Positions 1 to 64,000 of a stretch of DNA of 64,000 nt are shown here, piece after piece (the stretch's first letter is position 1; each line of letters begins with the position of its first letter). The notes under the pieces were generated by a model. That model saw nothing but the letters and a program-made list of their open reading frames with translations, was not told where the DNA came from and ran no database searches. The translations under genes were made by a program, and so were the position numbers. The DNA comes from Ruegeria faecimaris. Its GTDB lineage: Bacteria; Pseudomonadota; Alphaproteobacteria; Rhodobacterales; Rhodobacteraceae. The stretch covers positions 62,001 through 126,000 of the forward strand of contig NZ_FXTE01000003.1 in assembly GCF_900182615.1 (NCBI RefSeq). The letters are read 5' to 3'.

Positions 1-315
1 ATGGGGGCCAGCATGGCGCGCATTCTGGGTGTGCATATGCTGCCCAACATCATTGGCGTTCTGGCTGTGTTGGCGGCAATGGATATCCCTACAGTCATCG
101 CGCTTGAGGCCGGCCTGTCCTTCCTGGGTCTGGGCGTTAAGCCTCCGACCCCGAGTTGGGGTGCTTTGCTTAAGGATGGCTATTCCCTGATCCGCCAAAC
201 TCCTTGGTTGGTTGTTGGCGGAGGCCTGCCGATCATTCTGGCAACGCTTGGCTTCACGTTTCTGGGTGAAAGCCTGCGCGATGTAGTTGACCCGAAACTG
301 AGGAAACAGCGATGA
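1..315 (+). CDS. Dipeptide/oligopeptide ABC transporter permease, DppC-like (3' end only)
   Basis: C-terminal 104 residues of a type-I ABC inner-membrane permease; the rest lies before the window, so the ATG at base 1 is probably an internal Met. The sequence shows the EAA-loop type region (GASMARILGVHMLPN), the conserved EAGLSFLGLGVKPPTPSWG segment typical of DppC/OppC proteins, a last hydrophobic helix and the usual LRDVVDPKLR ending. It would form the membrane channel with a DppB partner upstream, moving peptides into the cytoplasm. Its stop overlaps the start of the ATPase gene (ATGA at 312-315), so it is translationally coupled to it. Family assignment is firm; the substrate is not determinable. 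Confidence 0.9.
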   Translation: MGASMARILGVHMLPNIIGVLAVLAAMDIPTVIALEAGLSFLGLGVKPPTPSWGALLKDGYSLIRQTPWLVVGGGLPIILATLGFTFLGESLRDVVDPKLRKQR

Positions 316-1292
316 CCGAGACACTTCTGGAAATCGACCAGCTTTGCGTCGATTACGAAACAGGCCGTGGCGACCTCAGGGCATTGAGGGACATCACATT
401 CAACGTCAACAAAGGCGAAATCGTTGGCATCGTGGGAGAGTCCGGTTGTGGTAAATCCACATTGATCTCATCCATTCTGCGTTTGACCGCGCCCAATACC
501 CGGTTCCGTGAAGGAGAAATTAGGTTCAAGGGGAAGGATTTGCTGCAAGCTTCTGATCGGCACATGCGGGACCTGCGCGGGGCGGATATATCCATCGTCT
601 TTCAGGATCCGATGCAAACGCACAACCCGGTTCTGACTATCGGTCAGCAGATGCTGGATATTCAGCACCGATCCAGACAGTCCAAGGCTGACAAGTTGGC
701 GCACGCGGCCAAAATGTTGGGCGCTGTTGGCATTCCTGACCCTGAGGCGCGTCTGGCGCAATATCCGCATGAATTCTCTGGCGGGATGCGTCAACGGATC
801 GCCATCGCGATGGCGTTGATGTCCGAACCTGATCTTTTGATTGCGGATGAGCCGACAACTGCACTGGATGCGACACTGGAGGTGCAGATCATTGAGCGCC
901 TGCAAGAGCTGCAGCGCGAGTTTCACTGTGCCATCCTGTTCATCTCGCACCATTTGGGCGTGATCGCAGAACTCTGCGACCGGGTTGTTGTGATGTATGC
1001 TGGCGCAGTTGTTGAAAGCGGGGACGTGCGGGAGATTTTTCACAATCCTAAACACCCTTACACACGCCGACTGATCGAATGCGACCCCGGTCACATCAAA
1101 GAGCGAGCCCGTGTATTGCCAACCATTCCCGGTGAAGTGCCCGACTTGGCCAACCTGCCGGGGGGCTGCATTTTCAGGGATCGTTGTGATCAGGCCATGG
1201 CGCGCTGCGCCACCGAAGTGCCGCCACTGGATCAGTTGAAAGAAGGCCATCACGCTGCGTGCTGGCTGAACCATCAGGAGGTCGCATCATGA
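312..1292 (+). CDS. Dipeptide/oligopeptide ABC transporter ATP-binding protein, DppD-like
   Basis: A 326-residue ATPase of the peptide/nickel ABC family that powers uptake with its DppF-like partner. Walker A (GESGCGKST) is at residues 42-50, the signature FSGGMRQR near 155, Walker B LLIADEPTTALD follows, and the C-terminal oligopeptide extension carries the conserved cysteines (GCIFRDRC...ARC) found in OppD/DppD proteins. The start overlaps the permease stop and the gene's stop overlaps the next start (ATGA at 1289-1292), a tightly coupled operon. The neighbouring amidohydrolase and M81 peptidase suggest that imported peptides or amides are broken down by the same operon, which is inference. 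Confidence 0.93.
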   Translation: MTETLLEIDQLCVDYETGRGDLRALRDITFNVNKGEIVGIVGESGCGKSTLISSILRLTAPNTRFREGEIRFKGKDLLQASDRHMRDLRGADISIVFQDPMQTHNPVLTIGQQMLDIQHRSRQSKADKLAHAAKMLGAVGIPDPEARLAQYPHEFSGGMRQRIAIAMALMSEPDLLIADEPTTALDATLEVQIIERLQELQREFHCAILFISHHLGVIAELCDRVVVMYAGAVVESGDVREIFHNPKHPYTRRLIECDPGHIKERARVLPTIPGEVPDLANLPGGCIFRDRCDQAMARCATEVPPLDQLKEGHHAACWLNHQEVAS

Positions 1293-2212
1293 GCTTGCTG
1301 AACGTTGTGGACCTCAATACCAGCTATGGCCCGGTCAATGTACTGGCGGGTGTCAGCTTTACCGTAGAACCCGGAGAGACTTACGCGCTGGTTGGTGAAA
1401 GTGGGTCTGGTAAAACCACGGTCATTCGCGCCATTGCCGGGCTAGCACCTGCGCAAGATGGCTCGGTCACCTTCGAAGGTCAGGAAATTCGGGGTGCACC
1501 CGAAAGTGTTATGCGCCCGTTGCGCAAAGACATGGCGATGATGTTTCAAGACCCGGTTGGAAGCCTGTCGCCGCGTCTGACCATCCGCAGTCTGATTACC
1601 GAGCCTTACCGCATTCAAGGCATGAAAGACCGTGACATGGACGCCGAAGCCAAGCGCCTGTTGGAAATGGTCAACTTGCCCACGCATTTCGCGGACCGCT
1701 ATCCTTATCAGCTATCTGGTGGCCAAGCTCGGCGTGTGGGTGTGGCACGTGCACTGGCACTGGAACCCAAATTGATCCTTGCGGATGAGCCCACTGCAGG
1801 TCTCGATGTGTCGGTTCAGGGCGAGCTGCTGAACCTGCTCAACGACCTGCGCGAAAGGCTGGGGCTTGCGATGGTGATTATCACGCATAACCTTAGCGTC
1901 GTACGCCATGTGGCTGACAGAATGGGCATCATGTATTTGGGCCGATTGGTTGAAGAAGGTACAACCGAGGCCATCTTTAACGAGCCGCGCCATCCCTATA
2001 CCCGCTGCCTGCTGAGTGCCAACCCAGAGCCGGACCCGGATGCGCGGTTGGAACGGATCGCTCTTAAAGGTGAGCCCCCCAGTTTGCTCAAACGCCCGTC
2101 CGGTTGTGAGTTCCGCGAGCGTTGTCCCTTTGCCAAGGATATCTGCACCCAGACTCCGGAATGGGAAGTAAATGGCGGCCACGGGCTGCGTTGTCTGGCC
2201 CCGCTGTCGTAG
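1289..2212 (+). CDS. Dipeptide/oligopeptide ABC transporter ATP-binding protein, DppF-like
   Basis: Second ATPase of the peptide transporter, 307 residues. Walker A GESGSGKTT lies at residues 36-44 and the signature region reads LSGGQARRVGVARAL. Walker B LILADEPTAGLD and a cysteine-rich C-terminal oligopeptide extension (CEFRERCPFAKDIC) follow. I chose ATG 1289 because it gives the usual N-terminus (MSLLNVVDLNTSYG), overlaps the DppD-like stop and follows AGGAGG around 1277; an in-frame ATG 30 bases upstream would only add a non-conserved extension. DppD and DppF normally pair as a heterodimer. Confidence 0.92.
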   Translation: MSLLNVVDLNTSYGPVNVLAGVSFTVEPGETYALVGESGSGKTTVIRAIAGLAPAQDGSVTFEGQEIRGAPESVMRPLRKDMAMMFQDPVGSLSPRLTIRSLITEPYRIQGMKDRDMDAEAKRLLEMVNLPTHFADRYPYQLSGGQARRVGVARALALEPKLILADEPTAGLDVSVQGELLNLLNDLRERLGLAMVIITHNLSVVRHVADRMGIMYLGRLVEEGTTEAIFNEPRHPYTRCLLSANPEPDPDARLERIALKGEPPSLLKRPSGCEFRERCPFAKDICTQTPEWEVNGGHGLRCLAPLS

Positions 2213-2223
2213 TAGGAAACCCA

Positions 2224-3870
2224 ATGCCAAGCACACTATATTTTAACGGCACAATCCTGACTATGGATGCACAGAACTCCTCTCCAGAGGCTGTTCTGAC
2301 CGAGGGCAAAAGAATTCAGGCCGTCGGTGCTGAAGCAGATCTGCGCGCACGCATGCCGGCTGACTCACATGAGTATAACCTACAAGGTCGTACACTGATG
2401 CCGGCGTTTATCGACCCGCACGGGCATTTCCCGGATCCAGGGTTCATACGGCTGTTCCGTGTCGACTTATCGTCGCCCCCTTTAGGGGACTGCAAGCACA
2501 TGGCGCAGGCGTTGAACAGGATTCGGGAAAAGGCTGGCGAGACGCCCGAGGGTGAGTGGGTCATGGGCGTGTTGTTTGATAATACTGCCATTCGCGAAGG
2601 CCGCATGCCTACGCGGGCTGAGCTGGACGATGTATCACAGCGTCATCCAATCTGGGTTATTCATGCGTCGGGGCACTGTGGCGTGGCCAATTCTGTTGCC
2701 CTTCAGAGGCGCGGGTTAACCTGTCAAACACCTGATCCAGAAGGCGGCCGCTTTGGCCGTGATCCTGAAACCGGAGCCCTGACGGGATTGATCGAAGGAT
2801 TATCGGCCATGGGCGAGATGGGCGATACTGATTTCCTGATCGACCGCGAAAGGTTCTGGCAAGGCTTTGAGGCCTGTCGTGACGAATACCTATCCTATGG
2901 TGTGACCTATGCCCAAAACGCCTGGGCGTCGCAAACCATGTTGGAACACTTTGCCAGCCAGCCCGCGGATCTGGATCCGGGAATAGACATTGAGCTCTTA
3001 CCCGTCGGAAGTCTGGAACCCGAATTGTCCGAGCATTGGATAGGTACGAACTGGCCCGGCAACCCGCATTTCACACTGGGTCCGCGCAAATTGTTCACGG
3101 ACGGGGCTTTTCAGTTGCAGACCGCGTTTTTGTCTACCCCGTATTTCAAGCCATCCGATCCCTGTCACCCTTGTGGGATGGTTTACACCTCACAAGAACA
3201 GCTAGATGCCGACGTCAGAAAACTCCATAGCAAGGGCTTGCAAATGCATTGCCACTGCAATGGTGATGCCGGTGCCGAGATGTTCATAGATGCGGTGGAA
3301 AAGGCGCTTATTGCGCATCCCCGCCCAGATCATCGCCACACCATTATCCACGGTCAGGCTCTGCGGGATGATCAGTTGGAGCGTATGGTCCAGCTTGGAC
3401 TTACCGTCAGCTTTTTTCCGGCTCATATACATTTTTGGGGTGATCGCCACTACGATACGTTCTTGGGGCCGCAGCGCTCCGAGCGGATATCCCCTGCGGC
3501 GTCTGCTGAACGGTTTGGCTTGCGATATACAATCCATAATGATGCCTCGGTCACCCCGACGCGTCCGATTCATCTGGCCCACTGTGCGGTAAATCGAAAA
3601 TCCGTTTCTGGCCGCGTGCTCGGTGAAGATCAGAAGATCAGCGTTCTGTCAGCCTTGCGCGCTCAGACCATCGACGCTGCTTGGCAAGTCTTCAAGGACG
3701 AGCAGCGCGGTTCTGTCGAACCGGGCAAAGTTGCTGACTTTGTTGTCCTTTCGCGTAATCCACTGCACGATCCGGACCGCCTGACAGATACGCGGGTGCT
3801 TGAAACGATCCGCAATGGCCAAAGTGTTTTTGCTGCACCCCATGCCGAACAAGAAATCGAGCACACATGA
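2224..3870 (+). CDS. Amidohydrolase family 3 protein (YtcJ-like)
   Basis: A 548-residue metal-dependent amidohydrolase. It has the N-terminal beta-sandwich start (LYFNGTILTMD), the metal-binding DPHGH motif at residues 64-68, a downstream HCHCNGDAG segment matching the HxxGD region of family 3, and the closing motif PGKVADFVVLSRNPL. The family cleaves C-N bonds in amides, N-acyl amino acids or cyclic imides; the exact substrate cannot be read here. Start ATG 2224 is preferred over an in-frame ATG at 2122 inside dppF because the conserved domain begins directly after it. It lies 11 bases after dppF and overlaps the next gene by ATGA, so it is part of the operon. Confidence 0.88.
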   Translation: MPSTLYFNGTILTMDAQNSSPEAVLTEGKRIQAVGAEADLRARMPADSHEYNLQGRTLMPAFIDPHGHFPDPGFIRLFRVDLSSPPLGDCKHMAQALNRIREKAGETPEGEWVMGVLFDNTAIREGRMPTRAELDDVSQRHPIWVIHASGHCGVANSVALQRRGLTCQTPDPEGGRFGRDPETGALTGLIEGLSAMGEMGDTDFLIDRERFWQGFEACRDEYLSYGVTYAQNAWASQTMLEHFASQPADLDPGIDIELLPVGSLEPELSEHWIGTNWPGNPHFTLGPRKLFTDGAFQLQTAFLSTPYFKPSDPCHPCGMVYTSQEQLDADVRKLHSKGLQMHCHCNGDAGAEMFIDAVEKALIAHPRPDHRHTIIHGQALRDDQLERMVQLGLTVSFFPAHIHFWGDRHYDTFLGPQRSERISPAASAERFGLRYTIHNDASVTPTRPIHLAHCAVNRKSVSGRVLGEDQKISVLSALRAQTIDAAWQVFKDEQRGSVEPGKVADFVVLSRNPLHDPDRLTDTRVLETIRNGQSVFAAPHAEQEIEHT

Positions 3871-5381
3871 TGGCGACCAAGCGTATTGCGATCGCGGGTT
3901 TTCAGCATGAAACTAATTGCTTTGGTGTGACGCAGGCCGGTCTGCACGAGTTTGAGATGGCCGATTCCTGGCCCAGCATGTTGCACGGTGCGCAGGTGAT
4001 ATCGGAAACGTTTGGCATGAACCTACCTATCGCCGGTTTTGCGAAGGCTGCAGCGGCAGCAGGATTTGAAATCGCACCAACCCTGTGGTGTTCTGCCGAG
4101 CCGTCTGCACATGTAACCGATCACGCATTCGAAACAATTTGCGAGATGTTGTTGGATCGAATCCGGGATGTGGGTGACATTGATGGCGTTTATCTCGATC
4201 TCCATGGGGCAATGGTCACCGAAAGCCTCGCTGACGGTGAGGGAGAGCTTCTGCGTCGTGTACGTGAAGTTGTGGGCTTCGAAGTGCCAGTGGTCGCAAG
4301 TTTGGACCTTCACGCCAACATCTCGGCTGAGATGGTCGACAATGCAGACTATTTGTCTGTTTTTAGAACCTATCCCCACTTGGATATGGCGGAAACGGGT
4401 GCACGATGCGTTCCTGTCCTGCAGCGGTTGCTAGCCGGCGAAACGCTCTACAAGGCTTTCCAACCGGTGCCTTACCTCATCCCTCTGCATGCGCAACATA
4501 CGGGCTCCAAGCCATTCAGCGAGATCTATCAGTTGCCCGAAAGATTTGAGCAGCAGGAAATTCTGGCAGAAATCGCCCTCGGCTTCACCGCTGCGGACTT
4601 CTCAGACACAGGCCCATCATGCCTTGCCTACGCGGCCACAGCCCAGAAAGCTGCTGCTGCCGCGGAAGAAGTCGTGCATTTGTTTGTATCTCGCGAAGCC
4701 GATCTTGATTGTTCGATGTTGTCTCTGGAGGAAACCGTTTCGATATGTCGCGAGAGGCGGGGAAAACCCATTGTTGTCGCAGATGTCCAGGACAACGCTG
4801 GTGCGGGCGGGACATCAGATACTACAGGCTTGCTGGCAGCACTGATTGAGGGCGGGACAAAGAGTGTCTTAATGGGTCTGTTCCATGACCCTGAAAGTGC
4901 AAAACAGGCCCATGAGGCCGGAGAAGGTGCACGGATAAAACTTGCGGTCGGTGCAAAGTCCAACTTGGCTGGGCACGTTCCAGTCAAAGCAGAGTTTGAA
5001 GTTCTGGCTTTGGGTGATGGCCTTTGTCGCTATACCGGAAAAATGTATGGCGGTGGGGTAGCTACGCTGGGCGAGACAGCTGCCCTACGTTTGGTTGGGC
5101 ACGAGGCAAGTATTGACCTTGTTGTCACAAGTATACGGAACCAATGTCTTGATCGCGCGCATTTTACTCATATCGGATTAGACCCAACGAACTACGCGGT
5201 TATCTGTGTAAAAAGCACCGTACATTTCCGAGCGGACTTCGAACCTATTGCAGGAGATATCTGTTCCGTTTCTTCGCCAGGTGCCTTTCTCTGCAACCTG
5301 GAAGAAATCCCCTACACTTGTATCTCCAGAAGGCTGGTTAACACTCGCTGCGCTACCGTTGCCTCAACTGGCACAGGCTAG
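3867..5381 (+). CDS. M81 family metallopeptidase (MlrC-like)
   Basis: A 504-residue protein matching the MlrC/M81 family, whose founding member hydrolyses linear peptides from microcystin breakdown; most members act on unknown peptides or amides. Visible motifs are GFQHETNCF near the N-terminus, DLHGAM at 111-116, the metal-type DLHAN at 147-151, RTYPHLDMAETG at 167-178 and the C-terminal VKSTVHFRADFEPIAG. Two adjacent ATGs (3867 and 3870) are possible starts. The final 20 residues (after PYTCISRR) look less conserved than usual, but I see no frameshift. With the peptide ABC genes and amidohydrolase it suggests uptake and hydrolysis of unusual peptides. Confidence 0.85.
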   Translation: MMATKRIAIAGFQHETNCFGVTQAGLHEFEMADSWPSMLHGAQVISETFGMNLPIAGFAKAAAAAGFEIAPTLWCSAEPSAHVTDHAFETICEMLLDRIRDVGDIDGVYLDLHGAMVTESLADGEGELLRRVREVVGFEVPVVASLDLHANISAEMVDNADYLSVFRTYPHLDMAETGARCVPVLQRLLAGETLYKAFQPVPYLIPLHAQHTGSKPFSEIYQLPERFEQQEILAEIALGFTAADFSDTGPSCLAYAATAQKAAAAAEEVVHLFVSREADLDCSMLSLEETVSICRERRGKPIVVADVQDNAGAGGTSDTTGLLAALIEGGTKSVLMGLFHDPESAKQAHEAGEGARIKLAVGAKSNLAGHVPVKAEFEVLALGDGLCRYTGKMYGGGVATLGETAALRLVGHEASIDLVVTSIRNQCLDRAHFTHIGLDPTNYAVICVKSTVHFRADFEPIAGDICSVSSPGAFLCNLEEIPYTCISRRLVNTRCATVASTGTG

Positions 5382-5453
5382 CGAATTCCGCTGATCTTGC
5401 GGGTCCATTATCATCTGTGAAGCGCGCCTTTTGCGGGCTGTGTGGGGTTTTGA

Positions 5454-5475
5454 GCGAGGCAGTTAACTGCCTCGC
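5454..5475. terminator. Perfect inverted repeat after the peptide operon
   Basis: Arms GCGAGGCAG and CTGCCTCGC flank a TTAA loop, so all 22 bases are self-complementary. It lies about 70 bases after the M81 stop and before the minus-strand remnant, between convergent genes. No run of T follows, so it is either a factor-assisted terminator or an mRNA 3'-end stabiliser. Confidence 0.5.
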
Positions 5476-5532
5476 ATTGTGCCCTTATTCTCGACGGCCA
5501 AATTCTAGGAGGTGATTTCGGCCAAGAGAATT

Positions 5533-5718
5533 TCAGCTCTCTGCCAGCAGACAATAGATAATCATCGTCATCCGCTCGGTTGGAATGTGAAACCAGGCGA
5601 ACTTCTCAAAGACGGATAACGGATTTTGCGCCAGGACTTCATCCATGGACATGCCCTGATCGACGAGGGGTTTCATCGTGTCCTTGATCGCAAGCATCAA
5701 ATCGACCGAAGCCTGCAT
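5533..5718 (-). pseudogene. Remnant of a hydrolase gene, possibly MBL-fold C-terminus
   Basis: A 61-codon stretch starting MQASVDLMLAIKDTMK and ending FHIPTERMTMIIYCLLAES reads like the C-terminal helices of a metallo-beta-lactamase-fold hydrolase (helix, then sMDEVLAQNP, then a short aromatic helix). The frame is open upstream only to a TAG near 5755. A different frame beyond it (about 5765-5880) reads GKYHAVFEISRDLIGNPQALIE without a good start. This pattern of short coding-like pieces in shifted frames suggests a decayed gene rather than a real small protein. No ribosome site is evident. The family assignment is tentative. Confidence 0.35.
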
Positions 5719-5913
5719 GTCGAACTTGTTATGTACGTGTATCTTCGCGACCTAAACCCATCTCTTTGATCCGGCTGTCTGGATGTAGACTCCGTTCCTA
5801 GTGAGGATGTTTCGATCAGAGCCTGCGGATTTCCGATCAGATCACGGGAAATTTCAAAGACCGCATGGTACTTTCCTTTTCAACATAAGTTCCATTTCTT
5901 TCCCGCGCAGGGT

Positions 5914-6510
5914 ATGTCAGGCCTGACCCAGCGAACCTGGTTCGTGAAAATGATAGAGGTCGTGAAGCAAACTATGGTCGGTGAATTGAGTTCCGAGCAG
6001 GCCGTGCGCGGCGCGATCCAGACGCATTCGAGGCGCGTCTGGCGGTTTGGGCTTGCCCTGTCGGGTGCTTCCGATGTGGCCGATGATCTGTTGCAGGCCA
6101 CTTGCCTGCGTGCACTTGAACGCCACCACCAGGTGACGTCATTTGAGCGGTTGGACAGTTGGCTGATGACGATCTGCCGTTCAATCTGGTTGAATGAGCT
6201 GCGTGCCCGCTCGGTCCGAAAAGCGCAGGCACTGTCGTTGACCCCAGAGTCAGAGCTGATTGCATCCGGACCGGACTCGGAAACGAATATATTCGCCGCC
6301 GAAGTGTTTACCCAAGTGATGCAGTTGCCAGAAGCACAGCGAGAAACGGTGATGCTGGTCTATGTCGAAGGCTATAGCTACCGCGAGGCCGCAGCATTGC
6401 TGGAGGTGCCAATAGGAACGATCATGAGCAGGCTGTCCAATGCGCGACAAAAACTGAAAGTCGTGATGCAGCATGAGGCGGCAGATGCCGTTCGACGGAG
6501 TCGCAAATGA
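5914..6510 (+). CDS. ECF-type RNA polymerase sigma factor
   Basis: A 198-residue sigma-70 family protein of the extracytoplasmic-function type. Region 2 is visible as ASDVADDLLQATCLRALE...LDSWLMTICRSIWLNELR. Region 4 is LPEAQRETVMLVYVEGYSYREAAALLEVPIGTIMSRLSNARQKLK, including the helix-turn-helix. It should direct transcription of a small regulon. The start is uncertain: ATG 5914, 5950 or 5974 are all in frame and none has a strong Shine-Dalgarno; a 13-base inverted repeat (CGAAC-ctg-GTTCG, 5932-5944) would lie in the promoter if a later start is used. It overlaps the next gene by ATGA, the usual sigma/anti-sigma arrangement. Confidence 0.88.
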   Translation: MSGLTQRTWFVKMIEVVKQTMVGELSSEQAVRGAIQTHSRRVWRFGLALSGASDVADDLLQATCLRALERHHQVTSFERLDSWLMTICRSIWLNELRARSVRKAQALSLTPESELIASGPDSETNIFAAEVFTQVMQLPEAQRETVMLVYVEGYSYREAAALLEVPIGTIMSRLSNARQKLKVVMQHEAADAVRRSRK

Positions 6511-7247
6511 AGTTTTCCGATGAAGTTCTCAAAGCGTATCTGGAAGGCAAAGCGAATGAAGCCGAGGCCCAGGCGATAGAAGCTGCGGTTGCGGCCGAAC
6601 CCGAGCTTGAGGCGCGCCTGATGGGGCTTGATCCATTCGCACCGGTGGTACAAGCGGTGTTTGAACATGTCCCGGCCGAGATGCCCCGGATGGTTTTGCC
6701 TGACCCAAATGCCGAGATACAAACCAGTGGCGGTCCTCTGCGCCTGTTGGCAGTAGCTGCATCTGTCGCGGTGATTTCTGTGTCGGCCACATATTTGGTA
6801 ACCAGGCCTCAGCCCATGGGGTGGGCTGAGCAGGCGGCGATCTATCAATCACTATATGCGGCGGACACGATCGCGGGGATGGACAGCTCGGAACAGGCGT
6901 TGACAACTCAGTTTGATCAGGCCGAGGCACAGCTGGGTCTGTCCTTGAGACGTGACACTCTTGAGGCGTTGCCGGGGATGGAATTGAAGCGTGCGCAGGT
7001 GTTGTCCTTCAGGGGCAAACCGTTGGTTCAAGTGGTCTTTGCGAATGAACAGGGCCAGCCTTTTGCCTTCTGTGTCATCCGTCAGGGTGCAGGCGCGCCA
7101 AGCAAGGATTTGAAAGAGGCAGTGCTCAGCGGGTTGGCGACGGCCACCTGGTCCAAAGACGGTTATGGCTATATGTTGATTGGTGACAGCGATCAGACTG
7201 ACCTGGAAAGTAAGCTGGAAATTCTGACCGCAACCTTTGCAAGCTGA
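6507..7247 (+). CDS. Putative membrane anti-sigma factor
   Basis: A 246-residue protein, translationally coupled to the sigma gene (ATGA overlap). Residues 1-60 form a short acidic helical region (FSDEVLKAYLEGKANEAEAQAIEAAV), which resembles the cytoplasmic sigma-binding part of anti-sigma proteins but lacks the zinc-binding HxxxCxxC motif. One hydrophobic helix is at about 78-98. The remaining 150 residues should be periplasmic and resemble no domain I recognise for certain. The role as anti-sigma factor is inferred from position, topology and the N-terminal helix rather than from a diagnostic motif. Confidence 0.7.
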   Translation: MKFSDEVLKAYLEGKANEAEAQAIEAAVAAEPELEARLMGLDPFAPVVQAVFEHVPAEMPRMVLPDPNAEIQTSGGPLRLLAVAASVAVISVSATYLVTRPQPMGWAEQAAIYQSLYAADTIAGMDSSEQALTTQFDQAEAQLGLSLRRDTLEALPGMELKRAQVLSFRGKPLVQVVFANEQGQPFAFCVIRQGAGAPSKDLKEAVLSGLATATWSKDGYGYMLIGDSDQTDLESKLEILTATFAS

Positions 7248-7301
7248 GGTCGCGTCAAAAACGCCTTGTGAACCTGCGGAAATACCAGAAATATAGCGGA
7301 C

Positions 7302-8378
7302 ATGACCACCACACCCGTCATTCCCGATCCGGATGAGGACGAGGACCCCCTCGGCCCGCGCAGTATCTATGATGATGACGACGCTGATGAGGATGATCTG
7401 TGGTTCCTGCCACCTGACGAAGAGGCCGTCGAGGATTTCCTGCCGCCCGGTCCAAGGGTCGACCGCAGTCTTTTGTTTGATCCCAGGGACTGGCGTGCGG
7501 CGCAGGCAGATCTGTCGTTGGAACTGGCCGACCTGGCAGTTAGTTTTGGCGCCTTGGACGAACGTTTGCGCGCCGGTCCGGATGGGTGGACACACCGGCT
7601 GGCGCTGATGGATGTATCCGATTTGGGATGGTGGACCGGAGACCGGATCAGCGTTGATCGGCTGGCGCTTTGGACCGGGCTTCGCATTGGTGCAACCGGG
7701 GATGATGTGCAGGCCCTGTACCGCGCGGGTTGGGCCGTACGGCGGCTAACATCCGGCGCCGCGCCATCGGATGGCGGGTGGGAGACCGGCCTGACAGCCT
7801 TTTTAGATCGTATTGCTCAGGGGATTGACGAAGTCCCCGAAGCCATCGCCGATCTTGCCGAAGTCATGCGCAATTCCGAGGGGCTGCACCCGGTGACGCA
7901 GGCCGCCATCGGTTTTCATGCCTGGCGGGCCCTGTCTCAAGGCATCGGACAGGATACCGAGGCTGCAATCATTGCCGCCCGTCATGCGGCCAAGATGGGG
8001 CGGGGCGGGGCTGTGTTCATGCCCTTGGTTCTGTCGGGTCCGGGTGCGTTGAGAGGTGTTGGTGAACCATCAGAAAAGCTTGCTGCCTGGATCAGGGGAA
8101 CAGGGCAGGCGGTATTGTCCGCCTTGCTGCACCTGGACCGGGTCAGCGCCTGGGAGCAGCGCGCCAGAGAGACCACTGCAGAGTTGAGCGGGCGCACGCC
8201 ACCAAGACTGATCGATGTGTTTACGGCCTGGCCAATGGTTTCGGCCCCATTGGCGGAAGAGCTGACTAAAGCCTCACGCGCTGCGGTTCAGCGCAACATT
8301 GACCGTTTCAGCCGGAGGGGCTTGATCCGCGAGGTGACAGGGCAGGGACGTTACAGAGTTTGGACAGCGGCGCTGTAG
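7302..8378 (+). CDS. DUF1612-like protein with C-terminal helix-turn-helix
   Basis: A 358-residue protein. The first 50 residues are extremely acidic (runs such as DPDEDEDPLG and DDDDADEDD). The middle resembles the DUF1612/RHE_PE00001 family of alphaproteobacteria (LAVSFGALDERLRAGPDGWTHRLALMDVS...). The C-terminus (about 301-358: RLIDVFTAWPMVSAPLAEELTKASRAAVQRNIDRFSRRGLIREVTGQGRYRVW) is a clear winged helix-turn-helix. Relatives are often carried on repABC plasmids or chromids of rhizobia and roseobacters. It begins 54 bases after the anti-sigma gene and may be cotranscribed. It is likely DNA-binding; target and role are unknown. Confidence 0.6.
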   Translation: MTTTPVIPDPDEDEDPLGPRSIYDDDDADEDDLWFLPPDEEAVEDFLPPGPRVDRSLLFDPRDWRAAQADLSLELADLAVSFGALDERLRAGPDGWTHRLALMDVSDLGWWTGDRISVDRLALWTGLRIGATGDDVQALYRAGWAVRRLTSGAAPSDGGWETGLTAFLDRIAQGIDEVPEAIADLAEVMRNSEGLHPVTQAAIGFHAWRALSQGIGQDTEAAIIAARHAAKMGRGGAVFMPLVLSGPGALRGVGEPSEKLAAWIRGTGQAVLSALLHLDRVSAWEQRARETTAELSGRTPPRLIDVFTAWPMVSAPLAEELTKASRAAVQRNIDRFSRRGLIREVTGQGRYRVWTAAL

Positions 8379-8898
8379 TCCAAACAGGGCCATCAGACCA
8401 AAATGCCCGGTCTGCCGCATTGAATACTAGCTTCCGCAGGTTTTTGCCTGTGCAGATGTGAATGCCCGTCCCATTTTTGCCCCCGCATTACTGGCTAGTG
8501 GGAACAGGTCTGAGGGCGGCAAAGTGTTTGGCCGGGTCGTATATATGTCAAAAGTGGTTCTTAAATCAAAAGTTTAACTCGCAATTTGTGAAAACTATTC
8601 TTGGTTGACGGTGTGGATGGCAAGCCACCTCAGGAGCAGTACTCCTTCGAAGGGTCCGGGCAGTGCTGTTGTCGAACAAACCATCATTTTAAATTGGGCT
8701 GTTGAAACATTATCCGGCCTATTGCCGTCAGCAGAGGATCGGCTAGAGGTAGGTTAACGTGTTATTGGCGAAGGTATGGATCCGTCATCCGATCTGGAGG
8801 ATTTGGCGCAGGTCGAATAGTGACCGAGAATGCCCCGCTCCGACCCGCCGCCAATTCCGAGGCATGCCGATGCACCGTCTGAAAAAAGGCCTGACCAA
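8379..8898. other. 520-base region without a gene
   Basis: I find no convincing coding sequence on either strand. A weak hairpin follows the upstream stop (CAGACC/GGTCTG arms, 8394-8414). An AT-rich part around 8540-8615 (tatatatg, repeated aaa/ttt tracts, TTGACG) is the likeliest promoter zone for the MaoC-Pta gene. Short open frames on the minus strand near 8754-9004 overlap the real gene out of frame and lack ribosome sites. Confidence 0.4.
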
Positions 8899-10293
8899 AT
8901 GAAGATCCAGGAAAACCGAACCTTTTCACAGCTCGAAGTCGGAGACGAAGCCCAGCTGACACGATTGTGCACGGTTGACGATCTTTACGCCTTCGCCTCG
9001 GCATCGGGGGATCACAATCCTCTGCATCTGGCGGCCTATGACGGTGACGGCGACGGCCACCCTGAGGCAGTGGCCCCTGCGCTTTGGCCCGCCGGTCTGG
9101 TGGCGGCCGTCTTGGGGAATATTTTGCCGGGCGCGGGAACCCAGACCCGCGCGGCCAATCTACGGTTTCACGCGATCGTTCTGGCCGGAGATGAGTTGAC
9201 AGCAGTTGTTCGGGTTACAGAAAAATCCGACGATGGTGATGTTATCTGTACCGCCGAGGTTCGGCGTGTTGGCGACAGCACCCTGGTCCTGAGCGGAGAT
9301 GTCCGAGTCACGCCGCCCGCAAAGCATATGGAATTCGATTCGATAGAGGTGCCGGGACTTATCGTACAACGCCACCGCCATTTCGAAGCGTTGCTGGCGA
9401 AAGCCAGACCCCTTGACCCGATGCCAACTGCTGTTGTTGCACCTGAAGAGCCAAACTCATTGGGGGGTGCTTTGCTGGGGTATAGCAACAGCATTATCAC
9501 GCCGATCTTTGTGGGTGATCCCGGCAAAATCGCTGCCGCAGCCGAGGCACTGGGTGCCGATCTGTCCGGATTTGAAATTATCGAGGCCTATGGCCACCAA
9601 GCCGCCGCCCATCGCGCGGTTGACCTGGTGGTTGAGGGCAGGGCGCAAACACTGATGAAGGGGCATTTGCACACCGATGACCTGTTGCGCGCGGTTCTGC
9701 GCCGCGAAAACGGGTTGAGAACCGGGCGAAGGCTGTCACATATATTCGTTATGGATGTTCCAGGGATGTCGCGTCCGATCATGGTCACTGACGCGGCCGT
9801 GAATATTGCCCCTGACCTCGAAACCAAGGCTGATATTGTTCAGAATGCGATCCATCTGGCACATTCCATCGGGATTGAGACCCCAAAGGTAGGCGTGCTT
9901 TCAGCCATTGAGACGATCAACCCGCGCATGGCGTCGTCAGTTGATGCCGCCTTGCTGTCGAAGATGGCCGAGCGGGGTCAGATCACTGGAGGGTTGGTTG
10001 ACGGCCCCTTGGCTATGGACAACGCGGTCGATCTGAATGCGGCACGCACCAAAGGGATTACGTCCGAGGTGGCTGGTGCTGCGGACATTCTTGTCGCCCC
10101 AAACATAGAAGCAGGCAATATGGTGGCGAAACAGCTGACATTCATCTCTCATGCCGAGGCGGCAGGGATCGTGGTCGGGGCTGCTGCACCGATTATCCTG
10201 ACCTCGCGTTCGGATGATGACGACTCGCGTCTGGCGTCCTGCGCGGTGGCGGCGCTTCATGCATATGCAAGTAAAGGCAAACTCCATGGCTGA
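8899..10293 (+). CDS. Bifunctional MaoC-like enoyl-CoA hydratase / phosphate acetyl(butyryl)transferase
   Basis: A 464-residue fusion. Residues 1-140 form a MaoC-like hot-dog hydratase with the catalytic dyad in SASGDHNPLH (D38, H43). The rest is a phosphotransacetylase/phosphate butyryltransferase domain (about 165-464: LGYSNSIITPIFVGDP, AAHRAVDLVVEG, RTGRRLSHIFVMDVPG, GPLAMDNAVD). It should convert acyl-CoA and phosphate to acyl-phosphate for the kinase that follows. ATG 8899 gives the family's usual start (MKIQENRTFSQLEVGD); an in-frame ATG 23 codons earlier adds a Pro-rich stretch not expected. It overlaps the kinase gene by 8 bases. This domain combination is known in proteobacteria, where the hydratase role is unclear. 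Confidence 0.9.
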   Translation: MKIQENRTFSQLEVGDEAQLTRLCTVDDLYAFASASGDHNPLHLAAYDGDGDGHPEAVAPALWPAGLVAAVLGNILPGAGTQTRAANLRFHAIVLAGDELTAVVRVTEKSDDGDVICTAEVRRVGDSTLVLSGDVRVTPPAKHMEFDSIEVPGLIVQRHRHFEALLAKARPLDPMPTAVVAPEEPNSLGGALLGYSNSIITPIFVGDPGKIAAAAEALGADLSGFEIIEAYGHQAAAHRAVDLVVEGRAQTLMKGHLHTDDLLRAVLRRENGLRTGRRLSHIFVMDVPGMSRPIMVTDAAVNIAPDLETKADIVQNAIHLAHSIGIETPKVGVLSAIETINPRMASSVDAALLSKMAERGQITGGLVDGPLAMDNAVDLNAARTKGITSEVAGAADILVAPNIEAGNMVAKQLTFISHAEAAGIVVGAAAPIILTSRSDDDDSRLASCAVAALHAYASKGKLHG

Positions 10294-11458
10294 CCATGTT
10301 CTGGCACTGAACGCCGGGTCCTCATCACTGAAATTCGCGCTGTACGAACTGGTTGATGACAACCGTCCCAGCATGCGGTGGCGCGGACAAATAGAACGTT
10401 TAGGTGATGCACCACGCCTATTGGCCCAGTCGGCAGGCGGCAGATCAGTAGATCGTCCCCTGTCGAGCACCAAAAGCCATGATGAAGCAATCCACGCATT
10501 TCTTGAAATGGCGCGGGAATATCTTCCTGACATTCATGTGTGCGCGATAGGTCATCGCGTAGTGCATGGAGGAACAGTCTATTCCGAGCCTGTGCGCGTG
10601 GATGACACCGTCATCAACATTTTAGAAGGGTTTATTCCCTTTGCTCCTCTGCATCAGCCCTACAGTCTTGCGGGTATTCGCGCAGCCAGCGCTGCCTTCC
10701 CCGGAACAACTCAGGTTGCCTGTTTTGACACGGCGTTTCATCGCACCCATCCGTGGGTAAACGACACCTTTGCCTTGCCGAAAAGCTACTATGACAAAGG
10801 CGTTCGCCGCTATGGGTTCCACGGGCTGAGCTATGACTACATTTCGAACAAGCTGAAAGAAACGGCACCGGGTCTGTATGATGGCCGTGTGGTTATCGCC
10901 CATCTTGGAAACGGGGCATCCATGTGCGCGGTTTCAGGTGGGCGCGCTGTGGCCTCGACCATGGGGTTCTCGGCGCTTGACGGGTTGCCGATGGGCACGC
11001 GCTGCGGTCAGCTGGATCCAGGTGTCGTGCTGTATATGCTGCAGCAGGACGGAATGACCGCAGAAGAGATTGCCGAAATGTTGTACAGAAAATCCGGCCT
11101 GCTGGGCCTGTCGGGGATATCATCGGATATGCGCACGTTGCTGGCCGCTGATACGCCCGAAGCCCGAAAGGCAATCGACTATTACGTCTTCCGTATCCGG
11201 CGAGAGCTTGGTGCCCTGTCGGCCGCACTTGAAGGGATTGATGCGCTTGTCTTCACCGGTGGCGTTGGTGAGAATGCGGCCCAGATCCGGCAGATGGTTT
11301 GTGATGGAATGCGATGGATCGGGATCGAAATGGATCACGCCAGGAATGCCGATGGTGGAACAGTCCTGTCCACGGATTTCAGTCGTGTCCGGATTCTGAC
11401 GATCCCCACAAATGAGGAGATGGTGATCGCGCGGGCTGCGGTGAATTTTCTGGAATAG
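10286..11458 (+). CDS. ackA: Acetate kinase
   Basis: A 390-residue cytoplasmic acetate/butyrate kinase producing ATP from acyl-phosphate, paired with the transacetylase. Motifs are the first signature LALNAGSSSLKFALYEL, IGHRVVHGG, RRYGFHGLSYDYIS, VIAHLGNGASMCAV, the glycine-rich MGFSALDGLPMGTRCGQLDPG and the adenosine motif VFTGGVGENAAQIR. ATG 10286 (MADHVLALNAGSSS) overlaps the upstream gene by 8 bases, indicating coupling; an ATG 72 bases upstream in frame would give an implausible Arg-rich N-terminus. Specificity for acetate rather than butyrate is inferred from the full length and signature pattern. Confidence 0.94.
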   Translation: MADHVLALNAGSSSLKFALYELVDDNRPSMRWRGQIERLGDAPRLLAQSAGGRSVDRPLSSTKSHDEAIHAFLEMAREYLPDIHVCAIGHRVVHGGTVYSEPVRVDDTVINILEGFIPFAPLHQPYSLAGIRAASAAFPGTTQVACFDTAFHRTHPWVNDTFALPKSYYDKGVRRYGFHGLSYDYISNKLKETAPGLYDGRVVIAHLGNGASMCAVSGGRAVASTMGFSALDGLPMGTRCGQLDPGVVLYMLQQDGMTAEEIAEMLYRKSGLLGLSGISSDMRTLLAADTPEARKAIDYYVFRIRRELGALSAALEGIDALVFTGGVGENAAQIRQMVCDGMRWIGIEMDHARNADGGTVLSTDFSRVRILTIPTNEEMVIARAAVNFLE

Positions 11459-11461
11459 GTC

Positions 11462-11935
11462 TTATTCGTTCGGCGTTTCTTTCCGGCGCCGGGCGTATTT
11501 CAGCAGCATGCTCAGCAAGGTCGTGATGGCTTCGGGCGCCAGTACGCCAACCGGGTCGCGGCGAATTCCGGCTACGGTGTTTTGGACCTCGGCCAGGGAA
11601 TCCCTGATTTCAGATTCAATGTCTTGCAGCGCCATATCCCGAAGTTCGACTGCGGCTGAGGTATCGCCGTGTTGGTTTATCGAATTGGCGAGCAGAACCA
11701 GAATCAAAGCAAGTACCAGATTGGTCCCCGCCACAAGTATCGCAGCAACGGGTTTCGACAGGATCGCGGAAAGCCAGAAAAATCCGGCGAGATTCAGCAT
11801 GATGATCGCCAGGCCCACCGCCACTCCGGCGGCTATGTAAAACCCGGCCCGTTTCACGGAGATCGCAAGCTGTGCGCGTGCGATCAAGCGTTCAGCGCGC
11901 AAAATGACTGAGACATTGCGGGATATGCGGCTCAT
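11462..11935 (-). CDS. Phage holin family (Holin-X-like) small membrane protein
   Basis: A 157-residue protein with a basic N-terminus, two strong hydrophobic helices at about 32-52 and 62-84, and an acidic cytoplasmic C-terminal helix (VELRDMALQDIESEIRDSLAEVQNTVAGIRRDP). This matches the Holin-X/DUF1469-type proteins found widely in alphaproteobacterial chromosomes, which are not phage genes despite the name. It is transcribed with the 89-residue protein 9 bases upstream, itself a tail-anchored ribosome-association type candidate. It converges on ackA with only three bases between the stops. The function is unknown, probably envelope-related. Confidence 0.65.
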   Translation of the reverse strand: MSRISRNVSVILRAERLIARAQLAISVKRAGFYIAAGVAVGLAIIMLNLAGFFWLSAILSKPVAAILVAGTNLVLALILVLLANSINQHGDTSAAVELRDMALQDIESEIRDSLAEVQNTVAGIRRDPVGVLAPEAITTLLSMLLKYARRRKETPNE

Positions 11936-11944
11936 GGGCGTCTC

Positions 11945-12214
11945 CTAGCGTGACCGGCCAAGCATGTAGCCTAGGGCAAAAATACCGGCGGCAAACAGAA
12001 TTGATTTTCTGTGCGGCAGATCTTCGAATTCCTCAAGTATATCGTCAAGCTGTGTGGACCAGGATTCGAGGTTATCTGTAAGCCGGTCGGCGATGGTTTC
12101 GTGCGGCGGGGCGTCAGCCCCTTTATCTGGCGAAGCGTTTTTTGCCGGTGACTGCTCGGCAAGTTGCCGTCGCAACTCTGCGATCTCTGCTTCAAGCTCG
12201 GCTTTTGTCACCAT
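11945..12214 (-). CDS. Small coiled-coil, C-terminal membrane-anchored protein (YqjD/ElaB-like)
   Basis: An 89-residue protein with an N-terminal coiled coil (KAELEAEIAELRRQLAEQ), an amphipathic acidic middle (LTDNLESWSTQLDDILEEFEDL) and one C-terminal transmembrane helix ending GYMLGRSR. The layout is that of DUF883/YqjD-ElaB proteins, which anchor to the inner membrane and bind ribosomes in E. coli; the relation here is by architecture only. It lies 9 bases before the holin-like gene, and similar pairs (yqjD-yqjE type) are common. The start follows AAGGAGCC on the minus strand (12222-12229). Confidence 0.6.
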   Translation of the reverse strand: MVTKAELEAEIAELRRQLAEQSPAKNASPDKGADAPPHETIADRLTDNLESWSTQLDDILEEFEDLPHRKSILFAAGIFALGYMLGRSR

Positions 12215-12341
12215 TGCTCAGGCTCCTTCCCGGCGGACCACTATCAGCTTGCCAGTATCGCCCATGGTAGACTGATTTTCCGATTTAGTAAAAGGGGCTT
12301 ATCGGGTTCAAAGCCGGTGCCAGCGCGCCTATGCGCCAATG

Positions 12342-13007
12342 TCAATAATCCGCAACCAGCAGGAAATCCGGGATTGTGTCTTCCTCGATTGTCGCAAAGC
12401 GAGGGATCGGCTGTTCGAAGACGTTGTCGGTTCGGTCGTCATTGACGGTAGACACTTCGCCAATCAAACAATCGCCTTTTTCCGCCCAGAACGCGTGCCA
12501 GATACCCGGCATCAAGGTCACGCTTTGACCGGGCTTTAGCCGCAGCAGTTCGCCAGGTTGAAGCGTCACAGGGCAGTTGTCGCTAGGCACGGTCACAGGG
12601 GTATCGCGGTCAATGCCGCCCTGAGGGTCTGAGGCGTAGATTTCCATCACCAGATCGCCACCGCCCCGGTTGATGATATCCTCGGCTTTGACGATGTGCC
12701 GGTGCATCGGCGAAAGCTGCTTGTCCCGCGACACCAGCAGTTTCTCGGCATAGAGCATGCCTTGCCCCTTGTTCAGATCGCTGACATCGCCATTGCGTAG
12801 GGTGAACAGGAACAGGCCAAGTTCGTCAAACCGACCCTGGCCATAGTCGGTTATGTCCCACCCAAGCCCGCGTTCACGGATACCGGCGGCCTGTTCGCTG
12901 CGCATTTTCTCGGGCGACCAATCCGCAAAGGGCGGCAGCACCGCGCCAAAGGAACGGATAAAGGCCTCGGCCTCGGATTTGATTTCGTTGATTTCGGAAC
13001 GTTTCAT
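12342..13007 (-). CDS. D-lyxose/D-mannose isomerase family protein
   Basis: A 221-residue cupin-type sugar isomerase interconverting D-lyxose with D-xylulose or D-mannose with D-fructose. The N-terminus MKRSEINEIKSEAEAFIRSFG is typical of the family. Metal-ligand elements are visible as MHRHIVKAEDIINRGGGDLVMEIYA and the later PGIWHAFWAEKGDCLIGEVSTVNDDRTDNVF. I chose ATG 13007 since it gives this conserved start behind GAAGAAG; an in-frame ATG at 13034 overlaps the kinase stop and has no ribosome site. It is the last gene of the minus-strand glucoside operon. Placed after a fructokinase, it could turn mannose into fructose for phosphorylation. Confidence 0.82.
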   Translation of the reverse strand: MKRSEINEIKSEAEAFIRSFGAVLPPFADWSPEKMRSEQAAGIRERGLGWDITDYGQGRFDELGLFLFTLRNGDVSDLNKGQGMLYAEKLLVSRDKQLSPMHRHIVKAEDIINRGGGDLVMEIYASDPQGGIDRDTPVTVPSDNCPVTLQPGELLRLKPGQSVTLMPGIWHAFWAEKGDCLIGEVSTVNDDRTDNVFEQPIPRFATIEEDTIPDFLLVADY

Positions 13008-13023
13008 CGGCTTCTTCGTTGGG

Positions 13024-13950
13024 TCAGAGTTCATGGGCCCAGGGCGGGTTTGCCCCGGCGCGCGCGACAGTTACAGCGGCGACTTCCGCCCCTTTCGAAA
13101 GGGCTACGCGCAGGGCGTTTGCTGGCAATGTGCGCAATTCGGATTTTGTTAAGTGGCCTGATTGATCTAGGGCGGACAAGACGCCTGCGTTGAAAGTGTC
13201 ACCGGCGCCAACGGTGTCGACGACCTCGACCTTTTTTACGGGAACAGAAACGTCGGACCCGTCTGCAAGATACCCGATCGCGCCTTCGCTGCCCCGGGTG
13301 ACGATCACCACCGAAGGTCCTGCCTGCAGCAACAGCGGAACTTTCTCAGCAAGGCTTTCTGGGCCCGGAATGATCCAGTTCAGATCTTCGTCCGAGACCT
13401 TGACGATATCCGCTTGCGCAATCATGCGGTTCAGCCGGGTGCGATACCGGGTCTGATCCCGGATGAAATCCGGGCGAATGTTTGGGTCCAACATGACGGC
13501 GCGCTCTGATCCAAAGCGGTCAAGCACCGCCGCATAGGCATCTGCGCAAGGCTCGCATGCCAGACTGATCCCGCCCAGATACAGCGCCGAGACCGAGGGC
13601 AGATGGGTTGGCATATCCTCTGGCGTCAACATCCGTCCGGCCGAGTTTTCATCGACGAAACTGTAGGCTGCCTGCCCATCCTTGAGCTGTACAAATGCCA
13701 ATGTAGTCGGGCGGTCCGAGTGGATTACCCGGTCGGAGTCAACATGGCTGGCCTTGAGGGCGGCCATAAGCTGTTGCCCGAACATGTCAGAGGAAAGCCC
13801 GGTCAGCAGACCCACCGGCGTATCCAATCGACCCAGGGCAATAGCCGTGTTGAAAATCGCACCGCCAGAATGGGGCACAAACCCCAGTTCGCCCGAGATC
13901 GTGGGCGTCTCGATCATATCGATCAGGGCTTCACCACAGCATAGGATCAT
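13024..13950 (-). CDS. PfkB-family carbohydrate kinase (probable fructokinase)
   Basis: A 308-residue ribokinase-superfamily kinase, beginning MILCCGEALIDMIE with a substrate-side HSGGAIFNTAIALGRL segment and ending with the PfkB ATP/anion-hole motif DTVGAGDTFNAGVLSAL. Fructokinases of alphaproteobacteria have this pattern and length. It would phosphorylate fructose released from sucrose-like alpha-glucosides by AglA or made from mannose by the next gene. It sits 36 bases after the GH1-glucokinase gene and 16 bases before the isomerase start, within one operon. Fructose specificity is inferred from context. Confidence 0.85.
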   Translation of the reverse strand: MILCCGEALIDMIETPTISGELGFVPHSGGAIFNTAIALGRLDTPVGLLTGLSSDMFGQQLMAALKASHVDSDRVIHSDRPTTLAFVQLKDGQAAYSFVDENSAGRMLTPEDMPTHLPSVSALYLGGISLACEPCADAYAAVLDRFGSERAVMLDPNIRPDFIRDQTRYRTRLNRMIAQADIVKVSDEDLNWIIPGPESLAEKVPLLLQAGPSVVIVTRGSEGAIGYLADGSDVSVPVKKVEVVDTVGAGDTFNAGVLSALDQSGHLTKSELRTLPANALRVALSKGAEVAAVTVARAGANPPWAHEL

Positions 13951-13986
13951 GCCGGGACCTTTCTGTTTCTGAAACGTGCGGTCAGA

Positions 13987-16311
13987 CTACCGCCTTAGCG
14001 CATTTTTACAGAAATTGTTAGCGCCAACAATGCCAAATTCATCCTGTTCCGAGACATACAGGTTCATGGATCGGCGCAACTCGCTGAACCGGCCTCCGGC
14101 ATTAAAGGCGTCTCGGAAGGCGTCCTTGAACAGCCAGCGGTTCTTTTCGGCCACGCCGCCCACAAGGAACACGCCACCGGCAGGCATCATGACGATCGCC
14201 AGATCGCCCATGACCGCGCCTAGATGTGTGGTGAACATATGCGCGGCCTTGACGGCATGGGCATCGGTTCCGTCGCGTGCATCCTGAAGGATATCGCGCG
14301 CGGTTCGGGGCTCGGCCTTTGCCCGACCCCCTGCCAGTTCGATGGCCTGATAGAGGATCGGCAAACCCGTACCGCTGAGAAACATTTCCGCCTCAAGTGT
14401 CAGGGTGTCGTCAAAAAAACACTCGGGGGCCACCAGCCGCGCGGCGTTGAATATTTCGACCTCGTCCTGACTTCGGGGCGAGAGGCCGATATGGCCGCCT
14501 TCGCCGGACACCGTGTGATAGCGGCCATTCGAATATAGCAGCGATCCGACACCTAGCCCGGTTCCAGGCCCGACGACCAGACGAGTGCCGGTCGGCGGAT
14601 GCTTGGCCCCTTGCAAGACTTCAACATTGTCATGGGAAATTTCGGCAACAGACCACGCAGCGGCAGTGAAGTCGTTGATCACAAAGGTATGTCGGGCGCC
14701 CGTTGCCTGAGCGATATCATCCTCTGACAGATCAAGTTGGGCGTTGGTCAGCCTGATTGTACCGTTGCGGACAGGTCCTGCCCCGGCGGCAACCACGGCC
14801 CGTGGGTCGGTTCCGATCTCGTCGCGCAGGCTGTGAAAGGCTTCGAGCAATTCGGGCAGCTTGCCGGTGGGGTATTTGTGCAGATCTGTCAGCTCACCAT
14901 TGGTGATAACGCCAAGCCGCGTATTGGTGCCGCCGATATCGGCCACGAGGTTCCAATGGTCGTGCATGGCCCCAGCCGGTTGCGCCAGCGGCAAGGACAC
15001 GGTGCCTCCCGTCAGGGCCTTTTGTACTGCGGTGTAGGATGCCTTGGGTGTCCGTTCCATCGTCTGAAAGTCCACGTCCACAAGGCCGAACCGCTTCTCA
15101 TATCCCAGCGCCCATTCGTAGTTGTCCAGCAGGGACCAGATGAAGTAACCCTTGATCGGCACGCCCTGTGCCAAGGCGTCCTGTACCGCCGATAGATGTT
15201 GGTTCAGATAGTCGATCCGGTCGCTATCCTGCTGCCGTTCGGGGCTGGCCATGCCATTTTCCGTCACCAGAATCGGCAGGTCCCCGGTGTAATCCTGCTT
15301 GGTGCGGGTCAGAAACCGGGTCAGGGCGGCGGGTTCGATCTCCCACCCCATCTGAGTTTTGGGCAGCGGGCCGGCGATTTCCTGCAGACTGGGCCAGGTG
15401 GTCTCCGAAGGCGCAATCAACTTGCGGGTATAGTAGTTCAGACCACACCAATCGACCGGCGTACCGATGATGTCGAAATCATCCTGCCAGCCAGCGGGCA
15501 GGTAGGGCTCTAACCCCTCCCGAACGTTGTCTGGATAGGCCTTGTTGAAAACGCCGCCCAGAAAGAACCGGTTGTAGATGCCGTCATACAGATCAGCCGC
15601 GCGGCGCGCTTCGGGGCTGTCATCTGCGGGTTCGGCCCATTCCAGGTTGAAAACCGCGCCCAGGTTGGACATGCCAAGGCCCCGCATCGCGTCGATGGCG
15701 CTGCCATGGGCCAGAAGGACGTGGTGCATCGCGCGGGCGGTTGCACGGATGTCGCGCAGACCCGGGGCGTGATGGCCTTCGAAATGGCTCAGCCAGCTGA
15801 CGCACCACGGCTCATTTATGGGGGCGACGCTGTACATCCGATCGCCGATGCGGCCCATGATGACCTCGGTGAAATCGGCGAACCACCCGGCGATATCTCG
15901 ATTGCGCCAGCCGCCCAGATCGGCCAGAAACGAAGGTAGTTCCCAATGGTAAAGCGTGGCGCAGGGGCGGATACCGCGTTCCAGCAGCGCATCGGCCAGC
16001 CGATCATAGTAATCCAGCCCGGCCTCATTCACCTGACCACGGCCTTCGGGCAGAACCCGCGCCCAGCTGGTTGAAAACCGGTAGCAATCAAAGCCGCCAT
16101 CGCGCACCAGATCCAGATCCTGCGGGAACCGGTTCAGGTGGTCACAGGCCAGATCCCCGTTTTCATTTCGCACAACATTGCCGGGGGTCCTGGCAAAGGT
16201 ATCCCAATGGGTTTGCCCGGCCCCTCCCTGTGCGTGGCCTTCGATCTGATAGGCCGAGGTTGCGACGCCAAAGAGGAAATCTTTGGGGAAATCAGTGCGG
16301 TTGTATTTCAT
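13987..16311 (-). CDS. GH1 beta-glucosidase fused to glucokinase
   Basis: A single 774-codon frame carrying two enzymes. Residues 1-435 are a complete GH1 beta-glucosidase: start FPKDFLFGVATSAYQIEG, acid/base Glu in NEP (166-168), nucleophile Glu351 in TENG (350-353), and IKGYFIWSLLDNYEW. A 14-residue linker (about 434-448) leads into a complete glucokinase (Glk) from about 450: VADIGGTNTRLG (456-467), INDFTAAAWS, VGPGTGLGVG (580-589) and SGEGGHIGL. Either part alone is normal family length. The product could cleave beta-glucosides and phosphorylate the glucose. No stop or frameshift lies between; Met449 is a possible internal start, but no good ribosome site precedes it. It begins 2 bases after the LacI gene ends. 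Confidence 0.88.
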   Translation of the reverse strand: MKYNRTDFPKDFLFGVATSAYQIEGHAQGGAGQTHWDTFARTPGNVVRNENGDLACDHLNRFPQDLDLVRDGGFDCYRFSTSWARVLPEGRGQVNEAGLDYYDRLADALLERGIRPCATLYHWELPSFLADLGGWRNRDIAGWFADFTEVIMGRIGDRMYSVAPINEPWCVSWLSHFEGHHAPGLRDIRATARAMHHVLLAHGSAIDAMRGLGMSNLGAVFNLEWAEPADDSPEARRAADLYDGIYNRFFLGGVFNKAYPDNVREGLEPYLPAGWQDDFDIIGTPVDWCGLNYYTRKLIAPSETTWPSLQEIAGPLPKTQMGWEIEPAALTRFLTRTKQDYTGDLPILVTENGMASPERQQDSDRIDYLNQHLSAVQDALAQGVPIKGYFIWSLLDNYEWALGYEKRFGLVDVDFQTMERTPKASYTAVQKALTGGTVSLPLAQPAGAMHDHWNLVADIGGTNTRLGVITNGELTDLHKYPTGKLPELLEAFHSLRDEIGTDPRAVVAAGAGPVRNGTIRLTNAQLDLSEDDIAQATGARHTFVINDFTAAAWSVAEISHDNVEVLQGAKHPPTGTRLVVGPGTGLGVGSLLYSNGRYHTVSGEGGHIGLSPRSQDEVEIFNAARLVAPECFFDDTLTLEAEMFLSGTGLPILYQAIELAGGRAKAEPRTARDILQDARDGTDAHAVKAAHMFTTHLGAVMGDLAIVMMPAGGVFLVGGVAEKNRWLFKDAFRDAFNAGGRFSELRRSMNLYVSEQDEFGIVGANNFCKNALRR

Positions 16312-16313
16312 AT

Positions 16314-17345
16314 TCAGAACCTGTTGGGGGCGGGGCCGGTCGAGCCGCCAACTACCAGCTCAGCCTCCAGCAATCTAGTTTTGGCCGGGTCTTCGGGCGC
16401 ATTTATTCGTTCGATCAGCATTTCGGCAGCTATTTCACCGGCCAACCGAACCGAGGATCGCGTGGCGGTGAAGATCGGTACATCCTGCCCGTTTTTCAGA
16501 TAGGACAGGTCGTCATCATGGGCGATCACCGAAACATCGCGGCCCATCTGCAGCCCTGCTTCGTTCAATGCCCGCCGAACTCCGATGGCCGAAATCATTG
16601 ACGAAACCAGGATGGCGGTCGGAGGATTCTTAAGTTGAGCCATATCGCGCGCTTCGTGGTGGCCATATACCTCTGTCATCTCGGCGCTGCGCATCAATTC
16701 AGGGTCCGGTGACAGACCGGCTTGATTCAGGGCCTGCAGGTAACCGGCCCGGCGGCGTTGGGCGAAATCCATATCTTCAAGTCCGTTGATAAGGGCGATC
16801 CGTCGATGCCCCAGGTCAATCAGAAACTGGGTGGCGCGCATGAACGAGCTTTTGTTGTTCACATCAACCCAGTCATAGGGCGCGTCAATTCCAGTGGATC
16901 GTCCGTGCACAATGAAGGGCGCGCCCATGCGATTGAGGACTTCAATCCGCTGCTCGTTCACCTTGGGGCCCTGCAGAACGACACCGTCCACGGCACCACG
17001 CTGAAACAGGTCGCGATAGGCGCGTTCAATAGATGTGTCGTCGGCGCTGGTGAACATCATGTCATAGCCGTGTTCAGCATATCTACGAGCAGCCCCGGCG
17101 ACAAAATCGCCAAAGATTGGGTTCACCATTTCATGCTGGGATGAGCTGGGAATCACGTGCCCGATCACGTGTGATCGACCTGTCGCCAGACCCTTGGCCC
17201 GGCTGTTCGGGCGGTACCCGTGTTTTGTTGCGGCGGCCTGAACCCTTGTGCGCGTGGCTTCGCTGACCTCGGGGTATCCGTTCAGCGCACGGCTGACGGT
17301 TGTTTGGGACAAACCAAGGATTTCAGAGAGCTGCTTAAGGTTCAT
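16314..17345 (-). CDS. LacI-family transcriptional regulator of the alpha-glucoside locus (AglR-like)
   Basis: A 343-residue repressor with an N-terminal helix-turn-helix (LKQLSEILGLSQTTVSRALNGYPEVSEATRTRV), a hinge helix (PNSRAKGLATG) and a periplasmic-binding-like effector domain (VIGHVIPSSS...RRIALINGLEDMDFAQRRRAGYLQAL). It heads the minus-strand operon and faces aglE across 222 bases. A perfect palindrome at 17510-17523 just downstream of the aglE promoter is the likely operator, and a CAAAGCGC half-site sits in its own leader (17353-17360), suggesting control of both arms. The effector is probably a glucoside or glucose, by analogy with AglR of Sinorhizobium. Confidence 0.87.
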   Translation of the reverse strand: MNLKQLSEILGLSQTTVSRALNGYPEVSEATRTRVQAAATKHGYRPNSRAKGLATGRSHVIGHVIPSSSQHEMVNPIFGDFVAGAARRYAEHGYDMMFTSADDTSIERAYRDLFQRGAVDGVVLQGPKVNEQRIEVLNRMGAPFIVHGRSTGIDAPYDWVDVNNKSSFMRATQFLIDLGHRRIALINGLEDMDFAQRRRAGYLQALNQAGLSPDPELMRSAEMTEVYGHHEARDMAQLKNPPTAILVSSMISAIGVRRALNEAGLQMGRDVSVIAHDDDLSYLKNGQDVPIFTATRSSVRLAGEIAAEMLIERINAPEDPAKTRLLEAELVVGGSTGPAPNRF

Positions 17346-17470
17346 ATTTGTTCAAAGCGCCTACAAATTACTGCGTATTCCTGTTTTTGCGGGCATTTTC
17401 TCTGGTGGTCAACAGATTTCACGAACATCTCGTTTGATATTTATATTTATGGTCCTTCGCAAAGCAATCG

Positions 17471-17523
17471 TTGACAGGTGGAGGCTGTTAGCGCATAAAC
17501 TCACTCCAGCCAAAGCGCTTTGG
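17471..17523 (+). promoter_or_regulatory. Promoter and LacI-type operator of the aglEFGAK operon
   Basis: TTGACA (17471-17476) and CATAAA (17494-17499) form a -35/-10 pair with 17-base spacing. The perfect palindrome CCAAAGCGCTTTGG (17510-17523), with the central CG step typical of LacI-family operators, lies across the predicted start region, so repressor binding would block initiation. A strong ribosome site (GGGAGGAG) precedes aglE. Confidence 0.75.
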
Positions 17524-17567
17524 ATATTTAAGACCAAAGGCCGAGATATCGTTGGGAGGAGAAATTC

Positions 17568-18836
17568 ATGAAACACTCGCTTTATGCTGGCGTCGCCGCA
17601 TTTACCCTGATCGGGGGCGTCGCACAGGCCGACAAGGTTACCGTATTCGGCCCGTGGCTGGGGCCGGACCAAGAGAATGTCGAAAAGGTTCTGGATGGGT
17701 TCGCGGCGGCGACCGGGCATGAGTACAGCTATGTCGGCTCGGACAGCTTTGAGCAGCAAATCAGAATTGATGCCGAAGCCGGATCGGCTCCCAACGTAGC
17801 AGTGTTCCCTCAGCCCGGTCTGGCGTCAGATATGGCCAAGGCAGGTTTCCTGACTCCCCTGAGTGAAGGAACCGCGGATTGGATTCGCGACAACTATGCG
17901 GCTGGTCAGTCCTGGGTGGATCTGGGAACCTACCAAGGTCCGGACGGGCAGGATCACCTATATGGCTTCTTCTACAAGGTCGACGTGAAGTCGCTGGTTT
18001 GGTTCGTGCCGGAAAACTTCGAAGATGCCGGTTATGAGATTCCGACTACGATGGAAGAGCTCAAGGCGCTGTCCGATCAAATCGTTGCTGATGGCGAAAC
18101 GCCATGGTGCATCGGGCTGGGTTCCGGCGGAGCGACAGGTTGGCCAGCGACTGACTGGGTTGAAGACATGATGCTGCGCACGTTGCCGCCCGAAGATTAT
18201 GACGCCTGGGTCGCCAACAAATTGAAATTTAACGATCCTAAGGTTGTCGCCGCGATTGAAGAATTCGGAGCGTTTGCGCGCAACGATGATTACGTGGCCG
18301 GCGGAGCCGGCGCGGTTGCAACGACTGACTTCCGTGACAGCCCGAAGGGCATGTTCAGCTCGCCTCCGCAATGCTACATGCACCGTCAGGCTTCGTTCAT
18401 TCCGGCCTTCTTCCCTGAAGGCACGGTTGTGGGCGAGGATGCCGATTTCTTCTATTTCCCGGCCTATGAAGGTAAGGATCTCGGCAGCCCGGTCCTTGGG
18501 GCCGGAACAGTTTGGGCAATCACCAATGACAGCCCGGGCGCGCATGCGCTGATGAAATACCTGGAGACACCCGAGGCGCATGAAGCCTGGATGGCTCTGA
18601 CCGGGTTCCTGACGCCGCACAAAGGCGTCGATACCTCGGTCTTCTCAGACCCAACGCTGAAGAAGATGAACGACATTCTTCTTGGTGCAACGACGTTCCG
18701 GTTTGACGGTTCTGACCTGATGCCGGGCGGCGTGGGTGCAGGCACCTTCTGGACTGGTATGGTCGACTATACGGGCGGAACACCTGCCCAGGACGTCGCC
18801 GACGAAATCCAATCCTCGTGGGACGCGCTGGACTAA
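17568..18836 (+). CDS. aglE: Alpha-glucoside ABC transporter substrate-binding protein
   Basis: A 422-residue periplasmic carbohydrate-binding protein (family 1 SBP). A Sec signal peptide is clear (MKHSLYAGVAAFTLIGGVAQA, cleavage about residue 21). The mature part begins DKVTVFGPWLGPDQENVEKVLDGFAAATG, as in AglE proteins, followed by SVDVKSLVWFVPENF-like and FRDSPKGMFSSPPQCYMHRQ segments. AglE of Sinorhizobium binds sucrose, trehalose, maltose and related alpha-glucosides. It is the first gene of the operon, behind a LacI operator, and is followed by a strong intercistronic hairpin that probably raises its expression over the membrane components. Confidence 0.92.
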   Translation: MKHSLYAGVAAFTLIGGVAQADKVTVFGPWLGPDQENVEKVLDGFAAATGHEYSYVGSDSFEQQIRIDAEAGSAPNVAVFPQPGLASDMAKAGFLTPLSEGTADWIRDNYAAGQSWVDLGTYQGPDGQDHLYGFFYKVDVKSLVWFVPENFEDAGYEIPTTMEELKALSDQIVADGETPWCIGLGSGGATGWPATDWVEDMMLRTLPPEDYDAWVANKLKFNDPKVVAAIEEFGAFARNDDYVAGGAGAVATTDFRDSPKGMFSSPPQCYMHRQASFIPAFFPEGTVVGEDADFFYFPAYEGKDLGSPVLGAGTVWAITNDSPGAHALMKYLETPEAHEAWMALTGFLTPHKGVDTSVFSDPTLKKMNDILLGATTFRFDGSDLMPGGVGAGTFWTGMVDYTGGTPAQDVADEIQSSWDALD

Positions 18837-18849
18837 AGCGTCTGAGATT

Positions 18850-18875
18850 GGGCAACCCGCTCTGCCGGGTTGCCC
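18850..18875 (+). other. Intercistronic hairpin between aglE and aglF
   Basis: Arms GGGCAACCCG and CGGGTTGCCC with a 6-base loop. It begins 14 bases after the aglE stop and has no T-run, so it fits an mRNA-stabilising or attenuating element rather than a simple terminator. It would let the binding protein be made in excess, as known for malE-malF. Confidence 0.7.
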
Positions 18876-18902
18876 GAACCTATCGTCGCAAGGGAGAGCG
18901 GC

Positions 18903-19910
18903 ATGCACCCGGCATTTCAAGGCCTGCTGACCATCGCCATCGGCGTGTCAGGTTGCGTGGGCTACTTCTATCTATCCAATCAGTTTCTGGACAAAGTTCT
19001 GTTCCCGCCTCGGGGGCCGAATGCTGGCCGGAATATCAACCGCGCGAACATGATCCGGCCTTGGTTGTTTCTGTTCCCAGCGCTGGCTGCTTTGGGCTTG
19101 TATCTGGCCTATCCGGTTGTCGAAACCCTACGCCTGTCACTGACTGATCGTGTCCCGGGCGGCGGCTACAAATGGGTCGGGCTGGACAACTATATCCAGA
19201 TGGCCAAGGAGCCCAAGTTTTGGGAAGCCATGCGCAACAACATGTTATGGCTGATCGTGGTGCCTGCAATGTCGACAGCGTTTGGCCTATTGGTGGCTCA
19301 GCTGACCGACCGCATCCGCTGGGGCAACATCGCCAAGTCTCTGATTTTCATGCCGATGGCCATCTCGTTCGTGGGGGCCTCGGTGATCTGGAAGCTGGTC
19401 TATGACACCCGTCCGGTTGAGCAGGACCAGATCGGGATGCTGAACGCGCTTTACATCTTTTTCGGAGGGGTCGAGCCGCAGACATGGTTGACCATTCCCT
19501 TCTGGAACAGCTTTTTTCTTATGGTTGTGCTGGTCTGGATTCAGACTGGTTTTGCCATGGTCATCCTGTCAGCCGCCCTGCGCGGCATTCCCGAGGAAAC
19601 CATCGAAGCTGCCATTCTGGATGGGGCCAATCCGTTCCAGATTTTCTTCCGTATCAAGGTGCCGCAGATCAAGACCACCATCCTGGTGGTCTGGACCACG
19701 ATCACCATCACTGTGCTCAAGGTATTTGACATCGTGTTTGCCATGACAAACGGCCAGTGGGAAACGCAGGTTCTGGCCAATTACATGTATGACAAGCTGT
19801 TCCGCACCAATGACTGGGGCGTGGGCTCGGCTTCGGCCATGGTGATCATGCTGCTGGTGGCACCGATCCTTGTCTGGAATGTGCGCAATGCGCGCAAAGA
19901 GATGGAGTAG
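18903..19910 (+). CDS. aglF: Alpha-glucoside ABC transporter permease
   Basis: A 335-residue inner-membrane permease. It has the AglF-type extra N-terminal helix (GLLTIAIGVSGCVGYFYL), then a conventional six-helix core with the EAA loop (EETIEAAILDGANPFQIFFRIKVPQI). ATG 18903 follows GGGAGAG and gives the expected N-terminus; an ATG at 18870 in frame lies close to the hairpin and lacks a ribosome site. It forms the channel with AglG, powered by AglK. Its stop is three bases before aglG. Confidence 0.9.
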   Translation: MHPAFQGLLTIAIGVSGCVGYFYLSNQFLDKVLFPPRGPNAGRNINRANMIRPWLFLFPALAALGLYLAYPVVETLRLSLTDRVPGGGYKWVGLDNYIQMAKEPKFWEAMRNNMLWLIVVPAMSTAFGLLVAQLTDRIRWGNIAKSLIFMPMAISFVGASVIWKLVYDTRPVEQDQIGMLNALYIFFGGVEPQTWLTIPFWNSFFLMVVLVWIQTGFAMVILSAALRGIPEETIEAAILDGANPFQIFFRIKVPQIKTTILVVWTTITITVLKVFDIVFAMTNGQWETQVLANYMYDKLFRTNDWGVGSASAMVIMLLVAPILVWNVRNARKEME

Positions 19911-19913
19911 GCC

Positions 19914-21062
19914 ATGAGCGAAATAGCAGGAACCAAACCCGCCCTTCGCTGGGCTGTCCATGCCTCGGTTCTTTTTCTGGTCGTGCTCTGGGTGGTGCCG
20001 ACGCTGGGGCTGTTGATCTCATCCTTTCGTACTGCCGACCAGATTGCCACAAGCGGCTGGTGGCGGTCGTTGTTCCCATCCGAGCAGAACCTGACCCTGC
20101 GCGCTGCAGCACCTGAAACTCAGGTGCTGGAGAATGGCGTTTACGTGATCGAAGGCAACCTGTTCGAGGCGGGCACACAGGCGGCGATCTCAAAATGGGG
20201 CACCAGTTCCCGGGCGATTGATGATTTTGTACCCGGTGACACGGCAGAGCTGCGCAAGGGTGGCACGATCACGGTGGATGCCGACGGCAAATACCGGATG
20301 GAAAACACCGAAGAATTCACCGGCAGTCGCGGCACGCGCGTCTTTGTGACGGCGGAACTGCCTCCCGAGTTCACCCTGGCCAATTACCACAAGGTCCTGC
20401 TTGCTGAAGACAGCACTGACAGTATGGGGCGGGCGTTTTTCAACACGCTGACGGTCACGATACCGGCGACGATCATTCCGATCCTAGTAGCCGCCTTTGC
20501 CGCTTATGCGCTGGCTTGGATGGATTTCCCAGGTCGGGCACTGTTAATCGCCGCGGTTGTTGGCCTGTTGGTGGTGCCGCTGCAACTGGCACTGATCCCA
20601 CTGCTGAAATTTCACCTGAGCATCGGAATTGAGAAAGGCTATCTGGGCGTCTGGATGGCCCATACCGGGTTCGGGATGCCATTGGCCATCTACCTGTTGC
20701 GCAACTACATGGCCGGGCTGCCGCGCGATCTGATCGAAAACGCACGTGTAGACGGCGCGACCGAGTTCCAGATCTTTACCAAACTGATCCTGCCACTCAG
20801 CTTTCCGGCATTGGCGTCTTTTGCCATCTTCCAATTTCTCTGGACTTGGAATGATCTGTTGGTTGCCAAAGTGTTCCTAATCGATGCGTCCGGCCAGACC
20901 ACAGTGATGACAAACCGGATTGTCGAGCTGCTTGGAACGCGGGGTGGAAACTGGGAAATCCTTGCCACGGCGGCGTTCGTCTCGATCGCTGTGCCGTTGG
21001 CTGTTTTCTTCGCAATGCAAAAATACCTGGTCCGTGGTCTGCTGGCCGGGTCGGTCAAATAG
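19914..21062 (+). CDS. aglG: Alpha-glucoside ABC transporter permease
   Basis: A 382-residue permease. After the first helix it has a roughly 100-residue periplasmic insertion (about 60-160: LRAAAPETQVLENGVYVIEG... VTAELPPEFTLANY), characteristic of AglG and longer than in MalG. The remaining helices and EAA motif (RDLIENARVDGATEFQIFTKLILPLSFPAL) are standard. It ends in YLVRGLLAGSVK, the usual carbohydrate-permease tail. It is cotranscribed with aglF and aglA. Confidence 0.9.
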   Translation: MSEIAGTKPALRWAVHASVLFLVVLWVVPTLGLLISSFRTADQIATSGWWRSLFPSEQNLTLRAAAPETQVLENGVYVIEGNLFEAGTQAAISKWGTSSRAIDDFVPGDTAELRKGGTITVDADGKYRMENTEEFTGSRGTRVFVTAELPPEFTLANYHKVLLAEDSTDSMGRAFFNTLTVTIPATIIPILVAAFAAYALAWMDFPGRALLIAAVVGLLVVPLQLALIPLLKFHLSIGIEKGYLGVWMAHTGFGMPLAIYLLRNYMAGLPRDLIENARVDGATEFQIFTKLILPLSFPALASFAIFQFLWTWNDLLVAKVFLIDASGQTTVMTNRIVELLGTRGGNWEILATAAFVSIAVPLAVFFAMQKYLVRGLLAGSVK

Positions 21063-21071
21063 AGGCGTCTG

Positions 21072-22727
21072 ATGAACGTGCAGAACACAGCAGAACTTTC
21101 CAATGCAACCAAGGTGGCCGCTGACTGGTGGCGTGGTGGCGTCATCTATCAGATCTATCCGCGCAGCTTTCAGGACAGCAATGGTGACGGGATCGGAGAC
21201 CTGAAAGGCATCACCCAGCGATTGGGGTACATTGCCTCTCTGGGCGTTGATGCGATCTGGATTTCGCCCTTCTTCAAATCTCCGATGAAGGATTTCGGAT
21301 ATGACGTCAGCGACTATCGCGATGTTGATCCGATGTTCGGCACGATGGAGGATTTTCGGGACCTGCTGGATCACGCCCATGCCCAGGGGTTGAAGGTGAT
21401 GATTGATCTGGTTCTGTCGCACACGTCAGACCAGCACCCTTGGTTCAGCGAAAGCCGCGCCAGCCGTGAAAACGCCAAATCCGATTGGTATGTCTGGGCC
21501 GATCCAAAACCGGACGGTACGCCGCCGAACAACTGGTTGTCGATTTTCGGGGGCTCGGCCTGGCAGTGGGACTCGCGACGTTTGCAGTATTATTTGCACA
21601 ACTTCCTCACCTCGCAGCCGGATCTGAACTTTCACTGTCCGGATGTGCAAGACGCCTTGCTGGATGTTGCCAGGTTCTGGCTTGATCTGGGTGTCGATGG
21701 GTTTCGTCTGGATACAATCAACTTCTATTTCCACGACGAACAGTTGCGAGATAATCCTGCCCTGCCCGTCGATCAGCGCAATGCCTCAATCGCGCCGATG
21801 GTAAACCCGTATAACCATCAGGACCACCTGTTCTCCAAAAGCCAGCCCGAGAACATTGCCTTTCTGGAACGCCTGCGGGCCCTGACCGATCAATATGAAG
21901 GTCGCGCCTGTCTGGGCGAGGTGGGCGACGCACAGCGCGGGCTTGAGATAATGGGCGAATACACCAGCGGTAATAAGCGCATGCACATGTGCTATGCGTT
22001 TGAGTTCCTTGAAAAGCGCGCTTTGACTGCCAGCTATGCACAGCAGGTATTTGATCAGCTCGAGGACAAAGCAGGTGATGCCTGGCCTTGCTGGGCATTT
22101 TCGAACCATGACGTGGAACGTCACGCGTCGCGCTGGCGTCTGGACGATGCAGCCGCCAGACAGCATGCAGTTTTGATGATGTGCATGCGCGGCTCGGCCT
22201 GCTTGTATCAAGGCGAAGAGTTGGGCCTGCCCGAGGCGGACGTGGCCTTTGACGATCTGCAAGACCCGTATGGCGTCGAATTCTGGCCTGAGTTCAAGGG
22301 CCGCGACGGATGCCGGACGCCGATGGTTTGGGCTGCGCAGGATGAACAATCGGGCTTTAGCACCGGCAAGCCTTGGTTGCCTGTCAGTGACCCTCAGGCC
22401 GAGCGTGCCGTGGATCGATCAGAGGCTGAGCCCAAGTCCATGCTTCACCACTATCGTCGTGCGATTGCATTCCGCCATGCCCATCCGGCTTTGATGTTGG
22501 GGGCGCAAAAGAACATGACGCAGATCGGGACCGTTTTGACCTTCACGCGTGAAGATCAAGCGGAAGAGGTGTTCTGCGCATTTAACCTCGGTACCGAACG
22601 TTCCGAAGTAATCTTGCCAGGCTGGAACTGGCGCGTGATCGGAGAAGAGCTGGGTGGCGTCGCGGGAACGGGGACAGTGTCTCTGGGTGCTGCACAATTC
22701 TGCCTGCTGTTGAGGGAGAAGGAATAA
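21072..22727 (+). CDS. aglA: Cytoplasmic alpha-glucosidase, GH13
   Basis: A 551-residue GH13 enzyme without a signal peptide, hydrolysing imported alpha-glucosides. Motifs are WWRGGVIYQIYPRSFQDSNGDGIGDL at the N-terminus, conserved region I VMIDLVLSHTSDQHPWF, the nucleophile Asp214 in DGFRLD, the general acid Glu283 in CLGEVGD and the third carboxylate in FSNHD (Asp347). The product is glucose, plus fructose if sucrose is the substrate, matching the glucokinase domain and fructokinase in the divergent arm. Position inside the transporter operon is as in Sinorhizobium aglEFGAK. Confidence 0.92.
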   Translation: MNVQNTAELSNATKVAADWWRGGVIYQIYPRSFQDSNGDGIGDLKGITQRLGYIASLGVDAIWISPFFKSPMKDFGYDVSDYRDVDPMFGTMEDFRDLLDHAHAQGLKVMIDLVLSHTSDQHPWFSESRASRENAKSDWYVWADPKPDGTPPNNWLSIFGGSAWQWDSRRLQYYLHNFLTSQPDLNFHCPDVQDALLDVARFWLDLGVDGFRLDTINFYFHDEQLRDNPALPVDQRNASIAPMVNPYNHQDHLFSKSQPENIAFLERLRALTDQYEGRACLGEVGDAQRGLEIMGEYTSGNKRMHMCYAFEFLEKRALTASYAQQVFDQLEDKAGDAWPCWAFSNHDVERHASRWRLDDAAARQHAVLMMCMRGSACLYQGEELGLPEADVAFDDLQDPYGVEFWPEFKGRDGCRTPMVWAAQDEQSGFSTGKPWLPVSDPQAERAVDRSEAEPKSMLHHYRRAIAFRHAHPALMLGAQKNMTQIGTVLTFTREDQAEEVFCAFNLGTERSEVILPGWNWRVIGEELGGVAGTGTVSLGAAQFCLLLREKE

Positions 22728-22730
22728 ACC

Positions 22731-23813
22731 ATGTCAGAGCTAAACCTCACAGATGTAGCCAAAACCTATGGCAATGTGGATGTTCTGAAGAACATCAATC
22801 TTGAGATTGAGCGGGGCGAGTTGATCGTTTTCGTCGGGCCTTCGGGCTGTGGCAAATCCACCTTGCTGCGCATGGTCGCCGGGTTGGAAAAGATCTCGGG
22901 CGGAACGCTCGAGATTGAAGGGCAGGTGATGAACGATGTGCCGCCAGCACAGCGAGGTATCGCGATGGTGTTCCAAAGCTATGCGCTGTACCCGCATATG
23001 ACCGTTCGCGAAAACATGGCCTTTGCGCTGAAGATAGCCAAAATGCCGGCGGCTGAAGTTGGCGCCGCGGTCGATCGGGCGGCCCGCATCCTACAGCTTG
23101 AACCTTATCTGGACCGGTTGCCCAAAGCGCTATCCGGTGGTCAGCGTCAGCGTGTCGCAATCGGGCGCGCCATTGTTCGCGACCCCAAGGTTTACCTGTT
23201 CGACGAACCGCTTTCGAACCTGGACGCGGCGCTGCGTGTCGCCACCCGGATCGAAATCGCTCGCCTGAAAGAGGCGATGCCGGACAGCACGATGATCTAT
23301 GTCACCCATGATCAGGTCGAAGCGATGACATTGGCCAGTCGGATCGTCGTGCTGGCCAACAAGGGGATCGCTCAGGTTGGGACGCCGCTGGAACTATATG
23401 AGACGCCCGACAATGAGTTTGTCGCGCAATTCATCGGTTCACCAGCAATGAACCTGCTGCCCGGAGTGATCACTCAAACTGGTGCGCAGACTGTCGTAAA
23501 ACTGGACGGTGGCGGAAAGGCCGTTTCGGCGATTGCAACCGAGGCCGATGACGAAGGCAAGCAGGTGAAGATTGGCGTGCGACCCGAAGATTTTGTGTCT
23601 GTTGACGGCGATCCAATTCTCGAAGGAGTCGTGGACTTTACCGAAGCCCTGGGTGAGGTGACGTTATTATATTTCGCGGTCGAGGATGGGACGGATGCCC
23701 TTATTGCCAAGCTTCCGGGCGTTCAGAAGAATATGCGGGGCAAGACCGTGATGGTCTCTGCGAATCCTGACAAGGTTCATTTGTTCCATCAGGGTGTTTC
23801 CATGCGGAAATAA
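22731..23813 (+). CDS. aglK: Alpha-glucoside ABC transporter ATP-binding protein
   Basis: A 360-residue ATPase of the MalK/UgpC type: Walker A GPSGCGKST (36-44), signature LSGGQRQRVAIGRAIVR, Walker B VYLFDEPLSNLDA, and a C-terminal OB-fold regulatory domain with KIGVRPEDFV. It energises AglFG. GGAGAAGGA precedes ATG 22731. It is the last gene of the operon; no strong terminator is seen in the 50 bases before the next promoter, so read-through into the following operon is possible. Confidence 0.92.
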   Translation: MSELNLTDVAKTYGNVDVLKNINLEIERGELIVFVGPSGCGKSTLLRMVAGLEKISGGTLEIEGQVMNDVPPAQRGIAMVFQSYALYPHMTVRENMAFALKIAKMPAAEVGAAVDRAARILQLEPYLDRLPKALSGGQRQRVAIGRAIVRDPKVYLFDEPLSNLDAALRVATRIEIARLKEAMPDSTMIYVTHDQVEAMTLASRIVVLANKGIAQVGTPLELYETPDNEFVAQFIGSPAMNLLPGVITQTGAQTVVKLDGGGKAVSAIATEADDEGKQVKIGVRPEDFVSVDGDPILEGVVDFTEALGEVTLLYFAVEDGTDALIAKLPGVQKNMRGKTVMVSANPDKVHLFHQGVSMRK

Positions 23814-23831
23814 CCCTTTCCAACACGGTTC

Positions 23832-23876
23832 TTGACAAGACCCCTGATGCTGTTTCAACTTGATTGAAACGTTTCA
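23832..23876 (+). promoter_or_regulatory. Promoter with overlapping LacI-type inverted repeats
   Basis: TTGACA at 23832-23837 is followed, at 17 bases, by a poor -10 (TCAACT). Downstream lie two overlapping dyads: GTTTCAA/TTGAAAC (23852-23870, 5-base gap) and the perfect palindrome TGAAACGTTTCA (23865-23876). The latter has the central CG of LacI-family operators. The second gene of this operon encodes a LacI regulator, so autoregulation is likely. Confidence 0.65.
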
Positions 23877-23897
23877 TTTTGTGGTAGAACCGTGGAA

Positions 23898-24650
23898 ATG
23901 CGAGTTTCAGCGCAGTTATACACAGTCCGGCAGGTTGGGGATTTGGCGGCCCAGCTTGACTTGGTGCGTGCCTGCGGGTTCACCGATATTGAAACGGTCG
24001 GGTTCCACGATCTTACCCCCAAGCAGGTTACCAATGTGGTTAGACAGGCTGGTTTCACCGTTCGATCGGCCCATTTTGACTGGGAAGAATTTGAAACACG
24101 GTTTGATGACATTCTTAGAATGCTTGAAGCTTTGGAATGCTCTGTGGCGGTCATGCCTTGGCTGTCGCCCAAGGCTCGGCCCGACACAGCTGAGGGATGG
24201 AAGGCAGTGTCGGGCCGGTTGTCGGAATGGGCTGATGCCTTGTCGGCAAACGGTGTGCGCCTTGCCTATCATAACCACGATTTTGACCTTGTCGATCTTG
24301 GGCAGGGCTCGCCATTGGATATGGTCCTGTCGCATGAGGCCATTGGATGGCAGCCGGATATCGGTTGGCTGTATTCGGCGCTTTCTGACCCCGCTGCACT
24401 GCTGAGCCGTTATTCCGACCGGATCGTTTCCGTCCATGCTAAAGACGTTGATCCATTGGCCGGACAAGGCGACGAGCGCTGGCGAAATCTGGGGCAGGGG
24501 GTTGTGGACTGGCCTCTGGTCCTGCGTGTTCTGGCTGACAGTCCCTGCGCTGACCTTTTTGTGGAACATGATGAAACTGCCGATCACGCGCAAACATTGC
24601 AGACGGGACATGACCTGTTGATGCGAATGCGCAGCGTTGAGGTGACATAG
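23898..24650 (+). CDS. Sugar phosphate isomerase/epimerase family TIM-barrel protein
   Basis: A 250-residue xylose-isomerase-like TIM barrel (AP_endonuc_2 superfamily, with hydroxypyruvate isomerase, IolE and epimerases). It begins MRVSAQLYTVRQVGDLAAQL. Metal-site elements include YHNHDFD and IVSVHAKDV, with EHDE near the end. Either ATG 23898 or an in-frame GTG at 23892 may start it; neither has a strong ribosome site. It is the first gene behind a LacI-type operator. Specific chemistry is unknown; probably isomerisation of a sugar released from the galactosides or glycosides handled by the operon. Confidence 0.78.
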   Translation: MRVSAQLYTVRQVGDLAAQLDLVRACGFTDIETVGFHDLTPKQVTNVVRQAGFTVRSAHFDWEEFETRFDDILRMLEALECSVAVMPWLSPKARPDTAEGWKAVSGRLSEWADALSANGVRLAYHNHDFDLVDLGQGSPLDMVLSHEAIGWQPDIGWLYSALSDPAALLSRYSDRIVSVHAKDVDPLAGQGDERWRNLGQGVVDWPLVLRVLADSPCADLFVEHDETADHAQTLQTGHDLLMRMRSVEVT

Positions 24651-25696
24651 TGGCGCGCGCGACGATCAAGTCGATTGCAAAGCAGACGGGGTTTTCTGTC
24701 GGAACCGTCTCGAACGCGCTGCGTGGTGCGGAAACCGTCAAGAAAGAAACGCGGCAGCAGATTCAGTTCGCCGCCGAACAGCTTGGATACCGGGTCAATC
24801 TGGACGGGCTGAAGCTGCGGACAAAAAAGTCCTATCGCATCGGCGTTCTGGTCAGCGTGTCACCTGATTCAGATGAAGAATGGGAAGGTGTCGAATTCAC
24901 ACGCATTGTCGCGGGTATTTCGCGGGCTTTGAAAGGGTCGCGTTATGAACTTGGCGTTCACAGCGTGGCGGGCCTGCAGGGAACGATGGCGACGCTGAAG
25001 GAAATCGTTCAGAACGGATTGGCGGACGGGGTGATATTCTCGGGTACGCGCCACGCCGATCCGCGCATTGCCTATCTGCAACAGAATGGTTTCCCCTTTG
25101 TCACCATGGGTATGAGCGACAGCGGCAGATCACATGCCTATGTCGATATCGACAGTCAGGCAGCAGGTCACGATGCAACGCAACGATTGCTAGCCTTGGG
25201 GCATAGCCGGATTGCCCTGGTGAACCCGCCGGATGACCTGGTTTATGCGACGCAACGCCGAACGGGCTATGCCCAGGCGTTCAGAGCGTCCGGTCTGACC
25301 GTTGACCCGACCCTGATCTTCAGCGGGCCTACGACCGCACGAACGGGGTATAATGCCTTTGAGGCTTTGATGCGGCTATCCGACAGGCCAACCGCGATCA
25401 TCTGCGCGAACGAAGCCATGACCTTGGGTGTGCTTTCTGCTGCCCATGCGGCGGGTGTTGAGGTCGGTCGCGAACTGACCGTGATCTCGACCGATGATCT
25501 GCAACTTAGCCGTTATTTTGTCCCTCCGCCCAGCACCTATTACGTCCCTATTGAGGAAACCAGTCGATTGCTGGGTGAGTATATGCTCAAGGCTTTGGAC
25601 GGGGTTGACCCGTCCGAAACACAAAAAAAGATCAGGGCCATTTTGATCGAGCGGCAACCTGACACAGTCGCGCCGGAAGCGGCGCTAAACACCTGA
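24650..25696 (+). CDS. LacI-family transcriptional regulator
   Basis: A 348-residue regulator starting with GTG at 24650, which overlaps the previous stop (TAGTG). The helix-turn-helix (TIKSIAKQTGFSVGTVSNALRGAETVKKETRQQI) is followed by a hinge and a ligand-binding domain (YRIGVLVSVSPDSDEEWEGVEF...). It differs from the repressor at 16314-17345, including an atypical hinge (LKLRTKKSYR instead of the usual LxxxxT pattern). It probably binds TGAAACGTTTCA ahead of the operon. The effector is unknown. Confidence 0.88.
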   Translation: MARATIKSIAKQTGFSVGTVSNALRGAETVKKETRQQIQFAAEQLGYRVNLDGLKLRTKKSYRIGVLVSVSPDSDEEWEGVEFTRIVAGISRALKGSRYELGVHSVAGLQGTMATLKEIVQNGLADGVIFSGTRHADPRIAYLQQNGFPFVTMGMSDSGRSHAYVDIDSQAAGHDATQRLLALGHSRIALVNPPDDLVYATQRRTGYAQAFRASGLTVDPTLIFSGPTTARTGYNAFEALMRLSDRPTAIICANEAMTLGVLSAAHAAGVEVGRELTVISTDDLQLSRYFVPPPSTYYVPIEETSRLLGEYMLKALDGVDPSETQKKIRAILIERQPDTVAPEAALNT

Positions 25697-25718
25697 ACCA
25701 ACAAAGGAGTAACCGGAG

Positions 25719-26468
25719 ATGTTAAGAAACCTATTTGCCGCCGCCGCCCTGACCGCGCTTGCCGCGCCTGCTGTGTTTGCAGCGGATCTTGAAGGGCGCG
25801 TACTTAAGATCGGAACAGATGCCACCTATCCGCCCATGGAGACGGTCGATGAGTCCACGGGTCAGATTGTGGGATTTGATGTCGATGTCATGAATGCGAT
25901 CTGTGAAAAGGTGAACTGCGTCCCGAATTTCGTAAATACAGCCTGGGATGGGATCTTTGCCGCGCTTCAGCAAGGGGAGTTCGACCTCGTGATCTCGGGC
26001 GTCTCGATCACGCCTGAACGCGAAGAAAACATGGATTTTTCCGAGCCTTATATCATTGTAAGTCAGGCGATCCTGCTGCAGGTCGACAATGCTGACATGA
26101 CGTTGGATGACTTCAAAGCAGGTGGTCAGAAGCTAGCCGCGCAGACTGGCACCACCAATGCCCAGCTGGCCGAAGAACTGGTGGGACGCGAGAATGTCAG
26201 CCTGTATGACAATTTCTCTGCTGCGATCCTGGCGTTGCAGAATGCTGACGTACAGGGGGTAATCATTGATGGAACCTCGGCATCGGCATATGAACAGGAA
26301 TTTGCCGGGGAATTGGCTGTAGGCATCACAGGCCTTCAGTCTGATCCGCTGGGTATTGTGTTTCAGGAAGGTGACGCAACCGTTGACGCCATAAACGAAG
26401 GGCTGGCCGCCATTCAGGCTGACGGTACGATGGACGCATTGGTTGCCAAATACTGGGGCACTGATTGA
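25719..26468 (+). CDS. Family 3 (amino-acid-type) ABC substrate-binding protein
   Basis: A 249-residue periplasmic protein with a signal peptide (MLRNLFAAAALTALAAPAVFA) and the SBP_bac_3 pattern of polar amino-acid receptors: LKIGTDATYPPMETVDESTGQIVGFDVDVMNAICEKV, WDGIFAALQQGEFDLVISGVSITPEREENMDFSEPYI and a tail of AIQADGTMDALVAKYWG. Normally such proteins bind glutamine, histidine, arginine or opines. Here it is inside an operon with a sugar isomerase, LacI regulator and beta-galactosidase, so an amino-sugar or glycosylated amino compound is conceivable (inference). A strong ribosome site (AAAGGAG) precedes it and a strong hairpin follows. Confidence 0.88.
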   Translation: MLRNLFAAAALTALAAPAVFAADLEGRVLKIGTDATYPPMETVDESTGQIVGFDVDVMNAICEKVNCVPNFVNTAWDGIFAALQQGEFDLVISGVSITPEREENMDFSEPYIIVSQAILLQVDNADMTLDDFKAGGQKLAAQTGTTNAQLAEELVGRENVSLYDNFSAAILALQNADVQGVIIDGTSASAYEQEFAGELAVGITGLQSDPLGIVFQEGDATVDAINEGLAAIQADGTMDALVAKYWGTD

Positions 26469-26485
26469 GCCGTTGAAACCCTTTC

Positions 26486-26513
26486 TGACCCGGCGGGAAA
26501 ACCTGCCGGGTCA
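26486..26513 (+). other. Intercistronic hairpin after the binding-protein gene
   Basis: Arms TGACCCGGCGGG and CCTGCCGGGTCA (one G-T pair) with an AAAA loop, 17 bases after the stop and before the permease gene. No T-run follows. It is the same arrangement as after aglE and probably gives differential expression of the binding protein. Confidence 0.7.
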
Positions 26514-26533
26514 CGCATAACCCGAGGGACGCC

Positions 26534-28180
26534 ATGATCCGCCTAAGCTCGATCCGGCCGAGTAATCTTGTTTTGCTCGCCGCTGCCCCGTTCATCATCT
26601 ACCTGTTTGCCTCATCCTCGAAATATCTGAGGTCATTGGTTGCCATTTTGGGGATTGGTGAAAATGCGGGGCCCATTTTTGTTGGGTTTCTTCTGATACT
26701 GGCCGTGGCCATATTGGCCTATCTCTCGGCGCGCCGCATCCGGTTTCAAACCATCGCGCCGAACTGGTTGAGGATTGCGGCGGTTTTGGCAATCCCGGCC
26801 TCGGCCGGGTTGGCGATCCTTGGACTTTTCCAGCCTCAGGTGCTGATGCCCTTTGCGGAATCCGTCTTCTTTAATGCGCTCAGCGAAAATACGTCTGAGT
26901 TCATTGACCGATCTTCGCAACCTTGGGTCTTGTTTCCCGAGATCGTCGCAAAGGTGCAAATGAGACTACAGGCCCTGCTGGTAGGGTTTGCGATGGTGGT
27001 CGCGGTGATCCCTCTGACGGCCCGTTTCCCACGATCCATGAAAGCCTATGTTCAGATTGGACTCGAACTGCTGACCGGTCTGGTTTTGTTTTACCTGTTG
27101 TTTCTTGCGCATTGGCAATTTGCGACCGGGATCGCGATAACGTTCCGTGCAGCGATCTTTGCCTATATCTTTGCGGCCATTATGGGTCTGGTCTGGGTCG
27201 GTTTGCAGTCCTTCAAGCCCAAAGCTCGGACAACCGTTGTCTATGGGTCCATCAGCCTGACACTATTGGCCGTGTCGGCGTTCTTTTTTATGCAACCAAA
27301 GGTGAGCTTTGTTCTGGTTGGCAGTACTGAAGCAAGAATTGCCATTGTTCGGGGTACGCCGCAGGCCCAGGCGGATTTGATCCGGTTCGGAGAGTTCGAC
27401 GGAGGTGAAGGCCAACAGTATCGCATTCGCAGCGCCCCCGATGCCGCCTCTGCGCTGGATCAGATCACAACCGTCGACAGCGTATCTGGTGCTTTTGTTC
27501 CGGCCGGCGTTCATACGCAGGGCTATCCGGTGATCTGGCAATCCAGTTTTCTGCCGGACAAGTTTCGTAACCCGGCGCTGACTTTTGCGGTTTTCGGGTT
27601 TTTGCTTCTGACACTGACGGTCGGAGGCGCACAGCATAAGCTACATCCGCTGGCTGTAGGGGCCGAGTTTTTTGTCGATACCATTCGCGGCATTCCAATG
27701 CTGGTCATCATCCTCTATATCGGCTTGCCGCTTGCCGGTGCGGTCAAGGATGCGACAGGTGGCGGCATCGACATGACCAACATGACCCGCGGCATCATCG
27801 CCATTTCCATAGGGTATTCGGCCTATATGGCCGAGATTTTCCGATCAGGGATCGAGGCCATCCCACGAGGTCAGATCGAAGCAGGCGGCTCGCTTGGGCT
27901 GTCCCGCTGGCAGACTGCCCGGCTTATTATCCTGCCCCAGGCATTGCGCATAGTGACGCCACCTTTGGGCAATGAATTTATCGCGATGATCAAGGATACC
28001 TCATTGCTGTCCATCCTGTCGGTCCGCGACATGACTCAGCGCATGCGCGAGTTTCAGGCCTCAAGTTTTCTGCCCTTCGCACCATTCAACACAGCGGCGA
28101 TCCTCTATGTCGTGGTGACGCTTGGTTGCGCTAGTTTCCTCAAATGGATCGAACGCCGCAGCGCACGGGAAAACCGATGA
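26534..28180 (+). CDS. Amino-acid-type ABC permease with extra N-terminal membrane and periplasmic domains
   Basis: A 548-residue protein, over twice the usual 220-250. Residues about 350-548 are a standard HisM/GlnP-type permease domain with the EAA loop GIEAIPRGQIEAGGSLGLSRWQTARLIILPQALR (439-472). Before it are at least six hydrophobic segments (around 11-27, 48-65, 80-98, 145-162, 174-192, 205-223) and another at 235-253. A predicted periplasmic stretch of some 90 residues (256-343) then follows. I do not recognise that stretch. No GlnQ-type ATPase gene is present anywhere in the window, so it must borrow one. It follows the family 3 binding protein and overlaps the beta-galactosidase start by four bases (ATGA). 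Confidence 0.8.
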   Translation: MIRLSSIRPSNLVLLAAAPFIIYLFASSSKYLRSLVAILGIGENAGPIFVGFLLILAVAILAYLSARRIRFQTIAPNWLRIAAVLAIPASAGLAILGLFQPQVLMPFAESVFFNALSENTSEFIDRSSQPWVLFPEIVAKVQMRLQALLVGFAMVVAVIPLTARFPRSMKAYVQIGLELLTGLVLFYLLFLAHWQFATGIAITFRAAIFAYIFAAIMGLVWVGLQSFKPKARTTVVYGSISLTLLAVSAFFFMQPKVSFVLVGSTEARIAIVRGTPQAQADLIRFGEFDGGEGQQYRIRSAPDAASALDQITTVDSVSGAFVPAGVHTQGYPVIWQSSFLPDKFRNPALTFAVFGFLLLTLTVGGAQHKLHPLAVGAEFFVDTIRGIPMLVIILYIGLPLAGAVKDATGGGIDMTNMTRGIIAISIGYSAYMAEIFRSGIEAIPRGQIEAGGSLGLSRWQTARLIILPQALRIVTPPLGNEFIAMIKDTSLLSILSVRDMTQRMREFQASSFLPFAPFNTAAILYVVVTLGCASFLKWIERRSARENR

Positions 28181-30141
28181 GCAGGCTTGAGCTGGGCGTT
28201 TGCTATTACCCCGAGCAATGGGACAAATCGCAGTGGCGCGACGATGCTAAGCGCATGGTCGATATGGGTCTGGATTGGGTTCGGATTGCCGAGTTTACCT
28301 GGGGCCTGATCGAGCCGGAAAGAGGCCGGTTCGAATGGGGCTGGCTGGACGAGGTGATCGGCATTCTGGGCGATGCTGGTTTGCGCGTGATGATGTCGAC
28401 GCCTACGGCTGCACCTCCGAAATGGCTAGTGGATGACTGCCCTGAGATTCTGCCAGTGGGGCCGGATGGCCGGGTGCGTGGGTTCGGGTCGCGCCGACAC
28501 TATTGTTTTTCCAGCGATATCTACCTGACCGAGGCCCGTCGGATCACCACGGAATATGCCCGTCGATATGGCGAAAATCCATTTGTTCGTGCCTGGCAGA
28601 TCGACAATGAATATAACGATCACGATACGGTTCTGAGCTATTCCAATGCCGCTCGCACCGGTTTTCGCAGATGGTTGCAAGACCGCTATGGCACGATTGA
28701 GGCGCTTAACCGAACATGGGGGACAGTGTTTTGGGGGTCGCTCTATTCCGATTTTGATCAGATCGAACTGCCCATAAGTTTGGTGGCCAGCCCGAACCCG
28801 ACCCATGCTCTGGATTTTGCCCGCTATTCTTCGGATCGGGTGCGGGATTTCAATCGTGCTCAGGCGGATATTCTGCGCAGGTTTGCGCCGGGCCGCGATA
28901 TTACCCATAATTTCATGGCAGGCAGCTTTGAGTTCGACCATCACGCTGTTGCGGCGGATCTGGATGTGGTCGGTTTTGACAGCTATCCGCTGGGCAACCT
29001 GTTGGGATCGTCACTGTCTGATGAAGACAAACGTCGATACCTGCGAACAGGCGCGCCGGACTATCAGGGGTTTCACTGCGATTTGTATCGCAGCCAGGGC
29101 AGGGGCCGAATGTGGGTTCTGGAACAACAGCCCGGCCCGGTGGACTGGGCCGAAAAGAACCCCTCACCAGCGGATGGGATGGTCAGGCTTTGGACGTGGG
29201 CCGCTTTTGCCCACGGTGCACAGGCAGTGATGTTCTTCCGATGGCGTCAGGCGAAGTTCGCGCAGGAACAATTCCACACGGCGCTTCTGCGATCGGATGG
29301 CAGCCCGGATCAGGCCGCGCTGGAACTGGCGCAGGTTGCAAAAGAGCGTGCTGCCCTGCCGGAAGTCACCCGGCAGAAGGCAGCTGTGGCAATTCTGTTG
29401 GATTACGAATCCATCTGGGCTGCAGATATCCTGCCACATGACGACGCATTCCCGAATGCCGGGATTTTCCGGGTTTGGTATGCTGGCCTGCGTGCATTGG
29501 GGGTCGATCTGGATTTCGTTGGTCCCGATGATGATCTGACGGGGTATTCATTGATCGTATTGCCGCAAAACATGATCATCTCGCCCGATCTGGCAAAGAG
29601 ATTGCACCACAGCCAGGCCAAATTGCTGATCGGTGCCCGTGCGGGCAGCAAGACTGTGGACATGTGGACCCCTGAAAATCTCGCTCCCGGAGAGTTGGCC
29701 GATCTAGCAGGGATAAAAGTCATACGCGTCGAATCCCTGCCTGATCTGGCGGGTGAATCCGTAAGCCTCGAGAGCACCGGAACCTTTGATTTTAAAGGCT
29801 GGCGGGAAGTCATCGAGACCGAAAATCAGGTAATCGCGCATTTCGTAAGTGCTTACAGGGCTGGCAGCCCGGCGATTGTGCAATCGGACCGGGCTATGTA
29901 TCTGGCGATGATCCCAAACGGGCCGTTGCTACGGGCGATCCTGATTAAAGCGCTGACATGGGCGGGCCTTCCGATACGGGAATGTGGCCCGGACCTTCGT
30001 GTTACACAGCGGGGTGACCTCGGCTTTGGGTTCAACTTCGGGGCTGCCGCACAGGTTCTGCCGGATGACGAAAATCGGCAATATATTGTTGGTACTTCAG
30101 AAATCCCATCCTATGGTGTCTCAGTCTGGAAGTGGAAGTAA
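28177..30141 (+). CDS. GH42 beta-galactosidase (first copy)
   Basis: A 654-residue cytoplasmic GH42 enzyme without signal peptide. It starts MSRLELGVCYYPEQWDKSQW, has the acid/base Glu145 in WQIDNEYN and the nucleophile Glu316 in VLEQQPGPVDWA, and the trimerisation/Rossmann-like domain follows (VAILLDYESIWAADI). ATG 28177 overlaps the permease stop; an upstream in-frame ATG at 28144 lies inside the permease. It is the last gene of the LacI-controlled operon. A clear paralogue is at 34844-36763, with the same motifs, but the two differ at many positions and end differently. Confidence 0.92.
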   Translation: MSRLELGVCYYPEQWDKSQWRDDAKRMVDMGLDWVRIAEFTWGLIEPERGRFEWGWLDEVIGILGDAGLRVMMSTPTAAPPKWLVDDCPEILPVGPDGRVRGFGSRRHYCFSSDIYLTEARRITTEYARRYGENPFVRAWQIDNEYNDHDTVLSYSNAARTGFRRWLQDRYGTIEALNRTWGTVFWGSLYSDFDQIELPISLVASPNPTHALDFARYSSDRVRDFNRAQADILRRFAPGRDITHNFMAGSFEFDHHAVAADLDVVGFDSYPLGNLLGSSLSDEDKRRYLRTGAPDYQGFHCDLYRSQGRGRMWVLEQQPGPVDWAEKNPSPADGMVRLWTWAAFAHGAQAVMFFRWRQAKFAQEQFHTALLRSDGSPDQAALELAQVAKERAALPEVTRQKAAVAILLDYESIWAADILPHDDAFPNAGIFRVWYAGLRALGVDLDFVGPDDDLTGYSLIVLPQNMIISPDLAKRLHHSQAKLLIGARAGSKTVDMWTPENLAPGELADLAGIKVIRVESLPDLAGESVSLESTGTFDFKGWREVIETENQVIAHFVSAYRAGSPAIVQSDRAMYLAMIPNGPLLRAILIKALTWAGLPIRECGPDLRVTQRGDLGFGFNFGAAAQVLPDDENRQYIVGTSEIPSYGVSVWKWK

Positions 30142-30282
30142 ACCAGAGCTTGCGGACATGATTGCAAACTGGACCTATGAATTCTGCAAACTGTCCCTTT
30201 TGGACTGACAGCTTTGCAGCAACCCTCTAGCCTGTGATTGCATAACAATAGGACTGAAAGTCCAACTATGGGAGAATCGAAT

Positions 30283-31407
30283 ATGGCCGAACGGAAAAAC
30301 CTTTCCAGACGTACTATCTTGAAGAGCGCAGGGGCGGCAGCACTTGCTGCACCGCTTTACAGCAAAAGCGCGCTGGCGTCCTCGGGTGAGATCAACATCT
30401 TGATGTGGTCCGATTACCTGCCACCAGCATTCTTGCAGGAATTCGAAACACTGACCGGAATCAAGGTGAACTATACCGGTATCGGGTCGAACGAAGAAAT
30501 CATCAACAAGATGAAGGCCACCAAGGGTCAGGGTTTCGACATCGTGTCGCCGACCAATAACCGGTCTTTGCAGTGGGAACCGCTTGAGCTGTTGCAGCCT
30601 TTTGACATGAACAAGGTTCCGATTGATCTGGTGAACCCGGCGATGGCCGCGATTGGTACAGATGCCTGGAACTTTGCCGACTCGGGCGTGCACTGGTTGC
30701 CGCATATCTGGGGCACCGAAGGCATCGCATATCGGACTGACCTGTGGCTGCCTGAAGGTGATGCACCGTCCTATGGCGATGTCTGGTCCGAGGCAAACGC
30801 AGGTAAAACCATGGGCCGCGCGCACTCGATGATGCTGGGCGCAGGCCTGTACATGGAGCGCGCAGGCGAGATGGAGCCCGGTTCCGTCTGGGCCGCTTAT
30901 GGCGACGAAGATACCATGCGCAAGGTTTGGGGTCAGATCGCAGATTGGTGTATCGAACGTAAGAACCGCATCAAGCTGATCTGGAACGACGCCGACACAC
31001 AGAAGAACGGTCTGTTGAACGAAGGCGTGATTGTTGGCCAGACATGGGATGGCCCGCCGCTGGCACTTAAATCTGCAGGTGAGCCTGTGCATTATCAGGC
31101 TCCGGTTGAAGGGGCGATGGCCTGGGTTGATGGTATGGCAATTCCAACAGGTGCTGCCAATATCGACCAGATTTATGCCTTCATCGACTTTGCCTACCAG
31201 GCCAAACCGGCCGGTGTTGCGATCGACAGCCACGGGTACAACTCGCCCGTTCTGGGTGCCGACCAATATTCGGGCGACACCTACAAGAAGAACTTCGCCG
31301 AAGCCTATCCGGGCGACTCGCTGGCCAACCTCAACCCGTGGCCGGCCGAAGCGCCTTGGTATGCGGAAACCCGGACCGAGTTCGTCAACAAGTTCAAAAG
31401 CGCCTGA
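30283..31407 (+). CDS. Polyamine-type ABC substrate-binding protein, Tat-exported
   Basis: A 374-residue PotD/PotF-like binding protein (SBP_bac_8). The N-terminus MAERKNLSRRTILKSAGAAALAAPL is a twin-arginine signal (SRRTIL), so it is exported folded. The mature part begins EINILMWSDYLPPAFLQEFETLTGIKVNYTGIGSNEEIINKM. ATG 30283 follows GGGAGA at about 30270; ATGs further upstream (30238) would place the Tat motif unusually deep. It opens a four-gene ABC operon flanked by two GH42 genes. The protein family transports spermidine/putrescine but also other cations and some sugars; the ligand here is open. Confidence 0.87.
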   Translation: MAERKNLSRRTILKSAGAAALAAPLYSKSALASSGEINILMWSDYLPPAFLQEFETLTGIKVNYTGIGSNEEIINKMKATKGQGFDIVSPTNNRSLQWEPLELLQPFDMNKVPIDLVNPAMAAIGTDAWNFADSGVHWLPHIWGTEGIAYRTDLWLPEGDAPSYGDVWSEANAGKTMGRAHSMMLGAGLYMERAGEMEPGSVWAAYGDEDTMRKVWGQIADWCIERKNRIKLIWNDADTQKNGLLNEGVIVGQTWDGPPLALKSAGEPVHYQAPVEGAMAWVDGMAIPTGAANIDQIYAFIDFAYQAKPAGVAIDSHGYNSPVLGADQYSGDTYKKNFAEAYPGDSLANLNPWPAEAPWYAETRTEFVNKFKSA

Positions 31408-31424
31408 TAGCTTTTCAAAGAAGT

Positions 31425-31447
31425 GCCCTCCGCTAAACGCGGGGGGC
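31425..31447 (+). other. Intercistronic hairpin after the polyamine-type binding-protein gene
   Basis: Arms GCCCTCCGC and GCGGGGGGC (one T-G pair), loop TAAAC, 18 bases after the stop and 76 bases before the ATPase start. No T-run follows. It is the third example in the window of a hairpin directly after a binding-protein gene. Confidence 0.65.
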
Positions 31448-31523
31448 TCCCAACCCGCACGCCACTGCGTGACGGAACCCATTTGGGTGCGCACCACCAG
31501 CGCATCAATCGGAGATACCAAAA

Positions 31524-32636
31524 ATGAGTGCAGGGGTCGGTGTAGATCTTGAAAACCTGTGGATCCGTTTCGGCGATTTTGTCGCGGTGCGGGACGCAAA
31601 TGTGAACATAAACGGGGGCGATTTCTTTTCGTTCCTGGGACCATCCGGTTGCGGCAAGACAACGATTTTGCGCGCTGTTTCGGGGTTTCTGGACCCCAGC
31701 GAGGGTAAGGTTCTGATCGGTGGTAATGACATGCGCGGCATCGGGCCCAACAAGCGCCCGACTGCCCTGATCTTTCAGAACCTCGCGCTGTTCCCCCTGA
31801 TGAAAGTCTGGGAAAACATCACTTTCTCGATGGAGATCAAAGGCGCCAGCGCGGCCGAGCGCCGCAAGCGGGCCGATGAGCTGTTGGACATGATCGCGTT
31901 GCCGGGACAGGGTGACAAGCTGCCCAGCGAACTTTCGGGTGGTCAGCGTCAGCGCGTGGCGATTGCCCGCGCCCTATGTGCCGAACCCGATGTACTGCTG
32001 CTGGACGAACCGCTTTCGGCGCTGGACCTGAAGTTGCGCCAGCATATGCGCACCGAGCTGCGCGAGATTCAGAAGCGTGTCGGTATCACCTTTATCTATA
32101 TCACCCACGACCAGGGCGAAGCGCTGACCATGTCGGACAATATCGCCGTAATGCGTGCAGGAGTGATCGACCAGATTGCCGATGGCAAGACAATTTACAA
32201 TGACCCCAACACGGCTTTTGCGGCGTCGTTCGTTGGCGAAAACAACGTTTTCCGCGGCAAGATCAAGCAAGTCATGGGAGATGAGGCGCTGATTGCAACC
32301 AACCGATCCGGCGATCTGGTCGCACGGATTTCCACTGTAAATCAGGGCAAGCTGAAAGAAGGCGATGACGCGATGATGTTCATTCGCCCCGAGGCGCTGG
32401 CGATTGCCCCGGACGGTGCAGTGGGCGACCATTTTGTAACCGCCCGCGTGAACCATGAAGAATTCGAAGGTAACGCCTTCAATATTTTCACCGAAGGCGA
32501 TGGCGGCAAGGAAATTAAGGTATCGCTGCCCAATCTAGGCCAATCTTTCGATGACCATACCGGGCAGACCATCACGTTGGAATATCAGACCCATAATGCG
32601 GTTCTGGTTCCAGCGGGTGAGCTGGCCGCGGAATAA
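31524..32636 (+). CDS. Polyamine-type ABC transporter ATP-binding protein (PotA-like)
   Basis: A 370-residue ATPase: Walker A GPSGCGKTT (39-47), signature LSGGQRQRVAIARALC, Walker B VLLLDEPLSALDLKLRQHM, and a C-terminal TOBE domain (MFIRPEALAIAPDG...LEYQTHNAVLVPAGE). Q-loop and signature match PotA/FbpC-type importers. GGAGA precedes ATG 31524. It would energise the two permeases that follow directly. Confidence 0.9.
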   Translation: MSAGVGVDLENLWIRFGDFVAVRDANVNINGGDFFSFLGPSGCGKTTILRAVSGFLDPSEGKVLIGGNDMRGIGPNKRPTALIFQNLALFPLMKVWENITFSMEIKGASAAERRKRADELLDMIALPGQGDKLPSELSGGQRQRVAIARALCAEPDVLLLDEPLSALDLKLRQHMRTELREIQKRVGITFIYITHDQGEALTMSDNIAVMRAGVIDQIADGKTIYNDPNTAFAASFVGENNVFRGKIKQVMGDEALIATNRSGDLVARISTVNQGKLKEGDDAMMFIRPEALAIAPDGAVGDHFVTARVNHEEFEGNAFNIFTEGDGGKEIKVSLPNLGQSFDDHTGQTITLEYQTHNAVLVPAGELAAE

Positions 32637-32648
32637 GGGGATAAAAAT

Positions 32649-33569
32649 ATGCCCCATTTTCTGAAAGAATTCTTCAACCGCAACGGCACAGGCATGGGAT
32701 TGATGATACTGGGTTTGGTCCTGTTCTGGACCATCGGCCTGATCATCCTGCCGCAGCTGTCGATGCTGGATTTCTCATTCCGGCCAAACCTGCCCCCGCC
32801 CGAGATCGGGGGGCCAAAGGATGTCTATACGCTGGAGAACTACAAATACCTGATCTATGGCCCGGAAGGCGGCAGCCAGGACTATAACGCCGTCGATCTG
32901 AGGGTGTTTTTCCGCACCCTTCTGGCCGCGGTATGCGTTACGATTTTCAACCTGATCCTGTGCTATCCGATCGCCTATTATCTGGGTCAGTCCAAGGGCA
33001 GTCACATCCGCATCTTTGCGATCATGCTGATCATCCCCTACTGGATCAATGAGATCCTGCGCGCCTTTGCCCTGCGGATCATCTTTGGCGAAACCGGTGT
33101 ACTGAACACGCTGTTCACTGGGCTGGGGGTCTGGGATATGCCGTTTGATTTCATCCGCAATGACATCGCGCTCTATGCCGGGCTGGGCTATGCCTATATC
33201 TTGCTGATGATCTTCCCGATGTATAACGTCATAGAAAGTTTGGATAAAAACCAGATCGAGGCGGCGCGAGATTTGGGAGCCCCCTGGTGGCGTATCCATT
33301 GGCGCGTGGTCATTCCCTATGCCAAGCCAGGGATCAGTTCGGGCTGTACTATGGTGTTCATGCTGTCCGCGGGTGCGTTGGCCGCGCCGCAAATTCTGGG
33401 CGGGCCGTCCTCCCTGTGGTTCACGCAGCTGATCTATCAGCAATTCAACGACAACAATGACTGGCCGCAGGGTGCCGCCTACGCCATCGTTCTGCTGGTG
33501 ACCTGTATCTTGTTCGTGCTGGCCGTAATGCGTCTGTTCAAGGTGAATATGGGGGATATCGGGAAATGA
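32649..33569 (+). CDS. Polyamine-type ABC transporter permease (PotB-like)
   Basis: A 306-residue permease with six predicted helices, a long first periplasmic loop (FRPNLPPPEIGGPKDVYTLENYKYLIYGPEGGSQDY), and the EAA motif NQIEAARDLGAPWWRIHWRVVIPYAKPGI. GGGGAT precedes its start and it overlaps the next permease by ATGA. It pairs with the extended PotC-like permease; normal in length and content. Confidence 0.88.
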   Translation: MPHFLKEFFNRNGTGMGLMILGLVLFWTIGLIILPQLSMLDFSFRPNLPPPEIGGPKDVYTLENYKYLIYGPEGGSQDYNAVDLRVFFRTLLAAVCVTIFNLILCYPIAYYLGQSKGSHIRIFAIMLIIPYWINEILRAFALRIIFGETGVLNTLFTGLGVWDMPFDFIRNDIALYAGLGYAYILLMIFPMYNVIESLDKNQIEAARDLGAPWWRIHWRVVIPYAKPGISSGCTMVFMLSAGALAAPQILGGPSSLWFTQLIYQQFNDNNDWPQGAAYAIVLLVTCILFVLAVMRLFKVNMGDIGK

Positions 33570-34816
33570 ATTTGTCCTTCCTCCGTGTAAGCATCTGGGT
33601 CTACCTGGTGCTGTTCTTCCTGTACCTTCTGGGTCCGCTGGTGATCATGTCGGTCACGGCCTTCAACTCGTCCGAATTCCCAAGGATGACACCGTGGGAG
33701 TGTCTGACCTTCCAGTGGTTTGGCGAATTGTTTCAGGACCAACGTATCCTGAACGGCATCAAGAACTCACTGATCATCGGCGCCGGAACGGTGGTTCTAT
33801 CGGTGGCGATGGGTCTTGCGGGCGCGCTGATGCTGACGCAGATCTGGCCGAAACTGCGCGCGACCTACTATACGGTCATCATCGCGCCGATCCTGATCCC
33901 GGGCGTTGTTCTGGGTATCTCGACACTGGTGTTCTGGGACCGGATCAACCGGATGTTGGGCTTGGGTGCCGACAGTTTCCTGTCAAACGGGATATTCCTG
34001 ACGGTGATCGGCCAATCCACCTTTATCGCCAGCTATTGCATGCTGGTGCTGGTGGCACGGTTGCAGCGCTATGATATGGCGCTGACCGAGGCCGCGCTGG
34101 ATCTGGGTGCAACCCATGCTCAGGCGTTCCGCAAGATCATGCTTCCGTTCATGCGTCCGGCGATTGCCAGCGCGGCAGTGCTGGCGTTCTTGGCCTCGTT
34201 TGAGAACTACAACACCACCACCTTCACCTTTGGTGAATACCCGACGCTGACCATCGAACTGGCGCAGAAGGTGCGCTATGGCATCACGCCCTCGATCTCG
34301 GCGCTGGCCTTCATCATCGTGGCGCTGACGGTGTTCTTTGCCCTGCTGAACGAGGCCAAGCTGAAGCGACAGGAACTGGTGGCTGCTGCACGCAAGAACG
34401 CCACGGTGGAGGAACTGGCGGGCAAGATCAAGCTTCCCAGCTTCTTTGCCGGGAACCTTGCTGCGGTTCTGCTGGTTGTCTTTGCGGTTGCCACGATCAC
34501 TGTGGTCGGAACCGCAACCGCCTACAATCCGGCTCAGTGTGTCGCAGATGTCAAAGAGCAAAAGCGCCTTGAAGCTGATCTGCGTATTCAAGAGCTGCGC
34601 AAGCAGCGCGAAGAACAGCGCAAAAAGCGCGAGGCGGAAGCGGCTGAGCAAGAGGGAGAGGGTGCGCAGGAATCGGCCCCGAAACCCTCGAATAACAGCG
34701 GTTTCGGCAATGTGTTTGCGCCGAATACTCTGGGTGACGAAGAAGAGGATTCTGGTACTGAAACGCCTTCGGGCAATGGCGGTGCCTTTGATCCCAACAG
34801 TTTGCAGGCGAACTAA
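33566..34816 (+). CDS. Polyamine-type ABC permease (PotC-like) with extra C-terminal helix and charged tail
   Basis: A 416-residue protein, where PotC proteins are usually 260-290. Residues 1-265 are a standard permease with the EAA loop LTEAALDLGATHAQAFRKIMLPFMRPAI (173-200). After a basic linker there is an additional hydrophobic helix at about 297-318. Then come a cysteine, a highly charged coiled coil (325-365, repeating K/R/E/Q) and a low-complexity Gly/Asn/Glu/Ser tail to residue 416 that should be extracytoplasmic. The start overlaps the previous stop. The tail is not part of the transporter fold and could contact the cell wall, the binding protein or a glycoside hydrolase. Frame and codon use stay normal through the tail. 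Confidence 0.85.
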   Translation: MNLSFLRVSIWVYLVLFFLYLLGPLVIMSVTAFNSSEFPRMTPWECLTFQWFGELFQDQRILNGIKNSLIIGAGTVVLSVAMGLAGALMLTQIWPKLRATYYTVIIAPILIPGVVLGISTLVFWDRINRMLGLGADSFLSNGIFLTVIGQSTFIASYCMLVLVARLQRYDMALTEAALDLGATHAQAFRKIMLPFMRPAIASAAVLAFLASFENYNTTTFTFGEYPTLTIELAQKVRYGITPSISALAFIIVALTVFFALLNEAKLKRQELVAAARKNATVEELAGKIKLPSFFAGNLAAVLLVVFAVATITVVGTATAYNPAQCVADVKEQKRLEADLRIQELRKQREEQRKKREAEAAEQEGEGAQESAPKPSNNSGFGNVFAPNTLGDEEEDSGTETPSGNGGAFDPNSLQAN

Positions 34817-34831
34817 GCGCCTCGCAGTTTG

Positions 34832-34860
34832 CGCCCGCCGGGGTTACCCCTCGGCGGGCG
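34832..34860. terminator. Bidirectional terminator hairpin between convergent operons
   Basis: Arms CGCCCGCCG and CGGCGGGCG with an 11-base loop that itself contains GGGG/CCCC pairing. On the plus strand it follows the extended permease by 15 bases and leads into GTGTCATTTTCC; on the minus strand it includes the stop of the GH42 gene. It serves both converging operons. Confidence 0.7.
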
Positions 34861-36763
34861 TGTCATTTTCCTGAATGAACACATCACAGGCTTCGATCAT
34901 CCGGCCGTTCCATTCAACCGGCGCCGAATTGTAGTTGATCAGGAATGTATGCCCGGCCGTCTGGCGTCGCCGCAGACCCTGAGGCATCGGATGCAAGGCA
35001 ATGCCTGTCAGAGCAGCGGCCATGCTGATCACGCGATCCCATAACGTGTCATCCGGGAACCCGGCCAGATACCACATGTGGTCGGTCCCTTTCAGGGCAG
35101 GTGTTCCGTCTTGAAATGTCAAAAGGTCCGGGGCCTTTCCTGACAGGCGGTCAACCCAGTGACGGGCTGCGCCGCCACCATCAACTTCCCGGGTCACCTG
35201 AGGGGGCAGAGTTTCCACAAGATCGACAGTGCAATCCAGTGCAGTCAGCCCGGGGCGACCAGTTGCGGGTATCTGAAAGTCCAGCGTGATGGCGCCAGAG
35301 CGCGGGCCCAGAACAGCCAGTTCACAACCATCGGTCAGGCGTTGTTCCAGATCGGGACCAATGGTCGCCAGACCCGGTGCAAGGATCACCTTATATCCCG
35401 CCTTTGGGATGTCCTCCGCAGGCAGGAAATCCACTGACAATCCGGCTCGGCGCAGGGCTTGGTAGGTTGAAAAGACCAGTTTGAAATAGTCGAACCCAGC
35501 CCCTTGAGGTTGCGTCGCCCAGGCCCAATCCGAGGCATAGTCGAACAGGATCGCGACATCCGTTCGGGCCTGTGTGATTGCTCCCAGCCCGGCCAGATCA
35601 TCGGCGGTTTGGCGCGCCTCGGCCAAAGCCGGGGCAGAGCGGTTGTCCGGCATCAGCAGTCCTGCATGCATCTGTTCTTGCGCAAAGGGCGCCTGCCGCC
35701 AGCGGAAATAGCTGACCACTTCTGCCCCATGCGCCACGGCCTCAAGCGACCACAGGCGCACCATGCCGGGCAGAGGTGCAGGGTTGTAAGGGGCCCAGTT
35801 CACCGGGCCGGGTTGCTGTTCCATCACCCACCAACGCCCGCGCCCCACAGCGCGATACAGATCGTGATGAAAGGCCTGCATGTCAGGATCGCCTTGCTGC
35901 AGAAAGGCCGACTTATGCGCCTTATCCGCCTCAAGCCGGTCAGATAGAAACCCGATCGGATAGCTGTCCCATGTGGCGATATCCAAATCGGCACCCACTG
36001 CGAAGTGGTCGAAATCCAGCACACGCCCCATGTAATTGTGCAGCAAAGGCGCATCGGTCAGGGGCCGCAGCACTTCGACCTGTGCCCTGTTGAAGGCCAC
36101 CACCTGATCTGCACTGAACCGCCGGAAGGCCAGAACATGGGCCGGGTTGGGTTCTGTCACTGTCAGGTTCGGCAGTTCGATCTGATCAAACCTGTCATAT
36201 TCCATTGACCAGAACACATTTCCCCACGCTGCATTCAGGGTTTCAATCGTGCTGTATTGACCTTCCAGCCAGTTTTGAAAGGCGTGTAGGGCGGGTTGGC
36301 TATAGCTGACAGTGGTTTCGTGGCAGCCATATTCATTGTCGATCTGCCATGCTGCGACATGCGGGTTGCGCCCATAGCGTTCGCCCATGACACATGCGAT
36401 CCGAACGCATTCTTCGATATACCCGGTGTGGCTAAAGCAATAATGTCTGCGTGAGCCGAACTTGCGCGGCTGACCCTGCGCATCCACGGCAAGCATGTCC
36501 GGGTGTTTGTCCAGCATCCAGCGTGGCGGCGTCGCTGTTGGCGTGCCCAGCACCACTTTCAACCCGGCAGAACCTAAGGTTTCGATTGCGCGATCCAGCC
36601 AGTCGAAGTGCAGATCGTCCGACGTGGGCTCCATCCGGCTCCAGCCGAACTCGCCTATCCGCACCCATGTCAGGCCGGTTTCGACCATACGTGCTGCATC
36701 GTCCGCCCACATCGCCTCTGGCCAATGTTCGGGGTAATAGCAAACGCCAAGTTCGGGGTTCAT
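34844..36763 (-). CDS. GH42 beta-galactosidase (second copy)
   Basis: A 639-residue intracellular GH42 enzyme: start MNPELGVCYYPEHWPEAMWADDA, acid/base Glu144 in WQIDNEYG, nucleophile Glu315 in VMEQQPGPVNWA, then the C-terminal domains ending FLINYNSAPVEWNGRMIEACDVFIQ. It is the last gene of the ten-gene galactoside operon and overlaps the lactonase gene by ATGA, so expression is coupled to galactose oxidation. It probably releases galactose from a beta-linked oligosaccharide or glycoside. A second related enzyme at 28177-30141 belongs to another operon. Confidence 0.92.
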   Translation of the reverse strand: MNPELGVCYYPEHWPEAMWADDAARMVETGLTWVRIGEFGWSRMEPTSDDLHFDWLDRAIETLGSAGLKVVLGTPTATPPRWMLDKHPDMLAVDAQGQPRKFGSRRHYCFSHTGYIEECVRIACVMGERYGRNPHVAAWQIDNEYGCHETTVSYSQPALHAFQNWLEGQYSTIETLNAAWGNVFWSMEYDRFDQIELPNLTVTEPNPAHVLAFRRFSADQVVAFNRAQVEVLRPLTDAPLLHNYMGRVLDFDHFAVGADLDIATWDSYPIGFLSDRLEADKAHKSAFLQQGDPDMQAFHHDLYRAVGRGRWWVMEQQPGPVNWAPYNPAPLPGMVRLWSLEAVAHGAEVVSYFRWRQAPFAQEQMHAGLLMPDNRSAPALAEARQTADDLAGLGAITQARTDVAILFDYASDWAWATQPQGAGFDYFKLVFSTYQALRRAGLSVDFLPAEDIPKAGYKVILAPGLATIGPDLEQRLTDGCELAVLGPRSGAITLDFQIPATGRPGLTALDCTVDLVETLPPQVTREVDGGGAARHWVDRLSGKAPDLLTFQDGTPALKGTDHMWYLAGFPDDTLWDRVISMAAALTGIALHPMPQGLRRRQTAGHTFLINYNSAPVEWNGRMIEACDVFIQENDTPAEG

Positions 36764-37620
36764 AGGATGACTCTGTGCTCTGCCTGACCTTTGCCTGCGT
36801 CGGGCGCGGCAAAGGTCATTCCGTTGGTAGGTTGGGTTTCAATCTGTGTCGCATCCAGCCCTTGGCGAGCGGTGGTGCAGAACAGCGTTGTCAGGTCTGG
36901 CCCGCCAAAAGCCGGGCACGAGGCATGGGCCGCGTCAAAACCGACCGCCTTCAGGAACCGACCCTCAGGCGAGTAAGCAGCCACGCGGTTGGCGCCCCAT
37001 TGGGCGATCCAGATATTTCCGCTCGTATCGACCACTGCTCCATCAGGGTTCAGCTGGTCTTTGGTAAGGTCGAGGAACACGGTGCTTTGGCCTTCTGGCC
37101 ACCCGGTTTCCGGGTCCAAACTCCAGCGCATGACCTGTCTGGTGACCGTGTCGGTGAAATAGGCGCAAGAGCGATCCGGCGCAAAACAGATGGCGTTCGA
37201 GATCGTGACATCCGGCACCAGCCGCCGCAGTTCTCCGCGCCAGAACCGATAGATGGACCCAGCGCCGGGTTCGGCGTTCTTGCCCATGGTGCCGATCCAG
37301 AAACCGCCCCAGGGATCAGCGCGGCCATCGTTGGAACGGGTGACCGTATCGTCCGCCTCTAGATGGGTGACCAAGCTACGCGCGCCGGTTTTCTGGTCAA
37401 AGCGCCACAGCCCGGTCTCGGAAGCCATCAACAGCGTGTCCCTGTCCACCCAGCCCGCTGCTGAAACATTTTCCGGGAACTGCCAGCTTTGCTGATGCCC
37501 GTCCTTCTGGGTCATCAGGCGGTTGCCGGTGATGTCGAACCAGAATAGCTGCGCCCGTTCCGGGTGCCACAAAGGCCCTTCGCCCAGATCGCAGGGACGG
37601 TCGTCAAACACGACACTCAT
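36760..37620 (-). CDS. SMP-30/gluconolactonase family lactonase (probable galactonolactonase)
   Basis: A 286-residue six-bladed propeller lactonase. It starts MSVVFDDRPCDLGEGPLWHPERAQLFWFDI, with the metal Glu in GEGPLW. Later motifs are TRSNDGRADPWGGFWIGTMG (the Asn-Asp ligand region) and LNPDGAVVDTSGNIWIAQWG. In context it opens galactono-1,4-lactone made by the SDR enzyme, giving galactonate for the IlvD-type dehydratase. Four-base overlaps on both sides show strict translational coupling. Substrate is inferred from neighbours. Confidence 0.87.
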   Translation of the reverse strand: MSVVFDDRPCDLGEGPLWHPERAQLFWFDITGNRLMTQKDGHQQSWQFPENVSAAGWVDRDTLLMASETGLWRFDQKTGARSLVTHLEADDTVTRSNDGRADPWGGFWIGTMGKNAEPGAGSIYRFWRGELRRLVPDVTISNAICFAPDRSCAYFTDTVTRQVMRWSLDPETGWPEGQSTVFLDLTKDQLNPDGAVVDTSGNIWIAQWGANRVAAYSPEGRFLKAVGFDAAHASCPAFGGPDLTTLFCTTARQGLDATQIETQPTNGMTFAAPDAGKGQAEHRVIL

Positions 37621-38222
37621 TGGGCGGCCTTGTCATAGGCCAAGACGATCTTTCGCGCGCGCTCTGCAATGTCGGCAACGGCCATTCCCGGTTTATACAG
37701 GGCCGACCCGATCCCGAACCCGTCCGTCCCGGCCTTGAGCCATTCGGCAAAGTTTTCGGGGCCTGCCCCACCGACGGCAAAGACCAGCGCGTCCTTGGGC
37801 AGGATCGGGCGTATTGCGGCCAGGCCCGAGGGCCCCGCCATCACGCCCGGAAACAGTTTGAGCCCGGTTGCCCCTGCCCTGAGCGCGCCAAAGGCCTCGG
37901 TCGGGGTATAGACGCCTGGCCAGCTTTGTATGCCCAGTTTGATCGTCTGCTGTATCACCTCAGCGTCGAAATTTGGCGAGACAATCAGCTTGCCGCCGAC
38001 CCCGGCCACCGCATCGACCTGTTCGATGGTCAGGACGGTTCCGGCGCCGATCAATGCGCGATCGCCGAAACGTTCCGCCAGAATGCCGATGCTGGTCAAC
38101 GGATCGGGTGAGTTCAGGGGCACCTCGATCCGGTCTATGCCCGCGTCGATCAGGGCCTGCCCGACCTCGGCGGCCTCGGTGGGTTGCAGACCGCGCAGAA
38201 TTGCAATGATAGGACGGCTCAT
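37617..38222 (-). CDS. dgoA: 2-dehydro-3-deoxy-6-phosphogalactonate aldolase
   Basis: A 201-residue class I KDPG/KDPGal aldolase, cleaving 2-keto-3-deoxy-6-phosphogalactonate to pyruvate and glyceraldehyde-3-phosphate. The general base Glu33 (RIEVPLNSPDP), phosphate-binding IGAGTVLT and Schiff-base Lys122 (GLKLFPGVMAG) are all present. The IEVPLNSP pattern is the galactonate (DgoA) rather than gluconate (Eda) form. It overlaps the kinase gene and the lactonase gene by four bases each. Confidence 0.92.
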   Translation of the reverse strand: MSRPIIAILRGLQPTEAAEVGQALIDAGIDRIEVPLNSPDPLTSIGILAERFGDRALIGAGTVLTIEQVDAVAGVGGKLIVSPNFDAEVIQQTIKLGIQSWPGVYTPTEAFGALRAGATGLKLFPGVMAGPSGLAAIRPILPKDALVFAVGGAGPENFAEWLKAGTDGFGIGSALYKPGMAVADIAERARKIVLAYDKAAQ

Positions 38223-39112
38223 GCGGTTTGCCTCGTCAGATTTCGGGCCTGCAAAAGACCTGCCAATGTAGATTGCGTGCTGTCGGCTATTTCAACAAAT
38301 GCACCCTGCTGTTTCAGCGCGATGGCATAGATTTCCGAGAGGCTTTGGTCCCCGATAATGGCAATCTGCTGGCCCAACCAATAGGGACGGGACGCGGCCA
38401 GTTCCGCTCCGATCAGATATCCCGACAGACGCGCACGTGCGACACCGGAGTCCTGACCCTGCAGCAGATCAGTGGCCCGCAGGCCGAAAAGGCGCGCGGC
38501 AAGTTGTTCCGGTCGGGACAGGGCATCCGCCACAGCCTCGGCAAAAGCTGCGTCGTCCCAGCCTTCGCTGACCGTATGTTTCAGGACGGATTGATTGCTG
38601 AGCAATCCGAAGATTTCGCCTGTCATGAATGTGCGGAAGCTGACGACTTCATCCGCGCTGACCTGTACCCATTTGGTATGCGTTCCGGGCAGGCAAATGA
38701 TGCCGTCCCAGTTTGGCCGGTGGGCCAGAAAACCGGCGATCTGTGTCTCTTCTCCGCGCATGACATCGGGGGGGCTTGTTTGCTTTAGCCCGGGTACGAC
38801 AAAGGCGCGGATACGGGGATCTGTTGCCGGAACGCGGACAGGTGCATCGGGAACAGGAACCGAAGGTACAGCGGAATATGGTGCCTCGACCCAGCCTTGA
38901 CGCGCACCCACCATACCGCAGGCGACCACATCCATGACCGTATCGCCAAGCCAGCCCTCGATCAGGTCCAGCAGTGCTTTTTGAAACCCATCCCGGGGAA
39001 TTTGGTCCATGCCGCTTGCGGACTGAGCCTGGTCCAGAATGGTGTCACCTTGCATTGCCCATGCCCGCAGATGAGTTGTTCCCCAATCAACAGCGATCCA
39101 TTCGATTGTCAT
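38219..39112 (-). CDS. dgoK: 2-dehydro-3-deoxygalactonokinase
   Basis: A 297-residue DgoK kinase: MTIEWIAVDWGTTHLRAWAM with the actin-fold phosphate-1 motif DWGTTHLRAW, ACGMVGARQGWVEAPY, LPGTHTKWV with the catalytic-region residues, and FRTFMTGEIFGLLSNQSVL. It phosphorylates 2-keto-3-deoxygalactonate before aldol cleavage by DgoA, whose gene overlaps it by four bases. Length and motifs are normal. Confidence 0.92.
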   Translation of the reverse strand: MTIEWIAVDWGTTHLRAWAMQGDTILDQAQSASGMDQIPRDGFQKALLDLIEGWLGDTVMDVVACGMVGARQGWVEAPYSAVPSVPVPDAPVRVPATDPRIRAFVVPGLKQTSPPDVMRGEETQIAGFLAHRPNWDGIICLPGTHTKWVQVSADEVVSFRTFMTGEIFGLLSNQSVLKHTVSEGWDDAAFAEAVADALSRPEQLAARLFGLRATDLLQGQDSGVARARLSGYLIGAELAASRPYWLGQQIAIIGDQSLSEIYAIALKQQGAFVEIADSTQSTLAGLLQARNLTRQTA

Positions 39113-39116
39113 GTTC

Positions 39117-39884
39117 TCATCCTGTTACTACAACACCGCCATCAACGGCCATGCATTGCCCGGTCATGGCGCGACTGGCTTCCGACGCAAGAAACAGGGT
39201 CGGTGCGATCATATCCTCGGGCGTCAGGTGGTCCTTTAGGCATTGGCGTTCCAGATGTGCGGACAGATCTTCTGGCGTGGCCCACATGTCCAGCTGTTTC
39301 TGTGTCAGAACCCATCCGGGGGCCAGCGCATTAACGCGGATTTTCTGCGGGCCAAGCTCGCGCGCCAACGACCGGGTCATCCCGGTGATCCCGGCATTTG
39401 ATGTCGTATAGATCGGATAACCGGAATTACCCATCATATAGCTGATCGAGCTGAAATTGATGATTGATCCGCCCTTGTCCTGCATTTGACGTGCGGCTTC
39501 TTGGCAGGCAAAGAAATACGCCTTCAGATTCACCTCGATCATCCAGTCCCAGAATTTGGGCGTGGTTTCGTCAAGCGAATGGCGCTTGTCGTTGGCGGCA
39601 TTGTTGATCAGCACACCAAGGGGGCCATGGGCCTCGGCGGCTTTGGCCATTGAGGCGCGCAGCAGGTCGGTATCTGTCATGTCGCCTTGCAGAAACAGCG
39701 GCCCGCGCCCGTGCTTGGCGCGCATCTCATCAACAAAGGCACTGGCGTCGGAGCGCCCGATAAAGGCGACCTGCGCACCCTGCGCCAGAAATCCGTCCGT
39801 TAAAGCGGCCCCGACACCAGAACCACCTCCGGTGATAAAGACGGATGCACCGTTCAGGTCGTGGAAAGTGGCGGGTTGGTCCAT
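39117..39884 (-). CDS. SDR family dehydrogenase (probable galactose dehydrogenase) with altered catalytic motif
   Basis: A 255-residue short-chain dehydrogenase: TGGGSGVG (18-25), LINNAAND (92-99), FSSISYMMGN with the catalytic Ser and Tyr159. The classical YxxxK is Y159-TTS-N163: the codon at 39396-39398 (minus strand AAT) gives Asn, not Lys. In this operon the expected role is NAD(P)-dependent oxidation of D-galactose to galactonolactone, ahead of the lactonase. Start ATG 39884 overlaps the dehydratase stop (TGATG); an open frame continues 46 codons upstream inside ilvD but is out of context. The missing lysine makes activity uncertain. Confidence 0.85.
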   Translation of the reverse strand: MDQPATFHDLNGASVFITGGGSGVGAALTDGFLAQGAQVAFIGRSDASAFVDEMRAKHGRGPLFLQGDMTDTDLLRASMAKAAEAHGPLGVLINNAANDKRHSLDETTPKFWDWMIEVNLKAYFFACQEAARQMQDKGGSIINFSSISYMMGNSGYPIYTTSNAGITGMTRSLARELGPQKIRVNALAPGWVLTQKQLDMWATPEDLSAHLERQCLKDHLTPEDMIAPTLFLASEASRAMTGQCMAVDGGVVVTG

Positions 39885-41593
39885 CAGTGGCTCTCTCTGG
39901 TCACAAGGCGGGTGTCTTTGCCGACAAGAAAATCCAGGTCCGCACCCTGATCGGCCTGCAGGACGTGGTCTATGTAAAGCTTGGCATAGCCGCGGGTGTA
40001 ATGCGGAGCATCCGGTTGCCATGCGGCGCGTCGGGCGTCCAGTTCAACTTGGTCAACCAGCAACTCGAGCGCGCCCTTGCTAGCGGATACACGGATACGG
40101 TCACCGGTCTTGACCAGCGCCAGCGTGCCGCCCGCCTGGGCTTCGGGGCTGACATGCAGGATGACAGTGCCAAATGCCGTGCCGGACATCCGTGCGTCCG
40201 AGATACGGATCATGTCGCGCACACCGTCCTTCACCAGCTTGGCCGGGATCGGCATATTGCCAACCTCGGGCATGCCGGGATAACCCTTGGGTCCACAGCC
40301 TTTCAGCACCAATATAGTCTCGGGCGTCACCGGCAGGTCATCCCTGTCGATATTGGCCTTCATATCTTCGATGCTTTCGAAGACATGGGCCACAGCCTCG
40401 GTCTCCAACAGTGCGTCCGTGGCCGCCGAAGGTTTAACAATGGCCCCGTTCGGCGCCAGGTTGCCGCGCAGCACACGCAGGCCTGCGGCAGGTTTCACTG
40501 GGTCGTTGAAGGAACGGATCACATCGCGGTTGAAACATTCTGCACCTTCGTAATGGGCCGAAATATCCTTGTTCAGAACCGTTTTGGCAGGTCGTAGGAA
40601 GGGTTTGAGTTCGTTTAAAACCACAGGCACGCCACCTGCATAGCAGAAATCCTCCATCAGGTATTGGCCCGAGGGCATACAGTTCACAAGCAGCGGGATA
40701 TCCGACCCGATCTCAAAATCCTTCAGTGTCAGGTCGATGCCTACACGACCGGCCAAAGCCAGCAGATGCACCACGGCGTTGGTAGAGCCGCCCACGGCAG
40801 CATTGGCCAGAATGGCGTTTTCAAAGGCTTCTTTGGTCAGAATGTCCGAGGGTTTGAGGTCTTCATCCACCATCTCGACGATCCGTTTGCCAGTCAGATG
40901 CGCCAGCGCCATTCGGCGAGCATCTACGGCGGGCAGCGCGGCGTTGGTGGGCAGGCTCATGCCAATTGCTTCGACCAGGGATGCCATGGTCGACGCGGTG
41001 CCCATGGTCATGCAGACACCGGCGCTGCGCGACATGCCGGATTCAGCATTCATGAAATCTTGCAGGGTCATTTCCCCGGCGCGCACGGCTTCGGAAAACT
41101 TCCATACATCCGTGCCCGAGCCGATATCCTGTCCGCGATACTTGCCGTTCAGCATCGGGCCGGAACTGATAACGATGGCGGGCAGATCGACCGAGGCGGC
41201 TCCCATAAGTTGCCCCGGCGTAGTTTTGTCACAGCCACCCAGCAGAACCACGCCGTCAATCCCATAGGCTCGGATGGATTCTTCGACATCCATGGCCAGT
41301 AGGTTGCGAAACAGCATGGCGGTGGGCTTCATCTGGGTTTCACCCAGCGACATGACCGGGAATTCGACCGGGAAGCCGCCAGCCTCCCACACGCCGCGTT
41401 TGACGCCTTCGGCCAGATCGCGCAGGCCGGAATTGCACGGCGTCAGTTCGGACCATGTATTGCAGATGCCGATAATGGGACGCCCGTCAAAGGCATGGTC
41501 GGGAAAGCCCTGGTTCTTCATCCAGGACCGGTGGATGAAACCATCCTTGTCCAGCTTGCCATACCAATGCTGCGAGCGGCGTTTTTTTGTCAT
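39884..41593 (-). CDS. IlvD/Edd-family sugar acid dehydratase (probable galactonate dehydratase)
   Basis: A 569-residue Fe-S dehydratase of the IlvD/Edd family, in the arabinonate/galactonate branch (starting RRSQHWYGKLDKDGFIHRSWMKNQGFPDHAFDGRPIIGICNTWSE). Three candidate cluster cysteines are present: Cys53 (TPCNSG), Cys121 (GGCDKTTPG) and Cys194 (AGVCMTMGTAST). It would dehydrate galactonate to 2-keto-3-deoxygalactonate, the substrate of DgoK. It lies 24 bases after the GH4 gene and overlaps the SDR gene by one base. Substrate is inferred from the surrounding kinase and aldolase. Confidence 0.9.
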   Translation of the reverse strand: MTKKRRSQHWYGKLDKDGFIHRSWMKNQGFPDHAFDGRPIIGICNTWSELTPCNSGLRDLAEGVKRGVWEAGGFPVEFPVMSLGETQMKPTAMLFRNLLAMDVEESIRAYGIDGVVLLGGCDKTTPGQLMGAASVDLPAIVISSGPMLNGKYRGQDIGSGTDVWKFSEAVRAGEMTLQDFMNAESGMSRSAGVCMTMGTASTMASLVEAIGMSLPTNAALPAVDARRMALAHLTGKRIVEMVDEDLKPSDILTKEAFENAILANAAVGGSTNAVVHLLALAGRVGIDLTLKDFEIGSDIPLLVNCMPSGQYLMEDFCYAGGVPVVLNELKPFLRPAKTVLNKDISAHYEGAECFNRDVIRSFNDPVKPAAGLRVLRGNLAPNGAIVKPSAATDALLETEAVAHVFESIEDMKANIDRDDLPVTPETILVLKGCGPKGYPGMPEVGNMPIPAKLVKDGVRDMIRISDARMSGTAFGTVILHVSPEAQAGGTLALVKTGDRIRVSASKGALELLVDQVELDARRAAWQPDAPHYTRGYAKLYIDHVLQADQGADLDFLVGKDTRLVTRESH

Positions 41594-41617
41594 TATTGTC
41601 AGCCCTTTAATATTTGG

Positions 41618-42958
41618 TCATGCCGCTTTGGCCGGTTTGCACCAGCCTGGCAACCAATCCGCATGCGCGATCAAAAGATCGCTAACCAGATTGCGGATCT
41701 GTCGCAGGTCGAGCTCGGCGGCTGTGTGTGGGTCCATCATGGCGGCGTGGTATATGTATTCGGGGTTCTGGTCGGTCAGCGCCCGCACGGTCAGTTCCTG
41801 CACGTTGATCTGGGTGCGCATCAGCGCAATCAGCTGCGGTGGGATGTCGGTCACGACCGAGGGTTGCACCCCGTTGCTGTCCACCAGGCACGGCGTTTCC
41901 ACAGCAGCCCCCAAGGGCAGTTGCGGGATCTGGCCGGTATTGGGCAGGTTGCCATAGGCGGTGTAGGGCATATTGGTCACGATGGCGTTCATCAGATCCG
42001 CCGCGAATTCGTGGCTGCGGCACACCCCAACCGCACGCCCGTCGGTCAGGGTCTTGGCCTGTTCTTTCCAGTCCTCGACCTGCTCGACGCAGCGGGTGGG
42101 ATATTCATCCAGCGGGATCGAGAACTGCTCGATCAGATCGTCGCGCCCGTCCTTGATGAACCAGGGCACATATTCGGCCAGATGTTCCGAGCTTTCGGTG
42201 CAGAAATAGCCCAGATGCTCCATCACTTCGTACCGGACCTTGTTGGGGCAGCGTGGCATCAAAAGGGGCGGTTTCGGCAGTTGTCCACCGGCATAGCCCT
42301 GTCGGAGCGCAGGATAGAGATCGCGGCCCCGATGCTCGAGCTTGAGGAAGAAAGCCACATGGTTGACGCCTGCGACCTTATAGCGAAACTCGTGCTTGGG
42401 CAGGTCCAGATCATGGGCCAGTTCCTCGACCGTATTTTGCACCGAATGGCACAGGCCGACATGTTTCAATGTCGGAAACCGTTCGGCCAAAGCCCACGTG
42501 TTGATCGCCATCGGGTTCACATATTGCAACAGCGTCGCGTTGGGGCAGAGCTGCATCATGTCCTGGGCCACGTCCCACAGGACCGGAACGGTGCGTAACC
42601 CGCGCATGATCCCTCCTACGCCCAGCGTATCGGCGATGGTCTGACGCAGGCCATATTGCTTGGGGATCTCGAAGTCAGTCACTGTGCAGGGGTCATACCC
42701 TCCGATCTGAAAGGCGGTAATCACGAAATCCGCCCCCTCCAATGCGGCGCGTCGATCGGTGTGGGTGGTTATGGTGGCCCCCGTGCCGACCGAGCGCACC
42801 ATGGCGCGGGCCACGGATTCGCTCTCAGCCAGGCGCTGTGTGTCGATATCCATTAAGGCAAAATGGCTGTCGGCCAGGGCGGGGGTCAAAAGGGCATCGC
42901 CCACGATATTGCGCATGAAGATCGTGGAACCGGCCCCGATAAAAGTGATTTTGGTCAT
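41618..42958 (-). CDS. GH4 alpha-galactosidase (MelA-like)
   Basis: A 446-residue family 4 glycosidase, using NAD+ and Mn2+ in a redox-elimination mechanism. The N-terminal dinucleotide fold is KITFIGAGSTIFMRNIVGD; the metal/catalytic motif Cys170-His171-Ser172 (GLCHSVQ) and His200 (GVNHVAF) match alpha-galactosidases of the family. It is cytoplasmic with no signal peptide. It follows the transporter permeases and precedes the galactose oxidation genes, so imported alpha-galactosides (melibiose-like or galactosylglycerol) would be split here and galactose passed on. Alpha-glucosidase activity is possible for this family but less likely given context. Confidence 0.88.
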   Translation of the reverse strand: MTKITFIGAGSTIFMRNIVGDALLTPALADSHFALMDIDTQRLAESESVARAMVRSVGTGATITTHTDRRAALEGADFVITAFQIGGYDPCTVTDFEIPKQYGLRQTIADTLGVGGIMRGLRTVPVLWDVAQDMMQLCPNATLLQYVNPMAINTWALAERFPTLKHVGLCHSVQNTVEELAHDLDLPKHEFRYKVAGVNHVAFFLKLEHRGRDLYPALRQGYAGGQLPKPPLLMPRCPNKVRYEVMEHLGYFCTESSEHLAEYVPWFIKDGRDDLIEQFSIPLDEYPTRCVEQVEDWKEQAKTLTDGRAVGVCRSHEFAADLMNAIVTNMPYTAYGNLPNTGQIPQLPLGAAVETPCLVDSNGVQPSVVTDIPPQLIALMRTQINVQELTVRALTDQNPEYIYHAAMMDPHTAAELDLRQIRNLVSDLLIAHADWLPGWCKPAKAA

Positions 42959-42980
42959 CAGGCAAACCTTTAGCTTGATG

Positions 42981-43829
42981 TTATTTCACGGCACCGAGTG
43001 TCAGGCCCGCGATAAAATGTTTCTGCATCAGGAAGAACATGGCAACTGGCGGCAGCGCCGCGACAATGGAACCGGCACTCATCAGCTGATAGGCGGCGCG
43101 GAACTGCGCGTTAAAGCTGGTGATCCCTGCGGTTACAGGCTGGCTCTCAGCACCTTGCGTCAGCACTACAGCCCAGAAATAGTCGTTCCAGATGAAGGTA
43201 AAGATCAGGACACTGAGCGCCGCAATGGCGGGCTTCATCAGCGGCAGCACCACGTACCAGAAGATACGCCATTCACTGATCCCTTCGACCCGCGCCGCCT
43301 CGATCAGTTCAAAGGGCAGGGCGCGGATGAAATTCCGCATGAACAGGGTGCAAAACCCGGTCTGGAACGCGATGTGGAACAAGACCAGCCCGGTCTTGGT
43401 GTTGTACAAGCCCAGGTCCAGCGTCAGGTCGCGCACGGGCACCATGAGGATTTGGAAAGGCACGAAATTGCCCGCTACGAACAGGAAGAAGATCCAAAGG
43501 TTCGATTTGAATTTGTAGATGCCGAGTGCAAACCCCGTCATGCTGCTGAGCGCGACGCACCCGATGACCGTAGGAACGGTGATCAGAAAGGAATTCATCA
43601 GATAGCGCGGCATATCCGAATTGAAAAACACCTGCCCATAGTTGAATGCGCCCTCAAAGCTGGACGGCATCCCCCAGTAGTTGGCATTGGTGAAATCCGC
43701 GGCGGGTTTGACCGAGAACAGGGCGACGGCCAGCAACGGCCCGAGCCACAAAAGCAAGGCCAGCGGCAGCAACGCCTGATAGGTGATCTGCGCTGCACGA
43801 GGTTGTTTTTCGATTGGCTTGGGAAACAT
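42981..43829 (-). CDS. Carbohydrate ABC transporter permease (MalG/UgpE-type)
   Basis: A 282-residue inner-membrane permease with six helices, the EAA motif PFELIEAARVEGISEWRIFWYVVLPLMKPAI and the tail HFIAGLTLGAVK typical of CUT1 sugar permeases. It begins one base after the stop of its MalF-type partner and pairs with it. The ATPase is encoded divergently at 47052-48110. Likely substrate is an alpha-galactoside, from the adjacent GH4 gene. Confidence 0.9.
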   Translation of the reverse strand: MFPKPIEKQPRAAQITYQALLPLALLLWLGPLLAVALFSVKPAADFTNANYWGMPSSFEGAFNYGQVFFNSDMPRYLMNSFLITVPTVIGCVALSSMTGFALGIYKFKSNLWIFFLFVAGNFVPFQILMVPVRDLTLDLGLYNTKTGLVLFHIAFQTGFCTLFMRNFIRALPFELIEAARVEGISEWRIFWYVVLPLMKPAIAALSVLIFTFIWNDYFWAVVLTQGAESQPVTAGITSFNAQFRAAYQLMSAGSIVAALPPVAMFFLMQKHFIAGLTLGAVK

Positions 43830-43830
43830 C

Positions 43831-44754
43831 TCAGTGCCCCCTTTCTTCGCGGTACATCGACCACAGGAAATAACCGATGAAACACAGCATGATCAGGAAC
43901 AGGATCACCGCGATAGCTGCGCCATATCCCATGCGGAATCCGTATTCGGACAAGGCGACCTCGAACATGTAATAGGCCAGCACGCGCGATGATCCGAACG
44001 GACCGCCCTGTGTCATGATTGAGATCAGGTCAAAGCTGCGAAGCGCGCCAATGATGGTGACGACAAAGGCAATGAAGGTGGCAGGGCGCAATTGCGGCAG
44101 GATGATATGCCACAACATCCGCCAGCTCTTGGCACCGTCCAGCCGCCCGGCTTCGATCTGTTCGGGGTCCACGGCGTTGAGGCCGGTCAGGTACAGGATC
44201 ATGCAATAGGCGGTTTGTGGCCAGAGGCCAGCAAAGATGATGCCATAGGTGACGAAACGCTCGTCACCCAGCACGTTCACCGGGCCCATGCCAAAGAATC
44301 CGAGGAATTCGTTCAGCAGGCCGAATGTGGGATCGTAGAACCATGTGAACACAAGGCCAACGACCACCTGAGAAATCACAAAGGGGAAGAAAAACAGGGA
44401 TTTATACAGGCGAATGCCCCAGACCGTCTGGTTCAGGAACAGCGCGATGAACAAACCCGCCGGAATCGCCGCCAGATAGAGCAGCAACCAGATCAGGTTG
44501 TTTTTGAGCGAGATATAAAAGGCGTCCCGGTCCGACCATTCCCAATACAGGTCTTCATAATTGCGAAAGCCGACATATTCGGCAGCCCCCAGGCCGTCCC
44601 ATTCGTAAAGCGACAGGTTGAAGGACTGAAAGACCGGAATGATCACATAGACCATAAAGAACAACAGGCCTGGGGCCAAAAATAACCAGGGCGCGATGCG
44701 CTGTTGGTTTCGGTGGAACCAGCTTTCTTGTTCGTGGGTATCGACGGCGGTCAT
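43831..44754 (-). CDS. Carbohydrate ABC transporter permease (MalF/UgpA-type)
   Basis: A 307-residue permease: N-terminal ESWFHRNQQRIAPWLFLAPGLLFFMVYVIIPVFQSF, EAA motif DPEQIEAGRLDGAKSWRMLWHIILPQLRPATF, six helices. GGGGACG precedes its start. It is separated from the binding-protein gene by two strong hairpins (44781-44806 and 44820-44842), which should make it less expressed than that gene. Standard CUT1 component. Confidence 0.9.
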   Translation of the reverse strand: MTAVDTHEQESWFHRNQQRIAPWLFLAPGLLFFMVYVIIPVFQSFNLSLYEWDGLGAAEYVGFRNYEDLYWEWSDRDAFYISLKNNLIWLLLYLAAIPAGLFIALFLNQTVWGIRLYKSLFFFPFVISQVVVGLVFTWFYDPTFGLLNEFLGFFGMGPVNVLGDERFVTYGIIFAGLWPQTAYCMILYLTGLNAVDPEQIEAGRLDGAKSWRMLWHIILPQLRPATFIAFVVTIIGALRSFDLISIMTQGGPFGSSRVLAYYMFEVALSEYGFRMGYGAAIAVILFLIMLCFIGYFLWSMYREERGH

Positions 44755-44780
44755 GGGCGTCCCCGGTTCTGGTAGGCGGA

Positions 44781-44806
44781 GTAAGGCGGGTTGATACCCG
44801 CCTTAC
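44781..44806 (-). other. Second intercistronic hairpin between binding protein and permease
   Basis: Perfect 11-base arms (GTAAGGCGGGT and ACCCGCCTTAC, plus-strand orientation) around TGAT. On the minus-strand mRNA it lies between the binding-protein stop and the permease ribosome site. No T-run follows. Confidence 0.7.
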
Positions 44807-44819
44807 GCAGGTCATGGCT

Positions 44820-44842
44820 CAGGATTGGCTTTGCCAATCCTG
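44820..44842 (-). other. First intercistronic hairpin after the galactoside binding-protein gene
   Basis: Perfect 10-base arms (CAGGATTGGC and GCCAATCCTG) around TTT, starting six bases after the binding-protein stop on the minus strand. With the hairpin at 44781-44806 it makes a tandem pair, a configuration known to shield upstream mRNA from 3' exonucleases. Confidence 0.7.
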
Positions 44843-44848
44843 ACCGGT

Positions 44849-46108
44849 TCAGTTGTCGTAGATGCGCTGACGCGCCCGTTCGAGTTTGGCCAGGATTTTG
44901 TCCGCATTGTCTGGCTTGACCATGAATTCCTGGAAGCCTTCCATCGACGCCTTGGCCATTTCTGCCGGTGCGTCGCGGTCCCAGAACTGGGCGACTCCGC
45001 CCGGGCTGTTTGACGACAGCATGGTAAAGCCCTGCTGCAGGAACTTGTCGGCATCTACCGAGGACTGAGCATTGACCGGCAACTGGCCGAGATTCGAGCC
45101 ATTGTTGATCTCGGTCTGTTCATCCGCAGACACAACGAAGCGCAGGAATTCACGGGCGGCTTCTTTGTTCGCCGCGTTTGACGGGATGTGGAACGTGTCG
45201 GTCGGTGCATCTTCGGCCAGTTCGACATCGGGGTTGATGGCAACAAACTGGTAGAAGTCCAGCTGGTCGTCACTCAGGCCCGCCTCACGCAGCGGCGCCA
45301 CGGCGAAGTTGCCCATCAGATAAGCCGCCGCATCACCGTTGACCATGAAGGGCAGAGCTTCTTGCCAGCTATAGGTCTGGTGGTTGTCGATGAAGGCACC
45401 CATATCGATCAGCTGTTTCCAGTTGGCGAAGGTCTGCTTGACCCGGTCATCCTCCCAGCTGATTTCACCATTGGCCAGCTGGTTGTGGAAGTCATAGCCG
45501 TTGGTGCGCATGTTCAGGTAGTCGAACCAGCCACCGGCAGTCCACAGGAACTTGGTGCCGATCGTATAGCAGGCGCGACCGGAATCGACGATCTTTTGGC
45601 AATTCGCCAGCTCTTCTTCCCAGGTTGCGGGCTCGGTCAGGCCCAGCTCGTCAAAGATGTCTTTGCGATAATAAACGCCCCACTGATAGTAGGTGTAGGG
45701 CACGCCCCACTGTTTGCCGTCGATCGTCATCGCACCTTTGGTTGAGGCCAGATTGTCCGCAATCGCAGGTTCCGCCCACAGGTCCGAGACGTCTTCGAAC
45801 AGGCCAGCCTCGACATAGGGTTTCATCCGATTCGCCGCGTACCACGTGGCGACATCCGGCGTATCCGCAGTCAAGAAGTTGCGGATCTGGGTTTTGTAGG
45901 CCTCGCGGTCGATCACCGTTGTCTCGATGGCCAAATCCGGATGCTGTTGCTGAAATCTGTCGATCATTGCTTCCATCGTGGCCCGGGGTGCCGGGTTCGA
46001 TGTGTCCAGGAATATCCGCAATTCGCCGGTAAGCTCGGCAGAGGCGGGAACAGCAAGTGCAACGCTCATGGCCAGCGCGGCCGTGGTGCGCTTGTAGATG
46101 GAATGCAT
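44849..46108 (-). CDS. Carbohydrate ABC transporter substrate-binding protein
   Basis: A 419-residue family 1 periplasmic sugar receptor. Signal peptide MHSIYKRTTAALAMSVALAVPASA, mature start ELTGELRIFLDTSNPAPRATMEAMIDRFQQQHPDLAIE, and YYQWGVYYRKDIFDELGLTEPATWEEEL in the middle, typical of CUT1 receptors. ATG 46108 follows GGGAGGAA and gives a normal signal sequence; an ATG 11 codons earlier overlaps the operator. It is the first gene of the ten-gene galactoside operon. Confidence 0.9.
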   Translation of the reverse strand: MHSIYKRTTAALAMSVALAVPASAELTGELRIFLDTSNPAPRATMEAMIDRFQQQHPDLAIETTVIDREAYKTQIRNFLTADTPDVATWYAANRMKPYVEAGLFEDVSDLWAEPAIADNLASTKGAMTIDGKQWGVPYTYYQWGVYYRKDIFDELGLTEPATWEEELANCQKIVDSGRACYTIGTKFLWTAGGWFDYLNMRTNGYDFHNQLANGEISWEDDRVKQTFANWKQLIDMGAFIDNHQTYSWQEALPFMVNGDAAAYLMGNFAVAPLREAGLSDDQLDFYQFVAINPDVELAEDAPTDTFHIPSNAANKEAAREFLRFVVSADEQTEINNGSNLGQLPVNAQSSVDADKFLQQGFTMLSSNSPGGVAQFWDRDAPAEMAKASMEGFQEFMVKPDNADKILAKLERARQRIYDN

Positions 46109-46133
46109 GGTTTCCTCCCTTAGCTTCCATTTT

Positions 46134-46203
46134 AGTTCCATATACTGGAACTTAGTTTTATATGTTGAAAACTACACATCGACTCGGTTAGTCTTGTCAA
46201 GAC
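46134..46203 (-). promoter_or_regulatory. IclR-controlled divergent promoter region
   Basis: AGTTCCA and TGGAACT form a 7-base-arm inverted repeat with a 5-base gap (46134-46152), placed just upstream of the binding-protein start. A second dyad, GTCTTG-T-CAAGAC (46191-46203), contains TTGACA on the minus strand (46195-46200), a likely -35 box; the -10 is poor. The dyads are plausible sites for the IclR protein encoded next to them. Confidence 0.55.
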
Positions 46204-46248
46204 CCTCTTGGCTGAGGCCGCAGGTTAATCCGAGGAGACAGAGCGCCC

Positions 46249-47055
46249 GTGGCAGGTGATGGAACGATAGGGAAAGCATGTGACGTGCTGGATCAGGTGG
46301 CCGCGTTTCAGCGGCCAGTTCGCTTTGCGGAACTGCTGGAAAGCAGCCGCTTTCCCAAAGCAACGCTGTATCGGTTTCTGCAATCCCTTACCAATCAGGG
46401 GATGTTGTCCTATGACCCGGACAGGCAGACCTATGCGCCGGGTTTGCGGCTGGTTCGACTTGCCCATGCCGCGTGGACGCAAAGCTCACTGGCGCCGATC
46501 GCAAGGCCGTTTCTTGATACGCTCAGCGGTGAAACGGGCGAGACTGTGCATCTGGCGCAGCTCGATTCTGGTCAGGTTCTGTATGTCGATAAGCGCAATG
46601 CCGCCCAGCCGGTTGAGATGTATTCACAGGCGGGCAAGGTCGGACCGGCCTATTGTACGGGTGTGGGCAAGGCGATGATGGCCTTTCTGGATGAGGCCGA
46701 GCTGAACAAGGTGATCTCACAGCAAAGCTTTCACCGGTTTACGGAAAAGACCCTAGCTTCGGAAGCTGCGCTGCGGTCCGATCTGGAACTGATCCGCAGC
46801 CGGGGCTACGCCCTGGATGATGAAGAACACGAGACGGGGATCATTTGTGTTGCCTGCCCGATCCGAACGCCGGGCGGGCGGATGCTGGGTGCAGTTTCGG
46901 TGACCGGCTCGACTGAGCGGATGAATTTCGACCAGCTCGAGGCTTGGATTCCCCGCGTGCGCCGGGTGGCCGAACAAATCGCGGCCGAAGCTCAGGCCTG
47001 GCGGTTCCCTGAAACACGCCCCGATGGCCAGAAGGACAGGATACAAGCGACATGA
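46249..47055 (+). CDS. IclR-family transcriptional regulator
   Basis: A 268-residue regulator beginning with GTG at 46249 after CGAGGAGA. The N-terminal winged helix (VAAFQRPVRFAELLESSRFPKATLYRFLQSLTNQGML) is followed by the IclR effector domain (LDTLSGETGETVHLAQLDSGQVLYVDK ... VGKAMMAFL ... GIICVACPIRTPGGRMLGAVSVTG). It is divergent from the galactoside operon and cotranscribed with that transporter's ATPase, so it probably controls both, using a galactose-pathway intermediate such as galactonate or KDGal (inference). Confidence 0.9.
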   Translation: MAGDGTIGKACDVLDQVAAFQRPVRFAELLESSRFPKATLYRFLQSLTNQGMLSYDPDRQTYAPGLRLVRLAHAAWTQSSLAPIARPFLDTLSGETGETVHLAQLDSGQVLYVDKRNAAQPVEMYSQAGKVGPAYCTGVGKAMMAFLDEAELNKVISQQSFHRFTEKTLASEAALRSDLELIRSRGYALDDEEHETGIICVACPIRTPGGRMLGAVSVTGSTERMNFDQLEAWIPRVRRVAEQIAAEAQAWRFPETRPDGQKDRIQAT

Positions 47056-48110
47056 CCGGAGTAACTCTGAACCAAACGATTAAGCGGTATGGCCAGACAC
47101 AGGTGATTCACGGGATCGACCTCGAAATCGAGGATGGTGAATTCTGTGTCTTTGTCGGCCCATCGGGATGTGGAAAATCCACTTTATTGCGGATGATCGC
47201 AGGGCTTGAGGAAACGACCGAGGGCCAGATTTACATCGGGGCGCGTGAGGTGACGCATCAGGACCCGGCGAAACGGGGCGTGGCGATGGTGTTCCAGACC
47301 TATGCCCTGTACCCGCATATGACTGTGGCCGAGAATATGGGGTTTGGCCTGCGGATGAACGGCGTGGCAAAAGCCGAGATCGACAGGAAGGTTCAGGAAG
47401 CCTCGGGTATCCTGAAGCTGGACCAGTATCTGAAACGCAAACCCAAGGCTCTGTCGGGTGGTCAGCGCCAACGCGTTGCCATCGGGCGTGCGATTGTGCG
47501 CGGCCCCGAGGTGTTTCTGTTCGACGAACCTCTGTCCAACCTGGACGCCGAATTGCGCGTTGAGATGCGTGTGGAAATTGCCCGGCTTCACAATGAAATT
47601 GGCGCGACCATGATCTATGTGACTCACGATCAGGTCGAGGCGATGACCATGGCCGATAAGATCGTGGTGCTGCGAGATGGTCGGATCGAACAGGTCGGTG
47701 CGCCGATGGATCTGTATCGGGATCCAGATAACAAGTTTGTAGCAGGGTTCATTGGCTCGCCTGCCATGAACTTTCTGGATTGCGACATCGTTGATGGTCA
47801 GGTGACTCATCCGGCGATCACTCAGCCTCTGCCCGTCCCAGCATCGGTTCCTTTGGGTCTATCTCGGGTCACGCTGGGTATCCGCCCCGAACATATTCAG
47901 GTTGATCGGTCGGGCGATACCTGCACCGTTGATCTGACCGAGGCGCTTGGCGGCGTCAGCTATTCCTATTTGCTGACATCGAATGGCGACAAGCTGATCG
48001 TTGAAGAGCGCGAAGACGAGCGCAGTAAGCAGGGTACACGCATCGGTATTTCGATCCGCCCGGAACGCACCATGCTGTTTGATCCTGAAACCGGCCTGCG
48101 GTTGAGATAA
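47052..48110 (+). CDS. Carbohydrate ABC transporter ATP-binding protein (UgpC/MsmK-like)
   Basis: A 352-residue CUT1 ATPase: Walker A GPSGCGKST (36-44), signature LSGGQRQRVAIGRAIVR, Walker B VFLFDEPLSNLDAELRVEM and a C-terminal regulatory OB domain (VTLGIRPEHIQVDRSGDTCTVDLTEALGG). It overlaps the IclR stop by ATGA. No other ATPase accompanies the divergent binding protein and permeases, so it is assigned to that importer. It may also serve other CUT1 permeases. Confidence 0.9.
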   Translation: MTGVTLNQTIKRYGQTQVIHGIDLEIEDGEFCVFVGPSGCGKSTLLRMIAGLEETTEGQIYIGAREVTHQDPAKRGVAMVFQTYALYPHMTVAENMGFGLRMNGVAKAEIDRKVQEASGILKLDQYLKRKPKALSGGQRQRVAIGRAIVRGPEVFLFDEPLSNLDAELRVEMRVEIARLHNEIGATMIYVTHDQVEAMTMADKIVVLRDGRIEQVGAPMDLYRDPDNKFVAGFIGSPAMNFLDCDIVDGQVTHPAITQPLPVPASVPLGLSRVTLGIRPEHIQVDRSGDTCTVDLTEALGGVSYSYLLTSNGDKLIVEEREDERSKQGTRIGISIRPERTMLFDPETGLRLR

Positions 48111-48134
48111 TTGCCGTTTAGACAGTCAAAAACA

Positions 48135-48169
48135 CCCGCGTCAGACGAAAGGTCCAACGCGGGCTTTTT
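48135..48169 (+). terminator. Intrinsic terminator after the IclR/ATPase operon
   Basis: Stem CCCGCGT / ACGCGGG followed by CTTTTT, 24 bases after the ATPase stop. It is a classical rho-independent terminator that ends the regulator operon before the hydroxyproline genes. Confidence 0.8.
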
Positions 48170-48184
48170 GCGTCGAATTATATA

Positions 48185-48200
48185 TGGATTTTGTATCCAA
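48185..48200 (+). promoter_or_regulatory. Possible GntR-type operator ahead of the hydroxyproline operon
   Basis: TGGAT-tttgt-ATCCA (48185-48199) overlaps TTGTATCCAA (48191-48200), close to the TTGTATACAA-like half-palindromes recognised by FadR-type GntR regulators. It lies 70 bases before the first gene. No GntR gene is present in the window, so this is tentative. Confidence 0.35.
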
Positions 48201-48269
48201 TATCCGTTATCGCGTGAAAACGGGCGCCTGACGCCTATCTGGACCCCTGTAACTAGAGGATAGCACCGT

Positions 48270-49229
48270 ATGTCGACCAATGTATTTAGCGGTACGATGC
48301 CCGCGCTCATGACCCCTTGCTCGGCGGATAGGCAGCCGGATTTCAACGCACTTGTTCGGAAGGGCAAGCAAATGATCGACGCAGGCATGTCTGCGGTTGT
48401 CTATTGCGGATCCATGGGCGACTGGCCGCTTTTGACGGATGCGCAGCGCATGGAAGGGGTGGAACGTCTGGTGGATGCCGGGCTGCCGGTTGTGGTCGGA
48501 ACCGGGGCAATCAACACCAAATCCGCCGAGGCCCACGCTGCACATGCGCAAAAGGTCGGCGCTGTCGGGTTGATGGTCATTCCCCGGGTTCTGTCCCGCG
48601 GGAGCTCATCAACTGCGCAAAAGAACCATTTCAAGGCAATCCTGTCCGCTGCGCCTGACGTGCCGGCAATTATCTACAACAGCCCATATTATGGTTTCGC
48701 AACAAAGGCTGATCTGTTCTTTGCCCTGCGCGCCGAACACCCTAACCTCATTGGGTTCAAGGAATTCGGAGGCAAGGACGATCTGCGCTATGCTGCGGAA
48801 AACATCACCAGTCAGGATGATGATGTGACGTTGATGGTGGGTGTGGACACCGAGGTTTACCACGGTTTCGTCAACTGTGGTGCAACCGGTTCGATCACCG
48901 GGATTGGAACGGCCCTCCCACGTGAGGCGTTGCTGTTGGCTGCGCTTTCTCAAAAGGCCGCGCGGGGCGATGCCGAAGCCCGGTTACGGGCGCAAGAACT
49001 GACCGAGGCCATTCAGGTGCTGTCCAGCTTTGATGAGGGTCCGGATCTTGTGCTTTATTACAAGCATCTTCTGGTGTTGAACGGGGAAGAGGAATACCGC
49101 CTGCATTTCAATGAAACTGATGCCCTGACAGATGCACAGCGGAATTATTGCGAACAGCAATACGCGTTGTTTGGGGCTTGGTTCGCCGATTGGGTGAAAC
49201 AAGGTGGGGTGATCGCAGAATGCATGTGA
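48270..49229 (+). CDS. DapA-family enzyme, probable pyrroline-hydroxycarboxylate deaminase
   Basis: A 319-residue TIM-barrel lyase of the dihydrodipicolinate synthase/N-acetylneuraminate lyase superfamily. Schiff-base Lys164 is in LIGFKEFGG, with the tyrosines in IIYNSPYYGF. In hydroxyproline operons the DapA-like member converts 1-pyrroline-4-hydroxy-2-carboxylate to alpha-ketoglutarate semialdehyde and ammonia, which fits the epimerase and oxidase following here. The position-specific loop GSMGDWPLLTDAQR is as in that subgroup. The epimerase start overlaps its end by 10 bases. Confidence 0.82.
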   Translation: MSTNVFSGTMPALMTPCSADRQPDFNALVRKGKQMIDAGMSAVVYCGSMGDWPLLTDAQRMEGVERLVDAGLPVVVGTGAINTKSAEAHAAHAQKVGAVGLMVIPRVLSRGSSSTAQKNHFKAILSAAPDVPAIIYNSPYYGFATKADLFFALRAEHPNLIGFKEFGGKDDLRYAAENITSQDDDVTLMVGVDTEVYHGFVNCGATGSITGIGTALPREALLLAALSQKAARGDAEARLRAQELTEAIQVLSSFDEGPDLVLYYKHLLVLNGEEEYRLHFNETDALTDAQRNYCEQQYALFGAWFADWVKQGGVIAECM

Positions 49230-50152
49230 TCGACAGCCACACCGGAGGAGAACCGACCCGGGTCATCCTCGATGGCGCACCAGATCTGGGCTCTGGCCCT
49301 CTGGCTGAACGCGCCCGGCGGCTGGACACCGAATACAGGGATTTCTATCGTTCGGTCATGCTTGAACCGCGCGGACAACCGGCTATGGTCGCGGCCTTGT
49401 TGGTGGAACCGGTTGATCCAACCTGTGTCACCGGCGTGATCTATTTTGATGTCGATGCTGTTTTGGGAATGTGCGGCCACGGAACCATTGGCCTGACCGT
49501 GACGCTGGCGCATCTTGGTCGGATCGATGTTGGAATACATCGGATCGAAACGCCAGCCGGAGTTGTCACGGTCGAACTGCACGATGCCAATACTGTCACG
49601 GTCACGAATATCGAAAGCCGCCGCGTTCACAGCGACATTTCACTTCATGTGCCCGGTTTCGGTGAGGTTGCAGGGGATGTGGCCTATGGTGGAAACTGGT
49701 TCTTTATCGTCGATCCAAGCCCGCTTTCCGTTATTCCGGCCAATATTCGGGAACTGACCGATAGGGCCGTTGCTATCCGCAAAGCCTCGATCGCGCAGGG
49801 GGTTGGGGGCGAGCAGGGTGAACCGATTGATCATGTAATCTTTCAGGACGCATCGCCCGAGCACGCGATTCACAGCCGCAACTTTGTTCTGTGCCCGGAT
49901 GACAATTACGACCGGTCGCCCTGTGGCACCGGCAGCTCTGCTCGGCTGGCCTGTCTGGCCGCTGAGGGTCTATTGGCCCCGGGGCAGGAAATAGTCCAGC
50001 AAAGTGTGATCGGCAGCACCTATCGCTTGTCCTATCAGGCTGGGTCCAATGGCGGTGTTATCCCCTCGATCACCGGGCAGGCCTATGTCATGGCGGAGTC
50101 GCGGTTGATTTTTGAAGCGGCTGATCCATTCCGTTCGGGGATTGAGGTATGA
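49220..50152 (+). CDS. 4-hydroxyproline 2-epimerase (proline racemase family)
   Basis: A 310-residue proline-racemase-fold enzyme with both catalytic cysteines: Cys85 in GMCGHGTIG and Cys235 in RSPCGTGSSA. This Cys/Cys pair with the N-terminal MHVIDSHTGGEPTRV indicates interconversion of trans-4-hydroxy-L-proline and cis-4-hydroxy-D-proline. ATG 49220 is chosen over an in-frame ATG 72 bases upstream because the conserved domain begins at once and it overlaps the deaminase end. Next gene overlaps by ATGA. Confidence 0.9.
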   Translation: MHVIDSHTGGEPTRVILDGAPDLGSGPLAERARRLDTEYRDFYRSVMLEPRGQPAMVAALLVEPVDPTCVTGVIYFDVDAVLGMCGHGTIGLTVTLAHLGRIDVGIHRIETPAGVVTVELHDANTVTVTNIESRRVHSDISLHVPGFGEVAGDVAYGGNWFFIVDPSPLSVIPANIRELTDRAVAIRKASIAQGVGGEQGEPIDHVIFQDASPEHAIHSRNFVLCPDDNYDRSPCGTGSSARLACLAAEGLLAPGQEIVQQSVIGSTYRLSYQAGSNGGVIPSITGQAYVMAESRLIFEAADPFRSGIEV

Positions 50153-51387
50153 CCCAGCAGATCGTCGTCATCGGAGCTGGTGTGATTGGCATGACCATTG
50201 CGCTGGAACTACAGCGCCGGGGTCATGCCGTGTTGGTCCTGGACAAGGAAGGCGTCGCCGCGCAGACCTCGGCCGGAAATGCCGGGGCCTTTGCTTTTTC
50301 CGAGGTTGAGCCTCTGGCAACGCCCGGCATCATGAAAAAGGCACCGAAGTGGCTGCTGGACCCGTTGGGGCCGTTGTCGATCCCGCCTGCATATGCATTG
50401 CAGATTGCGCCCTGGATGTACCGTTTCTGGCGCGCGAGCCAGCCCGGTCGCTATGCCGAGCTGTTGGCCGCTCAGGCCAGCCTCATGAAAGTGTCCAGCG
50501 CCGCGCTTGAACGGTTGATCCCAGCGGTTGACGGCGAGGCGATGATGCAGCGCGACGGTCAGATGCAGCTCTATGAATCCGAGGCCGAATACCGCGCAAG
50601 CCTGCCCGCCTGGGAGGTGCGCCGCCAGCATGGTATCGACTTTGAATTGCTGGAAAGCCCTCAGGCGATTGCCGAAAAACAGCCGGGCCTCAGCCCTCGG
50701 TTCACTCATGCGGGATTTACGCCCAACTGGTTGAATACCGTTGATCCCAAGAAATGGGTCGAGCGCCTTGCCCAGACCTTTCAAAGCCGGCAAGGTCGGA
50801 TCGAGCGGCGCGATATTCAGGCGTTGGTGCCACAGCAAAGTGGCATGCGCCTTGAAACGGCGGAAGGGCCCGTGGACGCGGCGAAAGTGGTCGTGGCTGC
50901 TGGCGCATGGTCTCATCACATCGCTAGAACTCTTGGTGACCGGTTCCCGCTTGAAACCGAGCGTGGATACAACACGACCCTGCCCGAAGGTGCATTTGAT
51001 CTGCGGATGCACTTGTCCTTCTCGCGGCATGGGTTCGTTGCCAGCCGGATCAACAATGGCGTCAGGATCGGCGGCGCGGTCGAGTTGGGCGGTCTGAACC
51101 TCGCCCCCAATTTCAAACGAGCCGACACGTTATTGCACAAAGCCGAAGAGTTTCTACCCGGCCTCAAGACCGAAGGAGGCACGCAATGGATGGGGTTCCG
51201 GCCGTCGATGCCTGACAGCATCCCGGTCATCGGTGTTTCTCCAAATGCGTCTTGCGTGTTCTATGCGTTCGGCCATGGGCATCTTGGGCTGACCCAATCC
51301 GCAGGCACGGCCGAGCTTGTTGGGGCCATGGTTGACCGTCAGGCCCCCCCGATATCGCCAGCCCCCTTTGCTGCTGGCCGGTTCTGA
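50149..51387 (+). CDS. FAD-dependent D-hydroxyproline dehydrogenase (D-amino-acid dehydrogenase family)
   Basis: A 412-residue flavoprotein of the DadA type. The dinucleotide motif GAGVIG (8-13) opens [31 protein letters not shown]; the closing segment [47 protein letters not shown] is typical of DAO superfamily substrate/FAD closure. In this operon it should oxidise cis-4-hydroxy-D-proline to the pyrroline used by the DapA-like deaminase. It overlaps the epimerase gene by four bases. D-amino-acid dehydrogenase activity with other substrates cannot be excluded. Confidence 0.87.
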
Positions 51388-51398
51388 GGGAGGGGGTC

Positions 51399-52424
51399 GT
51401 GCGCAGCATCAAAACCCTCCACGTCATTTCTGCCCATGCCGAGGGCGAGGTTGGCGACGTCATCGTCGGCGGTGTTCTTCCGCCACCCGGTGATACCTTG
51501 TGGGAGCAGCGGTCGTTCATCGCCCGCGACCAGTCCCTGCGCAACTTTGTCCTGAATGAACCGCGCGGGGGTGTATTTCGTCATGTAAACCTGTTGGTGC
51601 CGCCCAAACATCCGAAGGCAGATGCCGGGTTCATTATCATGGAGCCCGAAGACACACCGCCCATGTCTGGTTCAAACTCGATCTGTGTGGCCACCGTGCT
51701 GCTGGATAGCGGGATCATTCCGATGCAGGAACCGGTTACACATCTAACGCTTGAGGCGCCGGGCGGGCTGGTCTCGGTGCGCGCCGAATGCCGGAATGGC
51801 AAGGCCGAGCGCATATTTGTGCAGAACCTGCCCAGTTTTGTAGACCGGCTCGCCGTTCCGCTTGAAGTGCCGGGCCTTGGCGCCCTGACCGTGGACACGG
51901 CCTATGGGGGCGACAGTTTCGTGGTCGTCGATGCAGCGGCGCTTGGGTTCGACATTGTACAAGACGAAGCACGCGACATTGCGCGGCTGGGTGTAGCGAT
52001 CACCAATGCGGCCAACGAACAAATTGGTTTTACGCATCCCGAAAACCCGGACTGGAATCACATTTCATTCTGCGCTTTTTGTGGCCCGACCGAGCGGGTC
52101 GCAAATGGCCTGCGCGGAAAATCCGCTGTGGCGATCCAGCCGGGCAAAGTTGATCGGTCCCCTACCGGTACCGCAGTTTCTGCCCGCATGGCCTTGATGG
52201 CCGCCAAGGGAGAAATGGCAGTCGGGCAAACTTTCCAGGCGGTTTCGATCATCGGCTCGTCTTTCACCGGACAGATCGTCGAGGCCACAACGATCGGGGG
52301 GCGTGCCGCGATCATTCCCGAGATCAGTGGCCGCGGATGGATTACCGGTACACATCAACACATGCTTGACCCGGACGATCCCTGGCCGGGCGGATATAAG
52401 CTCAGCGATACTTGGGGCGTCTGA
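51399..52424 (+). CDS. Proline racemase family protein with Ser/Thr active site (probable hydroxyproline dehydratase or related)
   Basis: A 341-residue paralogue of the epimerase. The two cysteine positions are replaced: Ser90 in [19 protein letters not shown] and Thr256 in [15 protein letters not shown]. Known trans-3-hydroxy-L-proline dehydratases have Cys plus Thr, so this Ser/Thr pair cannot do the two-thiol racemisation and its chemistry is uncertain. The start is GTG 51399 behind GAGGGAGGGG. It lies 11 bases after the oxidase and ends the operon. A role in 3-hydroxyproline or another hydroxyproline isomer is inferred. Confidence 0.8.
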
Positions 52425-52548
52425 ATTTTGCCCATTGGCAAGCAGTTTTGATGATTTTCCGCAAACCGTGTCAAAATGCGCGGTCTCTGGCGATTGATCC
52501 CAAGCCAAACGTCATTTAAGGGAGGCCCTGTCAATACAGAGTCATCCC

Positions 52549-52594
52549 GGGACGGCAGTCTTGTAACGTCCCTTACGTGCCACATCGACGTGGC
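52549..52594 (+). promoter_or_regulatory. Structured leader ahead of icd
   Basis: Two successive inverted repeats, GGGACG/CGTCCC (52549-52572, 12-base loop) and GCCAC/GTGGC (52579-52594, 6-base loop), lie 50-100 bases before the icd start. They could be part of a structured 5' leader or a promoter-proximal dyad; I recognise no riboswitch family. Confidence 0.35.
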
Positions 52595-52644
52595 CCCAAC
52601 TCTTGGATCGCACGCCCCGAAAGGCTTAAAAAAGGTAAAAGAAT

Positions 52645-54861
<2,217 letters not shown>

Positions 54862-54913
54862 TCCAGGTGCCCTGTCCTGATTTGGGCAGGGTTCTGAACC
54901 TGACGTAAAAACT

Positions 54914-54948
54914 AAAAAGGGACCGACCCCCAAAGTCAGTCCCTTTTT
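54914..54948 (+). terminator. Intrinsic terminator after icd
   Basis: Arms AAAAAGGGAC and GTCCCTTTTT, extended inward to about 14 pairs with one mismatch. The arm ends in five Ts; reading from the other strand also gives a T-run, so it works in both directions. Confidence 0.85.
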
Positions 54949-55465
54949 GAGCGAGTGGGGAGGCCGAAGCCTCTCCGGTGTAGTTGCGTTAACTGTAACA
55001 AAACCCTGCTGGCTGGATATTAGGGGTTTCCCGTATATTCATCCGTCTGCTGTGCCGCTGACGATACACCCGCCAAAATCATTGTCCTCCGGCGACGGAA
55101 AGGACTATGTCGCCGTACTGAATTCGGAAACAATAGGCCGTACAAGGACGGATTATGCGCGCAATGTGATAGCGCCGTGCGCCCACTAGGCGTTGAAAGA
55201 GCGGGTGATTTGCTTTTCGGCATAACGGTGGTAAAAAAATCTGGTTTTTGTTTTGTATTCGAGTGTTGTGTGCTGTGTGTATTTATCCTGTTGTTTTTGA
55301 GCGTTTTTCATATTCCAGAGGGTCAGGCGATACGTCTGCTTCCTGCGCTTTTCAGGCCGCCGCAGAAAAGCTTGCCGATGATACGCAAATCGGTTCAACT
55401 GAATTCGCCCGGTTTCGCCGTTAATGACGGCAAATGTCGATATCGGTCGAAAGGGACCAGATGGA
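54949..55465. other. 517-base intergenic region ahead of the exopolysaccharide locus
   Basis: I see no supported gene. The stretch at about 55225-55315 is clearly richer in T than its surroundings (runs such as GTTTTTGTTTTG and TTGTTTTTGAGCGTTTTTC), and TTGAAA at 55193 could be a -35 element. It most likely contains the promoter and a long leader for the exopolysaccharide operon. Two short open frames (54947-55189 and 55177-55473) have no ribosome site and atypical residues. Confidence 0.45.
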
Positions 55466-56788
55466 ATGACTGAAAAAACCCGCAGTTCGCGTTTCGGGTC
55501 AATCCTATGTCTGGTCGCCGCTCTCTATTTCTTTGGGGTCGTCGCATACGCGCTGATGAATTCAGCGGAATTTGCCAATGGAACCGCGCGGCTGATCCGG
55601 TACATTCTGGCCCCGGGCGCGATTGGGCTGGTGCTGGCCTTATGCGCGGTCTTTTTATCAGACGAAGGCAGGCTGACAGTTGGCGTGAGCGCTGTTTCCC
55701 TGTTGGCGGCTCTGTTCGCATTCGAGGCCTATCTGACAATCAAGATAATCCCCGGGCGTCTGGGGCTGGTCGGGTTTGTCGGCGATGACGTAAGCGTCGA
55801 AGAATACAAGGAAAACCTGCCGCCCGGCAGGACGATGAAACATGTGAACGATGAGTTGGATACTCAGCTGCTGGAATCTGCGTATCTGGCACCGATGCCG
55901 GGTGACAAGATGCTGCTGTGCTCGGTGCTGGGCGAGCCGGTGACCTACACGCCTGATCGTCTGGGGTTCCGTAACCCCCCTTCGGTCTTTGAAAACGATG
56001 TGAATGTGATGCTGCTGGGCGACTCGTTTTCCGAAGGCTTTTGCCTGAGAGAAGGTGAGCATCTGGCGGATAAGCTGCGTCAGGACATTCCAAGCCTGCT
56101 TAACACCGGTCACAGGGGCATTGGCCCGCTGTATCAGCTGGCGGTTTTGGGTCGGTACGGACCAGAGTTTCAGCCCGATCTTACGATCTTTTCATTCTTT
56201 GCGGGCAATGACTGGCGCAATCTGGAACGAGAGCTTGAGAAGCCGTGGCTGCGCGAAGCACTCGACCCGGCTGTAGATTTTGGCCCGATCGAGCATCCGG
56301 ATCAGTCGGAATTAACCGCTCCGGTGATATCCGGATGGTGGGCAGAGACCACTTTATCCTGGGGCGACTACCTGCGGGCGCAACGGGTGTTCAGGAACTT
56401 TCTGGCATTGCAGAAAACGGCCGAGATTCTTGGGATTCACTATCCCAAAGCGACCGATGAGAACCCGGTATTTGCGGATGTTCTGATCCGGGCAAAGCAG
56501 ATAACATCACAATGGGATGGTGAGATCGTCATCGTGTATGTGCCGACGGTCAGTCGCTATATGGGTCTGGTCGCCCAGCCCTTTATCCACGACCCGCTGC
56601 GAGTATTGGTGAAAGATGCGGCTGCGCAGGCCGGGCTGGACGTGATAGACTTAACGGATGTTATCGAAATGCAAGAGGATCCGGCATCGTATTATGCGCC
56701 GGATTCTCATTTCAACGAAGCAGGCGCAGAACTGGCCGCTCGGGCAATTACAGAGGGGCTGCGCCAACGCAATTTGATAGAACAGTAA
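55466..56788 (+). CDS. Three-helix membrane protein with SGNH/AlgX-like hydrolase domain
   Basis: A 440-residue protein. Three hydrophobic helices (about 12-31, 45-64, 72-93) anchor it in the inner membrane; the rest is an SGNH-type esterase/acyltransferase domain. Block I is GDSF with nucleophile Ser187 (VMLLGDSFSEGF), the block III Asn is in AGNDW (Asn248), and block V is DSH (Asp413, His415) in APDSHFNEAG. Such proteins add or remove O-acyl groups on polysaccharides, as in alginate acetylation. It begins the exopolysaccharide gene group. ATG 55466 is preferred over 55424; neither has a strong ribosome site. Confidence 0.75.
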   Translation: MTEKTRSSRFGSILCLVAALYFFGVVAYALMNSAEFANGTARLIRYILAPGAIGLVLALCAVFLSDEGRLTVGVSAVSLLAALFAFEAYLTIKIIPGRLGLVGFVGDDVSVEEYKENLPPGRTMKHVNDELDTQLLESAYLAPMPGDKMLLCSVLGEPVTYTPDRLGFRNPPSVFENDVNVMLLGDSFSEGFCLREGEHLADKLRQDIPSLLNTGHRGIGPLYQLAVLGRYGPEFQPDLTIFSFFAGNDWRNLERELEKPWLREALDPAVDFGPIEHPDQSELTAPVISGWWAETTLSWGDYLRAQRVFRNFLALQKTAEILGIHYPKATDENPVFADVLIRAKQITSQWDGEIVIVYVPTVSRYMGLVAQPFIHDPLRVLVKDAAAQAGLDVIDLTDVIEMQEDPASYYAPDSHFNEAGAELAARAITEGLRQRNLIEQ

Positions 56789-56842
56789 CGAATTGGTGTG
56801 TTTTGCCAGGGCCGCGCAACAGGCGCGGTATTGAGGTGTGAA

Positions 56843-58408
56843 ATGAAGATTTTGTCATTCAAGTCGGGTCACGACGGTACGGTTGCGGGTATTGATGCCC
56901 AAAACGGTAACCTGCTGTTTTCCTATGAATCCGAGAAAGACAGTTTTCCCCGCAACACGTCAGTCACACCGGATACATTTATCGACTCTGGCCTGTGGTT
57001 CCGGGACTTGCCTGATATCCTGGCCCTTAGCGGCTGGTCAACGACCGGAACACAACATGTGACGACCTCGGGGGCAGGATATTTCGGCATTGGCGAAGGT
57101 GCTCAGACCGTGGGGAAACGAACTTTTTTTGGCAAAGAGATCGACTTTTTCTCATCGACCCATGAAAGGGCACATATTTGGGGCGCTTATGGGATGTCTC
57201 CGTTTCGTCAGGGTGAACCTTGTTATGTGTTGGTTTGGGAAGACACGCTTGGCGATTTCTACAAGATTGATGAAGATCTAAAGCTGTCTCATGTTGGTCG
57301 GGTGATGACCGGGCCAGGTGCCCGATATTCATTCCTGAGCGCACTGGTTGATCCCGATTATCCCGTGCTTTCGCGTGAACAACGGCGTGAGGATCCCGGG
57401 AGGATGATGGCGGCATGTGCCTATGCAGAGCCCGGTTCACATGACGCGGATGAACATGCGCTGATAGATTATCTTTTGTCAGATCAACCATTGGCCGAAA
57501 TTCTGCGCAAGGATCGGTTGACCGATTCCCCGTTTTTCAATGTCGGAATGCACAGCCAGCAGTTCAGTAATCTTGCACAGAAACTCTCGGATGCGATTTT
57601 TTCACGGTTCCTTGCCTTTGCCAAACAGAACCTGACAGAGGGTTATCCGCTGGTGATTGCCGGCGGATGTGGATTGAACTGCGATTGGAACACCAAGTGG
57701 CAGAATTGCGGCTTGTTCCGAGATGTATTTGTACCACCTTGCAGCAGTGATTCCGGCTGCGCCATAGGAACTGCGGTTGATGCCATGCGCCACTATACGG
57801 GCCAGGCAAAGCTGGATTGGACGGTTTATTCCGGACAGTCCTTTGTGGATGATAAAATCGACAGTAGCGGCATGCGGGTCAGCGAGCTACGTCTGAACGA
57901 TGTCGCGGATGCGTTGATGTCCGGTGAGATCATCGGTTGGGCCAGAGGGAACTGTGAAATCGGTCCGCGCGCATTGGGCAACCGCTCGATTCTGGCGGCC
58001 CCGTTCCGGGCCGAAACCCGCGTGCGCCTGAACAGGGCTAAAAACCGGCCGGATACAAGCCCCGTGGCCCCATCCTGCCTTGAGGAAGATGTCAGCCAAC
58101 ATTTTGAGTGGGAAAACTCCGCGCCTTATATGTTGCATCTGCAGAAGGTGACCAATCAGAACCTGGCCGCGATCACGCATGTAGACGGGACAGCAAGGGT
58201 CCAAACAGTCCGCCGGGATCAGAATGCTTTCTTTTACGACCTGCTGAACGCATTCAAGTCGGCTTCGGGCACGGGTGTATTGTGCAATACGTCACTGAAC
58301 TTTCGCGGAGCGGGGTTCATAAACAAAACCAGTGATCTGCATCACTATGCAAGATCGGCAAAGCTGGACGGCTTTGTCGCAGGAAACACGTTTTACAGGT
58401 TTAACTAG
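56843..58408 (+). CDS. Carbamoyltransferase, NodU/CmcH/TobZ family
   Basis: A 521-residue two-domain carbamoyltransferase. The N-terminal Kae1-like domain begins MKILSFKSGHDGTVAGID, with metal-binding His in THERAH (H107, H111), EDTLGDFY and GGCGLNC (274-280). The C-terminal domain carries the diagnostic WARGNCEIGPRALGNRSILA (366-385). Members make carbamoyl-adenylate from carbamoyl phosphate and pass carbamoyl to a hydroxyl of sugars (Nod factor) or antibiotics. Next to polysaccharide genes it probably carbamoylates an exopolysaccharide repeat. ATG 56843 follows GAGGTG. Codon use matches neighbours. Confidence 0.88.
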   Translation: MKILSFKSGHDGTVAGIDAQNGNLLFSYESEKDSFPRNTSVTPDTFIDSGLWFRDLPDILALSGWSTTGTQHVTTSGAGYFGIGEGAQTVGKRTFFGKEIDFFSSTHERAHIWGAYGMSPFRQGEPCYVLVWEDTLGDFYKIDEDLKLSHVGRVMTGPGARYSFLSALVDPDYPVLSREQRREDPGRMMAACAYAEPGSHDADEHALIDYLLSDQPLAEILRKDRLTDSPFFNVGMHSQQFSNLAQKLSDAIFSRFLAFAKQNLTEGYPLVIAGGCGLNCDWNTKWQNCGLFRDVFVPPCSSDSGCAIGTAVDAMRHYTGQAKLDWTVYSGQSFVDDKIDSSGMRVSELRLNDVADALMSGEIIGWARGNCEIGPRALGNRSILAAPFRAETRVRLNRAKNRPDTSPVAPSCLEEDVSQHFEWENSAPYMLHLQKVTNQNLAAITHVDGTARVQTVRRDQNAFFYDLLNAFKSASGTGVLCNTSLNFRGAGFINKTSDLHHYARSAKLDGFVAGNTFYRFN

Positions 58409-58423
58409 TAATATTGGCGCGCT

Positions 58424-58443
58424 TGCGGTGTCGCCGCACTTTT
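58424..58443 (+). terminator. Weak terminator-like hairpin after the carbamoyltransferase gene
   Basis: TGCGG-tgtcg-CCGCA followed by CTTTT, 15 bases after the stop. The short stem suggests partial termination, separating the first two genes from the assembly genes. The rest of the 290-base gap (to 58698) shows no gene and may hold another promoter. Confidence 0.4.
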
Positions 58444-58698
58444 GGAGGTTAAGTACTTTGTCGTATGAATCAGGTCTGCAAAACTTTGAAAGACGCCGCC
58501 TCTTAGCTTCTGCAACAGCAAGGATTCCGGCCTATTGTCTCTTGTGTGGAAACATTGAGCAAATAACGACAAGAAAACTCGGAAAAATGGCCAAGCTGTC
58601 CAATCAATAGGATAAGAATTCGTTCGAACATGGGCGCAGCATCAAAGATTTGTATTTCAGGCGACGGTGATCTTGGTCGCTACAAGGGACGATAGAGA

Positions 58699-60555
58699 AT
58701 GGATCAAAACCATATCGCAAACCAATTTGGCCAGCAGCGTCTGGATGGCATATGGCGGATGATTTACCGTCATCTGAAGTTGATCCTCGGAGTGACCGCA
58801 GCTGTGATCGTCGGCACGTTTATGGTCGTCAATCAACTGGACCCAAGATACAAATCCCGCGCCGAAATCGTTCTCACATCTCTGGATATGCGCGTCCGCG
58901 CCGACAGTGTCGAACTTGAATCCTACGAGCTGACCCGCACTTTGATTGAAACCGAAATCGACATCCTGCGGTCACGGGAGTTTGCGGCAGAGGTCGCCCT
59001 GGCGCTGGACCTGTTCGAGAATGAGGCTTTTGCCGGGGCGCAAAACCCCGCAAATCCGCAATCCATATCCGTTATCCGCAATCGTGTAATCGACAATACA
59101 CTGTCGACATATAACGTACTTCGGCAAGGAGAGAGCCTTGCGATTGAGATCATCTCAACAGCCGAAGACCCGCAGCTGGCAGCCGATATTGCCAATACTG
59201 TTGCAGAAACCTTTATCCTTCGCCTGCAGCAGCGGCGGCAGCAAGGTCTTTCATCTTCCATTTCTTTTCTTAAGGACCGCGTAAATGAACTGGGTGACGA
59301 ACTGACCCGTGACGAACTTCAGATGGCGGCCTTTATTCTTGAAGAAAATCTGGCGGATGAATCCGTGCCGGGTAGGCTTCGGTCGGAACTTGCGCGGCTG
59401 AACTCGCAAAAAGATGTGCATGAGATCAACGGAGCCAGCAGCGAAGAGGTCGACAAAATTGCTGACCAGATTGCCGTTGTTGAACAGGCATTGCGCAGCC
59501 GGACCGGTTCGGAAATTGCATTGCTGCGGATGGAACGCGCGCTAGAGCTTCTTCGGATCCGGTACCAGACGACGATTGAAAAGCTGAATGATTTCGAAAC
59601 CCAACAACAGTTTCTTGGCCAGGCGGTTCAGCAGGTTTCGGTTGCTCATGCGCCGACTTCGGCATTCTGGCCGAATACCAAAGTCGCCGTCGCAGTCAGC
59701 GCGATTGTCGGGTTCTCTCTGGCATTTGTGATCGCCCTTTTGATGGAGGGCAGCAACACGCGGATCGTCAACGAAAACCAGATCGAACAGCAAACCGATC
59801 TGACCAATCTGGGTTTCCTGCCGGATACGGTGATGGATTCGGACACGGATGGTCAGCAGGAGTTGTTGCGCTTTATCCGTGATCAGGGCCGCTCGCCTTA
59901 TGTCGAGGCGCTGCGCAGTGTTTTGACGATGTGGTTTAACACAAATGATGACGGCAGCATCGTCATGGTTACCTCTGGTGTTCCTGGAGAAGGCAAGACC
60001 GTGGTTGCGGTTTCGCTGGCCCTAGTGGCGGGTACAGATGGGATGCGCGTTCTATTGTTGGATATGGATAACCACCGTTGCCGTGCCTCAAAAACACTGG
60101 GTCTTAACGGGGCGGCCCCGGTCGAAATCGAGGACGCGCTTAGCGGTGCCGTGCAACCCAGCCAGATTTATGTCGATGGCGAACGGGTACCGGGGGTTTC
60201 GTCGATCAGTCTGAACCTGCGTCCAAAAATATCCCGCAAGCAGTTGATGCAGCAACTTGGCGAATACGGGCGCATGTTGCGCAATCAGTACGATCTTGTG
60301 TTGGTCGATACGCCGCCGACATTGGTCATTGATGACACGATCCGACTTGGGCCGCTTGTCGACGGTACGTTCTTGGTGGTGCGCTGGGGGCAGACCACCG
60401 AAAAAATTCTCAAGGATGCAATCGAAAAGCTGCGGATGAGCAATATCAAGATTTCCGGTACGATCATGAATGGTGTGAACATGCGGAAGCAAAGGCAATA
60501 TGGGTATGGTGCCTATACATATCATTACTCGGATGAGCCTGGGAAAAGCAGCTGA
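58699..60555 (+). CDS. Polysaccharide chain-length regulator fused to BY-type tyrosine kinase (Wzc/ExoP-like)
   Basis: A 618-residue inner-membrane protein. Helix 1 is at about 27-45, then a periplasmic Wzz domain with coiled coil (180-310), helix 2 at about 328-350, and a cytoplasmic kinase. Kinase motifs are Walker A SGVPGEGKT (426-434), Walker A' LLLDMD (452-457) and Walker B LVLVDTPP. The last 22 residues are tyrosine-rich (YGYGAYTYHY), the usual autophosphorylation cluster. It should control length and export of the exopolysaccharide with the Wza-type protein at 63346. Stop codon lies 170 bases before the flippase. Confidence 0.9.
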   Translation: MDQNHIANQFGQQRLDGIWRMIYRHLKLILGVTAAVIVGTFMVVNQLDPRYKSRAEIVLTSLDMRVRADSVELESYELTRTLIETEIDILRSREFAAEVALALDLFENEAFAGAQNPANPQSISVIRNRVIDNTLSTYNVLRQGESLAIEIISTAEDPQLAADIANTVAETFILRLQQRRQQGLSSSISFLKDRVNELGDELTRDELQMAAFILEENLADESVPGRLRSELARLNSQKDVHEINGASSEEVDKIADQIAVVEQALRSRTGSEIALLRMERALELLRIRYQTTIEKLNDFETQQQFLGQAVQQVSVAHAPTSAFWPNTKVAVAVSAIVGFSLAFVIALLMEGSNTRIVNENQIEQQTDLTNLGFLPDTVMDSDTDGQQELLRFIRDQGRSPYVEALRSVLTMWFNTNDDGSIVMVTSGVPGEGKTVVAVSLALVAGTDGMRVLLLDMDNHRCRASKTLGLNGAAPVEIEDALSGAVQPSQIYVDGERVPGVSSISLNLRPKISRKQLMQQLGEYGRMLRNQYDLVLVDTPPTLVIDDTIRLGPLVDGTFLVVRWGQTTEKILKDAIEKLRMSNIKISGTIMNGVNMRKQRQYGYGAYTYHYSDEPGKSS

Positions 60556-60728
60556 TTACGGTTCGCAGACCCTTGTAGGATTTGTTAGATTGGTGATTGG
60601 GTATTGGTTTTTATTTGCGAATATGAGGGCACAGCGCCCGCGACGCTTTTGCGGCGTGGTCCAATGACCGGCAGCCGCCAAGGGGTGGAATTGGCCGGTC
60701 GTTTGTGCGGCGGGCGGGTGGGTCAGAC

Positions 60729-62075
60729 ATGACCTCTCAGCCCGGCGCAACCTCAATCCCGACTGCTGTGCTTCGGCGTTTACTGCGCAATCTGAAATGG
60801 ATCTTTTCCTCTCAGATAGCAGTCGCTTTGCTGGGCCTTGTGTTTCTGCCGGTGGCCGCCCGCGCACTTGGGGCCGCAGGCTTGGGGGTAATGGCAATAG
60901 GCGAGGCCTATGCGCGGATCGTTTCCCGATTCCTTCATCTTGAGCCCTGGCAGGCGGTGATTAGATATGGAAGCACTGCGCTGGAGGAAGAAGACCGCGA
61001 ACGATTTCGCCGACTTGTCGGGCTGTCGGTCCTGATTGACGTGGTTGGGGGCGTATTGGCCGCCGGCGCTGCGATCGCATTCGCACCGATCATCGCCGGA
61101 TGGCTGGGGCTGGATCAGGATCTTGCATGGGTGCTGCCGGTCGCATCGCTGGGAATTCTGGTTTCGCTGAGGCCAACCGGGTTGGCTTTGTTGCGGTCCT
61201 TCGACCGGTTCGATCTGTTGGCCAAACTGGATATTTTTGCAGCGTCTGTGCGGATGGTGCTGGGGGTGATTGCCTGGCAACTGGGGTTTGGGCTGCCTGG
61301 CTTTGTCGCGATATTTGTTGCTGTCAGCCTTTTAGACGGCGTTCTGGCCTTTGCCGCGGGGCTGCGAGAAATGTCGCGGAATGGCTATGGCCGTCCGATG
61401 CTTGGAATAAAACAAACTCTGGGTGAAAATTCCGGGTTTCTGCGCTTTGTTTGGAACAGCAATCTCTCTGTCATCTTGCGTCAGACCACGCAGCGCCTGG
61501 ACGTGATCATATTGGGTGTTCTGATTTCACCGACGATGGTGGGATATTACCATATCGCGAAACGGTGCGGCGAAGCTGCACTGCGTCTTGGACGACCGCT
61601 AAGCCAGGCGATCTATCCCGAGTTCACCCGGTTTGCCGCCCGAAATGAATTTGACCGTTTGCAAAAAATGCTAACGGGTCTCAGCGCCGGGTTCTGGGGG
61701 GTAATTGCCCTTGTCTTGATTCCAGTAATCTTGATGCTGGAACCGATCGTTACTGCGATTTTTGGCGTGGATTATGCCCCCGCAGTACCGGTCGTACGCG
61801 TGCAGGCAATCGCGGTTGGTATTTATCTTGGTGGGATACTGCTGAACCCTGCACTGCTGAGCCTGGGGCAAGACCGGGCTTTGGTTCGGATCGGTTTGTT
61901 GAACACTATTTTGTTTCTGATCCTCATTGCACCGTTGGTTTCTGTTTTGGGCGTGGTCGGTGCCGCTGTGGCGCATGTGCTGTGTAATTCCGTCTGGCTA
62001 GGGCTGTGTGTGTTACACTTGCGGCGTACATTGCTGAACCCTGCATTACACGGAAAGGAGCAGGTGCGCCCATGA
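60729..62075 (+). CDS. Oligosaccharide flippase (Wzx-like, MATE/PST family)
   Basis: A 448-residue polytopic membrane protein with about 12-14 hydrophobic helices, the N-terminal RNLKWIFSSQIAVALLGLVFLPVAARALGAAGLGVMAIGEAY pattern of PST exporters, and a C-terminal domain with PVVRVQAIAVGIYLGGILLNPALLSLG. It moves lipid-linked repeat units across the inner membrane. ATG 60729 or an in-frame ATG at 60705 may start it; the conserved domain begins after both. It overlaps the next gene by ATGA. Confidence 0.87.
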   Translation: MTSQPGATSIPTAVLRRLLRNLKWIFSSQIAVALLGLVFLPVAARALGAAGLGVMAIGEAYARIVSRFLHLEPWQAVIRYGSTALEEEDRERFRRLVGLSVLIDVVGGVLAAGAAIAFAPIIAGWLGLDQDLAWVLPVASLGILVSLRPTGLALLRSFDRFDLLAKLDIFAASVRMVLGVIAWQLGFGLPGFVAIFVAVSLLDGVLAFAAGLREMSRNGYGRPMLGIKQTLGENSGFLRFVWNSNLSVILRQTTQRLDVIILGVLISPTMVGYYHIAKRCGEAALRLGRPLSQAIYPEFTRFAARNEFDRLQKMLTGLSAGFWGVIALVLIPVILMLEPIVTAIFGVDYAPAVPVVRVQAIAVGIYLGGILLNPALLSLGQDRALVRIGLLNTILFLILIAPLVSVLGVVGAAVAHVLCNSVWLGLCVLHLRRTLLNPALHGKEQVRP

Positions 62076-63349
62076 GACCTGCATCGGCCCAATCAGTTTC
62101 CTTTGGCAAGCCGACCAATGGAATCGGCTATTTGCCAAGCGTAGACATGGCAGCTCTCTATTTCCTGATGGCGGCTGTAGCCCTGGCGCCGATGAACTAT
62201 CTCAGAGTGGATTTCGTCTATTTCACCCTCTCGGATTTCTTCTTTGTGCTGGCTGGGTTTGTCATGCTGGCAACTGGCCAGCTGCCGGTTAAGATATTCG
62301 GGCCCGCAAGCGGGTTCTGGTACAGTTCGTTCCTGTTTTTCACAGGGGGCCTGACCATAGGTTCGTTGATCAACGGAGATCCGACCGAGCTGCTGACCGT
62401 GTTTGTTCAGTACTTCTTTTCTTTGATTGTGCTGCCAATCCTGATCGGCAATCGAAGCTTTGATCAGATCGTCCTTCTGATGAAGGCATTTATTATTGGT
62501 ATGGGCATTGTTGTGCTGTTTGGCATCTATGCAATCAATTTCATGGAAGACCCGACACACCGGTTTGTATCCGCCAATGGTCGCATGCTTTCGCTGGTCG
62601 AGCGGGCAAATGAATGCGCGCTCATGCTGGCGATGGCCATCGTTTTCCTGCTTAGCCTGATCCTGCAGAAGCAAAGCAGCCGCATCTGGGGGCTGATCGT
62701 GCTGCCAATCCTGTTTTACGGCGTCATTCTGACCGGTTCGAATTCTGGTCTGATCGTGACCATAGTGGGGACTGTCGCCATTATCCTCAGCAGCGGGTCC
62801 CCGCGTCATGTTGTGATCCTGATCGCCAGCACGTTGATTGCGGTTTTGGTGGTCCTGAACTTTGGTGAGCTTTTCTTGCCCGAGGTCTTTCGCGAACGAG
62901 TTCTGAATGCCGTTCTTGCAGGTGACATTAGCCAGGCGGGCACGTTCTCGGACCGGCTATTCCTGCTGCAAGAGGCCTTCGAGGTATCCCGTGGCACTTT
63001 GTTGATCGGGCTGGGTGCAAACCAGTACAGCCTGGCCAGCGAACAGGGAATCGTGGTTCATTCGGCCTATTTGCTGACTCTGTCCGAAGGTGGCTTGATT
63101 TCTCTGCTCGGTATGGTCGGCTTTATTTTGGCCAGCATATACTTGGCCTGGATGGCCATTTCTGTCGGCCGCTCGCCATCGGTCGGGGCACTGACCATCG
63201 TTGCCATGCTGATGTATGTCGTGCTGCTTGCCGGGGCGACGACCTTTTATGCCCGGTTCTGGAACGTACCCTTTGTCCTTGCCATTGCGCTTAGCGTGTC
63301 GCGCCTGCCGGTGTTAGGACCAACGAATACACTTAGGAGATTGTCGTGA
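62072..63349 (+). CDS. O-antigen ligase/polymerase family protein (Wzy-like)
   Basis: A 425-residue membrane protein with about 11-12 hydrophobic segments and a large periplasmic loop near 290-350 (LFLPEVFRERVLNAVLAGDISQAGTFSDRLFLLQEAFEVSRGTLLIGLGANQYS) holding the arginine and GxG features of O-antigen polymerase/ligase proteins. It should polymerise repeat units in the periplasm. ATG 62072 overlaps the flippase stop; an upstream in-frame ATG (62006) lies inside the flippase. Confidence 0.82.
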   Translation: MRPASAQSVSFGKPTNGIGYLPSVDMAALYFLMAAVALAPMNYLRVDFVYFTLSDFFFVLAGFVMLATGQLPVKIFGPASGFWYSSFLFFTGGLTIGSLINGDPTELLTVFVQYFFSLIVLPILIGNRSFDQIVLLMKAFIIGMGIVVLFGIYAINFMEDPTHRFVSANGRMLSLVERANECALMLAMAIVFLLSLILQKQSSRIWGLIVLPILFYGVILTGSNSGLIVTIVGTVAIILSSGSPRHVVILIASTLIAVLVVLNFGELFLPEVFRERVLNAVLAGDISQAGTFSDRLFLLQEAFEVSRGTLLIGLGANQYSLASEQGIVVHSAYLLTLSEGGLISLLGMVGFILASIYLAWMAISVGRSPSVGALTIVAMLMYVVLLAGATTFYARFWNVPFVLAIALSVSRLPVLGPTNTLRRLS

Positions 63350-64000
63350 AATTATTGCAAAAACTGATGCTTTCTGTGATCGCGGCTTCGGCTTGTTTTA
63401 TCGGTGCGCTTCAGGCCGAGGAATATGTTCTGGCACCGCAGGACAAGATCAATTTGCGTGCGATGCGTTGGGATCCGGTGGTTGCGTCTTTTGTGAACTG
63501 GCAAGGCGTTTCCGGTGAATATGCGCTTTCTTCGGGAGGAATGCTGATGGTGCCTCTGGCCGGTCAGGTTCATGCTGAAGGGCGAACGACCGAAGAACTG
63601 GTACTGCTGCTGGAAACTCAGATGCGCACTCGCGTGGGGATGGCAGAACCGCCTCATCTGGCGATCGAAGTCATCGGCCATCTGCCTGTATACATATTGG
63701 GGGATGTCCAGATTCCAGGCTCGTACCCCTATCGGCCACAACTGACCGCGCAGCAGGCGATGGCGCTTGCGGGCGGGGAATACCGGTTGCCGTTGCAAAA
63801 TGACGTAGGAACGAACTTTACCGGGTTGCGGGTTCAGGGTGAAGTTCAGTTGTACAATGAACAGATCGAAGCTTTGCAAGCCGAACAACGCCGACTGCTG
63901 GCTGATCTGTCAACACTAACCCCGGACGGTGGTGATGCCAAAATTGAACCCCCGCAAGGTCTGCAGGGGGAGATTCTGCAAGCGGATCAACAGGCCCGGG
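63346..64000 (+). CDS. Polysaccharide export outer-membrane protein (GumB/ExoF-like), 3' end missing
   Basis: A gene cut by the window end; 218 codons are visible. It starts with GTG 63346, overlapping the polymerase stop (GTGA), behind AGGAG at 63335-63339. Signal peptide MKLLQKLMLSVIAASACFIGALQA, then the PES domain (EYVLAPQDKINLRAMRWDP, GVSGEYALSSGGMLMVPLAGQVHAEGRTTEELVLLLE) and the SLBB-type VYILGDVQIPGSYPYRPQLTAQQAMALAGG. Past residue 165 a coiled-coil begins (EVQLYNEQIEALQAEQRRLLADL), as in ExoF. It should form the export channel with the chain-length protein at 58699. Confidence 0.88.
   Translation, partial: MKLLQKLMLSVIAASACFIGALQAEEYVLAPQDKINLRAMRWDPVVASFVNWQGVSGEYALSSGGMLMVPLAGQVHAEGRTTEELVLLLETQMRTRVGMAEPPHLAIEVIGHLPVYILGDVQIPGSYPYRPQLTAQQAMALAGGEYRLPLQNDVGTNFTGLRVQGEVQLYNEQIEALQAEQRRLLADLSTLTPDGGDAKIEPPQGLQGEILQADQQAR

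Follow-up and report, generated by a model that had tools for sequence, protein, structure and literature searches.

A predicted beta-glucosidase-glucokinase fusion of Ruegeria that outlives the death of its beta-glucosidase half

A single reading frame of Ruegeria faecimaris joins a GH1 beta-glucosidase to a glucokinase (Glk), and, judging from the genomes compared, this fusion survives the death of one of its two enzymes. The stop-free fused frame was found in 50 of 54 Ruegeria genomes, and in 19 of these 50 the GH1 half appears catalytically dead. Because the 19 fusions with a dead GH1 half have been kept, the fusion outlives beta-glucosidase activity, which we regard as the new part of this work and the finding of most worth. 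The frame lies in a 64,000-nucleotide stretch of DNA, referred to here as the window. Our preferred reading, to which we give a probability of roughly two in three, is that a bifunctional GH1-Glk protein arose once and that, after the GH1 half died, the kinase stayed on a shrunken barrel that would provide its translation start and probably a scaffold. In the window strain itself, the protein is most likely a working bifunctional enzyme. The fused frame and its parts in the window are as follows.

13987..16311, minus strand: GH1-Glk fusion gene, 774 codons plus stop, read from 16311 down to 13987
15031..16296, minus strand: GH1 beta-glucosidase module, residues 6-427 (PF00232, TIGR03356)
15811..15813, minus strand: codon of Glu167, within the motif NEP, which is present in 31/31 intact fusions and 0/19 dead fusions
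15259..15261, minus strand: codon of Glu351, within the motif TENG, present in 31/31 intact fusions and 0/19 dead fusions
14956..15009, minus strand: linker, residues 435-452, homologous in intact and dead fusions
14005..14949, minus strand: glucokinase module, residues 455-769 (PF02685); its best solved relatives are glucokinases, including E. coli 1q18
14998..15000, minus strand: Val438 codon (GTG), closely preceded by GGAGG; a possible internal start that is not conserved
14965..14967, minus strand: ATG codon of Met449, without a Shine-Dalgarno match; the codon is not conserved

The first-pass annotation had described a complete GH1 and a complete Glk in one uninterrupted frame at 13987-16311. 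The coordinates were correct, to which the minus strand can now be added, and the 774-aa product is encoded without a stop, with both Pfam modules nearly full. PF00232 scored 446.6 bits over residues 6-427 (cut-off 22.6), and PF02685 scored 227.6 bits over residues 455-769, covering profile positions 1-312 of 314 (gathering cut-off 22.1). The GH1 half exceeded the curated beta-glucosidase equivalog cut-off of NCBIfam (TIGR03356; 537.5 versus 478.5 bits), and the Glk half scored below that of the glk equivalog TIGR00749 (178.5 versus 225.45 bits). The two catalytic glutamates named previously were found where they had been placed, within NEP and TENG, which begin at residues 166 and 350, respectively; we take Glu167 to be the GH1 acid/base and Glu351 to be the nucleophile. 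The linker, estimated before at about 14 residues with no stop, is indeed stop-free, and its length is revised to about 16 residues by aligned ends (GH1 end at 436 by structural alignment, first Glk strand at 453) or 27 residues by Pfam ends. The window genome has a single GH1 match and a single PF02685 match, both of which are the fusion. In the structure model of the window protein (mean pLDDT 88.2, pTM 0.68), the GH1 half matched GH1 structures with Z-scores of 50.9-52.1 over 416-436 residues among the best 50 matches. The placement of GH1 relative to Glk was not fixed by this model, as reflected in its pTM.

The genes around the fusion are listed below.

16314..17345, minus strand: LacI-family regulator directly upstream of the fusion; the sequence immediately preceding the fusion start lies within its 3' end
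17568..23813, plus strand: divergent agl-like set (solute-binding protein, two permeases, GH13 glucosidase and ABC ATPase)
13024..13950, minus strand: PfkB-family sugar kinase downstream of the fusion, also beside 19/19 dead fusions
12342..13034, minus strand: D-lyxose/D-mannose isomerase-like gene (PF07385, 319.9 bits)

The first four genes of the agl-like set were assigned by Pfam, and the ATPase by its ORF and the same order in named Ruegeria records. The agl-type gene order beside a LacI regulator, "agl" presumably being the name for this type of glucoside operon, is present in the window and in Ruegeria loci, and the fusion locus looks like a glucoside-uptake operon. Elsewhere in the window, positions 8830-11458 hold what we take from the sequence to be two genes, one MaoC-like/phosphate-acyltransferase and, after it, one for acetate kinase; in several Ruegeria loci, relatives of the acetate kinase gene are found close to the fusion. 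The gene at 28144-30141, presumably of the GH42 type, has relatives (43-45% identical) directly upstream of nine dead fusions and of the kinases without GH1. On the megaplasmid of Ruegeria sp. TM1040 (L196), the same operon start occurs with a GH1 gene that has no glucokinase listed as its neighbour.

The fused frame is genuine, and most of the Ruegeria genomes compared have it. Among the 54 genomes, 31 carry an intact fusion of 774-778 aa, 19 carry a dead-GH1 fusion of 611-707 aa, two have a GH1-less kinase that belongs to the same clade, and two have neither. All 31 intact-fusion genomes have one PF02685 match each, inside the fusion; PF00232 likewise has one match in 30 of them, and G221 has a further fragment. 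The two kinases of the fused clade that lack a GH1 module (G234 and G241) lie behind a GH42 gene. In G241, just a short stretch separates the GH42 gene from the kinase, which is split by contig ends and whose two pieces were read apart. The G234 frame has GTG and TTG but no ATG among its first 50 codons. These kinases (L162 in G234, L165/L166 in G241) are possible escapes from the fusion. The kinase of G225 is distant (about 30% identical), and G222 gave no PF02685 match.

Outside Ruegeria, no stop-free match spanning both modules occurred among the matches listed for two family samples (198 and 394 genomes), a class sample (385 genomes) and a phylum sample (398 genomes). A strongly diverged fusion could be missed, because matches were listed best first and, in the 394-genome family sample (393 genera) and the class and phylum samples, at most two candidates were scored per genome. 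The search for the same domain order in Rhodobacteraceae that had been proposed earlier thus returned a stop-free order in Ruegeria only, among the matches listed. Of the earlier suggestion of a Roseobacter-specific fusion, the narrow taxonomy stands and the breadth does not, since Ruegeria alone was represented among the listed rows of the two family samples. In other genera of the family, a shared frame covers both modules but is broken by one or two stops within the match, as in at least 48 listed rows outside Ruegeria from the 394-genome sample, one of which ends at residue 714. L088 and L104 are examples of such neighbouring beta-glucosidase and glucokinase genes, in the same frame and parted by stops. 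Stop loss would fuse neighbours of this kind. Among the open-licence full texts searched, no description of a GH1-Glk fusion was found, in agreement with the earlier remark that this is not a well-described enzyme.

In the Glk tree, where many branches around the fused clade and its relatives are long, the 50 fused kinases and the kinases of G234 and G241 formed one clade with a support of 100/99, suggesting a single origin of the fusion. Its nearest relatives were the adjacent kinase of Actibacterium pelagium, which is 43% identical and groups with the fused ones, and seven kinases located elsewhere in other genera; identities ranged over 40-47%. The remaining 11 of the 12 sampled adjacent kinases of other genera fell outside the fused clade, in another Glk clade with about 26-34% identity, indicating that the partner kinase of the fusion differs from the usual operon neighbour. 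The "dead" label requires three changes on the Glk tree, two of which are forced by starred branches. We take this to mean that the GH1 half died at least twice, with a regain of GH1 by recombination also conceivable. An rpoB tree (FastTree) was tried as a species tree and was not relied on, given its low support and its conflicts with the Glk tree; on it, eight GH1 deaths would be needed if death is irreversible.

The preferred course of events can be outlined from these data. The N-terminal GH1 would split an imported beta-glucoside, and the C-terminal glucokinase would phosphorylate the glucose for central metabolism, both activities presumably residing in a single expressed chain. The sampled fusions would descend from one event in their common ancestor, inside a glucoside operon under LacI control, and from then on the kinase may have kept no conserved start of its own. 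With the break-up of the operon, the GH1 half would have lost catalysis and its active-site loops. In 19 genomes, the shrunken barrel would now supply the translation start of the kinase and, probably, a folded N-terminal scaffold; in two genomes, the GH1 half would have been lost altogether.

NEP and TENG are altered in all 19 dead fusions: Glu remains at position 167 in one and at position 351 in four, and none has both. A separate intact GH1 is present in an agl-like operon in 12 of the 19 genomes, and the other seven have no further GH1. The stand-alone GH1s of these genomes, which might have split off from the fusion, fall in one clade with the fused GH1s (100/96), which is poorly resolved internally. 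A tblastn search with the kinase over as much as 2 kb behind each of 13 stand-alone GH1s gave no match at E up to 1; one of them had only 104 bases behind it. On the flank opposite PfkB, seven dead fusions have isomerase/LacI2 genes, nine have a GH42 gene and three have neither. The LacI gene is gone from the dead-fusion loci, where traces of its 3' end remain: tblastn matched the LacI C-terminus just upstream at E up to 0.01 in five of the 19 and more faintly in others. In 16 of the 19, AACAGG still precedes the start. ROK kinases were checked as glucokinase substitutes in the 54 genomes; a ROK match occurred in 51, mostly in frames of about 400-430 aa, which we assume to be of the repressor type. 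ROK frames of 326 aa and 333 aa were found in G248 and G241, respectively, and a ROK match was absent from G200, G213 and G220.

Compared with the window protein, the dead GH1 halves show 57 distinct deletion blocks, an upper figure for the deletion events since the rows are related, and the frame stays open through all of them. The alignment contains no residues inserted relative to the window protein, and the 5,990 codons of the dead GH1 halves are free of stops; under neutral drift, at 0.5 substitutions per site, about 6 stops per 290 codons would be expected. The lack of stops comes partly from choice, because the frames were picked as open; still, 50 of 54 genomes carry such a frame. The beta-to-alpha loops of the catalytic face, which make up 194 of 433 positions, take 1,879 of the 2,256 deleted residues (83%). 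This count was matched by three of 432 circular label shifts, with loop, strand and helix labels set by hand from the window model and with 19 rows that are not independent; moreover, surface loops are more easily lost in any protein. By class, the deleted share is 51% for catalytic-face loops, 10.8% for helices, 7.9% for strands and none for alpha-to-beta loops, and residues 1-12 are never deleted. The N-terminus and residues 131-140 and 191-220 are conserved patches in 18 of the 19 dead rows.

A model of one dead fusion (L116, from R. halocynthiae; pLDDT 87.7, pTM 0.73) has eight strands in the barrel part. Its residues 1-287 aligned with the GH1 enzyme SghA, a chain of 454 residues, over 284 residues at 1.9 Å (Z 30.6), and its Glk part aligned with 1sz2 over 313 residues at 2.0 Å (Z 36.1). 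The dead GH1 half is predicted to be still a full (beta-alpha)8 barrel, which we call likely rather than proven because intact GH1s in the predictor's input alignment may favour a barrel.

The median pairwise dN/dS (NG86; rough at high dS) of intact fusions was 0.056 for GH1 and 0.116 for Glk (after the dS filter, which left 133 of 465 pairs). The corresponding values were 0.234 and 0.058 in dead group I (25 of 28 pairs) and 0.250 and 0.060 in dead group II (13 of 21 pairs), with G203, G216, G228 and G199 outside both groups. The closest dead pair, G200/G201, gave 0.58 from few changes, nearer to neutral. The dead GH1 halves have thus risen to about 0.24 from 0.06 and are still well below 1, indicating that constraint is relaxed and not gone.

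These patterns bear on what holds the dead GH1 half in place. A credible but tentative alternative is that it is kept as a leader only: as the kinase would have no start of its own, a stop or frameshift would be lethal to the kinase, and the barrel would be idle. Such a leader agrees with the absence of a complete glutamate pair from every dead form, the approximately fourfold relaxation of dN/dS together with the 0.58 of the closest pair, the well-preserved N-terminus and start region, and the complete GH1 loss that G234 and G241 show to be possible. However, the median dN/dS remains about a quarter of the neutral value, and the deletions have removed catalytic-face loops and left the barrel strands and alpha-to-beta loops mostly in place. 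Moreover, a few codons would suffice for a leader, yet none of the 19 dead GH1 halves is shorter than 274 codons.

A larger role for the barrel is conceivable but somewhat doubtful, namely that in many Ruegeria the loop-stripped dead TIM barrel, captured by fusion, now serves the glucokinase as a pseudoenzyme with a structural or regulatory role. The same reading, held no more firmly, would have the active-site loops stripped off and the scaffold kept, a loss that the Glk tree would place in at least two lineages. The barrel is not needed everywhere, because the kinases of G234 and G241 lack the GH1 module.

It is unlikely that the frame gives rise to two products, the GH1-Glk protein and a free Glk whose translation would begin within the frame, at Val438, at a codon near 427 or at Met449. 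The GGAGG before GTG438 in the window does count against our preferred reading, since a separate kinase could also be made from it; the same GGAGG precedes the TTG of residue 440. Additionally, RefSeq gives a separate "ROK family protein" starting at residue 427 or 429 in three strains whose fusions are intact and stop-free, and leaves the GH1 part blank, in a table from which pseudogenes and genes lacking a protein accession are omitted. Against this, internal starts are not conserved: the 26 codons before the kinase motif contain an in-frame ATG, GTG or TTG in 41 of the 50 fusions and none in the other nine, and a 5-base Shine-Dalgarno match precedes an internal candidate in one of the 50, the window strain only. 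Met449, considered in the first-pass annotation as a second start, fared no better, with GTG, TTG or codons such as ATA, AGA, CTC and CTA at this position in many members. A strong internal-start reading was also considered and dropped, as the candidate starts are not conserved.

We consider it improbable that the fusion is kept for substrate hand-over, in which the GH1 site would supply the Glk site with glucose directly or at a high local concentration. Both motifs are intact in 31 of 31 intact fusions and both halves are under strong purifying selection, as hand-over would lead one to expect. Yet hand-over cannot explain the persistence of the dead fusions, 19 of the 50, which lack a GH1 active site. 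Furthermore, other genera keep separate genes, glucose diffuses fast, and the domain arrangement was left loose by the window model. Finally, the idea that a sequencing or assembly error joined two genes is refuted: a frameshift or stop between the modules, which the first-pass annotation had named as the case against the fusion, is excluded by the recurrence of the open 774-778-residue frame in 30 further Ruegeria genomes (31 of 54 in total) and by stop-free fusion frames on plasmids of Ruegeria sp. B32, THAF33 and AD91A whose records are complete.

The window protein resembles GH1 beta-glucosidases (TIGR03356; Thermotoga maritima 1od0 and Agrobacterium SghA, 6rjk) in its full-length match and in the NEP and TENG glutamates, and differs from them in its added C-terminal glucokinase; 19 relatives lack the active site and much of the loops. 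With glucokinases of PF02685 (E. coli Glk, 1q18/1sz2), it shares a full-length match, whereas the fusion adds an N-terminal GH1 and scores under TIGR00749. Separate GH1 and Glk genes of other Rhodobacterales (L088, L096) share the LacI-GH1-Glk order beside an agl-like transporter, but there the genes are separate and the kinases mostly (11/12) belong to another Glk clade. The regulator/glucokinase fusion (NF010701, PRK14101) also contains a glucokinase, and the window Glk matches it at 141.7 bits against a cut-off of 920; unlike the window protein, which has no regulator module by Pfam, it carries Glk first and a regulator as the partner.

These fusions also pose a practical annotation problem, as they are hidden under "ROK family protein" or "family 1 glycosylhydrolase". 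RefSeq gives a dead fusion as one 614-residue CDS, and two dead fusions are annotated "family 1 glycosylhydrolase". In the annotated examples L194, L195, L197 and L198, both names are misleading.

In Ruegeria, the fusions of 774, about 700 and about 620 residues, together with two kinases without the module, make up a graded natural series, in which catalysis would be lost first and the active-site loops next, the fold and the frame would stay, and the domain would only rarely be shed. Such a series offers a way to test whether domains become trapped by fusion and how scaffolds of pseudoenzymes come about.
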